Shown here: positions 1-64,000 of the stretch, piece by piece
How positions within the stretch are numbered: position 1 is the first letter of the stretch
Layout of the letters: the number at the start of each line of letters is the position of its first letter
Assembly: GCA_029706075.1 (NCBI GenBank)
Contig: JAINUG010000132.1
Location: 2,366,001 to 2,430,000, forward strand
From: Aldrovandia affinis
Lineage: Eukaryota; Chordata; Actinopteri; Notacanthiformes; Halosauridae
DNA: 64,000 nt
Reading direction: 5' to 3'
Notes under the pieces: model-generated
The model's database searches: none
Told to the model about the DNA's origin: nothing
What the model saw: only the letters and a program-made list of their open reading frames with translations
Program-made: the position numbers and the translations under genes

Positions 1-363
<363 letters not shown>

Positions 364-411
364 TTACTTGTGTTAGTCAAAACAAAGTAGCGCCAATTGA
401 CGAGTGCCATT

Positions 412-440
412 CTTATAGCAACGCCCTATGCATCCATTGG
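412..440 (-). promoter_or_regulatory. H2A core promoter (TATA and CCAAT)
   Basis: On the minus strand a TATAAG box lies at 417-412, 55 bases before the H2A start, and a CCAAT box at 440-436. The same two motifs at the same spacing precede the second H2A gene (CCAAT 23291-23295, TATAAG 23314-23319). Confidence 0.7.
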
Positions 441-445
441 TTAGA

Positions 446-1108
446 GCTTGGATGAGATTTAAGCCAATCACATTTGAGAACAACTTTTGCGCCTATTTCC
501 AGCGCCAACAATGAATTTGACTAATGCTACAATGTTGCACGCTAAGCTATTAAGGCTATTACGTTTCAGGTTTTCAGATTCCAATTTTAATTGTGGCCAG
601 ACTTAATTGTGGTCTCATTTACAGACTTATCCAGAGCGACTTACAAAATGTGCACTAATACATGGTAAGATGTCACACATATGCTGATTAATATTATTGC
701 ATGAACGTATGGCCAGTCCTTTCTACTTCATCCCTGTGGGAAACATATCAGACACATCAACACACTCCTTTAAATAACTAAAGTGCTTGGCCTGAACTCT
801 GGGGCGGCTTTCCAGGTGATAGGAACGCCACTCAATATCAACTAAGTCGAAGCAAATGTATTGATATGGACTTCATTGAGATCAAAACTATTTTGAGTTC
901 GCAGAAACTACCTGCGAGCCGGCTAGCTTAGTTGAGCACATGCTACGGTATCAATCCGACTTGGTGGGTCTGTGCTTTCAGCATAGTGAAGACTAATTCT
1001 TAAAATGTGTTGGCTGAAGATATATCGTTGTAGTTACATTATGCATATATGTTCTGTGCGCGAGCGAACGACAATGGAAGATGTTTGCGCTTTAGAGAAG
1101 CTTTGGGT
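446..1108. other. H1-H2A spacer
   Basis: No gene seen. The stretch is collinear (inverted) with 22452-23290. It contains a relic of a SINE/L2 tail near 620-655 (a damaged copy of the tail hairpin), present in both copies and therefore older than the duplication. The 174-base insertion of the other copy (22610-22783) is absent here. Confidence 0.7.
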
Positions 1109-1124
1109 GGCTCTTAAAAGAGCC
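1109..1124 (-). terminator. Histone 3' stem-loop of H1
   Basis: On the minus strand reads GGCTCTTTTAAGAGCC: a 6-bp stem with a UUUA loop, the SLBP-binding 3'-processing signal of replication-dependent histone mRNAs. It starts 34 bases past the H1 stop. A purine-rich histone downstream element containing AAAGCGCAAA follows at about 1095-1086. Confidence 0.93.
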
Positions 1125-1157
1125 TTTGTTGGCCGAAAACGGTGTATATTTGCGTGC

Positions 1158-1793
1158 TCACTTCTTCTTGGGAGCCGCTTTCTTGGCGGGTTTGGCTGCT
1201 TTGGGCTTGGCGGCCTTTGCTTTGGCTACCTTGGCTACTACCTTGGCTTTCTGGGGAGTCTTGACCTTCTTAGCTGCGGGCTTCTTGGCTTTCTTTGGGC
1301 TCTTCGCCGCCTTCTTCGCTGCAACCGTCTTTATCACCTTCTTTGGCGACTTTTTGGGAGCAGGTTTCTTTGCTGCCGGCTTCTTCGCCTTCTTCGCTAG
1401 CGGCTTCTTCGCCAGTGGCTTCTTCGCGGCCACCTTAGGTTTCGGGGCTTCTTTCTTGGCGGGCTTCTTCTTCGCAACCGCATCTACCTTTTTGTTCAGC
1501 TTAAAGGATCCGGAGGCGCCAGTGCCCTTGGTCTGCAGCAGGGTCCCCTTGGTCACCAGGCTCTTAACTGCTATCTTGATGCGGGTGTTGTTTTTCTCCA
1601 CATCGTAGCTGTCGGCTGCCAGACCTTTCTTCAAGGCAGCAAGGGACACTCCGCTCCTCTCCTTGGAGGCGGACACGATCTTCACGATCAAGTCACCTAC
1701 GCTGGGACCTGCTTTCTTGGGCTTGGGTGCTGCTTTCTTCTTGGGAGCCTTAGCCGGGGCGGCTGCTGCCGGAGCTGGTGCGACTTCTGCCAT
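1158..1793 (-). CDS. Linker histone H1
   Basis: Linker histone that binds DNA at the nucleosome entry and exit and compacts chromatin. 211 residues. The chosen start is [20 protein letters not shown] at 1793; the frame stays open upstream to 1979, but that extension lies in the promoter and is not conserved as protein. A basic/Ala-Pro N-tail is followed by the winged-helix globular domain at about residues 29-103 (starting [20 protein letters not shown]) and a Lys-Ala-Pro-rich C-tail with KSPKK-type motifs. It differs from the H1 at 21767-22402 at four residues: Gly/Ser in GPSVxDL, Ile/Met in RIKxAVKS, Val/Ala in NKKxDAVAKK, and Ile/Thr in KKVxKTV. Intronless, with a histone stem-loop downstream. 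Confidence 0.96.
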
Positions 1794-1950
1794 TTCTCTT
1801 CCGATTCGATTCCTCGCGCTCACAGTCAGGCTTGCTGTTCTGTTTGAGCTGCTCACGCGGCAGGGGGTGTGCTTAAACGGCGCATGAGGACCGTGTAGAC
1901 TCAACCTGTCCCACACTGCGCCTGTCCCGCTTCCGAAAATTCTTTGCCGT

Positions 1951-1957
1951 TGTGTTT
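1951..1957 (-). promoter_or_regulatory. H1 box (AAACACA)
   Basis: AAACACA on the minus strand, 158 bases upstream of the H1 start. This is the element specific to H1 promoters. The second H1 gene has it at 21594-21600. Confidence 0.7.
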
Positions 1958-2049
1958 TCTCCGCGCTAATATTGAGCAAATAAGGGACCGTCTAGTGGCT
2001 TTACACGCGGGGAAACCCAGGGGATGTTGAGCAAAGGCATTGTTGAACG

Positions 2050-2212
2050 TTTAAGGCATTTAGCAGACGCTCTTATCCAGAGCGACTTACACAGTTTACA
2101 TTTCTTTACACACAATCCATGTCTACAGCTGGATATTTTACTGAAGCAATTCAGGTTAACCTCTCAGTCACAAGCTCAGCTCCCTAACCATTACACTACA
2201 CTGCCAGCCCAT
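2050..2212 (-). mobile_element. SINE family A, internally deleted
   Basis: On the plus strand it starts with the reverse complement of the tail hairpin (GCTCTTATCCAGAGC) and ends with the reverse complement of a tRNA-like A box. The B box and following segment are missing, unlike the allelic insertion in the other arm at 52425-52645. It marks the left limit of the inverted duplication, immediately beside the histone-side homology that ends near 2040. Confidence 0.8.
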
Positions 2213-2316
2213 TCATAAACAAGGGCTCCTGGTTTGCAGTGTTCCAACAGAATTTTCACTGTGTGGAATAAACAAAGTAAATACTGTCAGGGTCCTAATG
2301 TCGCACTCTGTGGCAG

Positions 2317-2446
2317 GAATGATGACATCTTGACAATCATGACCAGAGTGAATCGAGAGGTGAGCGGCAAAACCTTTGGGAGGTTCAAGCAGATGGCAGA
2401 ACCCAGGTACACGCTAACCAAGAAGGTGATACTGTCCGTGGACTGA
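2317..2446 (+). pseudogene. Orphan last exon of casp8 (p10 subunit)
   Basis: A 130-base exon with an intact AG acceptor at 2315-2316 encodes the C-terminal caspase p10 segment (NDDILTIMTRVNREVSGKT... ending VILSVD and stop). It matches, at identical length and phase, the last exon of the casp8 gene at 52341-52212. The other nine casp8 exons are absent from this arm because the duplication breaks off about 100 bases upstream. It differs in protein by Ala versus Pro in KQMxEPRYTL. On its own it cannot encode a caspase. Confidence 0.9.
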
Positions 2447-4260
2447 GAGAAGGCATGCCACCCCTCCCGGCCACCAGGGACACAATGCTCCCTTCTGCAG
2501 CAGCTCAGAGACACTCCTACACTGCTGCCATTTGACCAAAGGAAGAAAGTGCTTTATCGATCACGCGATCGGTGGTTTTAGTTGTGCTCCCTGCAGTACT
2601 CCCCCAAAGTGAATGTGTTTATGTATGTATTGTGATGCCGTCCTGGGCTGTGTGATTGACAGCCATTAGGTTCCCTGGAAATGGCTGGCTCATAGAACTG
2701 CATTTCAGGATGGTTGCCCAATTGAAAATGGCAGTACCCTGTGAAAACCACACTAGCATGTGAGCCAAGCAGTTACTCCATCTGAGGTCCTATCAGTGGC
2801 CCTGTTCACATTGCACTTTTTCAAAACATTTTAACATCTTTAACAACGTTTGTGCTCCGTGTGCACAGACTTGTTGCCATGTGGACACATTAATGTCTTA
2901 ATATCCATTTTCTCTGATAATATATCATTTGAATATATTAATTTGAATATATAATTCATTCAGTTATTCATCCCATAATGTTGGTTGCCGGTAGACCATA
3001 GATAGATGTTCTACTAATTATTTGGAAAGTGCTTTGCAATCACAGTAGCGACCATAATTGGGTAGCTACTACTAACAGAAGACATCCATTTAGACTCTTC
3101 TGCTTCTCCACCAATCTGGTAACAAGACCCCAGCAGCATTGAAACCAGTCTGCGGGAAAATATTTAAACCTTTCGCTTAATGATGAAGAGTGGGGCAACA
3201 TTTGTAAGAACTCAAGGAAACTATCAAGGGATATTCAACCATGACTTATTCAAAATAAAAAAATAAAATAAAAATGAATCCATCTAGGCTGCATAAATAA
3301 CAGACTGGGTTTGAAAGAATCTGCAGACTGCTGGGTGTGTTGGGATGGGGAGGAGTCTTCGTCATGCTCTATGGTCTGGCCCCACAATTCAGGAGTTTTG
3401 GTGTAGGGTCCATGACTATATTTTGGAAATTAGTTTAGGATTTTTAGTTTAACCTGATCTTTTTTATTTGACTAAATGATCACAGAAGAGATTGACATCT
3501 GAGAATAAGTCTGACTACACTCCCATTCATCCACCATGATCCAACGCCTCTGTGACTACTTTACACCACAGTGAAATCACAAGTTAAATATAGTTTCCAT
3601 TAGTGTGAACTTAAGTGATTTTAAAATGTTGAATTCCTGTCTAAATGTGCGGTAGGGCAACATACGGAAAAGTTGTAATTCATAAACTGCATTAAACTGC
3701 TTGTAGCGCTCCAAGTTAAACTCACTGAGACATCCTAATGGAAACATAGCTACTGTGTGAAATTGATTCATTCTGTTTGCACTGACACAGCAGGTAATTG
3801 TGGAAACGTTCATGGCATCTGATCAATTCCATAATGCCAGTTTGACATTTCAGCTCAGAGAAAAGGTGGAGGATACTGTTGTGAGAGCGTGGGTCGTGTG
3901 TGAAGTTTAACATAACAGATAGTTCATGAATAATATCTGAAAATGTTTAATTGATTGTCAGATATAATACTGACATTGTAACTGGACACAGAATTAATAA
4001 ATATAAATCTGGTATAATATTCAACATCAGGTTGTTTTTTTTGTGCTCTTATTTAAGAAATATAAATGTTTGAAATACCCTTTATAATAGAATCACAGTT
4101 TACATCTCATTAAAAAAATGATGATATAAAAATACTCCAAAAATGTACAGCAATCATCGGGTAAAACTGAAGCTGGTAGCTGAAGCTGTGTGAGGCTGGG
4201 CTTCTGGGGACAGAGGGGGGCTCCCTTAATGATGTGGCATGTTTAGGCTGTCCATCCGGC
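2447..4260. other. Spacer between casp8 and casp10 3' ends, arm 1
   Basis: No gene seen. It is collinear and inverted relative to 49615-52211 in the other arm. Short open frames here are not preserved as proteins between arms. It contains a small inverted-repeat element at 3592-3755. Confidence 0.7.
3592..3755. mobile_element. Small MITE-like inverted-repeat element
   Basis: The ends are ATAGTTTCCATTAG and, in reverse complement, CTATGTTTCCATTAG, about 160 bases apart. The same element occurs at about 50125-50288, so it predates the inverted duplication. Superfamily unknown. Confidence 0.5.
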
Positions 4261-7200
4261 TCATGTTGAGGCTTGGGCCTTTATTTTGGGCGGTGGCCTC
4301 TGTGGCACTGGGAAGACGACCCCCTTCCGAAGTGAGAACGCAGGCTGAGGCATCTGCTTCTTGGTGCCCCATCTATCTGTCTTACGGCTGACATCATCAT
4401 TGACCCTGGTCAGGATGGAGAGCAGGTCATGCTCTCTGTCCCAAGAAATATAGAGAATACAAAATGAGTGTGAATGGATCAGACCAAACTTAAACGTGTG
4501 GTGCATGTTCCATGAATTAACCTCAGATTAACCAGATTTTTATTCTTTTTCTTTTTAAAATAAACTTTTTCTGATTTCTCCCAGTTTTTCTCCCCAATTT
4601 GATAGCCAATTAGACCCTCTTTATTTTGATTAACGAACTCGCTGCCCATCTCTACGGGGCAAGCTATTCTCAGAGGCCGGCAATAATCCGCCTCCTTCGA
4701 GATGGAACTCACCGACCCCCTTTCTGGAGACACCTTTATGTGCTCCACAGCAAGTTCTTGTCAACCACCCTCCCCCCTCCCGTGGGAACGTACAGCCAAA
4801 TGCCGTCGGGGCTAACGGCCAGGGCTGGTCTGTTAGAGAGCTCACACTCACACTCATACAGGATCAACCCCCCCTATCCGCCAGCCCCCCCTACCACACA
4901 GATTTTGAACCCTTCAGAATTTGTCTACTGTTGCTTAAAGGTTCACCTTAGACTGCCTCTGACTAAACCCATAATGGAAACACTAAGAGTCCACACGTTT
5001 CATATTAATGTCAATATTAATTACCAATATGTTTCTGCTAGAATATATGCAGAGTGTTACTGGCTTACTCACCTGGGCACCAGCAGCACGAGGTTCTCAC
5101 ACAGCGACTGAATGAACCAGGTGCCCTCCTTCCTGTGTCTGAAGGAGGCAAAGTCTGGCACGGTGGCCATGCCCAGCAGGAAGTCGGCCTCGTCGGGGAT
5201 GGAGTCTTGGGGCACGAACGCGTCGGTGGTGAGGTAGTCCTGGGCGGAGCCAGACTCGGGGCTGTCGGACTCGACGGGCACTGCCAGCTGTTCCTTCCGG
5301 CCCTGGCACGCCTGGATGAAGAAGAGTTTGGGCTTCTCCCGCAGGGTGGCACAGCGGACCCCTGAGAAGGGCCTCGTGAGGTCCCTGAGAGGCAACTCGC
5401 CCCCGTCTACCCCGTACACCGCCCCGCGCTTGCCGTGACTCAGGACGCAGCACACCAGGCAGTCCATAGCGGTGTGGTCTTTCTTACGGAGATCCTCTAG
5501 CAGCGAGCGCATGCGCTGCTCGCTGCAGTCTCGCTCCGTCTGCGTCTCAAAGCCCAGCCACTCAAATACGTCCACTAAGCTTTCTGGGAACAGAGGGGGG
5601 GGAAAAAAATGTTTATCATGGATAGAAAAAAACAGAAGAGTCCTATTTTATGAGCCATCGTTGGATTTATGTCAATAGTTTACTTGCACTTACTCGCATC
5701 TACTTCTGTTCCCTCACGGTTTTTTAATTCTTTTTGTGAATTTGAGAAGTCATTGTTGTTGATGATCAAACAAAATCCTCTCCTCCTGTCATCTTTCATC
5801 TCATACACCTCTAGTTCCTACAGAAGACAACACATAAAGCACACATGATCAACCAACAGAAACGGTGATTTGTTCTTGTGGTATTATGTGAAATTCTTCT
5901 ATTTTGATTAAGAGTTTCAAATAAAGTAATGTACGGTGCGTGCATAGGAGAAAGCGTGATAGTTTCTTACCTTTTTTTTCCCTTGAACAGGATTTGCAGC
6001 GCTAATATTCTTCTCCTCACGTGGAGAGGTGAGAGACACCTGGCGCCTTTGCTCTGAAAGAAAAAAGAAACAGCAGATGAGGATAGTGTATTGTGGATGG
6101 ACAAAGGAGAGAGAAAGGGACAGCAGACATGGAATCGGACTCAAAGGAAAAGACACAGGAGAACAGGAAACAGTGGGCTGTGTTGGTAAAGGAGTGGGTG
6201 CTGGTCATTATCTGACCTGAGGAGAAGGTCGCATCTGTTGTCCCACTGCTGCTAGGCTGGCTCAGATCGAGCGACTGTCCCCCTGGCCTGGCATCCACAG
6301 CCACTGCAACACATCCCATGGTGCCGGTAAGATCACCAGGCTGCGACAGACTATCACAAAACAAGACTTATTCTGTATGGGTACAGTGCAAGTCAGGGGA
6401 AAAGATCAACTCACCTAGAGATGGAGCATAGGGTTCAGAGGAGAGCGCACAGGGGCCCTGAGGGAGACACGAGTGTCCAGCTCAAATGTGAATGGATGTG
6501 AGGAAGAGGAAGGCAGTGCTTCACTCTTTATTGATATTCAGAGGTAGACACAGATCACAGGTCGCTGACCAGTACATAAGGAAGAATGTAAAAGGTTTTT
6601 TCTACAGCACAGCACAGTGGTGTGTGGGTGTGTGTGTGTGTGTGTGTGGAGTGGGGGTCTGCAAGGACTGACCTGACATGAGGCTTGTGAATGTGATGGC
6701 CCCGATGACTCCTGCCTCCAGTTATTCCAAATCACATTCTCCGAAAGACTTCCTACAAGGAGCAGAAACAAAACATTCAGAGACCGGCCGGATAACCAAC
6801 CTGAGAGGTGAGATTTGCTGTTTTAACGACTGAGGTTTTTAGATTAAAATCACCAAAAATGGTGAATCTCAGAAGTGTATGCATAACCAAACACTGTGCC
6901 AACCCTGCCTTCCCTTGTTCCACAGATCAAATAAGGAGAAATGGAAGAGAAGAGTTAAACATACCTAGAGTGGCAGGTCTGTTGTTATTTGACGTAGAAG
7001 CCTGCAGAAGAACACAGTGAAATGAAAGGAAAATGAAACACAAAGAATAATAAATATGTCTCAGAACAACGGAAGCACAGAGATTTCAGAGGCCGTTGCA
7101 TCATCTTAACTTTATATCCAGTACTACAGTAGCCAATGGGAGACAGAGGTGAGTGGAGAGGAAACAGAGACAGACACTTTGCCGCACCTGGACTCCAGGA

Positions 7201-10200
7201 CAGACATGAAGCTCCTCGGGCTCGGCCTGTCTCGCGCTCATATATGAGACTTCTGTCTTCTGGCTGACTGACCCTGCTAACACACATATATAAACATGCA
7301 TACATACAAACCGTCTATTGAGCCTGATATTACTGAATACAAGAGGCGTCTGTGTTGCAGAAGAAGAGCCAGTGGTGCTGGACTCAACATCACGCTGGTT
7401 CAACATCACCTTGGATATTTTGAGCTAAGAAAGAGGCTCCAGTGGCACCAAACAGAAACACTATCTGAATCTGACAACAAGGTTCTCCATCACTAACACT
7501 CACCGTTTTCCTCCTTAAACTGAATGATTCTTCTTCTCAAACCGGGGCAGACCGGTCTGATAACTTCCTCTAGTGTTTCAAGGTTTGTAATGCTCAACAG
7601 ATCCATCTTCTCCATTTCCAAGAGGAGATTTAGCATCGTCTGTAAACAATGAAGAACCCAGTTAACGCTTGTGATAGTGCTGCCAGTGCGCTACAATACC
7701 ACCGCAGTCCACCAGTACCTGATAGAAACAAGTGACAGCACGTGAGAGCACCTAGGTTGCAGGGAAAGAAAACCAAAGGACCACTACTGATGTCAGTGTG
7801 GGGGGTGAGATGCCTTTAAACTCATTAGCCTGGGTTAGACGATACACTCCTCATGGTTAGGGGGTGAGATGCCTGTAGACACGTGAGGCTGGGTTAGTAC
7901 CCGCCCCGTGTTTGGAGGATGAGAGAATGCCTGCCTGTACACTCACTACGTTGTCCTCCAGTTTCCTGCGGGGCAGTTTGTTTTGCAGTAGGAACTTGAT
8001 ACTCTTCAGGTCATCTGCATCGATGTTCTCTGACAGGTCGAACAGCAGCTTTCTGCCAAGGGTTGAAGCACACAAATGTTAAACTCGCACTGTAACTACT
8101 TCGTCCTACGTTCTAGGACCCAGTTCCAGATTACTGGTGCACTTTGTGATTGCCTGCCCGGCCATGATCACTAAACTATGATATACTATGAAAAAAAAGG
8201 AATAACAAACAACCACCAAAGATTTTTCATGTTGAGTTCAGTTAGCAGAACAAGGGGGTGCAGGTGTAAATAAGTTAGGTAAGGTAAATTCCACACTGAT
8301 ATCAGGAACCTTTTTTAAATTATTTTTATTATTATTTTTACACACAGAGTTGTCAATCCATGGAACAGCTTGCTAGGTCATGTAGCAGAGGCAGAGACAC
8401 TGCTGGTATTCAAGTTCAGACTTGATGCAGTGCTGGATATTCTCTAAACTACATAAATTACGAGCCTAGTTCTCGTCATTATGTATTATTATGTTCTTAT
8501 GTATTGTGGTCAATGCAAATAACTGTGCCCCTAGGTACTGCTTTAAGGTATATTTCCTTTTATTGTAGTTCTTATTTTTCAGTACCTGTACTATGATACA
8601 ATTTCCCATTTCCACCCCCGACAGGGCTCTCAGCCAGAGCTGGGCTGGCGCACCTCGGTTCCGAACCGCGACTGTGGCTTCACTTGGTCGCAGTGCATAT
8701 AGAACCATTAAGGGCTCCAGTTTGGAGAGGACGGTAGCCAAAACACGCAATTGCTAGTTTCGACCATCGCAAACGGAATATTTCTCGCCTCCACCAAGTT
8801 TGGTAGTTTGGTGGTTGTCAATAAAGGCGTTATGACCACCTCTTAACTCAAACGCAGGGAGTTACGTGCTGTTTGGTGACATTATCAATGCACACATATG
8901 AACAGATAGGGCAGACAAGTAGGGTGAACAGATGTCCTGCATTGTGTGGGACAGTCCCGCATTTTAATAAAATAATAACATAACAAATATGAACCCTGGA
9001 CAACATTATCATCACCCAGTGTCAATAAACATTGTTTCATATTTCTCTCGCTTCCTTATTTTGATTATCATTGCATGGAGTGGTTTAAAAACAACAACAA
9101 AAATCTATGTCCTGGAGTAGCCTAGTCAAAGACCACACCTCAATCCCATTGAGAGACTGTAAAGATTAGAAAATTGCTGCAGTTACAGCTGTGAGTTTGT
9201 TTGCTTGGGTAAGTCTCTATCAGCTTTGCACATCTATCCATTGCACTTTTCACATTCTTCTTTACAAAATTGCTCCAGCTACGTCAGGTTGGATGGGGAC
9301 TGTTGGTGAACAGCAATTTTCTAATCTTTACAGTCTCTCAATGGGATTGAGGTGTGGTCTTTGACTAGGCTACTCCAGGACATAGATTTTTGTTGTTGTT
9401 TTTAAACCACTCCATGCAATGATAATCAAAATAAGGAAGCGAGAGAAATATGAAACAATGTGAAAAATGCCAAAGGGGGTGAATACTTTTCATACCCACT
9501 GTACCAGAGCAGGACAAGGGTGACTTGCATGCATCATGTCCTGTTAAATATAACCAGTGGACCTCACTGAGGTAGCTATAAGGCAATAAAAGCTGATTTA
9601 GCATATAGCTAGTTGGTGACAATACTAATGTTTGCTATTTGTAGTAGCTAACGTTACATACCTTGGGTTGATTTGTGCGTAAATTTTAGCTCGCTATATA
9701 ATAAATATGTTCAGTTTCAATCAAGTTTATTTTGCCAACTATGCTTTTCAATTAATGGAAAGACCGCATTGCGTGTTTAACAAGGTAATGTTAGCTATAT
9801 GGTATTTTGCTAATTACCCATGATATTTAATTGGCATGACTTACATTACCTAATTAACTATAGCTACAGCTATTTTCACTAAATTAGCTAATGTTAGCTA
9901 ACTAGTCAAGTCAAGAGGAAACGTGATTATTGCCTACGAACTTGTAGGCTATTGAGAATAAATCAATGTCCAATAAATGTATAAACAACCCAGCAAGTTA
10001 ACTTATTACTACCTTATTAATAGTCTGTATATTCAATATGTCAAATAATAAGCTGTGGTTTTGTTCTAGCTGTTCTTATCTACTAGTTGTGTATGTGTTG
10101 TATTTGTATTTTTGATTTGTATTTTACTGAGGAGTTTTAACGCAAGTAAGCATTTCATTGTTGAAATGCATTCCCCTGTATTGTATACATATGACAAATA

Positions 10201-10787
10201 AACTTGACTCGACTTTAGTTAATGTTATCTAGTAAAATAATTAGTCTCATCTCACATTTCAACTGAACTGTGCTAACGGTAACTACTTGACACTGAAGAT
10301 TGTGAAGTTGGAGAAAGACCCTTGTTGTGTGAGATTGATACTATAGGGCACTTTGTTAGAAAATAAAGGAGATTAGAATTTGCTTACAAGGTAAGGAGAC
10401 AGCCCATAATATTTATTTTGACATGCTGCAAAATTAATATGTTAGCTTTTACCTTAATTACGGAAATTGTTTACCTATCATACCCTGTATTGTTTCTCTA
10501 TAAGAGTTGACATTTAAAGGTAAACTATTTATTTGTGAGGCTAGTATTACCAAGCGTACCAAAATGTATTTACTGTTATGGTGAATTACCTATGTTCCAA
10601 GTCTTTCATAAACTGTCAGTTTATCTCTTTAGTTGTTTCTAATTTAATTTTTTTTAAAGTACTCATTTGTTCTTGAATGAAGATTGTAGGGTTGTCTTAA
10701 ATTATATGATGTTAGGCTTTTAATATGAGGATAATGCCTGTATTTTGCAGTAGTGAGGCAGGCAGGCAGCATCCGGGGCAGTGAGTG

Positions 10788-10819
<32 letters not shown>

Positions 10820-12268
10820 CATCATCATCATCATCACCATCACCATCACCATCACCATCATCATCACCATCATCACCACCACCACCATCATCATCATCAC
10901 CACCACCATCATCACCATCATCATCATCATCACCATCATCATCATCACCATCATCACCATCATCATCATCATCATCATCATCATCACCATCACCATCACC
11001 ATCATCATCATCATGCCATCATCATCATCACCATCATCACCATCATCACCATCATCATCATCATGCCATCAGAGCAGCAGGGGCAGTGAGCAACCATATC
11101 ACCAGAGCAGCAGAGGACGATTAGTTTTGGTCGTGTTTTCGTTTAGTATTTTACCCGAAGCTTCGCCCAGTGGGGTAACAATTAGGGTAACGTGTTGGAG
11201 TTGTGTCTTTATTATTATGATGTCAGGCGTTTAATATGAGGGTAATCTCTATTTTGCAGTAGTGAGGCAGGCAGGCAGGCAGCGTCAGGGGCAGTAAGCA
11301 CACCATCATCACCATCATCACCATCGTCATCATCATAACATCATCAGAGCAGCAGGGGTTAGTCAGCATTATCACCGGAGCGTCAGAGAGGGTCAAGGTC
11401 AGATCAGCACCCCCCACCCCCAGGCCTCAGCTTCACCTGTTGTGGATCACACCAGTCGCCACTGGTATACACACAACGGATTAACTAGATATTGAAAACA
11501 CGTATATTACATCGTAAAAGGCCACCAACTATCAGTGATTGCTAACTGGCATCTGTCACTACACACTGGCAGCTGCCACTTCCTGTTGCCACAGCTGCCA
11601 CTTCCTGTTGCCACAGCTGCCACTTCCTGCTGCCACAGCTGCCACTTCCTGTTGCCACAGCTGCCACTTCCTGCTGACAGCAACCCCAAATGTAAATGGA
11701 CCAATGGAGTGGAGATGAAGCCATTGGTCTCATAATAAAAATGTGTTAAAGATTTTGTTCCTTTTTTCACTTTGTGAATTCAGTTTTCAGATAAGCGTAT
11801 AGCTAACTATATTGTCAATGTGAACGGAAAGCTAATTGCTGTTGATAAACTGAACTGTCCTTTTAAATTTGTTTTATTTTAAATGTGAAATGTTCAGGGC
11901 CTGAATCAAAGGCGCAAGGATCTGAAATCTCAGTACTACTTTTAAGCACATTGTGTGTATTCAGCGGAATGGAGAGATTATACACACACCCACCTGTAGG
12001 GGGAGACGAGGCCCGCAGAAGGCTGGCTGAAAAGGCCCAGCTGGCGGAGCAACCCACTCCGCCTGGACAGCTGCAGCAGCTCCACGAGGAGGAATGGTCG
12101 CTGCGATGTCAGATGATCAAGGTGCTGCAGATGAGTAAAGAGATCGCGGGCAGTACAGATGCAGCTCACGTCTTTGTCCAGAAGGTCCGTGCACAGAAAC
12201 ACCAACGCCTGCACATCCTCGCTGTTCAGAGCCTGCTCGACCTTCAGAAGCGTTTGCTGGAACTCCAT
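4261..12268 (-). CDS. casp10: Caspase-10-like initiator caspase, intact copy
   Basis: Initiator cysteine protease recruited through FADD to death-receptor complexes. Exons in coding order: 12268-11994, 8052-7950, 7639-7504, 7273-7188, 7001-6965, 6752-6673, 6457-6415, 6303-6217, 6053-5971, 5817-5694, 5583-5073, 4435-4261. Every junction is GT-AG and in phase, giving 579 residues. DED1 fills exon 1 and DED2 exons 2-3 (motif LKSIKFLLQNKLPRRKLEDN). Exons 4-9 encode a Ser-rich linker. Exon 10 starts p20 (RRGFCLIINNNDF). Exon 11 carries His401 in SHG and Cys444 in QACQG, plus SFRH and GTWFIQ substrate-pocket motifs. Exon 12 is p10 ([23 protein letters not shown]). The QDSIPDEADFLLGMATVP and [10 protein letters not shown] motifs fit caspase-10 better than caspase-8. 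Intron 1 (3.9 kb) holds a perfect palindrome and two satellite tracts. The first exon has an acceptor before ATG, so an untranscribed or 5'-UTR exon lies upstream. Confidence 0.9.
4560..4870 (-). mobile_element. SINE family D remnant in casp10 intron 11
   Basis: Starts with TTCTCCCAGTTTTTCTCCCC and continues like the tRNA-headed repeat at 61245-61610, but the tRNA-like head has decayed. The same insertion is at about 49070-49325 in the other casp10 copy, so it predates the duplication. Confidence 0.6.
6618..6650. repeat. (TG)n microsatellite in casp10 intron 6
   Basis: Short TG tract. The same site in the other copy has grown to a tract of over 80 bases (47384-47467, read as CA). Confidence 0.8.
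9030..9460. repeat. Perfect 150-bp fold-back palindrome in casp10 intron 1
   Basis: Arms 9030-9179 and 9311-9460 are exact reverse complements over all 150 bases by direct reading, separated by a 131-base spacer. The homologous region of the other copy (about 44765-45060) has only one arm. The spacer and second arm lie in flipped orientation relative to that copy. It lies within the transcribed intron 1. Confidence 0.93.
10785..11070. repeat. (CAT)n microsatellite in casp10 intron 1
   Basis: About 285 bases of CAT/CAC triplets, with a smaller related tract at 11300-11335. Open frames across it would be poly-His, poly-Ile or poly-Ser and are artefacts of the repeat. Absent from intron 1 of the other copy, which lacks about 2.3 kb here. 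Confidence 0.95.
11571..11685. repeat. 22-bp minisatellite in casp10 intron 1
   Basis: About five tandem copies of a 22-base unit starting GCTGCCACTTCCTG. Absent from the other copy. Confidence 0.9.
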
Positions 12269-12315
12269 CACCTGCACGTGACAGGAATGAAAACGTATGA
12301 ATTAAACGTCTAGGT

Positions 12316-12545
12316 CAGGGGTGCCCAAGTTCGATCCTGGAGATCTACTGGGTGTGCAGGCTTTTGTTCCAGCCCTTCACTAACACACCTGATTTTAACA
12401 CTCATTGCCTTGACGAGCAGTTGATTCGTGGAATCAGGTGTTAGTGAAGTGATTCATGGAATCAGGAGTGTTAACAAAAGTGAAGCGCTGGAACAAAAGC
12501 CTGCACACCCAGTAGATCTCCAGGACCGAACTTGGGCACTCCCTG
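12316..12545. mobile_element. hAT-type MITE upstream of casp10 exon 1
   Basis: Ends are CAGGGGTGCCCAAGTTCG and, in reverse complement, CAGGGAGTGCCCAAGTTCG. Perfect 8-bp target duplication GTCTAGGT at 12308-12315 and 12546-12553. The whole element is nearly one long inverted repeat. Its counterpart at 43819-44035 shows that it inserted before the duplication. Confidence 0.93.
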
Positions 12546-12926
12546 GTCTAGGTTTTTGTTGCAACCAGTGCGTTACATCAGTGATCCATTAGTTCCCCTC
12601 ATTTGAAGATGTCAATGTCTAATTGGAGATTGACAGTGCCAACTTGTATGCTAGTGCTGTACATTTACTAGGCAAAACAATTTAATTAAAACCATTTGAC
12701 CCACAGAGCGCTTGAGGTTGAAAACATCGCGATGCGTGTAAACAGCGAAAATATCTGTCACTGTAAGCGACCATAACAATATAAAGTAGCCTTTTAAAGC
12801 TAAGCATCGGTGCTGTGTTCATTTTAAATGTGGCACGTTTATCCTACCTTCCACGTACCAGCCATACCTCTGGTCCCGAGAATGCTTATGTCGGATGATA
12901 CTGTAGTTAGAATTGTACCGTTTGTA

Positions 12927-13560
12927 TTAGGTAATGGAAGGGGAGGTATAACGGCAGCTACATCTATAACTTAAACATTGTACAGTCTGCGCTTTACAAG
13001 ATGGATTTAGCACTCGCAACAGCTGCCGAAAATTGAACACGATTTGTGGAGATAATTTGCGATAAAAAAGAAATACAAATTCTGCGCCACAATCACGTGA
13101 CAATTCATGACGCATACATTTCACTTTCACTTTCCATTAGGTGACGATACCGGTAATTTATTAATTTAATAATTTATGAACTTATAAAAACCGCTTTCGG
13201 CGTCCTCGTAACAAAGGCACTGTAAACAAGTAAAAGTAAAATTATATGCAAAAAATATGCAATTTAACACGCTTTATTTTAACATGTCTGTATAAAACCA
13301 TTCGCCATTTTCTATTCCCCGTTCACACTCTCGTCGATCTCTGCGCTTTACAAGCTTGGTTTTTAGTACTCGCAACAGTTGTCGAAAATTGAACACGATT
13401 TGTGGAGATAATTCTGCGCCACAATCACGTGACAATTCATGACGCATACATTTCACTTATTAATTTGTTAATTTATAAAATCCGCTTTCGGTGTCCTCGT
13501 AACAAAGGCACTATAAACAAGTCAAGGTAAAATAGTATGCAAAGAAACTTAAATTCACTT
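12927..13560 (-). promoter_or_regulatory. casp10 promoter-side tandem repeat, arm 1
   Basis: Two diverged tandem units, about 12980-13220 and 13340-13520, each containing the motif CACGTGACAATTCATGACGC. The same unit is present several times in the other arm (36290-38079 and 42058-43450). It lies 0.7-1.3 kb upstream of the casp10 start and carries an ISRE in the first unit only. The transcription start cannot be placed by eye. Confidence 0.6.
13119..13134 (-). promoter_or_regulatory. ISRE / IRF element upstream of casp10
   Basis: On the minus strand reads GAAAGTGAAAGTGAAA, three perfect GAAA cores at the GAAANN spacing bound by IRF factors and ISGF3. It lies about 850 bases upstream of the casp10 start codon and is conserved at 37928-37943 and 43291-43306 in the other arm. 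Confidence 0.75.
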
Positions 13561-13895
13561 CGGATTTAGATTATCACAACGAAACGTTTTGCGCTACATT
13601 GGCAACATTATCTTACAAACCAGAGATACGTCACCTGTTGATTTATGCGGGGTTCAGGTACCAGCAGGTAATTACTGTCCACTGATGCACCTGTTTATGC
13701 CCGCGTCGCGAACGAGAACACCGGCAATAGCGAGGAACTGGGCGCCCTGATCAAACTGGAACGAGTGTTAAACTAGTATAGGCAGAAGGCACTACAGTAC
13801 TTTCCGGTTCCGGAGGTGAGAAGGAGGTGATCAATCCCCATTATTTAAAAAAACAGTTTTTTAATAATAATTGATCTAATATTATGTAATGAGTG

Positions 13896-14457
13896 CTAAA
13901 TTAGGTAAAATCCAACAGAAAATCTGGAATGGGACCTCAGTAACTAAAGTGTAGCCCAAACAAGTTAGGGGAAATAGCATATATTTCCTCTGTTTTCTTT
14001 TAAAAGGCAGATAATAAGACCATGGCCACTGTTACAAAATATAATAAATAGGCAGAGCAGCTACACAAATGGTTAGAACAGAATAAATTAAATACACAAC
14101 ACCCAAAAGCACTGCACAATAAGGTCCAATAATGTAAGTATTCAATAACAATACAATAATAAGAATGCAAAAAGCAATGGGATTTCACGGCAAATTAGTA
14201 CACACGTGACTATTAAACAGTAGCCGGTCTGTTTAGATATGCAATTTTCATTAGAAAGGCTGTCACTGCAGGAAGGCATTCGTTTTTGAACGAATCCTTT
14301 TGGTGAACGAAATTAGAACTGACTCACCTCCGTGTCAGATTTGTTACTTGGGGTAATCTCTCATTTGGTTAACTGCCATTTGTTGAAACTGCAGCGGCGA
14401 CACATAACCATTTTCACCACTAGTCTCTAGTCTTTATTAGACAGTAGTCAATGACAG
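13896..14457. other. Arm-1 junction region
   Basis: Inverted-duplication homology stops near 13895 (partner 35740). No gene seen. A 34-base piece of the hAT transposase gene (matching 16018-16053) sits at 14243-14276, and the region ends abruptly at a truncated H2B. The partner arm has 3.7 kb here. Confidence 0.6.
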
Positions 14458-14488
14458 CACCGTCACCAAGTACACCAGCTCAAAGTAA
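14458..14488 (+). pseudogene. 3' remnant of a histone H2B gene
   Basis: Only the last eight codons (VTKYTSSK) and the stop at 14486-14488 remain. The rest of the gene and its promoter are missing. Downstream sequence, including the stem-loop, matches the H2B at 18276-18650 and, inverted, the H2B at 32406-32032. The break lies at the edge of the inverted duplication. Confidence 0.9.
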
Positions 14489-14509
14489 ATCTTACGAACC
14501 TAAACCAAA

Positions 14510-14525
14510 GGCTCTTTTAAGAGCC
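14510..14525 (+). terminator. Histone stem-loop left behind by the broken H2B
   Basis: GGCTCTTTTAAGAGCC is perfect, followed by CAACAAGAGGC, the downstream element of the H2B genes. It is now without a coding region. Confidence 0.92.
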
Positions 14526-15329
14526 ATCCACACTTTCAACAAGAGGCTAATCCCATGTACTTGTTTACACGAGGGAACTCGAACTATGCCAGGGTTTTGA
14601 TTGTAATTGCAGGACCTTTATACTTGTACTTATGTCGCCTATCATGGACGACAGGATTTGTGAATGAATATTTTATATATATCCCAATGTTTTCCAGAGT
14701 TTAAAGATAGTGTTATTCCATACTCCATGGGTGCATGTAAGCCTCCTGTGGCATCCCTTACAGGAACTTGAAACTCTACTTTGATTAAACGTATGGCTAA
14801 AGTAACTGAAGTAATGCTGTACTTGGTTCTCTCATGCATTTTACATGATTTTTGGACATTCTGCTTCATCCAATCCTCGTATAAGCTTCGAACTTTGCAA
14901 ACAGGTTGAACATATTACCCACTTTCCATAAAGCCTACATAAACACAAAACGTGCCATGACTCAGCGGCCATCTTGCATATAGCGAATTATATATTTTTT
15001 GGAAGTATTTTCTCTGGATCTGACGTTCTTATAATTTCCACATATTGTACAAAGGTTGAAAACACCACCACCACAACATTGGTTGTTTATTGTTTCATTT
15101 ATACACGTATGGTTATTTATACGTCTAACTTTCTCATCTGTATAGCTATCAGTATTTGCATCTAGGCTTAGACTTTGATATTAAGGTACCGTTTTTAGTA
15201 TATTTCAGTTTATTTATTTGCTTGCTTTATGGTGCTTTGTATGAATGTAAAACTGCATCGTTGTCGTGGGCTCTATTGAATGCATGCATTCATGATAATC
15301 TTTAAGATTGAGTGATTTCTCCGTGATTT

Positions 15330-15600
15330 CCACTAGATGGGGAAAGAGGGCTTTAAAAGGACGACTGAATCCCAAATGGCTCACACACTGGGAGTGAGTG
15401 CACAAACAATTGATTTTGGGACACCCAATACTCACGACCGTCCGCCACAGCTACATAGTGAATATCCGTCGGACAAACTCGTCGCTGCCAGTCACAGTGC
15501 TTGATGTGTGGACAAGAACAAAGGAATAACAGGAAGTTTTGACTTAATTCTGAAATTATGTTAAGCATTTATGAAGACGTGACCACAAACAATTAAAGTG
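15330..15600. repeat. Dispersed repeat beside hAT remnant, copy 1
   Basis: About 270 bases containing GACCGTCCGCCACAGCTACA. Direct copy at 19680-19990, inverted copy at 31060-31370. In copies 1 and 3 it adjoins hAT transposase remains, so it may be non-coding hAT sequence. No protein. Confidence 0.7.
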
Positions 15601-15744
15601 TTTTTATTTTTAGTTTATATATGAGTTCTGTGACATAAAATCTTTTCATATTATACACATTTCATGGCTCAGTCTATCTAAAGCATCAGTAGCCCATTAC
15701 AGCATCAGTCTTCTGTCTCTGTGTGCAAAACCCCTAAACAAATT

Positions 15745-16770
15745 AATCCATATCTAGCCCAGTTGTTATGGCCTTCTCATCAGCCAGAATCACCAAGTTT
15801 CTCTTTCTCTCATGTAACATTGTGCAACAGAAGGGGTTAGGACACGGGACAAAGTGGAGAAAAGAGCTGCAGATAATGCGCAGGCTGCAGATGATGCTCC
15901 AATCACAAGTGTAGTTACATAGAGAGGATGCTCAGGAACTCTTGCAGGTGTTTGCAAATGGTGGAGAGGTCTGCAACAGCGGAGGTGAACTTATTTTCCA
16001 ACATGACTTTTGCAACACAAATTTCATTATAAAGGCTGTCACTGCAGGCAGGACCTGCCAGCTTCTGCAGGGGACTCAACAAGGCAACCTGAGTCAGAAA
16101 GATGTTTTAGGATTTGGGTGGTCATAAATTCTGCATACAACTGACTAAGATCAAGGAGACTAATCAGGTATTCCTCAGGAATACCATTGCACACAAACCT
16201 AGTCATAATTGAAAGATTTTCCACATTGCATCTGTCTCTGGTTCCATTACTTTTAATGTTAAACCCTACATGATGTGCATTATTATATTTCTGTTTCACA
16301 ATGATTTAATTTGGCATGTGTTTGGATGTGTATTTTGCATTTTGAGGAATACTTTTTGTAATTTCATTAAGTTTGGGGTCCTTCGCTAGAGTGCATTCAA
16401 AACGTTTTAGGAAGAGGTCAGCTGTTCACCATCAACATCACTATGCGCCCTTTCCAGGCTGCCATGAAGAGGAAGCTCATTAACCGCAAGGAACTTAACT
16501 ACTTCTCCAATGCTTTTTATATAATATCTATTTTTTTTATATCTGGGTGGGCCCCAGGAGTCTTGCAATAGTTTCCCCAGTTGCCTCACTTTGTTGCATT
16601 TGAGACCAAGCTAACGCACTCTTCAAATGACATTGACTAGATGCGTGCTTGCTGAATCCCTTGTCTTTCTCCAACGCAGTTTTCCAATAATTAAATCCTT
16701 GCTTGTTAAAAACTGTCTCTGTCATTACATGCACCAAATTTACCACAGGGGAAACAGAGGCATGCATCTA
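15745..16770 (-). pseudogene. Degenerate hAT transposase (ZMYM1-like)
   Basis: Read on the minus strand, broken frames give in order a TTF-type zinc-finger segment (FNYWKTALEKDKGFSKHASS at about 16700-16640), VKFLAVNELPLHGSLERA (near 16500), and toward 15800 the C-terminal hAT dimerisation segment. Stops and frameshifts separate the pieces. The C-terminal part matches the plus-strand copy at 30509-30919. Confidence 0.8.
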
Positions 16771-17145
16771 GCTTTGCAGTGTACTCCAGCCATGGTCTCC
16801 AGGTACCAGTCCGGGTTGAATGCCATGCAGTCTGGCCAAAGTTATGCTTAGGGAAAACTAGGGTGGGCTGTGACGGTGAAACACTAAAAACACAGGGTCC
16901 ATCTAGTTTGAAGGTTTTTACCGTATTTCACCGAGGACATACTTTAAAAACCACATTATTAAAGCCATCTCTAAATCATTTTTGTCCACCAACTAATAGT
17001 TTGGGTCTCAAACATTTAATTCGTTATTTTAAACGTGTGAATGACTGACCTGGCAGGCTACTATGCTATCGATAGCCATGTGAGCTAGCTACGATGTCAA
17101 CCCTGGCCTGAACAACAAGCTACATGTAAATATAAATATATAAAT
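16771..17145. other. Unassigned
   Basis: No gene or element recognised. Short open frames only. Confidence 0.5.
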
Positions 17146-17235
17146 ATACGCCATTTAGCAGACGCTTTTATCCAAAGCGACTTACAGTAGTGAATGCATA
17201 CATTTTCAGTATATGTGGCCCCAGTGGGTGAGTGT
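17146..17235 (-). mobile_element. SINE family C tail fragment
   Basis: Begins CATTTAGCAGACGCTTTTAT and runs into GGCCCCAGTGGG, the tail half of the SINE seen whole at 59858-60005. The tRNA-like head is missing. Confidence 0.75.
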
Positions 17236-17504
17236 GTGTGAGATATACTAGGCTAAATTTATATTTCTGCGGCTTAAGTTTTTTAATCGAATGATGAGTG
17301 TTCAAAATGAGAGTACGATCAAAAAAAAATAATGGACTGCTTTTATATAGCGATTTTCAGGATACTCAAAGCGCTTTACAGGGAGGCCGGTGGGAACACC
17401 CCCCAACCACAGCCAATGTGCAGCACCGACGTGAGTGACGCGCTGCAACCATTTTGCGCCAGAACGCACTTTATGCATCGGTTGTGGTGTAGAATTACAT
17501 TACA

Positions 17505-17645
17505 TTACATTACAGGCATTTGGCAGACGCTCTTATCCAGAGCGACGTACAACAAAGTGTTAACCGTAGTCAAGAACAGTTTAGCTGAAAGCCACCCTAG
17601 TGGGAAGTACAGTTCCTGGGTGCTAGGAGCAACCACATAGTTAAA
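17505..17645 (-). mobile_element. SINE fragment with (TTACA)n tail
   Basis: TTACA repeats (a TGTAA tail on the minus strand) precede a tail hairpin GCTCTTATCCAGAGC. The TGTAA repeats and the GGATA-loop hairpin are the 3' signature of UnaL2-type L2 LINEs and the SINEs they mobilise. Confidence 0.7.
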
Positions 17646-18109
17646 CTAGGACCCTGTAGGTAAATCTGTAACCACAATTCAGAGGTAGCAATAACGCAAT
17701 AGAAAAGGGAATTACTGAGGCAATTAAACTGGGATGAGTGCATTTGATATTTTAGTTATTTTACTTATTCAATTTTGTATTCTTTTCGTAGCTTGTATTT
17801 GGCTCTGGTAAGATGTATATATCATTGTATATGAATTTAGTCTTTGCATGTAGTGATGACTATGTCACTTAAGTATGTATATAATATGAATATTTAGTCA
17901 TTACTGCTCTATATTCTTTGTCAAAGTTAATAAAACGTGTTCTCAATATAGCCATGGCCTTTGCTTACAATGTAGGCGATTGCATTCATTTAATCAGACA
18001 ATAAAAACTACACCAAGTGAAGAAAATATAAAGCTCGCGCGATAAAAATGTATTTGTGCTAAAGAGGGCCTTGGGTTATGTTTTGGATTCTACTGCCCGC
18101 GAAATTCAG

Positions 18110-18209
18110 CCAATAGAATTTGAATATAATATGGTGGGTTGGCAACTTCCAATCCTCCAATGAGAATCGGTGCTGCTTCGGTGGGTAAGAAAGGCATGCT
18201 AATTTGCAT
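18110..18209 (+). promoter_or_regulatory. H2B promoter: three CCAAT boxes and octamer
   Basis: CCAAT at 18110-18114, 18149-18153 and 18157-18161, and the octamer ATTTGCAT at 18202-18209, 67 bases before the start. The octamer, bound by Oct-1, drives S-phase H2B expression. All three complete H2B genes in the window keep it. Confidence 0.8.
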
Positions 18210-18260
18210 ACATGCCTAATATATTGCAGAAACGCTACGAATGCTCCATTCCTTTCTTGA

Positions 18261-18650
<390 letters not shown>

Positions 18651-18675
18651 ATCTTATTACAACAAACAAACCAAA

Positions 18676-18691
18676 GGCTCTTTTAAGAGCC
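18676..18691 (+). terminator. Histone stem-loop of H2B copy 1
   Basis: GGCTCTTTTAAGAGCC, 26 bases after the stop, with the CAACAAGAGGCAAAT downstream element at about 18703-18717. Confidence 0.95.
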
Positions 18692-18883
18692 ATCCACACT
18701 TTCAACAAGAGGCAAATCCCATGTACTTTACGCGAGGAAACTCGAACTATGCCAACGGAAGATCAAAACTTCCAAATATCCAATAGGACCTCGAATGATT
18801 TGCAACACAATGTAGCAATGTACATAGTAACAGTAATGTAGCCTGAGGCGTGCGTCACAGTTGTCTTTTGAGCAACGGTATTG

Positions 18884-18891
18884 TGACGTCA
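18884..18891 (+). promoter_or_regulatory. CRE in an orphan promoter-like block
   Basis: Perfect TGACGTCA about 230 bases after the H2B stop, followed by a TATA-like CCTTTTATCAG. The surrounding block (about 18750-18960) is mirrored at 28575-28755, but no gene follows in either direction. Confidence 0.45.
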
Positions 18892-19279
18892 TGCAAGCAG
18901 GGGTATGCCTTTTATCAGAGGATGTTGCCCTGCATCTGTTCTGACATGTTGCCAAAGCAACCAGTTTAAGTGTTAATCCCGTTGAGTTGTAGAATCCCTA
19001 TATGATCCCAGGAAAATGGCCATTTAACCGTTTTATATTTATTATTTTGTCCAGAACAAATTCAATTCTTAGATGTATTTCAAAGAAGTAATTGTCAATA
19101 AGCCAGCTCATTAGGCTCCGAAGCCTGAAGGCCATAAACCTCCTAGGACACATTTGTCACAACGTTATAAGCATGTTGTGATTAGTCATTACTTGCCATG
19201 TGTGGTATCTAAATTGCAATGTCCATGTCCACGCAGCACCCAAAATTGAGGTATTTTGCATACATGGCATTGACGCTTG

Positions 19280-19990
19280 AGCCTCCAAGAGCATAATTCA
19301 CAGGGTTTTGATTTTCCTTTGCAGGACCTTGTACTTATGTTGCCTATCATGGACTACAGGATTAGTGGATGAATATATATATATATATCCCTTTTACTGC
19401 TAGCCAATCACTGATAGTCTATAACGGGCGGCTGTGATGATATAACTGGAGTTTCTCTACTGTATTTTATTTGGATTTTATTCTGATTCTTCTCATGTAT
19501 CCTGTGTGTGGGAGGGGGAGGGGGAGGGGGAAGGGGGATTTCAAAATCACAATTACAATGGTTGTACTGTACCACTTATTTGAAATAAAAACATTTAATT
19601 ACAAAAAAAATTATATATATATATCCCAATGTTTTCCAGAGTTTAAAAGATAGTGTTATTCCATACTTTATGGGTGCGTGATTTCCACTAGATGGGGAAA
19701 GAGGGCTTTAAAAGGACGACTGAATCCCAAATGGCTCACACACTGGGAGTGAGTGCACAAACAATTGATTTTGGGACACAGAAATACTCACGACCGTCCG
19801 CCACAGCTACATAGTGAATATCCGTCGGACAAACTCGTCGCTGCCAGTCACAGTGCTTGATGTGTGGACCAGAACAAAGGAATAACAGGAAGTTTTGACT
19901 TGTGTTAAAATTGTTGAGACAGTGGTTGAACAATTCTGAAATTATCTTAAGCATTTATGAAGACGTGGCCCCAAACAATTAGTGTTATTT
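19280..19990. repeat. Third copy of the H2B-downstream spacer
   Basis: Shares order and sequence with 14580-15600, with deletions, and with 31060-31900 inverted, including the dispersed repeat at 19680-19990. A GGGGGA tract lies at 19510-19535. No gene. Confidence 0.7.
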
Positions 19991-20489
19991 TTTATTTCCG
20001 TATCATTCAAATCTACTCCTAAACAAGTAGAAAATAAAGTAAAATTAGCTAGGGACAGCTTAGCTTCACTTTTTGCACAATGACAATGTATTTTACACCG
20101 TAAGGGGAAGCATACACAAATAATATAGCAAGAGGCCCAAAATGAATCCCTGTGGAAATCCATATATGATATCGACATTGTTGAAATGGTATCTCCTCGG
20201 GAAATGTGCAATTGTTTCTTTGTCAGACAATATTAAATCCAACTGAGTGCTGTGCCTGAGAGACCCACCCATTATTCAAGGCGATGGAGCAAAATTGCAT
20301 GATCTACCGGATTGAAAACAGGTCAAATCCAATAATACAAGAACAGATACACCCAGATAAAGATACAGATACACTTGAAAAAAGACAGATACACTCCTAT
20401 ATTTCGGAACCAAAATTCGCTGCCAGAGCTGGATTTCGCAAACTGTCAGTGGTGGAGACAATGGGGACTTATATCTGTCATCACAAATG

Positions 20490-20700
20490 AATTACTTGTG
20501 AAAATGTGTACAGTTCAGCTCCGAAAAAACAAAAACTACTAGGGTCACGATTCCGAGAGAGGTGACTACAATGACACGTGATGCTATGTTTTGGAATATT
20601 TTACCAGAGGGTCTCAAAACAACCAATGACTTTAACAGCTTATCGTCTAAATTAAAAACGTGGCTAAAACAGAAAGAAAATGGCAACCATTAAACGTTTT
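20490..20700 (+). pseudogene. LINE ORF2 C-terminal fragment
   Basis: Reading TMTRDAMFWNILPEGLKTTN... then LSSKLKTWLKQKENGNH and stop, the W-x-LP...K-LK-WL ending typical of fish non-LTR retrotransposon ORF2 proteins. 5'-truncated. Confidence 0.55.
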
Positions 20701-21511
20701 TAATTTTGTACAGTCATGTAATGATTTTTCTCAACCAAATGTTATATGAGTATGGATGTATGCAAGATTAGTACTATGTATGTGTTTTATTATCACATAT
20801 GCAATATTGTTTTGGCAAGAAATAACATAAACGTGACTCCTTTTATCTGTAATGTATCGATATTGTTCTTTCATGTTTTGTGTTTCATGGGCAATTTATC
20901 TTAGTCGTCTACTTTGGAACTACCGATGGTTATCGTGAACATTTTAATTGCAATTTGTCCCTAATAAATGAATGAATAAATACATAATGTTTTTGTTTTT
21001 AAAGAAAAACAACAACCAAGTCCCACGGGTAGAGTTTAGGAGTCAGAGAAACAGGTTAAGTTACTGGCAGTGCTCCACCGCCAGCGTTCACAAACAAATT
21101 AATTACGTGCATTTCTGTTAATATAATGTGCTAAATAATATTTCATGAACCACCGAACCTGTGGTGACACTACAAGACGTCGGTATCATATGGTGTTGAA
21201 ATCTCAAAACAGTACCTTGCCGGCAATCGCGTGTGCTGTGTGCTTTAATGCCCACAAGAGAGGTTGGGTTTAAAACTCCAACTTGGACATTTCAGGAATC
21301 ATATAGTCGTTCCTGGCTTCACGTGGGCCTTCTGCCAACGGCAAACAAACAATGATAAAGTGAATCGCCCGTTTGTGAGTTTTAAAATGTGAATCTTGTG
21401 AGAAAAGCTCAACGCACGGCTCCTTGTCTCTACCAAGTGGCGACGTTTTGGACAAATGGTAAGAAAATACCTCAAGTTTGCAAATGATGCAGAAGCTTAG
21501 CGTAAAAGGAA
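20701..21511. other. Unassigned spacer before H1
   Basis: No gene recognised. Homology to the left-edge histone pair begins at about 21512. Confidence 0.5.
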
Positions 21512-21593
21512 ATGCCTTTGCTCAACATCCCCCGGGTTTTCCGCGTGTAAAGCCACTAGACGGTCCCTTATTTGCTCAATATTAGCGAGGAGA

Positions 21594-21600
21594 AAACACA
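21594..21600 (+). promoter_or_regulatory. H1 box (AAACACA), second H1
   Basis: AAACACA 167 bases upstream of the H1 start, matching the element at 1957-1951. Confidence 0.7.
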
Positions 21601-21766
21601 ACGGCAAAGAATTTTCGGAAGCGGACAAGCGCAGTGTGGGACAGGTTGAGTCTACACGGTCCTCATGCGCCGTTTAAGCACACCCCCTGCCGCGTGAGCA
21701 GCTCAAACAGAACAGCAAGCCTGACTGTGAGCGCGAGGAATCGAATCGAATCGAATCGGAAGAGAA

Positions 21767-22402
21767 ATGGCAGAAGTTGCACCAGCTCCGGCAGCAGCCG
21801 CCCCGGCTAAGGCTCCCAAGAAGAAAGCAGCACCCAAGCCCAAGAAAGCAGGGCCCAGCGTAAGTGACTTGATCGTGAAGATCGTGTCCGCCTCCAAGGA
21901 GAGGAGCGGAGTGTCCCTTGCTGCCTTGAAGAAAGGTCTGGCAGCCGACAGCTACGATGTGGAGAAAAACAACACCCGCATCAAGATGGCAGTTAAGAGC
22001 CTGGTGACCAAGGGGACCCTGCTGCAGACCAAGGGCACTGGCGCCTCCGGGTCCTTTAAGCTGAACAAAAAGGCAGATGCGGTTGCGAAGAAGAAGCCCG
22101 CCAAGAAAGAAGCCCCGAAACCTAAGGTGGCCGCGAAGAAGCCACTGGCGAAGAAGCCGCTAGCGAAGAAGGCGAAGAAGCCGGCAGCAAAGAAACCTGC
22201 TCCCAAAAAGTCGCCAAAGAAGGTGACAAAGACGGTTGCAGCGAAGAAGGCGGCGAAGAGCCCAAAGAAAGCCAAGAAGCCCGCAGCTAAGAAGGTCAAG
22301 ACTCCCCAGAAAGCCAAGGTAGTAGCCAAGGTAGCCAAAGCAAAGGCCGCCAAGCCCAAAGCAGCCAAACCTGCCAAGAAAGCGGCTCCCAAGAAGAAGT
22401 GA
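21767..22402 (+). CDS. Linker histone H1, second copy
   Basis: 211 residues with the same architecture as the H1 at 1158-1793: Ala/Pro/Lys N-tail, winged-helix globular domain at about residues 29-103, and a Lys-rich C-tail with repeated AKKPLAKK and KSPKK motifs. Four substitutions separate the two proteins. The start codon is preceded by a short GAATC direct repeat (three units at about 21738-21757) that the left copy has only once. It forms a head-to-tail pair with the H2A gene 0.97 kb downstream. Confidence 0.97.
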
Positions 22403-22435
22403 GCACACAAATATACACCGTTTTCAGCCAACAAA

Positions 22436-22451
22436 GGCTCTTTTAAGAGCC
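22436..22451 (+). terminator. Histone stem-loop of second H1
   Basis: GGCTCTTTTAAGAGCC, 34 bases after the stop, same spacing as in the left copy. The AAAGCGCAAA downstream element follows. Confidence 0.95.
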
Positions 22452-22609
22452 ACCCAAAACTTCTCTAAAGCGCAAACATCTTCCATTGTCGCTCGCTCGC
22501 GCACAGCACATATATGCATAATGTAACTACAACGATATATCTTCAGCCAACACATTTTAAGAATTAGTCTTGAGCATGCTGAAAGCACAGATCCACCAAG
22601 TCGGATTGA

Positions 22610-22783
22610 TTCAAGATTTATTTATTGTCATTGTACTGCTACAACGAAATTAACACAACACTCCTAGTGGGGCTCCAATATAAAATAGAAATAAATACAA
22701 AATAGACATGGGGGCAAAGTTCGATACACTGTACATACACACACACACACACACTTATTTAAGAAGACTATTATAAATTATAC
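22610..22783. mobile_element. Retroposon-like insertion in the H1-H2A spacer
   Basis: 174 bases beginning TCAAGATTTATTTATTGTCA and containing a (CA)n tract near 22736-22754. The left-edge spacer has the uninterrupted site (near 920-950), so this is a later insertion. Family unknown. Confidence 0.6.
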
Positions 22784-23290
22784 CGTAGCATATGCTCAAC
22801 TAAGCTAGCCGGCTCGCAGGTAGTTTTTGTGAACTCAAAATAGTTTTGATCTCAATGAAGTCCATATCAATACATTTACTTCGACTTAGTTGATATTGAG
22901 TGGCGTTCCTATCACCTGGAAAGACGCCCCAGAGTTCAGGCCAAGCACTTTAGTTATTTAAAGGAGTGTGTTGATGTGTCTGATATGTTTGCAACAGGGA
23001 TGAAGTAGAAAGGACTGGCCATACGTTCATGCAATAATATCAATCAGCATATGTGTGACATCTTACCATGTATTAGTGCACATTTTGTAAGTCGCTCTGG
23101 ATAAGTCTGCAAATGAGACCACAATTAAGTCTGGCCACAATTAAAATTGGAATCTGAAACCCTGAAACGTAATAGCCTTAATAGCTTAGCGAGCAACATT
23201 GTAGCATTAGTCAAATTCATTGTTGGCGCTGGAAATAGGCGCAAAAGTTGTTCTCAAATGTGATTGGCTTAAATCCCATCCAAGCTCTAA

Positions 23291-23319
23291 CCAATGGATG
23301 CATAGGGCGTTGCTATAAG
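23291..23319 (+). promoter_or_regulatory. H2A core promoter
   Basis: CCAAT at 23291-23295 and TATAAG at 23314-23319, 55 bases before the start codon. Confidence 0.75.
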
Positions 23320-23367
23320 AATGACACTCGTCAATTGGCGCTATTTCGTTTTGACTAACACAAGTAA

Positions 23368-23760
<393 letters not shown>

Positions 23761-23795
23761 TTCTTGTAACACTCCATGCTGACCCGAAACCCGAA

Positions 23796-23811
23796 GGCTC
23801 TTTTAAGAGCC
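23796..23811 (+). terminator. Histone stem-loop of H2A
   Basis: GGCTCTTTTAAGAGCC, 36 bases after the H2A stop. Confidence 0.95.
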
Positions 23812-23994
23812 AACCACATCTCCAATAAGACCGCAAAACTGCCATTTCTATCTATTCTACGCCGTGACCATAACACATGACTACCCGTTAAAACCCAATC
23901 GGTACATCAGGGTTTCTTGACCCTTGCCTCCCAATTGGCGTGTAATAATGTACATGTTTATTGTATGTACGTAGAGACGTATATAATACATCTG

Positions 23995-24330
23995 CGTATA
24001 TAATAATACATTTTATTTGTTATGCGCCTTTCAAGAAACCCAAGGTCGCAGTACAGTGGGAGGAGTAGATAAAAGTTACATAAAACATACATTTAAGCAG
24101 ATACAAGCACAAAAACGGAGACAACACAGGAACCACAGAAACTAAACAAAGGTTTTAGAAAACAGATGAGTTTTGAGGGCGGCTTTGAAACTGTCCAGGG
24201 TTGGGGCTTGGCGAATCTCTATGGGGAGAGAGTTCCAGAGGGTGGGTGCTGCCACACTGTAGGCTCTGTCCCCAAAGGTGCGGGGGATGGAGAGCAGACC
24301 CGTGTCCGAGGACCGCAATCTCCGAGATGG
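23995..24330 (-). mobile_element. LINE-derived 3' fragment
   Basis: Begins with ATTTTATTTGTTATGCGCC and contains GGGGAGAGAGTTCCAGAG and CTGCCACACTGTAGGCTC, sequence often repeated in fish genomes as the 3' part of LINEs in this orientation. No intact frame. A (TATGTA)n tract follows at 24333-24370. Confidence 0.5.
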
Positions 24331-24331
24331 A

Positions 24332-24363
<32 letters not shown>

Positions 24364-24374
24364 GTATATATATT

Positions 24375-24575
24375 ATTACATTTACATCTTCGGCATTTAG
24401 CATTTAGCAGATGCTCTTACCCTGAGCGACTTGGTTTACTTGTTTTTTAACGTACAGTCCATTTATACAGCTGGATATTTTTTACTGAAGTAATTCAGGT
24501 TGAGTACTTTACTCAAGGGTACAATGGCAGTGCCCCACCTGGGAATCGAATCTGCAACCTCTGTTACAAGTCCAG
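24375..24575 (-). mobile_element. SINE family A
   Basis: Minus-strand SINE: tail at the left, with the ACAGCTGGATATTTTTTACT body and a GGGAATCGAATCTGCAACC tRNA-like B-box region at the right. Same family as 52425-52645 and 58638-58860. Confidence 0.8.
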
Positions 24576-24589
24576 TTATAATATACATG

Positions 24590-24730
24590 CCATTTAGCAG
24601 ACACTTTTATCCAAAGCGACTTACAGTAGTGAGTGCATACATTATTCAGCATATGTGGTCCCAGTGGGAAACGAACCCACAACCTAAGCGTTGTCAGCGC
24701 CATGCTCTACCTACTGAGCAACACGGTTTC
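24590..24730 (-). mobile_element. SINE family C
   Basis: Tail CATTTAGCAGACACTTTTAT at the left. tRNA-like head at the right with B box (GAACCCACAACC) and A box region ending TACTGAGCA on the plus strand. Confidence 0.8.
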
Positions 24731-24934
24731 ATAACCATTACAGTTATTAGTGTATTGTAAATCGAAACGACGCAACTGAAAATAACCGATCAAACATTGC
24801 TTCAGAGGGCTTCTTTGTATTGTGAAGTATTTTAACCCGTTATCATCGATGTAAATACATTTTTTATTTTGCAATAAAACGTAGGCCAGGAGTGAGGTTT
24901 GAATTTAGGTGGCAGAGGACGCTGATGAAACGAC

Positions 24935-25025
24935 CCAATGGGCATAGGGAAAGGAGACAAGAGCTGACCAATGAGAGATCCGTAAGAGCTTATCCAATCA
25001 CCTTAGGGCTGCTATGCTTTAAAAG
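24935..25025 (+). promoter_or_regulatory. H3 promoter
   Basis: Three CCAAT boxes (24935-24939, 24968-24972, 24994-24998) and a TTTAAAAG TATA-like box at 25018-25025, 56 bases before the start codon. Confidence 0.7.
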
Positions 25026-25062
25026 CCTGCGTTAACTAGTACGTTGCATTCTTTGACTGTGA

Positions 25063-25491
<429 letters not shown>

Positions 25492-25524
25492 GATCACTTC
25501 CGAGCGCACCCCGGAAACCACAAA

Positions 25525-25540
25525 GGCTCTTTTAAGAGCC
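25525..25540 (+). terminator. Histone stem-loop of H3
   Basis: GGCTCTTTTAAGAGCC, 34 bases after the stop, followed by a GCAAAAGAGCAAA downstream element. Confidence 0.95.
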
Positions 25541-26267
25541 GCCTCAATAGTTCGCAAAAGAGCAAATCTTCATGTTCCCCCGTCATTTTGCTCAAGATGC
25601 CCTTGTGGTCGTTGCAAGTGATATGTAATTACTTTATGTTAATAACTAAGTCTTTACTCTTTCGTTTTCGTTTCTCTGCCCGGCGTGAATATCGTCTAGT
25701 GGGGAGGGAAGAATTGCAACAGTGTTGCGCAATCGGGCACGTTCCAATAGTTTAAACTAAGGCAACAATCGCAGGATTACAATATATCCACCATTATATT
25801 GACCTGTCCCCAACATTTTTGATCATGTCATTGTGACATTTGAAATTGAACATATTGTTTCGAAAAGTATGCTTTCCCGTCAAGACGTGGATTTAAATGC
25901 TTAACGGTGTACAGAGTTGAATTTTTGTATCTTTATAGACCGCAGGGGACGATTCTAACGTAATTTGCGTAGCTGAAAAAGTTGAGTGAAGGCAGTGGAA
26001 GGAGACGTAGCTAGATTTCAAAAATCCTACCGGCGATAGATACGATAGTTTACGGTAGCCGGCTAGAACAATCTCATTATTTTAAAATCAATGAAATTCT
26101 GTTAGCTGTTATATGAAGTGCTTAATGGCAGCATACAGAATACAAAAAAACCGAAATAAATCAATTATGAATTAGTTATTTCAATGTATTGATGATATCT
26201 CTATAGAGAGTCAATGTTGGTTGGTTATTCACTGTCCCTCAGATTGTGACAGGCCAATACATATTGG
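25541..26267. other. Unassigned spacer after H3
   Basis: No gene recognised up to the hAT element at 26268. Confidence 0.5.
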
Positions 26268-28113
26268 TAGGGACGGCAAGCTCGAAACTTTGAGACAACT
26301 CGAGACATTTAAAACAAGTAAACATTGGCCTCTCCTGGCAGAAGCTGGCATTGCAGCCATTAATGATAAGTGTGTTGGTGACAGGTTTTGCATAACGTTA
26401 GCCGAAACCTCATCGCGGGGATACTTGAATTTGTGTTGATGAGATACTTTATCTGCTCGTGCAGAAAATAGTTTTGCGTCTAAAAAAGCTTCCCATACAA
26501 AATGTATAAGACGAAATACAGATCAATCCATATAACAACACATCTACACATGAATAGCACAAGTTCCAGCACTAGGCCTTATTGCACTTCACTAAAATTG
26601 CACAAATCCATAACAAGGTGGCTCTTGTGGTTGCCTTTAACTAATTTATTGTTGACTCCCTTGTTGGTTCAATATCTGAAGTGAATTCAGTACAAATGAG
26701 TTTTTAAATGTGAACGGGGTATACAGATTTATATTCAGAAACTTTTGTTTTAAAATATTTTTATTTGGTCGTTTGATGCCTCTACCCTCCATAATCTAGG
26801 CTATATCTGTCTCTCACTGTCAAATTCTCTCAAATATAATAATACGTTTATTTATAGAGCACCTTTCCAGCTACGAGCACTCGTGCTTGACAAAAGACAA
26901 TAAAAGCAAAACATGACCATGGATACTAAGTATGCAAATATAAAAAGTAAAACAAGTAAAAAATCGAATATAAAATCATACATTGGGGAAAGCTAATCTG
27001 TACAAATGGGTTTTAAGATTAGATTTAAAAGCTGAGACTGATTCAGCGGATCTAATATAAGAGGGTAGGCTATTGCAGAGTCTAGGAGCAAGCACAGCGA
27101 AGGCACGATCACCCCTTGATTTTAACTTGTGGAACTACCAAAAATCCTTGACCTGTGGACCTAAGTGGCCTTGTTGCGGTATATGGGACCAACAATCCAG
27201 CAATATATAGTGGCGCCAGCTCGTGCAATGACTTATATGTGTACAATACAATTTTAAAATCTATTCTAAATTTCATCGGCAACCAGTGTAAGGAGACCAG
27301 CACTGGAGTGATGTGAGACGTGCGTTTAGTTCTTGTTAAAAGCCTAGCAGCAGAATTCTGAATGATCTGAAGGCGAGCCAGTGACCTGAAAATAAAACAT
27401 TGCAATAATCTAAGCGTGATTAAACAAAAGCATGTATAATTCTCTCTGTATCCTCAAATGACAGAACCGATCATATTTTTGAGCTATTTCTAAGATGGTT
27501 AAAACATGACTGAGCTACTTTTTTGGTGTGCTGTCAAAAACCACACCTAAATTCTTTACTAGACTTGATATTAGCCGTTAATGAGCCCAGGCTTGACTGA
27601 ATTTGTCTGGCGATGGACACGGGGCCAATGACAAGAACCTCAGTTTTGTCAGGGTTCAACTGTAATAACTGGACGTCCAGAAACCTAATGTCAGCAATGC
27701 CGTGGCGACAAGCGCCGTGTTCACGGGTAAAGAATACGCTTGATATAATCTATATAGTTTGTAGTTGGTATAACAGCTAGTAATAAATAAAAAGGGAAAT
27801 TAAGACCATGGATGAGAAAGCACGATGCTAAAAGTGAAACTTGTGAACTGCGCAGGTAGCCGGTAGCTGTGAGATAGATAATATCGCTCTCGCTCAGTAA
27901 TACTCACAAACAGTATCTCTCCCAAACGACAAACTCCCCAAACTCACGCCGTGCATTCAAAGATTTCGAGCTTTCGCTCCATTTTTTAAACCTTTTGACG
28001 TTCGAAACCTCCATCACGTGACTACCGTTTTGAAACGCTGCTCGGAACATCGAATCTGCTAATGCCGAAACGATCGATAGTTTCTAGCTTCGGTGTCGAA
28101 ATTTCCATCCCTA
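26268..28113. mobile_element. hAT-like element interrupted by an L2 LINE
   Basis: Left end TAGGGACGGCAAGCTCGAAAC. Right end, reverse complement, TAGGGATGGAAATTTCGACAC, 16 of 21 positions shared. Flanks CATATTGG and CATATTAT give an imperfect 8-bp target duplication. The interior holds the L2 fragment and no recognisable transposase. Confidence 0.6.
26830..27690 (-). mobile_element. L2-clade LINE fragment
   Basis: Minus-strand reading gives LNPDKTEVLVIGPVSIARQI near 27660 and, further on, LARLQIIQNSAARLLTRTKR and HITPVLVSLHWLPMKFRIDF (27405-27109), the C-terminal part of an L2-type reverse transcriptase protein. Frameshifts separate the pieces, and a non-coding 3' tail runs to about 26830. 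Confidence 0.85.
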
Positions 28114-28267
28114 CATATTATGCTGCTGGTTTACCGAATGTGCTTAAATATACCTTTATGATTGCAGAGTATTTCTCACAATGTAGGAGGAAGTGCATCG
28201 GTCTCTACCTCGGTCTTAGTGACTACAAAAACACATGTATTGATAGTCCAGTGGATTGTCTCTACAT

Positions 28268-28325
28268 CACATTTACATTTGGCATTTAGCAGACGTTATA
28301 AGTCGCTCTGGATAAGAACATGTTA
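28268..28325. mobile_element. Rearranged SINE tail fragment
   Basis: Two tail pieces meet in opposite orientation: GGCATTTAGCAGACG directly followed by AAGTCGCTCTGGATAAG. Probably a fold-back or inverted insertion of a SINE 3' end. Confidence 0.5.
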
Positions 28326-28629
28326 ATGCAATGTGTCTGTTTTTCTGAATCTGTCCCTACTCAAATAAGCATTAAGAACTACTTAGGCGTGGGTACCATT
28401 TCCGCTGCTCTACAATAACGGTCTCTCAGGGCAGCGCAGGATACTAACTGGAACAAAGTTAACCAATAACGTGATATTACAAAGCAAGACCAGTCCAATG
28501 ACAGCTGTGTCGCTCATTGCCGTTGTAGAGATTAATCTAGTTACATGGGTTAAACGCTGGTTACTTTGGCCAAATCAATTTGAGCGAATAGTCATCCTCT
28601 GATAACAGACAGGCATAACAGCGCGTGCA

Positions 28630-28637
28630 TGACGTCA
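28630..28637 (-). promoter_or_regulatory. CRE in mirrored orphan promoter-like block
   Basis: Perfect TGACGTCA (palindromic) in the mirror image of the block around 18884-18891. The flanking GACAACTGTGACG motif is also shared. Confidence 0.45.
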
Positions 28638-28804
28638 CAATAGCGTTGTCCAAAGACAACTGTGACGCGCGCCCTTCTCAGACCACATTGTTGCAAATCA
28701 TTCGAGATCCTATTGGACATTTGGAAGCTTCGCACTCACAATGCTATTACAAAATACACTCGTAAACAAGTACATGGGATTTGCCTCTTGTTGAAAGTGT
28801 GGAT

Positions 28805-28820
28805 GGCTCTTAAAAGAGCC
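28805..28820 (-). terminator. Histone stem-loop of H2B copy 2
   Basis: On the minus strand GGCTCTTTTAAGAGCC, 27 bases after the H2B stop. Confidence 0.95.
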
Positions 28821-28847
28821 TTTGGTTTCAGTTCGTTGTAATAAGAT

Positions 28848-29309
<462 letters not shown>

Positions 29310-29944
29310 TTACCCACCGAAGCAGCACCGATTCTCATTGGAGGATTGGAAGTTGCCAACCCACCATATTATATTCAAATTCTATTGGCTGAATTTCGCG
29401 GGCCGCAGAATCCAAAACGTAACCCGAGGCCCTCTTTTGAACAAAGGATATTTACCGCGCGGCCTTTATATTTTCTTTACTCAGTGTAGTTTTTATTGTC
29501 TAATTAAATTAATGCAATCACCTACATTGTAAGCAAAGGCCATGGCTAAATAATGTTAAAAAACTATTTCAATCTGCCACCGAATCATCCGTTATTTAAA
29601 AACATGTTTTATCAACTTTGACAAAGAATATAGAGCAGTAATGACTAAATATTCAATACATATTTAAGTCACATAGTCATCACTACATGCAATATCAAAA
29701 ACTCCATTCATATACAATGACATATACATCTTACCAGAGCCAAATACAAGCTATGAAAAGAATACAAAATTGAATAAGTAAAATAACTAAAATATCAAAT
29801 GCACTCATCCCAGTTTAATTGGCTCAGTAATTCCCTTTTCTACACCACAGCTGATGTATAAAGTGCGTTCTGGCGCAAAATGGTTGCAGCAATATACTAT
29901 ATACCTCTGCTTACTCCATTTAATAATAAAAATATAAAAAAATT

Positions 29945-30100
29945 ACTAACCTTTTCCTTCCCAGTGTTACAGGTATGGTACGCTGCTGCCTGCAATGATC
30001 TCTTGCGTGACCTATGATTGTTCCTACCATGTATTTATGCACATCTTGTAAGTTGCTCTGGATAAGAGAGTTTGCTAAATGCTTAAAATGTAAATGTAAA
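29945..30100 (+). mobile_element. SINE family B
   Basis: Begins TTCCCAGTGTTACAGGTATG and ends with the tail hairpin CTCTGGATAAGAG and ATGTAAATG repeats. Relatives at 34545-34760 and 63815-64000. No clear tRNA-like head. Confidence 0.7.
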
Positions 30101-30109
30101 TGTACAGTG

Positions 30110-30920
30110 CAGCAGCAGTAGATATCTGCACAGAGGCACCAGTGCTGTTGATGACGCTGAGGAAGCATCATTTATTTGAAATAGGAAGATTCCTCCTCAA
30201 AGTGCTTGGTGCCTTGAAGCCTGCACATGCTATTCTACAGGCTCATTCTGTTGACCTGTGCCATGCTGGGGAAGTAGTTAGTGCATCTATACGGCTCTGA
30301 GGGAGATGAGAGATGATGACTCATTGACTCATTTTGAGATAGACAACCCTACTCAGCAGCTAAAAGAAACAGGCAGTGTTGTTCTATCCACTGTAGGCCA
30401 CACCAACACCTCTAAAACTCCTAGCCAGTCTCTGAAGAGAGCTCTTCACAATATTCTGGACAGATCCATTGTGGAGATCCAGAGTTCTCCAGAGGCAATC
30501 TTGATCTCATGAAGGCAGTGAATTGCCTTCTTCCTAAATCTGCCTCCTTTCTAGATGTTGCCTTGTTGAGTCCCCTCCAGAAGCTGGCAGGTCCTGCCTG
30601 CAGTGACAGCCTTTATAATGAAATTTGTGTTGCAAAAGTCATGTTGGAAAATAAGTTTACCTCTGCTGTTGCAGACCTCTCCACCATTTGCAAACACCTG
30701 CAAGAGTTTAAGGAAGCCTTTCCTGAGCTCCATCTTCTCTATGTAACTACACTTGTGATTGGAGCATCATCTGCAGCCTGCGAGAGCTCTTTCTCCACTT
30801 TGTCCCGTGTCCTAACCCCCTTCTGTTGCACAATGTTACATGAGAGAAAGAGACACTTGGTGATTCTGGCTCATGAGAAGGCCATAACAACTGGGCTAGA
30901 TATGGATGAATTTGTTTAGG
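30110..30920 (+). pseudogene. Degenerate hAT transposase, C-terminal half
   Basis: Successive frames read LKPAHAILQAHSVDLCHAGE (about 30220), LQKLAGPACSDSLYNEICVA (about 30570) and CESSFSTLSRV near the C-terminus, ending at the stop 30917-30919. The last part is the hAT dimerisation region. Stops between frames show it is dead. Its C-terminal half is the inverted partner of 15745-16080. Confidence 0.85.
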
Positions 30921-31059
30921 GGTTTTGCACACAGAGACAGAAGACTGATGCTGTAATGGGCTACTGATGCTTTAGATAGACTGAGCCATGAAATGTGTAT
31001 AATATGAAAAGATTTTATGTCACAGAACTCGTATGGAAACTGAAAATAAAAACACTTTA

Positions 31060-31370
31060 ATTGTTTGTGGTCACGTCTTCATAAATGCTTAACATAATTT
31101 CTGAACTATTCAACCACTGTCTCAAATTTTAACACAAGTCAAAACTTCCTGTTATTATTTTGTTCTGGTCCACACATCAAGAACTGTGACTGGCAGCGAC
31201 GAGTTTGTCCGACGGATATTCACTATGTAGCTGTGGCGGACGGTCGTGAGAATTGGGTGTCCCAAAATCAATTGTTTGTGCACTCACTCCCAGTGTGAGC
31301 CATTTGGGATTCAGTCGTCCTTTTAAAGCCCTCTTTCCCCATCTAGTGGAAATCACGGAGAAGTCACTAA
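31060..31370. repeat. Dispersed repeat, inverted copy
   Basis: Inverted copy of 15330-15600 and 19680-19990. Sits between the hAT remnant and H2B copy 3. Confidence 0.7.
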
Positions 31371-31988
31371 ATCTTAAAGATTATCATGAATGCATGCATT
31401 CAATAGAGCCCACGACAACGATGCAGTTTTACATTCATACAAAGCACCATAAAGCAAGCTAATAAATAAACTGAAATATACTCAAAACGGTACCTTAATA
31501 TCAAAGTCTAAACCTAGATGCAAATACTGATAGTTATACAGATGAGAAAGTTAGACGTATAAATAACCATACGTGTATAAATGAAACAATAAACAACCAA
31601 TGTTGTGGTGGTGGTGTTTTCAACCTTTGTACAATATGTGAAAATGATGTGTCAGATCCAGAGAAAATACTTCAAAGATATATATAACCAAGTATTACTT
31701 CAGTTACTTTAGCCATACATTTCATAAAAGTAGAGTTTCAAGTTCCTGTAAGGGATGCCACAGGAGGCTTACATGCACCCATGGAGTATGGAATAACACT
31801 CTTTTAAACTCTGGAAAACATTGATATATATATATATAAAATATTCATTCACAAATGCTGTAGTCCATGATAGGCGACATAAGTACAAGTATAAAGGTCC
31901 TGCAAAGTAAAATCAAAACCCTGGCATTGGTTCGAGTTTCCTCGCGTAAACAAGTACATGGGATTTGCCTCTTGTTGAAAGTGTGGAT

Positions 31989-32004
31989 GGCTCTAAAAAG
32001 AGCC
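31989..32004 (-). terminator. Variant histone stem-loop of H2B copy 3
   Basis: Minus strand GGCTCTTTTTAGAGCC. The stem is perfect but the fourth loop base is U (UUUU), where all other stem-loops here have UUUA. It is 27 bases after the stop. Confidence 0.9.
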
Positions 32005-32031
32005 TTTGATTTCGGTTTGTTGTAATAAGAT

Positions 32032-32493
<462 letters not shown>

Positions 32494-32689
32494 TTACCCA
32501 CCGAAGCAGCTCCGATTCTCATTGGAGGATTGGAAGTTGCCAACCCACCATATTATATTCACATTCTATTGGCTGAATTTCGCGGGCCGCAGAATCCAAA
32601 AAGTACCCACGGCCCTCTTTAACATAATACAAATACATACCGTGCGGCCCTTATATTTTGATTAAATAAATGCAATCACCTACTTTGTA

Positions 32690-34110
32690 AGCAAAGGCCA
32701 TGGCTAAATAAGAAATAAAAAAAACATTCAATCTTCCACCGAATCATCCGTTATTGAGAACACGTTTTATTAACTTTTACGAAGGGTATAGAGCAGCAAT
32801 TACAAAATTGAGCCATGAAATGTGTATAATATGAACAAAAAAAAGAAACAAAAAAACACAAAACACAAAAAAAACCTGTTGTAAGATAATTCGTCGTGCA
32901 ATGTCCTAATAGGGGGGTGATGACAAGTAAAGGTATCAGAAGGAAAATAAACTTGAAAACGTGTAACATGAGCAAAACACTATGTACGATTCCATGTAAC
33001 ATTAGATAATAATTAAATATTTTATTTAATTAAAATGGAGGAGGGTGTAGCCCTTAGAGGTCTTGGGCTATTTTGCTCGTTGTCGAGGACAAAAGACGGG
33101 TCGTCAATTTCGTCGTCACACTCTCGATGTCAGACTCCTTACCAATAATTTATTCAAGTTCGTCATCCTCGACGTACAAAAGCAAGGTTTGTGGTACATT
33201 TAGCATTCGCCTCACACGAGGCTCAACTCGCCTCATTTCTCCTCCACAAAAACTCCAACTCCAACTCCAACTCCAACTCCAACTCCAAAAACTAGCTAGG
33301 CAGTTTTTTCCGTTTCATAATATGACAAAAAACGCCGAAGATATTCAAACAAATGCGACGCCTGCCTCACATACTGTATGCGCTTTTACGCACGCGTAAA
33401 TATAATTTTTATATAAAATTAAAATGATAATATCTCCGTTTGTACTTGGTCTTTCAACGTCATTCAAAAAAATAGCATGGGGTTTCAAGCCAGCACTTTC
33501 GAGTGAAGTTGACGGCAATGCTCAAAGTGACTTCGTTTTAAAGCTACGGCGTCTTAAACCAGTTACTGATTTGATAACGCCGGCGTGATCGGCGACTCCT
33601 AAGGGTTCAAATTGAAAAGAAAATTATAAGCCAATTACAGTATAGCTTCACATGTAAATATAAAATAGCACTGTTAGTACACTGGGAAACTATGAGGGTG
33701 AGTTATGATAAGCTTATATATTAATTACTATGGCTTTAGATAAAAGAGTAAAAGAACACTCATATTAACACTAGTAGTTGGTGACCAACCAACATCTCCT
33801 ACTGCCCCCCCAATCAAAGCAGTCTAGAACTGGACCTGATGGACCACTGAATATTTGGCTACTTCCTGTGAACATATTCTAGTATTAAACCATTTGAATG
33901 CTATTGTGACACAACCCAGATGATGCAGCCAGGCACATTTTGGCCTGGCGGAACCCACAGATCTTAAATAATTCTTAAAGACCGTTTCTATTGGTTGGTT
34001 GTACATAGTTATAATGTCCTGTTAGACTCGCATTTGTTAAAGGATGTTAAAGGACCTCCCCCAAGCTTTAAAAAGTATTTCTTATGGGTTGTCCTGGATC
34101 CCCAAATATA
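32690..34110. other. Unassigned AT-rich spacer
   Basis: No gene recognised. A hexamer tract (CAACTC)n lies at about 33245-33290, next to a short Asp/Glu-rich reading on the minus strand (33060-33130) that could be a transposase relic; I could not assign it. Absent from the left arm. Confidence 0.5.
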
Positions 34111-34117
34111 TTTTATT

Positions 34118-34250
<133 letters not shown>

Positions 34251-34283
34251 CAGTGTCAGGTTGGTTCTGTCTCTCTCCTGCAG

Positions 34284-34419
34284 ATGGAGAGTTTTGGGCT
34301 CAATGTGCACCTGGCCAGGGTTCTCCTGCTGGGCTATGTTTGTGTGGTTCCACTTCAAAGCCAGGCGCCGGGTCAGGTGGACCGCCTGGCTCTGAGACAG
34401 GTTGACTCCTCAGAGTTAA
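34284..34419 (+). pseudogene. Isolated signal-peptide exon of a secreted protein
   Basis: Acceptor CTCTCTCCTGCAG precedes ATG. 45 codons read MESFGLNVHLARVLLLGYVC and on to a Gln-Ala-Pro cleavage-like site, a good signal peptide, then a short Leu/Asp-rich mature start. A possible donor GTAATA follows at 34420. No other exon of such a gene is seen in the following 10 kb, so it may be a captured gene fragment. Protein family not recognised. Confidence 0.4.
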
Positions 34420-34544
34420 GTAATATAACTTATCTCCAATCTCTTTGTAATAATAATCTATTATTTATCATAACCATGTCTTCACTGCAATTCTGAACAT
34501 CTAGCTAATTGTCACCACTGCCTATTTGTCCACCACTATATACC

Positions 34545-34760
34545 CCTGCCTACTCCATTTAATTATTTAAAAAAATATATATATTACTAACCTTTTCCTT
34601 CCCAGTGTTACAGGTATGGTAGGCAGCTGCCTGCAATGATGTCTATCGCTGTATTACTGCGCTAACTATGATTGTTCCTATCATGTATTAATGCACATCT
34701 TGTAAGTCGCTCTGGATAAGAGCCTCTGCCAAATGCTTAAAATGTAAATGCAATTCAAAT
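34545..34760 (+). mobile_element. SINE family B
   Basis: Contains CCCAGTGTTACAGGTATGGT and the tail GTCGCTCTGGATAAGAGCC. Confidence 0.75.
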
Positions 34761-35164
34761 GCAATTTAATATTTTAATTACAATGCACAAAAGTAATATA
34801 ATCCTTTGTGCAACACTACCACATTAGACACAACTAAAATGAGTCACCTGCTGATGGGTGAAGCGTAAGAACACTTGGTCAAAATAACAGGTTCAGGAAC
34901 TTCTCAAACTCTGTTTGTAGCCCACCGACCACCACCAGTCACCGTTTCTGCACTGATCAAACAGACCTAATTGTTGTGAGTCTGTGAATTTGGGATTTTG
35001 ATAAGTGCAGTACCCTACCTGATAAATCCGGATGATGAGAGGATACAAATACATGAGAGGTATATCATATAAATGGTATTTACCATTATGTAGAAGACAG
35101 AGTAGCCTACATTAGACTTCAGTGACAAGACAAATTACAATACATTGAACATCGCAAGGTTTTT

Positions 35165-35665
35165 TTGAGAAACACGTAGTAAACACGTATTCTTATTATG
35201 ATACACGTACGGTTTTATGATATGTGTGTTAAATAAATACACGCATTATGTTACACGTATGTTTTATGATACGTGTATCGATACACGTTTTTTTATGGTT
35301 CTGTGGTTACTGTGGTTCTGTGGTTTTGTGGTTCTCTGTGGCTCAGTTGGTGGAGCACGGCGTGGAGCACGGCGTTGGCAACGCTTGGGTTGTGGGTTCA
35401 ATCCCCACTGGGGCCACATATACTGAAAATGTATGCATTCACTACTGTAAATCGCTTTGGATGAAAGCGTCTGATAAATGGCGTATATATATATATTTTA
35501 TGACGCTACCACACACATTTTTTAGGCATGTTCTGTTCAGAAAAGGGCATACGCGTATCCAAATCTGCTATCTGATTGGATCATACGGATGTATGACGAC
35601 ATAAAAAAACGACACGTATCATAAAACAATACGTGTGTCATAATCAGAAACGTGTATGGATTATG
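35165..35665. mobile_element. ACGTAT-rich inverted-repeat element with nested SINE
   Basis: Terminal inverted repeats of about 34-50 bases: the left begins near 35195 (ATTATGATACACGTACGG) and the right, at 35611-35646, matches it in reverse complement at about 29 of 34 positions. Multiple internal copies of ACACGTAT. A family C SINE lies inside. No transposase. Confidence 0.6.
35335..35485 (+). mobile_element. SINE family C, nested
   Basis: tRNA-like A box TGGCTCAGTTGGTGG and B box GGGTTCAATCCCC, with a 12-base duplication GTGGAGCACGGC in between, and tail TCGCTTTGGATGAAAGCG. Confidence 0.85.
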
Positions 35666-35929
35666 AGCTGTCTGGCGTTCGATACTTGGGAGGGGGAACG
35701 TCACGTCACGTTATTCGAAATGCGTTGGGCGTCCCATGCGTAGTATAATATTAGATAAATTATTATTAAAAAACAGTTTTTTTTAAACAATGGTGACGGA
35801 TACCAACCATGCTGTGTTCCGCACGATGAGGACTTTAAGATCATGGGGTTGATCACACCCTCTCTCACCTCCGGTACCCTTTTCCCGGAAGCGGAACAGA
35901 AAGTATAGTTTCATTTACGTTTAGCGACA

Positions 35930-36015
35930 TTTGTAGGCATTTAGCAGACGGTCTTATCCAGAGCGACTTACACAGTTTCGATTTACACTATTTACACAGC
36001 GATTTACACAGTTTA
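35930..36015 (-). mobile_element. SINE tail fragment
   Basis: GGCATTTAGCAGACGGTCTT followed by ATCCAGAGCGACTTACACAG, in the region where arm-2 homology to arm 1 begins. Not seen at the matching site in arm 1. Confidence 0.65.
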
Positions 36016-36289
36016 TTCTGCCTGCACTACTAGTTTAACACTCGTTCCAGTTTGATCAGGTGCCCCGTTCCTCGCTATTGCCGGTGTTCTCGTTCGCGAC
36101 GCGGGCATAAACTGGTGCATCAGTGGACAGTAATTACCTACTGGAGTGGGGGAACCCCGCATAAATCAACAGGTGACGTATCTCTGGTTTGTAGGATAAT
36201 GTTGCCAATGTAGCGCAAAACGTTTCGTTGTGATAATCTAAATCCGAAGTGAATGAAGTTTCTTTGCATACTATTTTACCTTTACTTGT

Positions 36290-38079
36290 TTATAGTGCCT
36301 TTGTTACGAGGACACCGAAAGCGGCGAGAATTTAAGAAAGTTAACAAATTAATAAGTGAAATGTATGCGTCATGAATTGTCACGCGATTGTGGCGCAGCA
36401 TTTTCGACAACTGTTGCGAGTACTAAACCAAGCTTGTAAAGCGCAGAGATCGACAAGAGTGTGAACGGGGAATAGAAAAGGGCGAATGGTTTTATACAAA
36501 TGTAGTAGAGTTAGGGACTTGAGTCTTTAGCTCAGCGAGCTTAATCGCTCTCTTGTCGCGTCGAGATTGTGGTTGGAATCAGATCTCAGCCAGGGCCAGA
36601 TAGACTGAGTGATCCGAAGCCACATTTAATACTTCTTAAAAACAACACATTTCGAGTCAGATGTATTGGGTTTTATTGTATGCAATGCGAAATCACCTAC
36701 AAGAAAACCGGGCTGTTCGCGAAAGCAGCTCTGGCCTCCCTTCCCTGCGTAAAACTTTTTAACATGTCATAGCTCCGCCTGCCTTGGAGCTTGACGTCAT
36801 AACTCCGCCTGCCTTGGAGCTTGACGTCATAACCACTCCCACTTAGCTCAATCCCTCCCCATGACCTCGTGGCGTTCCATCCTGCCGAGACAACTTTTAA
36901 TTTTCCTTTGTTCATACTTTCATAATTTAATTAAAAGATTAATGAAAAGGGATAACCAGACATAAACAGACGTAAACAGACACTTCAGCAGACCCAACTG
37001 TGTACTATGTATTTACTTGTATTGCGTAGTTTAGTAAAAGTTTTATTTGATACGGGGTTACATCATTGCCCACGACTTATGTCTATAACATAGTATGCTC
37101 ACTGCGCAGCCTAAGAATGCTGGCAGTAAACTTGCGGGATTTGTAGTACAAAGTTAGAAGTCTAAAGCATGGTGGGATTCGTTTGCCTAATTGTTAGCTC
37201 ACGTCCTCTCACCCCTCGTGCTGCGGAGCTCAAACTGGGCTCATAAATCTCAATGACAGGTGGCCCAGGCTCCAGGTCTTTAGCAGTCCCATCTGGTGGG
37301 GTGAGGACCCTGATTGGTTAGGCTGTGAGAGTGGTACCTGGTCTGGCTTCAGGTCCTGGAGTTCACATTCTTCCCCTACACATGACCATTACTTTGTTGG
37401 ACTGGAATAGTTTATTGCTGCGCTAATGGACCCTTGGATCACCAATTCAGATTTACGTTTGGTCCCATCTCTGTGTCCATTGTATTGAGGTGTGTGATCT
37501 GCACAGCCTGCTCTATTTCAAGTCCTCAGTGTGCCTCGTATGTAGGCAATATTTATGTTTTGCCTGACACTCCAACACTATACTGATAGTGGTTATGTTT
37601 ATGTGTAACGTGGGCTGCGGCTGGCCCCGGTTAGCAAACCGTGCAGGAATTTGGCCATGTGCAGACACTAGGCCACACAAATTGACCCACCAGAAACACA
37701 GGGACAGGGCATGGGCTCAAACTTATAAAAAAATCTCCCACAAGATCCCTCGGTTCGAAAGTCGCTGCGGGCAGAACCAACACCGTCACACAAACATGTT
37801 AAAATAAAGCAAGTTAAATTGCATATTATTTTACTTTTACTTGTTTACAGTGCCTTTGTTACGAGGACGCCGAAAGCGTTTTTTATAAGTTCACAAATTA
37901 ATAAGTTACTGGTATCGTCACCTAATGGAAAGTGAAAGTGAAATGTTTGGGTCATGAATTGTCACGTGACTGGCGCAGAATTTGTATTTATTTTTTATTG
38001 CAAATTATCTCCACAAATCGTGTTCAATTTTCAGCAGCTGTTGCGAGTACTAAATCAAGCTTGTAAAGCGCAGACTGTA
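36290..38079 (+). promoter_or_regulatory. casp10 promoter-side tandem repeat, arm 2 (units 1-2)
   Basis: Units at about 36290-36490 and 37810-38079 share GTCATGAATTGTCACG and TGTTGCGAGTACTAAA with arm 1. A tRNA-like A box (TAGCTCAGCGAGC) at about 36528 and its B box (GGTTCGAAAGTC) at about 37751 are split by a 1.2-kb insertion (about 36565-37742), judged by the unsplit copy at 43070-43130. The insertion holds a tandem 30-mer with two TGACGTCA sites at 36780-36830. Confidence 0.55.
37928..37943 (+). promoter_or_regulatory. ISRE / IRF element, arm 2 distal
   Basis: GAAAGTGAAAGTGAAA, identical to the arm-1 element, now pushed 6 kb from casp10 by later transposon insertions. Confidence 0.65.
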
Positions 38080-38704
38080 GGGGAGACTGGGGTATGTTGT
38101 CACACTTTTCACTCTGTCTTACCTGTACTGGGCGCAATATATCACAATGGTATAAATGTCATACCAAATGAAAGGTGGAAGTCTTGGGCACATATTTTGT
38201 ATTAATTACATATTCATGTATTATTTCAGTATGGAGTTGTAGACAGTTAAATAGAAGGTGTGCACTTGTGACAACTTACCCCATCAGGGGGTAAGTTGTC
38301 ACACTATGTCATAGTATGTGGGGTAAATTGTCACATTGGATTATCAACAAATAAGAATACAACAAAATAATTGTGAATAAATATTTTTTTACTTTCAAAT
38401 TCAAAACCAAGTACTGTGACACACTCGAGGGTGGATAGAGTGTTCACTTGACTGAAAACGATAAAGTCACTGTCCACAACCAAATAAATGTAATTCAACA
38501 ATTGATTTACTGTTAGTTGGAAGCAAGAGCAAGAGGTTAGTTGTAATTCAACAGTCCAATCCACAGTACAATAGAATCGTCGATATACGTGAGCAGGGTG
38601 CGGCACACGAAGACAGATTCTCAGACAGTTCAGGATTGGGCTAGGCGGAGGGAAGTCAGGCAGGCAAGGGTCAAACACGGGGCGGGATCTCAGACAGTCC
38701 AGGG

Positions 38705-39346
38705 TAGTGATGGGACGAGCGACACTGGTGCGTCAGCACTGTGCCGAGAGCTCAAGAGTGAAACCCCGTATTGGTGCGTGTATTGCTTTAAGAAAGAATC
38801 ACGTGACCGATACAGGAACTGTATCGTTTGGATGTGCCGCGCCAAAGTGTGTTTATAAGGAAACAAACTGTATCAACATGTCGTGGGTTTGTTGGATGGA
38901 GTTTTGCAGTTGCGTGATTATGGATCGTTCAAATAAGTTTTCCCCAGTGTGGAATAATTTTGATCTTGTGACGCCAAACAAGGTAAATCTTTTTCTCCTT
39001 TGAGCATTGTTTACTGTTAGTTTTTCAATTATATACTATATGTTTTTTACGGTGGCGCATTGCATTCACTTTATCAAGTCTTTTATTTCATATGATTTAA
39101 CAGTTAAGTTAACAAAATTGTGTACATAAGTTAAAAATTGTAACTCTGAATTGGAACTCAAATTTGCTATATTTTACATACCAACTCAGTTTAGCATTTA
39201 CACAAACAAGGAATTTCTTTACCTGCAATGATTTTATAACTACTGCAGGGGTCACTATTGGGTGACCAACACAGTATCAATACAGTGCCGACACAGTTTG
39301 TGTAGTGTGTCAATACACTCCTTGAGGTATCATCATCCCATCACTA
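38705..39346. mobile_element. hAT MITE nested in the Tigger element
   Basis: Termini TAGTGATGGGACGAGC and, in reverse complement, TAGTGATGGGATGATG. Perfect 8-bp target duplication GTCCAGGG at 38697-38704 and 39347-39354. No coding capacity. Confidence 0.92.
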
Positions 39347-39823
39347 GTCCAGGGCAATGGCACACAGCAGCTTCCTCCTTCCAAACAAAATCATACACAG
39401 TGCGTTCAATTATTCTTTCTTTCTCTCTCTTTCTCTCCTCACGTCCACCGTTGATTTCCCAGTTAAGGTACTCTCCTGTGTGTGTGTGTGGTTTCCCTTT
39501 TTCTGCACCTCCAATCAGTGCGCTGATTCACTGCAGCTGGGCTCCGTGAATCAGGAACAGGTGTTCTTAATCTCACCGATTGCTGAGGAACTCCATATAT
39601 GGGCATGGGCTTGATTGTCAATTTAGACGGTGGTGACGCAGGAACTCCATGTATGGGCATAGAGGTAAACACAGGGAAGCGTACATATCGGCTTTCTATC
39701 ACCTCCCCTCTCATGCACCTCTGCCGGCTGCCACAGTACATTTAATTACAGAACTCATTCATTAAAGAGCAAAATGCTTACTCTTAACAAAACAGACATG
39801 GTGTAATGCACAACGAAACACTT

Positions 39824-41562
39824 CTAATCAGACTCATCACAGTTCTGGCACAAATAAATTGCCTGGCCTGGTGTGCAAGCATCATGGGCCCACTTCTTGC
39901 ATCTCACACACTGCACCCAAGCCTCTTTTGGGCGGCTGTTAGAAAATGGCTCCATGCAGACTAGGCAGAAGCACTCCTCTTCATCTGATGACGACTCGTC
40001 TATTTTTCTTTTTACTCTTGCCTTTTTGTTCGCTTTTGCACATTGCTTCCCATCCTCCAGAAACAGCCTGTTTTTAGATTGAGATTTTTCCATTTGTAGT
40101 GCTTGCTTCACGGGTGTGTCTGTTAGAATTGCGGTTTTGCACCGCTTTCTTCCTTTATTAGTTTGTTTTCGGGGACCAGCTTTTGGAAATGGCCGGAGGT
40201 CCTTTGGAGTTGGTAGTCTGCTGCCAGCACTGGGCATTGCTGGGTAAGGGTGAGCTGGCATGGGAACTGAACGGGTCTGTGTCTGTGCTTGTGCCTGGCA
40301 GGGCAGGGTTGGTACTGGGGCCTGGCGGGGCAGGGCGTAACATAGGACATAGGATGGCGCAAACTCAGTTTCCAAAAATACATCCCTGTTGTAAGGCTGT
40401 ACCCCAGTTACCCTAAAGCCAGCCTGAATGTTCAAGGGGGTTGCCGCCACAGGATAAGCGATTGCCACAATCCCAGGAATGTCATAAATTGACATTGTTT
40501 TCCCAGGATTGTTCCTCATCCATGCATCACATGCTGTGTTGATGTGCCTTTTTAGCGGCCCGTAGACAGACCTGTCTAAGGGTTGAAGCCGATGAGAGCA
40601 GTGGGGTGGGAGTGACACCATAATTATGCCGTTTTCTTTGGCATAATTGAGTCCATCAATGGACATATGAGATTCGTGGTTGTCCAAAAGGAGTAAACAT
40701 GGTTTCTCCTTTGAGCATTTTGTATGCTCAGTGAAATGTTTCAGGAAGTCAAAAAAGTGCACATCTTTCATCCACCCCGAGGGATTTGCCGCTCCCTGCT
40801 GCCAGGTGGTCTGCTGTTTAAAAATGATCGCAAAGTTGACACGGGAAATATGAAATATGGACACAGCACAGGCCAGTGTGACAAGCGTCCCCCTTTCAGC
40901 AGAGGTCAGCGACCCTACTTGTTTGAATCCGCGTCTGGCCACTACTTTGTCAGGTTTATGGACCGTGGTCACCCCAGTTTCGTCGACATTCCATATGTCC
41001 CCTGGTCCAAATTGATGTCTGTCTAGCACATTTGCTAAATTGTTGAAGAAGGCATTGACATTTTCTCGGTTGAAGCTACTAGCTCTGGCAAGGCTAGTTG
41101 TCTCAGGCTTTCTTATCGACAGCATTGGGTGCCTTTTTTAAGAAGGCTGTAAACCACTCCGAGCTGGCCTTTTCTGTTTCTGCCCACATTGGTGTGAACT
41201 TCAGCTTGTGTGCCACAGCAAACTGGTAGGCAAGTCTTTTGATCTCACTTGGCGACAGACCAAAATAAATGTCAGCTGACCTAGCAATATAATGAACAAG
41301 CTGCATCTCCAAATCAGGTGGAAATACCTGCCGTGGCTTTCTATAGCCAACCACTGTTGTTGGCATGGCTGCCTGACTGACAATTTCTTCGCTGGTAACC
41401 TTTTTCACAATACCGAGTCAGAGTACGGTAATTTATATTAAAATCGTTTGCTGTGCTTCTGATTGATTTGTTCTCCAGCTTCACCTGTCTGACTGCCTTC
41501 AACATTATATCAGGTGTGGTGCTGCCATTCTCTGTCTTTCTTTTATAATTTCTCACCATCAT
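39824..41562 (-). pseudogene. Tigger/pogo transposase with C-terminal PHD-like finger
   Basis: Start at 41562 with a psq-type helix-turn-helix ([20 protein letters not shown]), then a CENP-B-type DNA-binding segment (41408-41103) and the DDE domain (41125-39824). Catalytic acids are in [16 protein letters not shown] and [10 protein letters not shown], the DDD order of pogo-like enzymes. A Pro/Gln-rich linker and basic stretch lead to a Cys4-His-Cys3 PHD-like finger ([24 protein letters not shown]) at the C-terminus. Two frame changes, near 41400 and near 41115-41145 (an A-run), break it, so it is probably inactive but recent. Confidence 0.88.
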
Positions 41563-42146
41563 CTCACTTTATTTTGTTCCTTCATTTGTTCGTTCCTTTC
41601 TTCCTTCCCTCAATGCTTCTTTCCTTCAAAAACTAATTTAAATTAGCCTCATGTGACAACTTGCCTCAAAGCCATTGAGACAACTTGCCCCAAATTGGCA
41701 TGTGGGCAAATGTTTGTTAAATCTCACGGCTAGTTCAACATAGTACTGCAGCTAACATATCAAGAAACACCTTATTGTTTCCTTTATTCGGTACACAAAT
41801 ATAATTTAGAACATTTATACCTAACACAGTTTTATTACATAAAATGTAAGATGCCATTTACTTACTTTCGAAGGAGACAAACACAAAACTTGTGCTCACA
41901 TGTAATTAAAGAGGCCTTTGACCACCTGTGAAAAGGAATTTGAATCTGGCCCTAGTTGCAACAAAGTAGCTATTTGATTTTTGAGATAGCGCCCCTCTGG
42001 TTGGAGGTATGAACAGTGTGACAACTTACCTGTGTGACAACTTACCCCGCTCTCCCCTACTAAACCAAGCTTGTAAAGCGCAGAGATCGACGAGAGTCTG
42101 AATGGGGAATAGAAAATGGGAATGGTTTTATACAAATGTAGTAGAG

Positions 42147-43043
42147 CAGTGTTTCTCAAACTTTTTTACTCCACGACCCCATTTCATGGGTGGGGAAAAA
42201 TCGCGACCCCATACATAAATGATAGTGCAATTACAACGCTGAAAAACTTTAGTCCAGAAACATATATTGGTGGTCTATTTCCAAAATAGTAGCAAATACA
42301 TTCACAGGCTATATCTTTATGAAAAACAAATAAAACAGACTTAATAGTAGCAAATACAGTACATTCACAGGCTATATCTTTATGAAAAATAAAAATTACC
42401 GGTCTTCACGATCCAATGTGCAACGACAAATGAAGCCTGTAGCCCCCGTTCGTTTGCTACTGTTGCAGCTTTAAGCACGGTTTTCTGTCCTTGTAAAACT
42501 TTTTGTTTCCTCTGAAAGAAATCTAGCGGCTTTGCTTGTAATGCGCTGTGTTTAGTTTGCAAGTGGCGTTGCATTTTACATGCTTAAAGCTCTCGTTAGC
42601 TAGAACTTCCCCACACGACACATTGTGGTCTTGGGTCCTCCTCATGTCCTGTCCATGTAAAGCCATAGGTGAGGAATTTCTTATTACAAAAACGTATTTT
42701 TGTAATTTTCTGCTGGTCTTTTGCTAGAATTTGACTCACCTCCAGCACCACTCCTGACAACTTTCCATTCCATTCCAAACTTTCCATTTTCGTGACTGCT
42801 GTATTGGCGCACTACACATGTAATGGGGTAGTGCAGTAACGTTAAACGCATGCGTTTAATCGGTCAGAAAAGACAGATTTTACGAAAAAACAGGAAATTT
42901 GTTTTTCATTAAAAAAATGTAAAGAAATGCTTATGGTTAAAAAAATGTTTACATTTATTTTTATTTTTTATTTTTTTGGCGACCCCACCATGACCCTTTG
43001 GTGACCCCAAGTGGGGTCGCGGCCCATAGTTTGAGAACCGCTG
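42147..43043 (-). mobile_element. hAT (Charlie/ZBED5-like) element
   Basis: Termini CAGTGTTTCTCAAAC and, in reverse complement, CAGCGGTTCTCAAAC. Perfect 8-bp target duplication TAGTAGAG (42139-42146, 43044-43051). Minus-strand remnants include RHLQTKHSALQAKPLDFFQR (BED-finger end, about 42560), as in ZBED5-type transposases. The empty site exists in the same repeat array at about 36505-36520. Confidence 0.93.
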
Positions 43044-43099
43044 TAGTAGAGTTACGGACTTGAGTCTTTAGCTCAGCGAGCTTAATCGCTCTCTTGTCG

Positions 43100-43450
43100 C
43101 GTCGAGATCCCTCGGTTCGAAAGTCGCTGCGGGCAGAACCAACACCGTCACACAAACATGTTAAAATAAAGCAAGTTAAATTGCATATTTCTTTGCATAT
43201 TATTTTACTTTTACTTGTTTACAGTGCCTTTGTTACGAGGACACCGAAAGCGGTTTTTATAAGTTCATAAATGAATAAGTTAGGATACTGGAAAGTGAAA
43301 GTGAAATGTTTACGTCATGAATTGTCACGTGACTGGCGCAGAATTTGTATTTATTTTTTATCGCAAATGATCTCCACAAATCGTGTTCAATTTTCAGCAG
43401 CTGTTGCGAGTACTAAATCCATCTTGTAAAGCGCAGACTGTACAATGTTT
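43100..43450 (+). promoter_or_regulatory. casp10 proximal promoter-side repeat, arm 2
   Basis: Last unit of the tandem array, with the tRNA-like B box near 43115, an ISRE at 43291-43306 and CACGTGACTGGCGCAGAAT. It corresponds to arm 1 12980-13220. The sequence onward to 43800 is collinear with arm 1 12560-12980. Confidence 0.6.
43291..43306 (+). promoter_or_regulatory. ISRE / IRF element, arm 2 proximal
   Basis: GAAAGTGAAAGTGAAA, 777 bases before the casp10 start codon, matching the arm-1 element in sequence, orientation and distance. Confidence 0.75.
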
Positions 43451-43818
43451 AAGTTGTAGATGTAGCTGCCGTTATACCTCCCCTTTCCATTACCTAATTC
43501 AAACGGTACAATTCTAACTACAGTATCATCCGACATAAGCATTCTCGGGACCAGAGGTATGGCGGGTACATGGAAGGTCGGATAAACAGGCCACATTTAA
43601 AATGAACACAGCACCGATGCTTAACTTTAAAAGGCCATATTTTCGCTGTTTACACGCATCGCAATGTTTTCAACCTCAAGCGATCTGTGGGTCAAATGGT
43701 TTTAATTAAATTGTTTTGGCTAGTAAATATACAGCGCTAGCACACAAGTTGGCACTGTCAATCTCCAATCAGACATCTAAATGAGGCCGTATACTGTGTA
43801 ACGCACTATAACCTAGAC

Positions 43819-44035
43819 CAGGGGTGCCTAAGTTCGGCCCTGGAGATCTACTGGGTGTGCAGGCTTTTGTTCCAGCCCTTCACTAACACACCTGATTCCA
43901 TTAATCACTTCACTAACACACCTGATTCCACTGCTCGTCAAGGCAATGAATGTTCAAATCAGGTGTGTTAGTGAAGGGCTGGAACAAAAGCCTGCACACC
44001 CAGTAGATCTCCAGGATCGAACTTGGGCACCCCTG
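43819..44035. mobile_element. hAT-type MITE upstream of casp10, arm 2
   Basis: Same element as 12316-12545. Flanks ACCTAGAC and ACCGAGAC, a target duplication with one later change. Ends 36 bases before the splice acceptor of coding exon 1. Confidence 0.9.
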
Positions 44036-47000
44036 ACCGAGACGTTTAATTCATACGTTTTCATTCCTGTCACATGCAGGTGATGGAGTTCCAGCAAACG
44101 CTTCTGAAGGTCGACCAGGCTCTGAACAGCGAGGATGTGCAGGCGTTGGTGTTTCTGTGCGCGGACCTTCTGGACAAAGACGTGAGCTGTATCTCTACTG
44201 CATGCGATCTCTTTACTCATCTGCAGCAGCATGATCTTCTGACATCGCAGCGACCATTCCTCCTCGTGGAGCTGCTGCAGCTGTCCAGGCGGAGTGGGTT
44301 GCTCCGCCAGCTGGACCTTTTCAGCCAGCCTTCTGTGGGCCTCGTCTCCCCCTACAGGTGGGTGTGTGTATAATCTCTCCATTCCGCTGAATACACGCAA
44401 TGTGCTTTGTTTTTTCCCCCTTAAAAGTAGTACCGAGATTTCAGATCCTTGCGCCTTTGATTCAGGCCCTGAACATTTAATATTTTAAAACAAAGAAAAA
44501 GGACAGTTCAGTTTATCAACAGCAATTCGCTTTCCGTTCATATTGACAATATAGTTAGCTATATTAGCTATATGTATTCACCCCCTTTGGCATTTTTCAC
44601 ATTCTTACTTCATGGAATCAAAATGTAGCCTATTTAATTGGAATTTCTTGCCACTGATCAACACGAAATACTTAATTAATAAAAAATAAAAAACAGACAA
44701 TAATTGATTCTGTAAGTATTTACCCTCCCTTGACTTAATACTTCATAGAAGCACCTTTAAAGAGCTGCAGTTACAGCTGTGAGTTTGTTTGCTTGGGTAA
44801 GTCTCTACCAGCTTTGCACATCTAGCCATTTCACTTTTCACATTCTTCTTTACAAAATTGCTCCAGCTACGTCAGGTTGGATGGGGACTGTTGGTGAACA
44901 GCAATTTTCTAATCTTTACAGTCTCTCAATGGGATTGAGGTGTGGTCTTTGACTAGGCTACTCCAGGACATAGATATGTATTTTTTTAAACCACTCCATG
45001 CAATGATAATCAAAATAAGGAAGCAAGAGAAATCTTAAACAATGTTTATTGACACTGGGTGATGATAATGTTGTCCAGGGTTCATATTTGTTATGTTATT
45101 TTATTAAAATGCGGGACTGTCCCACACAATGCAGGACATCTGTTCACCCTACTTGTCTGCCCTATCTGTTCATATGTGTGCATTGATAATGTCACCAAAC
45201 AGCACGTAACTCCCTGTGTCTGAGTTAAGAGGTGGTCAAAACGCCTTTATCGACAACCACCTAACTACCAAACTTGGCGGAGGCGAGAAATATTCCGTTT
45301 GCGATGGTCAAAACTAGCAATTGCGTGTTTTGGCTACCGTCCTCTCCAAACTGGAGCCCTTAATGGTTCTATATGCACTGCGAACCAGTGACGCCACAGT
45401 CACGGTTCAAAACCGAGGTGCGCCAGCTGGCTCTGGCTGAGAGCCCTGTCGGGGGTGGAAATGGGAAATTGTATCATAGTACAGGTACTGAAAAATAAGA
45501 ACTACAATAAAATACCTTAAAGCAGTACCTAGGGGCACAGTTATCTGCATTGACCACAATACATAAGAAAATAATAATACATAATGATGAGAACTAGGCT
45601 CGTAATTTATGTAGTTTAGAGAATATCCAGCACTGCATCAAGTCTGAACTTGAATACCAGCAGTGTCTCTGCCTCTGCTACATGACCTAGCAAGCTGTTC
45701 ATGGATTGACAACTCTGTGTAAAAAAAAAAATAGTTCCTGATATCAGTGTGGAATTTACCTTACCTAACTCATTTACACCTGCGCCCCCTTGTTCTGCTA
45801 ACTGAACTCAACATGAAAAATCTTTGGTAGTTGTTTGTTATTCCTTTTTTTTTTTCATAGTATATCATAGTTTAGTGACAATCACAAAGTGCACCAGTAA
45901 TCTGGAACTGGCTCCTAGAACGTAGGACGAAGTAGTTACAGTGTGAGTTTAACATTTGTGTGCTTCAACCCCTGACAGAAAGCTGCTGTTCAACCTGTCA
46001 GAGAACATCGATGCAGATGACCTGAAGAGTATCAAGTTCCTACTGCAAAACAAACTGCCCCGCAGGAAACTGGAGGACAACGTAGTGAGTGTACAGGCAG
46101 GCATCCTCTCATCCTCCAAACACGGGGCGGGTACTAACCCAGCCTCACGTGTCTACAGGCATCTCACCCCCTAACCATGAGGAGTGTATCGTCTAACCCA
46201 GGCTAATGAGTTTAAAGGCATCTCACCCCCCACACTGACATCAGTAGTGGTCCTTTGGTTTTCTTTCCCTGCAACCTAGGTGCTCTCACGTGCTGTCACT
46301 TGTTTCTATCAGGTACTGGTGGACTGCGGTGGTATTGTAGCGCACTGGCAGCACTATCACAAGCGTTAACTGGGTTCTTCATTGTTTACAGACGATGCTA
46401 AATCTCCTCTTGGAAATGGAGAAGATGGATCTGTTGAGCATTACAAACCTTGAAACACTAGAGGAAGTTATCAAACCAGTCTGCCCCAGTTTGAGAAGAA
46501 GAATCATTCAGTTTAAGGAGGAAAACGGTGAGTGTTAGTGATGGAGAACCTTGTTGTCAGATTCGGATAGTGTTTCTGTTTGGTGCCACTGGAGCCTCTT
46601 TCTTAGCTCAAAATCTCCAAGGTGATGTTGAACCAGCGTGATGTTGAGTCCAGCACCACTGGCTCTTCTTCTGCAACACAGACGCCTCTTGTATTCAGTA
46701 ATATCAGGCTCAATAGACGGTTTGTATGTATGCATGTTTATAAATGTGTGTGTTAGCAGGGTCAGTCAGCCAGAAGACAGAAGTCTCATATATGAGCGCG
46801 AGACAGGCCGACCCCGAGGAGCTTCATGTCTGTCCTGGAGTCCAGGTGCGGCAAAGTGTCTGTCTCTGTTTCCTCTCCGCTCACCTCTGTCTCCCGTTGG
46901 CTACTGTTGTCTACTGTAGTACTGGATATAAAGTTAAGATGATGCTGCGGCCTCTGAAATCTCTGTGCTTCCGTTGTTCTGAGACATATTTATTATTCTT

Positions 47001-47382
47001 TGTTGTTTCATTTTGCTTTTATTTCACTGTGTTCTTCTGCAGGCTTCTACGTCAAATAACAACAGACCTGCCACTCTAGGTATGTTTAACTCTTCTCTTC
47101 TATTTCTCCTTATTTGATCTGTGGAACAAGGGAAGGCAGGGTTGGCACAGTGTTTGGTTATGCATACACTTCTGAGATTCACCATTTTTGGCGGTTTTAA
47201 TCTAAAAACCTCAGTCGTTAAAACAGCAAATCTCACCTCTCGGGTTGGTTATCCGGCCGGTCTCTGAATGTTTTGTTTCTGCTCCTTGTAGGAAGTCTTT
47301 CGGAGAATGTGATTTGGAATGACTGGAGGCAGGAGTCATCGGGGTCATCACATTCACAAGCCTCATGTGAGGTCAGTCCTTG

Positions 47383-47383
<1 letters not shown>

Positions 47384-47467
<84 letters not shown>
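47384..47467. repeat. (CA)n microsatellite in casp10 intron 6
   Basis: Over 80 bases of CA with one TACA interruption, starting 12 bases after the exon 6 donor. Confidence 0.95.
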
Positions 47468-49069
47468 CACTGTGCTGTAGAGAAATACATTCTTCCTTAT
47501 GTACTGGTCAGCGACCTGTGATCTGTGTCTACCTCTGAATATCAATAAAGAGTGAAGCACTGCCTTCCTCTTCCTCACATCCAATCACATTTGAGCTGGA
47601 CACTCGTGTCTCCCTCAGGGCCCCTGTGCGCTCTCCTCTGAACCCTATGCTCCATCTCTAGGTGAGTTGATCTTTTCCCCTGACTTGCACTGTACCCATA
47701 CAGAATAAGTGTTGTTTTGTGATAGTCTGTCGCAGCCTGGTGATCTTACCGGCACCATGGGATGTGTTGCAGTGGCTGTGGATGCCAGGGCAGAGGGACA
47801 GTCGCTCGATCTGAGCCAGCCTAGCAGCAGTGGGACAACAGATGCGACCTTCTCCTCAGGTCAGATAATGACCAGCACCCACTCCTTTACCAACACAGCC
47901 CACTGTTTCCTGTTCTCCTGTGTCTTTTCCTTTGAGTCCGATTCCATGTCTGCTGTCCCTTTCTCTCTCCTCTGTCCATCCACAATACACTACCCTCATC
48001 TGCTGTTTCTTTTTTATTTCAGAGCAAAGGCGCCAGGTGTCTCTCACCTCTCCACGTGAGGAGAAGAATATTAGCGCTGCAAATCCTGTTCAAGGGAAAA
48101 AAAGGTAAGAAACTATCACGCTTTCTCCTATGCACACACCGTACATTACTTTATTCGAAACTCTTAATCAAAATAGAAGAATTTCACATAATACCACAAG
48201 AACAAATCACCGTTTCTGTTGGTTGATCATGTGTGCTTTATGTGTTGTCTTCTGTAGGAACTAGAGGTGTATGAGATGAAAGATGACAGGAGGAGAGGAT
48301 TTTGTTTGATCATCAACAACAATGACTTCTCAAATTCACAAAAAGAATTGAAAAACCGTGAGGGAACAGACGTAGATGCGAGTAAGTGCAAGTAAACTAT
48401 TGACATAAATCCAACGATGGCTCATAAAATAGGACTCTTCTGTTTTTTTTTTTTATCCATGATAAACATTTTTTCCCCCTCTGTTCCCAGAAAGCTTAGT
48501 GGACGTATTTGAGTGGCTGGGCTTTGAGACGCAGACGGAGCGAGACTGCAGCGAGCAGCGCATGCGCTCGCTGCTAGAGGATCTCAGTAAGAAAGACCAC
48601 ACCGCTATGGACTGCCTGGTGTGCTGCGTCCTGAGTCACGGCAAGCGCGGGGCGGTGTACGGGGTAGACGGGGGCGAGTTGCCTCTCAGGGACCTCACGA
48701 GGCCCTTCTCAGGGGTCCGCTGTGCCACCCTGCGGGAGAAGCCCAAACTCTTCTTCATCCAGGCGTGCCGGGGCTTGAAGGAACAGCTGGCAGTGCCCAT
48801 CGAGTCCGACAGCCCCGAGTCTGGCTCCGCCCAGGACTACCTCACCACCGACGCGTTCGTGCCCCAAGACTCCATCCCCGACGAGGCCGACTTCCTGCTG
48901 GGCATGGCCACCGTGCCAGACTTTGCCTCCTTCAGACACAGGAAGGAGGGCACCTGGTTCATTCAGTCTCTGTGTGAGAACCTCGTGCTGCTGGTGCCCA
49001 GGTGAGTAAGCCATTAACACTCTGCATATATTCTAGCAGAAACATATTGGTAATTAATATTGACATTAA

Positions 49070-49325
49070 TATGAAACATGGCTGTACATTCCCACGGGAG
49101 CGGGGAGGGTGGTTGACAAGAACTTGCTGTGAAGCACATAAAGGTGTCTCCAGAAAGGGGGTCGGTGAGTTCCATCTCGAAGGAGGTGGATTATTGCCGG
49201 CCTCGGAGAGTAGCTTGCCCCGTAGAGATGGGCAGCGAGTTCGTTAATCAAAATAAAGAGGGTCTAATTGGCTATCAAATTGGGGAGAAAAACAGAGAAA
49301 TCAGAAAAAGTTTATTTTAAAAAGA
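49070..49325 (+). mobile_element. SINE family D remnant, casp10 intron 11, arm 2
   Basis: Inverted partner of 4560-4870. Confidence 0.6.
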
Positions 49326-49614
49326 AAAAGAATAAAAATCTGGTTAATCTGAGGTTAATTCATGGAACATGCACCACACGTTTAAGTTTGGTCTGATCCA
49401 TTCACACTCATTTTGTATTCTCTATATTTCTTGGGACAGAGAGCATGACCTGCTCTCCATCCTGATCAGGGTCAATGATGATGTCAGCCGTAAGACAGAT
49501 AAATACGGCACCAAGAAGCAGATGCCTCAGCCTGCGTTCTCACTTCGGAAGAAGGTCGTCTTCCCAGTGCCACAGAGGCCACCGCCCAAAATAAAGGCCC
49601 AAGCCTCAACATGA

Positions 49615-52211
49615 GCCGGATGGACAGCCTAAACATGCCACATCATTAAGGGAGCCCCCCTCTGTCCCCAGAAGCCCAGCCTCACACAGCTTCAGCTACC
49701 AGCTTCAGTTTTACACGATGATTGCTGTACATCTTTGGAGTATTTTTATATAATAATTTTTTTAATGAGATGTAAACTGTGATTATATTATAAAGGGTAT
49801 TTCAAACATTTATATTTCTTAAGCAAGAGCACAAAAAAACAACCTGATGTTATTATACCAGATTTATATTTATTAATTCTGTGTCCAGTTACAATGTCAG
49901 TATTATATCTGACAATCAATTAAACATTTTCAGATATTATTCATGAACTGTCTGTTATGTTAAACTTCACACACGACCCACGCTCTCACTACAGTATCCT
50001 CCACCATTTTCTCTGAGCTGAAATGTCAAACTGGCATTATGGAATTGATCAGATGCCATGAACGTTTCCACAATTACCTGCTGTGTCAGTGCAAACAGAA
50101 TGAATCAATTTCACACAGTAGCTATGTTTCCATTAGGATGTCTCAGTGAGTTTAACTTGGAGCGCTACAAGCAGTTTAATGCAGTTTATGAATTACAACT
50201 TTTCCGTATGTTGCCCTACCGCACATTTAGACAGGAATTCAACATTTTAAAATCACTTAAGTTCACACTAATGGAAACTATATTTAGCTTGTGATTTCAC
50301 TGTGGTGTAAAGTAGTCACAGAGGCGTTGGATCATGGTGGATGAATGGGAGTGTATACAGACTTCTTCTCAGATGTAAATCTCTTCTGTGATCATTTAGT
50401 CAAACAAAAAAGATCAGGTTAAACTAAAAATCCTAAACTAATTTCCAAAATATAGTCATGGACCCTACACCAAAACTCCTGAATTGTGGGGCCAGACCAT
50501 AGAGCATGACGAAGACTCCTCCCCATCCCAACACACCCAGCAGTCTGCAGATTCTTTCAAACCCAGTCTGTGCAGCCTAGATGGATTCATTTTTATTTTA
50601 TTTTTTATTTTGAATAAGTCATGGTTGAATATCCCTTGATAGTTTCCTTGAGTTCTTACAAATGTTGCCCCACTCTTCATCATTAAGCGAAAGGTTCTTT
50701 TCCCGCAGACTGCTTTCAATGCTGCTGGGGTCTTGTTACCAGATTGGTGGAGAAGCATATACTAACATTGTGACGGCCTTTCCCATAAATGTCTAAAATG
50801 AGTGGCATACTTTTACAAAAGTTATTTATGATCGAACACTTAGGAGAGCACATTCTCTTAGTTGTTTAAGCAATAACAAACATGTTAATTTTATGATATG
50901 AACATAACCTAAAGCTAACTAACTCATTCCCCACCATATAACATAAAATAATTAGTAAATAGGCTAATTCCACATACTGTAGCTTACAATGTATTTTAAT
51001 TAAAATCACAAGATAACATTTCACATTTCAATGCTTGACTTGACTTGAGTCATCATTCACCCAACCATTGCTAATGTACTCAGCTATCAAGCTAAGCTCA
51101 CCACGCATCAATACATTGCATTACAATACAAGCATGAATTAAACGGTTGTGTATAGCCTGCATTTTACTTTTAAACTTCTTATGCCCTTTCATTAGGTCT
51201 ATAGGCTGTAGCACCATCATGGATTTCATTTAAGGTGCAAATTGCTGTTAGCACCAATCCGAAGCGAAGGGCTCACATTCCACACAAAAAGGATACTAGT
51301 TAAGGTTCACTGTTCACACTTGGGTTTCCAGACGATTGTACGACGCATTTGGCACAACAATTATGATAAAACGGACACGCGGCATACCAAAACTACACCA
51401 AGGTATTGCATGAGGTAGTGGACAATGCTTCTTAGAGTGGTGTGAGTTTGTGTGCGCTCCACAAGGTTACACATTTTACGTGGGTAATGGTGAGGGAAAG
51501 TGAGATACTCAACTGCTGCTTCACGCTCTACTGAGGCAGCATTTGTTGCTAGGGTCAGAAGAGTCAAAATGGATGTCTTCTGTTAGTAGTAGCTACCCAA
51601 TTATGGTCGCTACTGTGATTGCAAAGCATTTTCCAAATAATTAGTAGAACATCTATCTATGGTCTACCGGCAACCAACATTATGGGATGAATAACTGAAT
51701 GAATTATATATTCAAATTATTATATTCAAATGATATATTATCAGAGAAAATGGATATTAAGACATTAATGTGTCCACATGGCAACAAGTCTGTGCACACG
51801 GAGCACAAACGTTGTTAAAGATGTTAAAATGTTTTGAAAAAGTGCAATGTGAACAGGGCCACTGATAGGACCTCAGATGGAGTAACTGCTTGGCTCACAT
51901 GCTAGTGTGGTTTTCACAGGGTACTGCCATTTTCAATTGGGCAACCATCCTGAAATGCAGTTCTATGAGCCAGCCATTTCCAGGGAACCGAATGGCTGTC
52001 AATCACACAGCCCAGGAGGGCATCACAATACATACATAAACACATTCACTTTGGGGGAGTACTGCAGGGAGCACAACTAAAACCACTGATCGCGTGATCG
52101 ATAAAGCAGTTTCTTCCTTTGGTCAAATGGCAGCAGTGTAGGAGTGTCTCTGAGCTGCTGCAGAAGGGAGCATTGTGTCCCTGGTGGCCGGTAGGGGTGG
52201 CATGCTGTCTC
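49615..52211. other. Spacer between casp10 and casp8 3' ends, arm 2
   Basis: Convergent 3' ends of casp10 (+) and casp8 (-). No gene seen. About 800 bases longer than the arm-1 equivalent, the extra part being near 50760-51580. It includes the MITE-like element at about 50125-50288. Confidence 0.65.
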
Positions 52212-54787
52212 TCAGTCCACGGACAGTATCACCTTCTTGGTTAGCGTGTACCTGGGTTCTGGCATCTGCTTGAACCTCCCAAAGGTTTTGCCGCTCACCT
52301 CTCGATTCACTCTGGTCATGATTGTCAAGATGTCATCATTCCTGCCACAGAGTGCGACATTAGGACCCTGACAGTATTCACTTTGTTTATTCCACACAGT
52401 GAAAATGCTGTTGGAACACTGCAAAGGCTGGCAGTGTAGTGTAATGGTTAGGGAGCTGAGCTTGTGACATGAGGTTGCTGGTTCAATTCCCAGGTGGGGC
52501 ACTGCTGTTGTACCCTTGAGCTAAAGGTACTTAACCTGAATTGCTTCAGTAAAATATCCAGCTGTATAAATGGACTGTATGTACAGAAATGTAAACTGTG
52601 TAAGTCGCTCTGGTTAAGAGCGTCTGCTAAATGCCTTAAATGTAAATGTATGAATGAATTGCCTTTTCACAGTAATCAGCCTGCATGAATAAGAGAGATT
52701 CCTGGCCCTCCCTCCCTACCCACCCACTCACCTGGGACAGCCTGACTCCAACTGGCTACAGAGCTCCTGGATGAAGGGGGAGCCTGTGCGGGGGTGCCGA
52801 TAGCACTTGTGACGCTCCACGGTGGCCATCCCCAGCAGGAAGTCGGAGTCGTTGGGGATGGTGCCCGCCTCCCCCGGCCCAGCGTCCGTGTCGTAGTCAG
52901 GCCCTCCCCCGTCGGCCCCTCCCCCGTCGGCTTGGTACTCGTCAGGGTCCAGCACCTGACACGCCTGGATGAAGAACAGCTTGGGCCTCCCGGCCAGCGA
53001 GGGGCAGCAGCTGCTGGTGAAGGGCTGGGTGAGCTGACGGACGGAGGCCAGCTCCCCGTCCGTGGCGTACACGTGGCCCTTCTTCCCGTGGGAGAGCACG
53101 CAGCACACGAAGGCGTCCAGGCCGCCGTGCGTCTTCGCGCCAAACTCCTCCACCAACCCCAGCAGCTCCGCCCCGCTCAGGTTGCGTCGGTGATGCACGA
53201 CGAAATGCAGCCGGGAGAAAACCTTGTCAAGGGTGTCTACAGGACGGAGGGAGAAAGAGGGAGGGAGGGAGGGAGAGAGAGAGGAAGAGAGAGGGAGGGA
53301 GGGAGGGAGAGAGAGAGGGAGGGAGGGAGAAAGAGAGAGGGAAGGAGGGAGAGAGAGAGGGAGGGAGGGAGAAAGAGGGAGGGAGGGAGAGAGGGAGAAA
53401 GAGGGAGGGAGAAAGAGGGAGGGAGGGAGGGAGGGAGGGCGGGATAAAGAGAGAGGGAAGGAGGGAGAAAGAGAGAGAGAGGGAAGGAGGGAGAAAAGAG
53501 AGAGAGGAAGAGAGGGAGAGAGGGAGGGAGGAAGAAAGAGGGAGGGAGAGAGGGAGAAAGAAGGAGATTGAGAAAGAGGGAGGGAAGGAGGGAGGAAGAA
53601 GAGAGAGAGAGGGAGGGAGGGAGGGAGGGAGGGAGGGAGGAGGAGGAGGGGTGGGTCAGAGTAACATTGTCTCTGTGGCAGGGAAATTATGCTGAGTACT
53701 GAACGCTAGAGACACAGGCCTCACCTGCATCTACGTCCGTCCCTTCCCGGTCGTCCAGGCCCAGCTCTTTATTCGTCCTGGCCTCTTCAAAGTTGTGGTT
53801 GTTTATGATGACACAGTGCCCACGCGGCCGGTGGCTCATGTCATAAGCCTGTCGTGTTGAAAGATCAGCAAAGGATTCACCGAAACACCTGGGAATGCTG
53901 AATTCATATTCACTGCCTCATTTCAGCTTAAATACTCACAATTCACACAATTTCCATTGTGCTGTTTTGATGATTGAATTTAAAGGTGATAAATAAATAA
54001 TTATTTGAGTATTATCATTTTTGAGTATTATCAAGGTCTACTTACCTCCTCGTGTTCGGATTCTGGCCCAGTGTCCACAGATAAATGACTCTCCACAGGC
54101 GTACCTAAAAGTTAAATCGAAATAGTGTCTGGGGAATAGCTGGGGAAGTTAGGTGGAGTAGATGAAAGACTACACATGGCAAACCAGTGAGAGAGTGCAC
54201 ATGTGCAGCAGGTGAGAGAATAGGTTCCAGGAAATAGGTGAGGACAGATCTGTCTGTGGAACAGGTGGTTGAATGCCGCAGCGTGCTTGTTCTTGTGTAC
54301 GGTTTCATACATATTCAGGTTCAGTTTGCTATTGCGACAGGACGTGTACGGTTCAAACGGACAGTGAGAAAAACTTACAGCTGGGGCTGGATTCTTCTAT
54401 AGATAGACTCTGGGTCTGGTTTAGGGAACTGGGCTGCTTGGGACAGATTAGGACATGAAAGTAAATCAAACAGTGCAATAGTCCATCATGAACATAACTC
54501 AATCATGAAAACACATTGTTAATTGAATTCATAAATAATTTAACTGAGCTACAGTCAAATCTTGCCTGCAATAGTCAAGACTAAATTAACGGAATAAATG
54601 TATGAACTTTGTCCCGTGGGTTATAGAACTCACCGGTCTGCCATCTTCAGGGACAGACAGGCTGGGGGGTGTGTCTGTGTAGCTGTGTACAGATGAGTCT
54701 TGGGTTGGGACTGAATTACGCCTCCCTGCTGGAAAGAGCAGGTACAGAATGAGGTACAGACACAGGAGTAGAGTGGGTGTCAGTGTA

Positions 54788-54822
<35 letters not shown>

Positions 54823-57370
54823 GGGGGTACTGTTTCCACCAACAGCCTGGTTTTCCCCTCACCTGCCCTCTGTGCTGCAAACGTCCGCACTGTCATGGCC
54901 AGTCGCTTGTCACATTTATCACACACTCGCTCCAGCAACTCGAGAGAATCCTCACTCAGCAGCTCCTGTTTCTCCATGACCACCAGCACGTCCAGGAAAG
55001 TCTGCAGCAAAGAGGACACAAAATGCACTGCTCATGCACAATCATGCTTTAAAACTACAATTACACAGAACACGTTGTAAGTACACTATTACAACTCCAA
55101 AAAGGCTATAAAACATATTTCAATGGGGTTGAGGTCAGGGCTCTGTGCAGGCCAATCGAGTTCCTCCACACCAAACTCATCTAACCATGTCTTTATGGAC
55201 CTCGCTTTGTGCACAGGGGCACAGTCATGCTGGAACAGCAAAGGGCCTTCCCCAAACTGTTTCCACAAAGTTGGAAGCGCCCAATTGGCTAAGATGTCTT
55301 CGTATCCTGTAGCATTAAGAATACCCTTCACTGGAACTAAGGGGCCTATCCCAAACCCTGAGAAACAGCCCTGAACTCAATAATTAGTAGGGGTTTCCAC
55401 TGACTTTTGGTCATATAGTGTAGACTTAAAAGGATTCTCCTGAACTTTATGAAAGTCACCTGAATGCTTATTTCACCAAACACAACTATAATGGAATACT
55501 ACATTTAAGTATTCTGAATGCACAATCCTGTGTCATGTACTCATTTACTCCTCAAACCTGTTTCACAGCAATTAACGGACTCCATAAGCACCAGGAACCA
55601 CACTGATTCTGTGCGACAAACTCTGGTGCAGGACCCGGCAGGTCCCAGGTGTGCCTCAGGTGTGGCGACTCACCGCGCTGGGCTCCAGTCTGGCCCGGGG
55701 GAGTTCCAGAAAGAATTTTATAGTGCCGAGATCCTCCTCTGTCACTTCCTCATGCAGATCATACAGCATCTTCCTGAAAGGTTAAATATGTATTATATTC
55801 AATAAAACCCTGTTATGCACCCCTTGTAAAAAAAACCAACAACAAATAAACCCCCTTCCCTGCTCACCGGTAAGGAGAGATTGTGGAGGCCCTTCTGCCC
55901 TGGAGAGATTGCTCTATCTCAGCGCGGTACGGCTCCAGGAACCGTAGCAGATCCTTGCGGTGTACTGCATACAGGAGCTCTCCCACTGTGATGAAACTAT
56001 CTCCCGGCAGCCCCAGCTCATCTAGCTGCAGGAAGAGGTCCTGCCCATCACGAATGCGCTCCAGCCTTTTCTGGGGAACAAGGTCCCTGCACAGAAACTT
56101 GAGCGCAGCCACATCGCTCGAATCAAGCTCTGAGTCAATCTTATGCAGCACTTCCAAGCGATTTCCGCAATGGCCTGGTGGCAGAGGAGGTGACCATAAA
56201 CAACTGAATAAGTATTATCAGTGAGCAGCAACATCTTACACACATGCACCTCTTCTGAGCCCTGATGAACGCATGACGTACAGGTAACTGCCAACAAAAA
56301 TGGAAACACCAAAGTACAGCGTCTTAATAGGGTGTTTGGGCTGTGATGAGCCAACAAAACAGTTTCAATGCACCTTGGCATAGATTCTACATGTCTGGAA
56401 TTGGAGAGATAAAACACCATACCATTCTTCACAAGAAATTCCATCATTTGGTGTTTTGTTGATGGTGATGGAAAACACTGTCTCAGGCGCCGCTCCAGAA
56501 TCTCCCATAAGTGTTCAATTGGGTTGAGATCTGGTGACTGAGACGGCCATGGCATATGGTCGTTTCCATGCTCATTAAACCATTCAGTGACCACTCGTGC
56601 TCTGTGGATGGGGGCATTGACATCCTGGAAGAGACCACTCCCATCACTATAGAAATGCTTCTCCACAAGATGAAGGTGATCACTCAGAATGGCTTTGTAT
56701 TTGTTGTCATTTACCTTGCCCTCTAAGGGGTTGAGTGGACCTAAACCATGGAAGGAAAATTCACCCCATACCATAGCCGAGCCTGTATGATTCTATGAAT
56801 ACTGGAATCTAATTTGCTTGATCAATGAATGAGACACACCTGTTTGCTACTTTGCACACTGCACTTCTCATTTATCCAGGGGTTTCCATTTTTTTTGTTC
56901 ACTATCTGTATTTAGCACGCTAGATGCCAACCACGCCGTGCCAGCTCCAGCTGTACGTACTATATGGACACTGTAACTAAGGATAGCCCTAGCTAGTGCA
57001 GGTACTGCATGAATAGGTTAGCTAGCTAAAGAGCTAATTTGCTACGCCTGTACTTTAAAAGGTTACAAGGTACTTTTCTACTTTGGGATATTGTCACCGT
57101 CACGAACAGATAACACGGTATGAATTTATTGATAACACCGTAAAGGTACCTAACGATAGGAAGCTAATTGCTACAATGTTACTAGTAGCCTACTACTCAA
57201 CTCTGCGAAACAATGACACTAGCAACATAGTTCAAACAAAACAGACTTGGCAATCTTGGCGATAGAAAGGACAACTTTTCAATTTGCTGCTTCGAGAAAA
57301 TTAGAACCAAATAAGATCTAGATATATATATATATAAAGATTTACCTGTGGTAAAGTCCATTGCCGTCAT
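52212..57370 (-). CDS. casp8: Caspase-8-like initiator caspase
   Basis: Apical death-receptor caspase. Exons in coding order: 57370-57346, 56174-55868, 55773-55674, 55001-54863, 54728-54634, 54433-54379, 54104-54046, 53848-53725, 53236-52732, 52341-52212; all GT-AG and phase-consistent, 512 residues. Exon 1 gives MTAMDFTT. DED1 (exon 2) has the RxDL-type motif HRKDLL. DED2 spans exons 3-4. Exon 8 starts p20 (RGHCVIINNHNF). Exon 9 has His351 (SHG) and Cys394. Two unusual sites: the active-site pentapeptide reads QACQV, not QACxG, and the pocket motif reads YRHPRTGSPFIQ, with Pro where GTWYIQ/GSWYIQ has Trp. The p20-p10 linker is Gly/Asp-rich (GGGADGGGPDYD). DED1 and the p10 motif DDILTIMTRVNREVS favour casp8 over casp10. 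Introns hold two Tc1 remnants and a GGGA satellite. Confidence 0.9.
52425..52645 (+). mobile_element. SINE family A, full length
   Basis: tRNA-like head with A box TAGTGTAATGG and B box GGTTCAATTCC, body CAGCTGTATAAATGGACTG, and tail TAAGTCGCTCTGGTTAAGAG. It lies in casp8 intron 9, just upstream of the last exon. The arm-1 counterpart (2050-2212) lost its middle. Confidence 0.88.
53245..53645. repeat. (GGGA)n/(GA)n purine tract filling casp8 intron 8
   Basis: About 400 of the 488 bases of intron 8 (53237-53724) are GGGA, GAGA and GAAA units on the plus strand, so the pre-mRNA is almost pure pyrimidine. Open frames here (Arg-Glu-Gly repeats) are artefacts. Confidence 0.96.
54790..54821. repeat. 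(TG)n in casp8 intron 4
   Basis: Short TG tract followed by a run of G, 42 bases after the exon 4 donor on the gene strand. Confidence 0.9.
55085..55425 (-). mobile_element. Tc1/mariner transposase fragment in casp8 intron 3
   Basis: Minus strand reads LLFQHDCAPVHKARSIKTWL and LDWPAQSPDLNPIE, the last two acidic motifs of a Tc1 DD34E transposase. The right end (about 55390-55422) is a terminal repeat containing ACCAAAAGTCAGTGGAAACC on the minus strand. The N-terminal half is deleted. Confidence 0.88.
56281..56908 (-). mobile_element. Tc1/mariner element in casp8 intron 1
   Basis: Terminal repeats CAGGTAACTGCCAACAAAAA (left) and, in reverse complement, CAGATAGTGAACAAAAAAAA (right), with TA on both sides (56279-56280, 56909-56910). 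Minus-strand transposase remnant includes FQDVNAPIHRARVVTEWF and MPWPSQSPDLNPIEHLWEIL. 628 bases, internally deleted. Confidence 0.92.
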
Positions 57371-57393
57371 TTGTTTTTGTCTCCCCCTTTACG

Positions 57394-57404
57394 CTTTCAC
57401 TTTT
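57394..57404 (-). promoter_or_regulatory. IRF-like motif upstream of casp8
   Basis: Minus strand AAAAGTGAAAG, one GAAA core with an imperfect second, 24 bases upstream of the casp8 start codon. Weaker than the casp10 ISREs. Confidence 0.4.
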
Positions 57405-58637
57405 AAACGAAGCAGGCTGGAGGGGGACAGCTCCTACCGGCTCAGAACCAGGAGCGGCAGTGTGACGCAGTATTGCCGGGACACCGAGCTCTGTCCATTC
57501 TATCTTAAGCCCGTATATCGAAAACAGTGGAGGACGAAGTCCACAAACCCTTTACCTGAGTAAAAGTACAGGTACCCTGTTAAAATATTGCTGCAATAAA
57601 ATTAAAAAGTCCTACATTTAACCCCACTTGCCTTTGAATTGTAGGGGAGCTAAAGTAAAAATGGAAATGCTTAAGGTACTTGAAAATGTACTGAAGTACA
57701 GTGATAAGTAAAAGTCAAGAAAATGTACTTCGTTAATGTCCACCACTGATCAAAAACTCATGAAACTTGGCAAAGATCGCCTCCTGGTGGCGGTCTAAAC
57801 GTAGATTTTGCCCAGCTTTCTAAACCTTTCTAAACCAAATTTTTTGCTTTACAGATATATATTTGTGTGCTTTTTTAATAAAAGAAAATCTATATAATTA
57901 TTTATAGGATTTTAATTTAGATGTATTCGCAGAAGACAAATATACACTAGGTTTTAAAAGAGTGAGAATTACACCAGTAATAGCCCCAATCACTATAGCA
58001 TATATAGATAGAGAGAGAGAGATAGATTTACAACAAAAGTAAACAAACAAAAGGACTTCAGCCTTCTCCCTCACGGGTTCCGGACTAAAACAACAAACCA
58101 AAATATCAAACTAAGTCAAAGAATTGCCATTTTCGGCAAACCTCAACACACAGGTTACACATTTTCAGTCTTTTCTCGTTGTGGTCGTCTCTCTCCCAGC
58201 TTCCTGCTCCCGGTTCGAGCAGCAGAGCAGTTTTACGCACACGGGCACGATTAGAAAATGTCCCACAGGTGTTTGCGCTGGCTGCCTTGCTAGTAGGCGT
58301 GGCCGTTAATCGACCTGATTCCGCTGTCCAGACCAACCCCTTCCACAGCCACCCAAAAGCCTTTCCACTTTAAATGCTGGATTGTTGTATCGGTTTCACC
58401 TACACCCTGTCCTCATTCTCAGTTAACTATTTAAATAGCTTTTTGGAACGTCAGGAAGGAGATTTGTATTGTTGAAGCATTTGGGTCAAACGGTGTGAGA
58501 AAAATAATCCCACCCAGCACCATCTTCTTCTCCACACACCTCCTTAATGTTCTTTGACACCAAGTGCTGACCACCCCCAAATTCATGATGTAATCCCCCT
58601 TGGAGAAGACTGCACTATCTCTACACTATCTCTTCAC
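57405..58637. other. casp8-TRIM intergenic region
   Basis: No gene recognised. The two genes are divergent. A short (GA)n tract lies near 58011-58022. Confidence 0.55.
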
Positions 58638-58860
58638 AGTATTGGCAGTATGGTATAATGGTGAGGGAACTGGGCTTGTAACTCAGAGGTTGCTGGTTCA
58701 ATCCACGGACACTGCCGTTGTACCCTTGAGCTAAAGGTACTTAACCTGAATTGCTTCAGTTAATATCCAGCTGTATAAATGGATTGTAAAGAAATGTAAA
58801 CTGTAAGTTGCTCTGGATGAGAGCGTCTGCTAAATGCCCGTAATGTAATGTAATGTAATT
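58638..58860 (+). mobile_element. SINE family A
   Basis: tRNA-like head (A box TGGTATAATGG, B box GGTTCAATCC), body CAGCTGTATAAATGGATTG, tail GCTCTGGATGAGAGC, and terminal TGTAA repeats as in UnaL2-type elements. Confidence 0.88.
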
Positions 58861-59198
58861 GCGGTGTTCTGGGTATATGTTGTGTGAGTGTGTGTTTGTC
58901 CGTACGTGTCTGTGCACATGTGTACACATGGTCTTTGTGTGTTTCTCTTTCTACGTGTGTGTTTGTGTATCATACTTTGAGCCACTCAAACTTAGGACTT
59001 AGACCTTCGAGTACAATTACTCCTGTTTTTCCCCCCAAACCTGTTCTCTCAGTGAAGCTCCGCCCCCAGTATCTCCCTAGATTAAGGCACCGTTTCCTGT
59101 CTGCTGTGACACAGCTCTCTGTGATTCTCGCCGTCTCCCTGGACCTCACATCTGCCTCTCTTCACATCTGCCCTGTGTCTCCTCACCCGCTTCTCAGG

Positions 59199-60877
59199 AT
59201 GAGCACCAAGCTTTGGACCGAGGAGCAGTTTAACTGCCCCGTGTGTCTGGACCTGCCCCAGGACCCGGTCACCATCCCCTGTGGCCACAGCTACTGTATG
59301 GAATGCATCAAGGACTACTGGGGAAAGGACGACCACATCGGGATATACAGCTGCCCCGAGTGCCGGCAGACCTTCTGCCCCAAGCCCTCGCTGTCCCGGA
59401 ACACCATGCTGGCGGAGGCCGTGGATCAGCTTCGGCGCAGCGCCGTCACCCCCAGGGGCTCCGTCGCCAGCATCCGCAGGCCGGGCTCCTCTGGCTCCCC
59501 GCCGGCTCCCTCCTCCTCCTCCTCCTCCTCCTCCTCCTCCTTCTCTGCGTCCGTTCCCTGTGACGTGTGTCAGGGGGACCCCCTGCCCGCCGTGAAGACG
59601 TGCCTGGTGTGCCTGGCGTCGTACTGCGAGCCCCACCTGAAGCCCCACCGCCAGGCTCCGGCCCTCAAGCGGCACGAGCTCATCAGCCCCACGGGGCAGC
59701 TGACCCAGAAGATCTGCGCCCAGCACAAGTACCTGCAGGAGTTCTACTGCCGCGGCTGCCAGGCCTTCATCTGCTGGCTCTGCACCAGCAACCAGCACAA
59801 GAGCCACGAGACCACCTCCGCACAGGCTGAGCGCGCCGAGCGGCAGGTAAGATAATTATATACGCCATTTAGCAGACGCTTTTATCTAAAGCGACTTACA
59901 GTAGTGGATGCATACATTTTTCAGTATATGTGGCCCCAGTGGGGATTGAACCCACAACCTAAGCGTTGCCAATGCTGTGCTCTACCCTACTGAGCCACAG
60001 AGAACCACTGAACCAAGAGCCTCTGTGTCTCCTCCGTAGAAGGCCGGTCTTCATTTTCACCACTGTTACCCTGGTTTTATTTGGTGTGGTTGGTGTGGGT
60101 GTATGGAATGGATGCATTAACAACTGGTCTGGTGGCTGGAAGACACTGTAGTCAGAGAGCATTCCTGCCTGCATTCCTTAGCATTCAACCCTGCATCGCC
60201 TCTCGCAACTGCCACCTCTCCTCCCTGCACTTCCCTTTCTCGTCCTTTTCACTGTGTGTGTGTGTGACTCTCTTTGTGTGCGTTTTGTGTGTCACGCCGC
60301 AGAAGGAAATGGGTGAGGTGCAGGCGGAGTATCAGCTGAAACTCCAGGAGAGAGAGAAGGAGCTGAAGGAGATGAAGAATGTTGTGGATTCTCTCAAGGC
60401 GAGTTCTGAATGGCTCGCAAACGTCTGGTCTTCACAGAGTCACAGACAACGCGCACACACTCGGCCCGAGATCACAGAAGACACACACACTCGGCCCGAG
60501 ATCTTAGAAAACACACACACTCGATCTGAGATCACAGAAAACACACACACTCTGCCCGAGATCACAGAAAACACACACACTCCGCCCGAGATCACAGAAA
60601 ACACACACACTCGCCCGAGATCTCAGAAAACACACACACTCGATCAGAGATCACAGAAAACACACACACTCGACCCGAGATCACAGAAAACACACACACT
60701 CGACCCGAGATCTCAGAAAACACACACACTCCGCCTGAGATCCCCAGTTTGGGTCCTTGGGGGCCCGCCAGAAATAACTTCATGTCGAGGACAGAAGTCA
60801 CCTGTGCATTTCTGATCATCTGGGACAGACCTTGTTCAATAGGAGTGTGTGTGAGAGCATTTGCATGTTGTAAAGGA

Positions 60878-60935
<58 letters not shown>

Positions 60936-63294
60936 TGCGTTCGTTCAGCGCTCAGCCGACACCGTTAATGGAGACACGGAGCTGATCCTGACGGAGCTGC
61001 GGCGATCGGTGGAGCGTCTCCAGGAGCTGGTGGAGGAGGTGATGGGCTCCAGGGGGCAGGACAAACTAAGCGAGGCCCAGGAGGTGGTGAGGAAGCTGGA
61101 GGCTGAGATCACCGAGCTGAAGAGGAGGGACACGGAGATGCGGCAGCTCGTCGCCTGCGAGGACAACATTCACTTCCTGCAGGTAGCGTGTTCTGGACAG
61201 CAGGCGCACTCCTCTGGAATATATATACAGTATTTTTACATTTTATTTTTCAGATTTTACCCCGTTTTTCTCCCAATTTAGTAGCCAATTACTCCCGCTG
61301 TGCTTAGTTCAATCCCGTCCCTCGTAGTTCGCTGCCGTAGCCCTGTGACCGGCAGTGACAAAGATCGAAGCGCTGCCTCCTCCGAGACAGCACCTGCCGC
61401 GTTGTCGACTGTAATTCCGGTACCCCAGAACCACTCCTGTGCGCAGCAAACTGTGTTGGCTTCCCTCCCCCCCTCCCTGGGGCGGACAGCCAATTGCCGC
61501 CCTGATGGCACTCCCGGCCAGAGCTGACTCTGGCGGCGACGGGGAATTGAACCCCGGTCGCCGTGGCCAGCGTCGGACATTGAAACCACTAGACCATGCG
61601 GCAGGCCCTCTTCTGGAATATTGAACCAATCCTGTGATATAATACAGCAACACATCCTGCTGTGATAGGCTCCCTCGTGGCCATGTGACTCACGTCAGCA
61701 GCACATCCTGCTGTGATAGGCTCCCTCCTGGTCATGTGACTCACGTCAGCAGCACATCCTGCTGTGATAGGCTCCCCCGTGGCCATGTGACTCACGTCAG
61801 CAGCACATCCTGCTGTGATAGGCTCCCTCCTGGTCATGTCACTCACGTCAGTGTGTGCGACGCCTCCGTGTTCCCACCTGTCATAGTGCAGGCTGGCACA
61901 ATAACAGACGTTACAAAGCATCACATCCCTAACGACTATCCTCTCTTTCCCATCTTATCTGTCTCTGTCTCCGTCTCCCTCCGTATATTTTGCCCGACTC
62001 CTGCAGAACTGCAAGTCTCTCTGCAGCCCCCTAGAGGCGAGCGACCTGGCCAGCGTGACGGCCTGCCCCGAGGCCTCCTTCGAACCCGTACGCACAGGCC
62101 TGCTGGACCTGCGTGATAAGGTGGAGGAGCTGTGCAACCAGGAGCTGAGCCAGATCACCAAGACAGGTCAGCTAGCTGAAGACCTGCGAGCACACTGACA
62201 TGCTTACCTGTACAGAGGATATACTCACCTGCAGACACACCTGTCGCCTAATTTGTCAGAGTATTTTCTCACCTGTAAACACACTCACCTGTAGACACAT
62301 TCATCAGCATATTCCGTCATTTGTAAAGATATTCACCGATAGACAGACTCCCCTGCACATTGCTGCCAATCGTTATAAGCAGACACATTGAGCAATAGTC
62401 TAATGCTGCTGGGTCAGTGTCTTGCAACTCAGAGATGTTATTGTGTCTCATTCTTGCTTGCTGTGGAATAAGTATGCAACTACTGTGACTGTGAGTCAAT
62501 ACTTTCTAAATCCTGTATTTCTCTTTTTCTGCAGTGGATAACTTGCAGGTTTTCACCCTGGGAGACAGCAGAGGTAAGTCTGAAGTGTCCTTCACATACT
62601 CCTCCACATGCTGCGATCCTCTCCGATGCCGTGGTATTCCATTATAGACTGTATGCTGTGTGCAGTATTCACCAGATTCTGTCTGATCCCCATTTCTTTT
62701 TCTCCCATCGTAGCCAATAGGAATGCTGGCCCAAGGATAAAGTTTGAGTTTTTAAAATGTAAGTTCCTTTTGTCTTCCCTGTTTTTATGTCTTATATTTT
62801 TAAATCTCACAATAACAATATTACAGGTCACACTGCAGAGGATGTAGCAGTGCAGGTGTTTGCTATCAAATGCATTGTTTGTGTTCATGGTACATTTGCT
62901 TTGTGAGACCTGTCTGCTCATTTTAAATCTGTTCTTCAGTATTTACAGGATTGGGCTCGAAGAGCACAGATAAACCAGGTAAGTCCCACGCTGAACTAAT
63001 ATTCATAGATAAAAGGGTTCGCATGTAGTCCTTGTTTTTGTGTACTAGTTGTCTGTGTGTGTTTATGTGTGGGTATGTGCATTTGTGTGTGGGTATGTGT
63101 ATATGTGTGTGTTATGTGCATTTGTGTGTGGGTATGTGTATATTTGTGTGTGTTATGTGCGTTTGTGTGTGGGTATGTGTATTTGTGTGTGGTATATTTG
63201 TGTGTGCTATATTTGTGTTTGCCTAATTGTGTTTGTGTTGTAGTGCCTGCAAGCCCCTCCGTGGGGATCCGAAGTGCTGAAAGACGAGGACCAG
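59199..63294 (+). CDS. TRIM-family RING/B-box E3 ubiquitin ligase (finTRIM/TRIM25-like), 3' end beyond window
   Basis: Ubiquitin ligase of the tripartite-motif family, many of which act in antiviral signalling. Exons: 59199-59846, 60303-60398, 60949-61182, 62007-62166, 62535-62573, 62714-62758, 62940-62978, 63244-63294, all in phase; the next exon was not found before 64000. C3HC4 RING at residues 13-55 (Cys13, Cys16, Cys28, His30, Cys33, Cys36, Cys52, Cys55). A Ser-rich linker with a run of Ser is followed by B-box 1 (CDVCQGDPLPAVKTC) and B-box 2 (CAQHKYLQEFYCRGC, CTSNQHKSH). Exon 2 (96 bases) and exon 3 (234 bases) encode the coiled coil and have exactly the sizes typical of TRIM genes. The exon 2 donor is GC (AAG/GCGAGT). 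Small exons 5-8 form a linker before an expected but unseen C-terminal domain, often PRY-SPRY. An acceptor-like CTCAG directly precedes the ATG. Exact orthology is not determinable. Confidence 0.88.
59858..60005 (-). mobile_element. SINE family C in TRIM intron 1
   Basis: Tail CATTTAGCAGACGCTTTTAT at the left, 12 bases after the exon 1 donor. tRNA-like B box (GGGATTGAACCC) and A box (CTACTGAGCCACAGAG) complement at the right. Confidence 0.85.
60436..60740. repeat. 30-bp minisatellite in TRIM intron 2
   Basis: About ten copies of a roughly 30-base unit containing CGAGATCACAGAAAACACAC, starting about 40 bases after the GC donor. The unit length keeps one frame open, but it is intronic. Confidence 0.92.
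60880..60935. repeat. (TG)n in TRIM intron 2
   Basis: TG tract ending 13 bases before the exon 3 acceptor region. Confidence 0.92.
61245..61610 (-). mobile_element. SINE family D in TRIM intron 3
   Basis: tRNA-like head at the right (minus strand A box TGGTCTAGTGG, B box GGTTCAATTCC) and a tail at the left containing TTTTTCTCCCAATTTAGTAG. Same family as the casp10 intron 11 repeats. Confidence 0.75.
61650..61857. repeat. 51-bp minisatellite in TRIM intron 3
   Basis: Four tandem copies of a 51-base unit with CATGTGACTCACGTCAGCAG; the last unit has CATGTCACTC. Copies alternate CTCGTGGCC and CTCCTGGTC. Confidence 0.93.
63050..63235. repeat. TG-rich degenerate minisatellite in TRIM intron 7
   Basis: Units such as TGTGTGTGGGTATGTGCATT repeated up to the exon 8 acceptor. 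Confidence 0.85.
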
Positions 63295-63814
63295 GTGAGT
63301 GTCGCCCCCCCCATCACTCCATCAGTGCGTTCAGTGACCGTCCATGTCAGCGTTCCTCATTCAGTGACACCTGCTATCAGAGTATGACCGTCCCAGCATC
63401 ACCAGTGCATCCAGAGAATCAGCCGCAATTCAGGCCTGACATCAATTGTGTTGGCAACCATGCTGTAAATCGAGATAATTGATGTACAAAGAATGGCCAA
63501 TAAAAATCAGCACGTGATTCACCTGTGCAATCTATGCCCAGTAAGAATTTCTCATTCAAACTCAACTTTAGTTTGATCGACAGGAGTGACAATTGTCCTT
63601 AAACACTGAACTCTGAACAATGGGAACTTCCTTTGACTTGGTACTTTGTCTTCGACTTGTTACTTTTCTGCTCGTATGTACAGGCCTGTCTCTTCACCTT
63701 CACTGAAAGACATGTACATGCTCTCCTCTGAGGCATGGGCTGCCAGGTCACTCTGTATCCCACCAGCTGAGATGTAAAGTCATTTATACGAAGAGTACTG
63801 TACTCTTCATGTAC
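63295..63814. other. TRIM intron 8 (start)
   Basis: Begins with donor GTGAGT. No further in-phase exon and no SPRY motif recognised. Confidence 0.55.
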
Positions 63815-64000
63815 ATTTTTACATTGACATTTTAAGCATTTAGCAGACGCTCTTATCCAGAGCGACTTACAAGATTAACATAAATACATGGTAGGAACAA
63901 TCATAGTTCACACAAGAGATCAGTGCAGTAATACAGCGATAGACATCATTGCAGGCAGCTGCATATGATACCTGTAACACTGGGAAGGAAAAAGTTAGTA
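63815..64000 (-). mobile_element. SINE family B, running off the right edge
   Basis: Tail GCATTTAGCAGACGCTCTTA at the left and CCTGTAACACTGGGAAGGAA at the right, the reverse of 34545-34760. Confidence 0.75.

Follow-up and report, generated by a model that had tools for sequence, protein, structure and literature searches.

Background

Two described proteins offer the nearest parallels to the gene reported here. Human caspase-8L is a DED-only product of a premature stop and is described as dominant negative (PMC11853578), and the short forms FLIP(S) and FLIP(R) are reported to pair with procaspase-8 as inactive heterodimers (PMC7586951). As for teleosts, casp8 is placed beside CARD-casp8 (casp20) and casp10 on another chromosome (PMC2779465, PMC5965869), with QACQG named as the caspase-8 active site (PMC5965869). 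According to the same two surveys, casp18 was not found in the fish databases of 2009 or in zebrafish (PMC2779465, PMC5965869). Regarding transcripts with premature stops, NMD is described as not acting on a stop within 50-55 nt of the last exon junction, and cryptic splicing or exon skipping is reported to spare some zebrafish mutant alleles from NMD (PMC5716581).

The present analysis concerns a casp10-type gene found in both arms of an inverted duplication in Aldrovandia affinis, in a window of 64,000 nucleotides (the whole stretch of DNA analysed). Ordinary pseudogenisation of duplicates can come by homopolymer slippage, and length differences between copies are to be expected at mononucleotide runs. 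Judging from the DNA, the casp10-type gene forms a family of four copies, of which the one in arm 2 is probably the parental copy, with a recent one-base slippage deletion and in an early phase of loss.

Structure of the two gene copies

Exon mapping through the arm-to-arm alignment gives 12 coding exons per arm, with an acceptor AG at all 12 exons and a donor GT at exons 1-11 in both arms. Exon lengths are equal between the arms in 11 of 12 cases. The exception is exon 9: its arm-1 version (6053-5971, minus strand) has 83 nt and its arm-2 version 82 nt, owing to a run of 8 A in arm 1 (5972-5979) versus 7 A in arm 2 (Table 1). Both the matching exon lengths and the two run lengths had been given in a preliminary description of this locus and were recovered exactly, the runs at the same coordinates.

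The arm-1 product has 580 aa and contains DED, DED, and Peptidase_C14, whereas the conceptual product of arm 2 ends with QGKKRN-stop and contains two DEDs and no protease. The premature stop is a TAG in exon 10 of 12. Its position two codons into that exon was correctly predicted earlier, and the predicted length of about 311 residues is replaced by 312 aa. The domain search also agrees with the earlier reading of the remnant as a tandem DED plus linker: DED and Peptidase_C14 occur in one frame in arm 1 and not in arm 2 as assembled. Otherwise the GT-AG splice sites and the protease exons of arm 2 are intact. What we take to be the caspase catalytic His and Cys motifs (SHG and QACxG, respectively) are present in both arms when exons 10-12 are translated. 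The arm-2 DEDs are not decayed, and their Pfam fit is slightly above that of arm 1 (129.8 and 121.3 bits, respectively). For DED1 alone the values are 63.3 bits in arm 2, 59.5 in arm 1, and 62.4 in a further copy, C, described below. Exon 11 scores almost alike against the caspase model (142.7 bits in arm 2 and 143.0 in arm 1).

Table 1. Features of the duplicated casp10-type locus, in window coordinates
Feature	Position	Strand	Remarks
Inverted-duplication arm 1	2233..13291	.	matched to 52425-43152; similarity runs on inward, broken, to about 18807
Inverted-duplication arm 2	43152..52425	.	
Arm 1 gene copy	4261..12271	-	12 coding exons, intact DED-DED-caspase, QACQG active site
Arm 2 exon 1	44080..44357	+	start ATG 44083; DED1, Pfam DED 63.3 bits
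Arm 2 exons 2 and 3	45979-46084, 46392-46527	+	DED2
Arm 2 exons 4-8	46760-46845, 47043-47079, 47292-47371, 47619-47661, 47773-47859	+	linker
Arm 2 exon 9	48023..48104	+	82 nt; 7-A run 48097-48103
Candidate alternative donor in exon 9	48034..48042	+	CAG/GTGTCT, cut after 48036; 7/9 consensus positions
Arm 2 exon 10	48258..48381	+	premature TAG 48262-48264
Arm 2 exons 11 and 12	48491-49001, 49440-49614	+	caspase domain, own frame open, QACRG active site
Neighbour DED caspase	52212..56193	-	approximate limits; convergent with arm 2
Remnant last exon of neighbour DED caspase	2318..2446	+	beside arm 1

Family assignment

Among solved structures, the best match of the arm-1 protease is caspase-8. 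The matches of the arm-2 prodomain are led by the caspase-8 prodomain, followed by cFLIP, with viral FLIPs and FADD weaker. Contig C868 carries two caspases in opposite orientation, one with a DED and one with a CARD, the latter only just above the Pfam cut-off (24.3 versus 23.9 bits). The window gene is 45-46% identical to both of them, and a second casp8-like gene adjoins it. Since the pair of casp8/CARD-casp8 type is located on C868, the window gene is tentatively named casp10, by exclusion.

The adjoining DED caspase is apparently whole, with a DED1 recognized by Pfam and an active site that reads QACQV, not QACQG. Its identity is 57% to the DED caspase on C868 (p20) and 43% to casp10 (protease domain). 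Given the reported absence of casp18 from the fish databases of 2009 and from zebrafish, and the separation of casp8 from casp10 in teleosts, this neighbour could be either a duplicate of casp8 or a casp18 that has been retained.

Origin of the inverted duplication

Beside arm 1 the neighbour DED caspase is represented by its last exon only. Because this exon alone is repeated there, synteny identifies arm 2 as the parental locus and arm 1 as derived, which reverses the order assumed in the preliminary description, where the arm-2 gene was called the second copy. At both outer ends, where similarity between the arms stops, lies a repeat that we take to be SINE-like (2040-2232 and 52425-52650), and an inverted duplication through recombination between these repeats would fit the arrangement.

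The arms differ by 1.9% in their outer part (127/6702, 2233-9179 against 44899-52425) and in their inner part by 4.2% (226/5367, 11798-18807 against 28689-44563), or by 4.4% (193/4402) without two matches off the main diagonal; the outer and inner values differ with P about 1e-13. This contrast suggests that the gene-bearing part underwent conversion later on, or that the duplication took place in two steps.

Two histone H2A-H1 pairs, at 1-2041 and 21511-23730, form inverted repeats at 97-98%, and a core histone gene at 25081-25491 is read as H3. With these genes nearby, casp10 arm 1 lies within a histone cluster. A transposase at 39824-41408 (minus strand) has a DDE_1 match and a weak, sub-cut-off match to a Tc5-type DNA-binding domain, in two overlapping frames.

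Four copies in the genome

A protein search of the whole 1.22 Gb assembly returned at least 16 matches, at least 4 of them at 93-100% and the next at 49% or less, and a genome-wide DNA search returned the same four copies (at least 4 at 94-100%). These are the two arms, on contig C358, and copies C and D on contig C1848. According to a pattern search for the A-run, arm 1 shares its 8 A with copy C, and arm 2 its 7 A with copy D, so that each contig has one run of either length in near-identical surroundings (on C1848, near 19.36 kb for copy C and near 32.32 kb for copy D). Exon 9 of copies C and D is identical save for this run, and both carry similar inserted sequence in exon 3 (15 and 18 nt).

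Exon 3 of copy C is split by an insertion of ~2.7 kb with an 8-base target repeat (C1848:14981-17705), presumably hAT-like by that repeat. Copy D is interrupted by in-frame TAGs at codon 222 and at codon 360; its exon 6 begins differently, and of its exon 12 only the first bases are left. Exon 1 gave no match for it within C1848:1-50000. As assembled, arm 1 is the sole copy that reads through, and 3 of the 4 copies carry a lesion.

The copies on C1848 lie in tandem, not inverted, and their exons differ from the arms by 3.4-4.4%. Both properties speak against C1848 being the other haplotype of the window locus, a reading that is unlikely since the neighbour caspase appears once among the at least 16 protein matches.

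Origin of the 7-A run

Across a 2.3-kb region that begins in intron 3 and ends in exon 11, quartet sites support the grouping (arm 1, arm 2),(C, D) with counts of 25:1:1 and an ultrafast bootstrap of 100. As substitutions group the arms against copies C and D, arm 2 and D probably came to the shorter run independently, D being a dead gene. A slippage hotspot at the coding A-run would be the simplest reading of this twofold origin. Possible alternatives to it would be undercalling of both runs or a conversion tract that spans some tens of bases. Gaps in intron 10, at the T-run 48443 and the C-run 48472, do align arm 2 with D and arm 1 with C. These runs, however, are broken or unlike in length, so the gaps are given little weight and read as alignment noise and not as descent, although a short tract common to arm 2 and D may exist at this place.

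The loss in exon 9 is the sole coding indel between the arms, as against 7.1 expected at the non-coding rate (P = 0.007 for at most one, with simple repeats included in that rate). So low a count suggests that through most of the period after the split, or after the latest conversion, both frames were probably maintained, and that the loss in arm 2 is recent. Between the arms, 12 pure mononucleotide runs of at least 6 were tabulated, 6 of which differ in length. With 3 of these set aside as lying within larger deletions, 3 of 9 differ, namely the exon-9 A-run (8/7), a T-run at 45845 (8/11), and a T-run at 50600 (7/6). The run at 48443, tabulated as equal, actually consists of 7 T followed by C in arm 1 and of 12 T in arm 2.

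Selection on the DED and protease exons

Over all 12 exons the arms differ by 30 replacement and 5 silent changes. The dN/dS ratio for the whole coding region is 1.62 (rough interval 0.69 to 6.0), and its excess over the neutral value is not significant (P = 0.15). A comparison of dN/dS between DED and protease exons had been proposed earlier as a way to recognize a retained DED protein; the two regions show no difference, with ratios of 1.21 for the tandem DED and 1.36 for the protease (12:3 vs 12:2, Fisher P = 1), and the linker has no silent change.

Copies C and D served as outgroups for assigning changes to branches, exons 1 and 12 being polarised by C only. The arm-2 branch has a replacement to silent count of 17:2, plus one silent site of ambiguous side (tandem DED 6:1, linker 3:0, and protease 8:1), and the arm-1 branch has 13:2 in all (6:1, 3:0, and 4:1, respectively). 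Within these small counts, which give low power, the arm-2 DEDs are not seen to be better kept than the protease (6:1 vs 8:1). Purifying selection since the split is visible on neither arm, at counts that are too low to reveal weak constraint; the branch test for arm 2 was run with 17:3 and is therefore slightly conservative. Coding substitutions between the arms are also clustered (4 adjacent pairs vs 0.7 expected, P = 0.003). As 3 of the 4 pairs fall in the arm-2 protease, at codons 448, 545, and 561, the counts for that region overstate the number of events. Polarising by human caspase-8, done by eye, was dropped because the nearer copies C and D contradict the sides it assigns, e.g., at codons 456 and 561.

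Copies C and D differ from each other by 20:18 with dN/dS of 0.32 (exons 2-11, exons 1 and 12 being absent from the D comparison). In the same exons 2-11 the arms have 15:3, which differs from the C/D count with P = 0.039, or 0.042 when the double change at codon 448 is counted once. From this contrast, constraint seems to be relaxed in both arms, or replacements seem to be favoured in both.

Fate of the arm-2 gene

In the scenario that we consider probable, one A would have been lost by slippage from the 8-A coding run of arm 2, and the loss would be tolerated because an intact duplicate exists in arm 1. From the premature stop it is 117 nt to the exon 10/11 junction and 628 nt to the last one, far outside the 50-55 nt mentioned above, so NMD is the expected fate of the arm-2 mRNA, most of which would be degraded. 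Any product that is translated would be a tandem-DED protein, in principle able to enter FADD/procaspase filaments, and no sign of selection for such a product is seen. The frameshift is the disabling lesion expected of a pseudogene, if the base call is right, and the gene would then be early in its loss. Should the arm-2 gene indeed be dying, it captures a young duplicate at its first disabling step, and the dead copy D shows the identical step at the same base. The protease exons of arm 2 are also undamaged, however, so the same picture would result from a read error or from a splicing bypass.

A base-call or consensus error would mean that arm 2 truly has 8 A and encodes a normal caspase. 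The difference is indeed a single base in a homopolymer and the only coding indel in a copy that is otherwise intact, and the occurrence of 7 A in two of the four copies, against the tree, is what repeated undercalling would likewise give. The same run, however, is read as 8 in two copies and as 7 in two others in near-identical context on C358 and C1848, and a second coding indel between the arms is lacking. The reading of 7 A in two separately assembled places makes an error less likely, and we regard it as unlikely though still to be reckoned with. Rather unlikely, too, is that an internal donor in exon 9 lets arm 2 still make a full caspase. Cutting after 48036 would remove the A-run and join exon 10 in frame, giving a DED-DED-caspase of 557 aa in both arms. 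The sequence around exons 8-10 contains 59 dinucleotides of GT or AG type when the normal sites are counted, and 5 of them reopen the frame to the protease end. Two of these are donors in exon 9; the other three are acceptors that would cut away the first 32-38 nt of exon 10. Scored by a simple count against the 9-position donor consensus, as we take it to be, the donor after 48036 reaches 7/9, equal to or above 6 of the 11 donors used by the gene, and the other donor 3/9. The normal exon-9 donor is stronger, however, at 8/9. Skipping exon 9 alone fails to rescue the arm-2 frame. Of 64 skip patterns, 3 restore it in arm 2, each of them without exons 7-9, compared with 13 that keep the frame in arm 1. 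The undamaged exon 11 of arm 2 is also consistent with a bypass, which, if real, would place the A-run in a dispensable linker segment in both arms.

The preliminary description put forward a new decoy beside an active twin. On this reading the 312-aa protein would be made and would block initiator-caspase activation at FADD, in the manner of short cFLIP or caspase-8L. The domain content fits, with two DEDs and no protease; the structure matches of the prodomain are led by caspase-8 and then cFLIP; and the arm-2 DEDs fit the domain model no worse than those of arm 1 or copy C. Apart from these domains and their undecayed state, little speaks positively for a decoy at FADD. Against it, NMD is predicted from the stop position, the DED exons are no better kept than those of the protease, the twin in arm 1 shows no purifying selection, and 7 A recur in copy D, which is separate by substitutions and clearly dead. 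As for an earlier transcript end, none of four poly(A)-type hexamers tried is present in intron 9, and intron 10 has one match, at 48391, from the tenth base of the intron. We therefore judge the decoy to be improbable, and the two alternatives that had been listed beside it, a recent pseudogene or a base-call error, fit better. If a DED-only protein were made, an inhibitor of initiator caspases could arise from a caspase by one base. Highly improbable is a wider form of this idea, in which the A-run acts as a mutational switch: repeated slippage, as in arm 2 and D, would make DED-only proteins, some alleles being kept as inhibitors, while the upstream in-frame donor still permits a caspase.

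Comparison with known systems

By title or abstract, no frameshifted or DED-only casp10 copy of fish was found among the matches listed in the literature search. The arm-2 product resembles caspase-8L as described in PMC11853578, since in both a premature stop after the DEDs leaves two DEDs and no catalytic domain. Caspase-8L, however, comes from alternative splicing of a gene that also makes the full caspase, whereas the putative arm-2 form would come from base loss in a duplicate. FLIP(S) and FLIP(R) likewise have tandem DEDs and no caspase domain, but they are splice forms of their own gene, CFLAR, FLIP(S) with a 20-residue tail (PMC7586951). In contrast, arm 2 belongs to a caspase gene, retains about 140 linker residues, and has an NMD-prone stop.

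The gene agrees with teleost casp10 as outlined in PMC5965869 and PMC2779465, having two DEDs and a caspase domain and lying away from the casp8/casp20 pair. The table of PMC5965869 has one casp10 for zebrafish, whereas four copies are present here, three of them with a lesion. Pseudogenisation of duplicate genes by homopolymer slippage shows no clear difference from the arm-2 case and shares with it a one-base loss from a run, an intact copy, and other copies that are further decayed.
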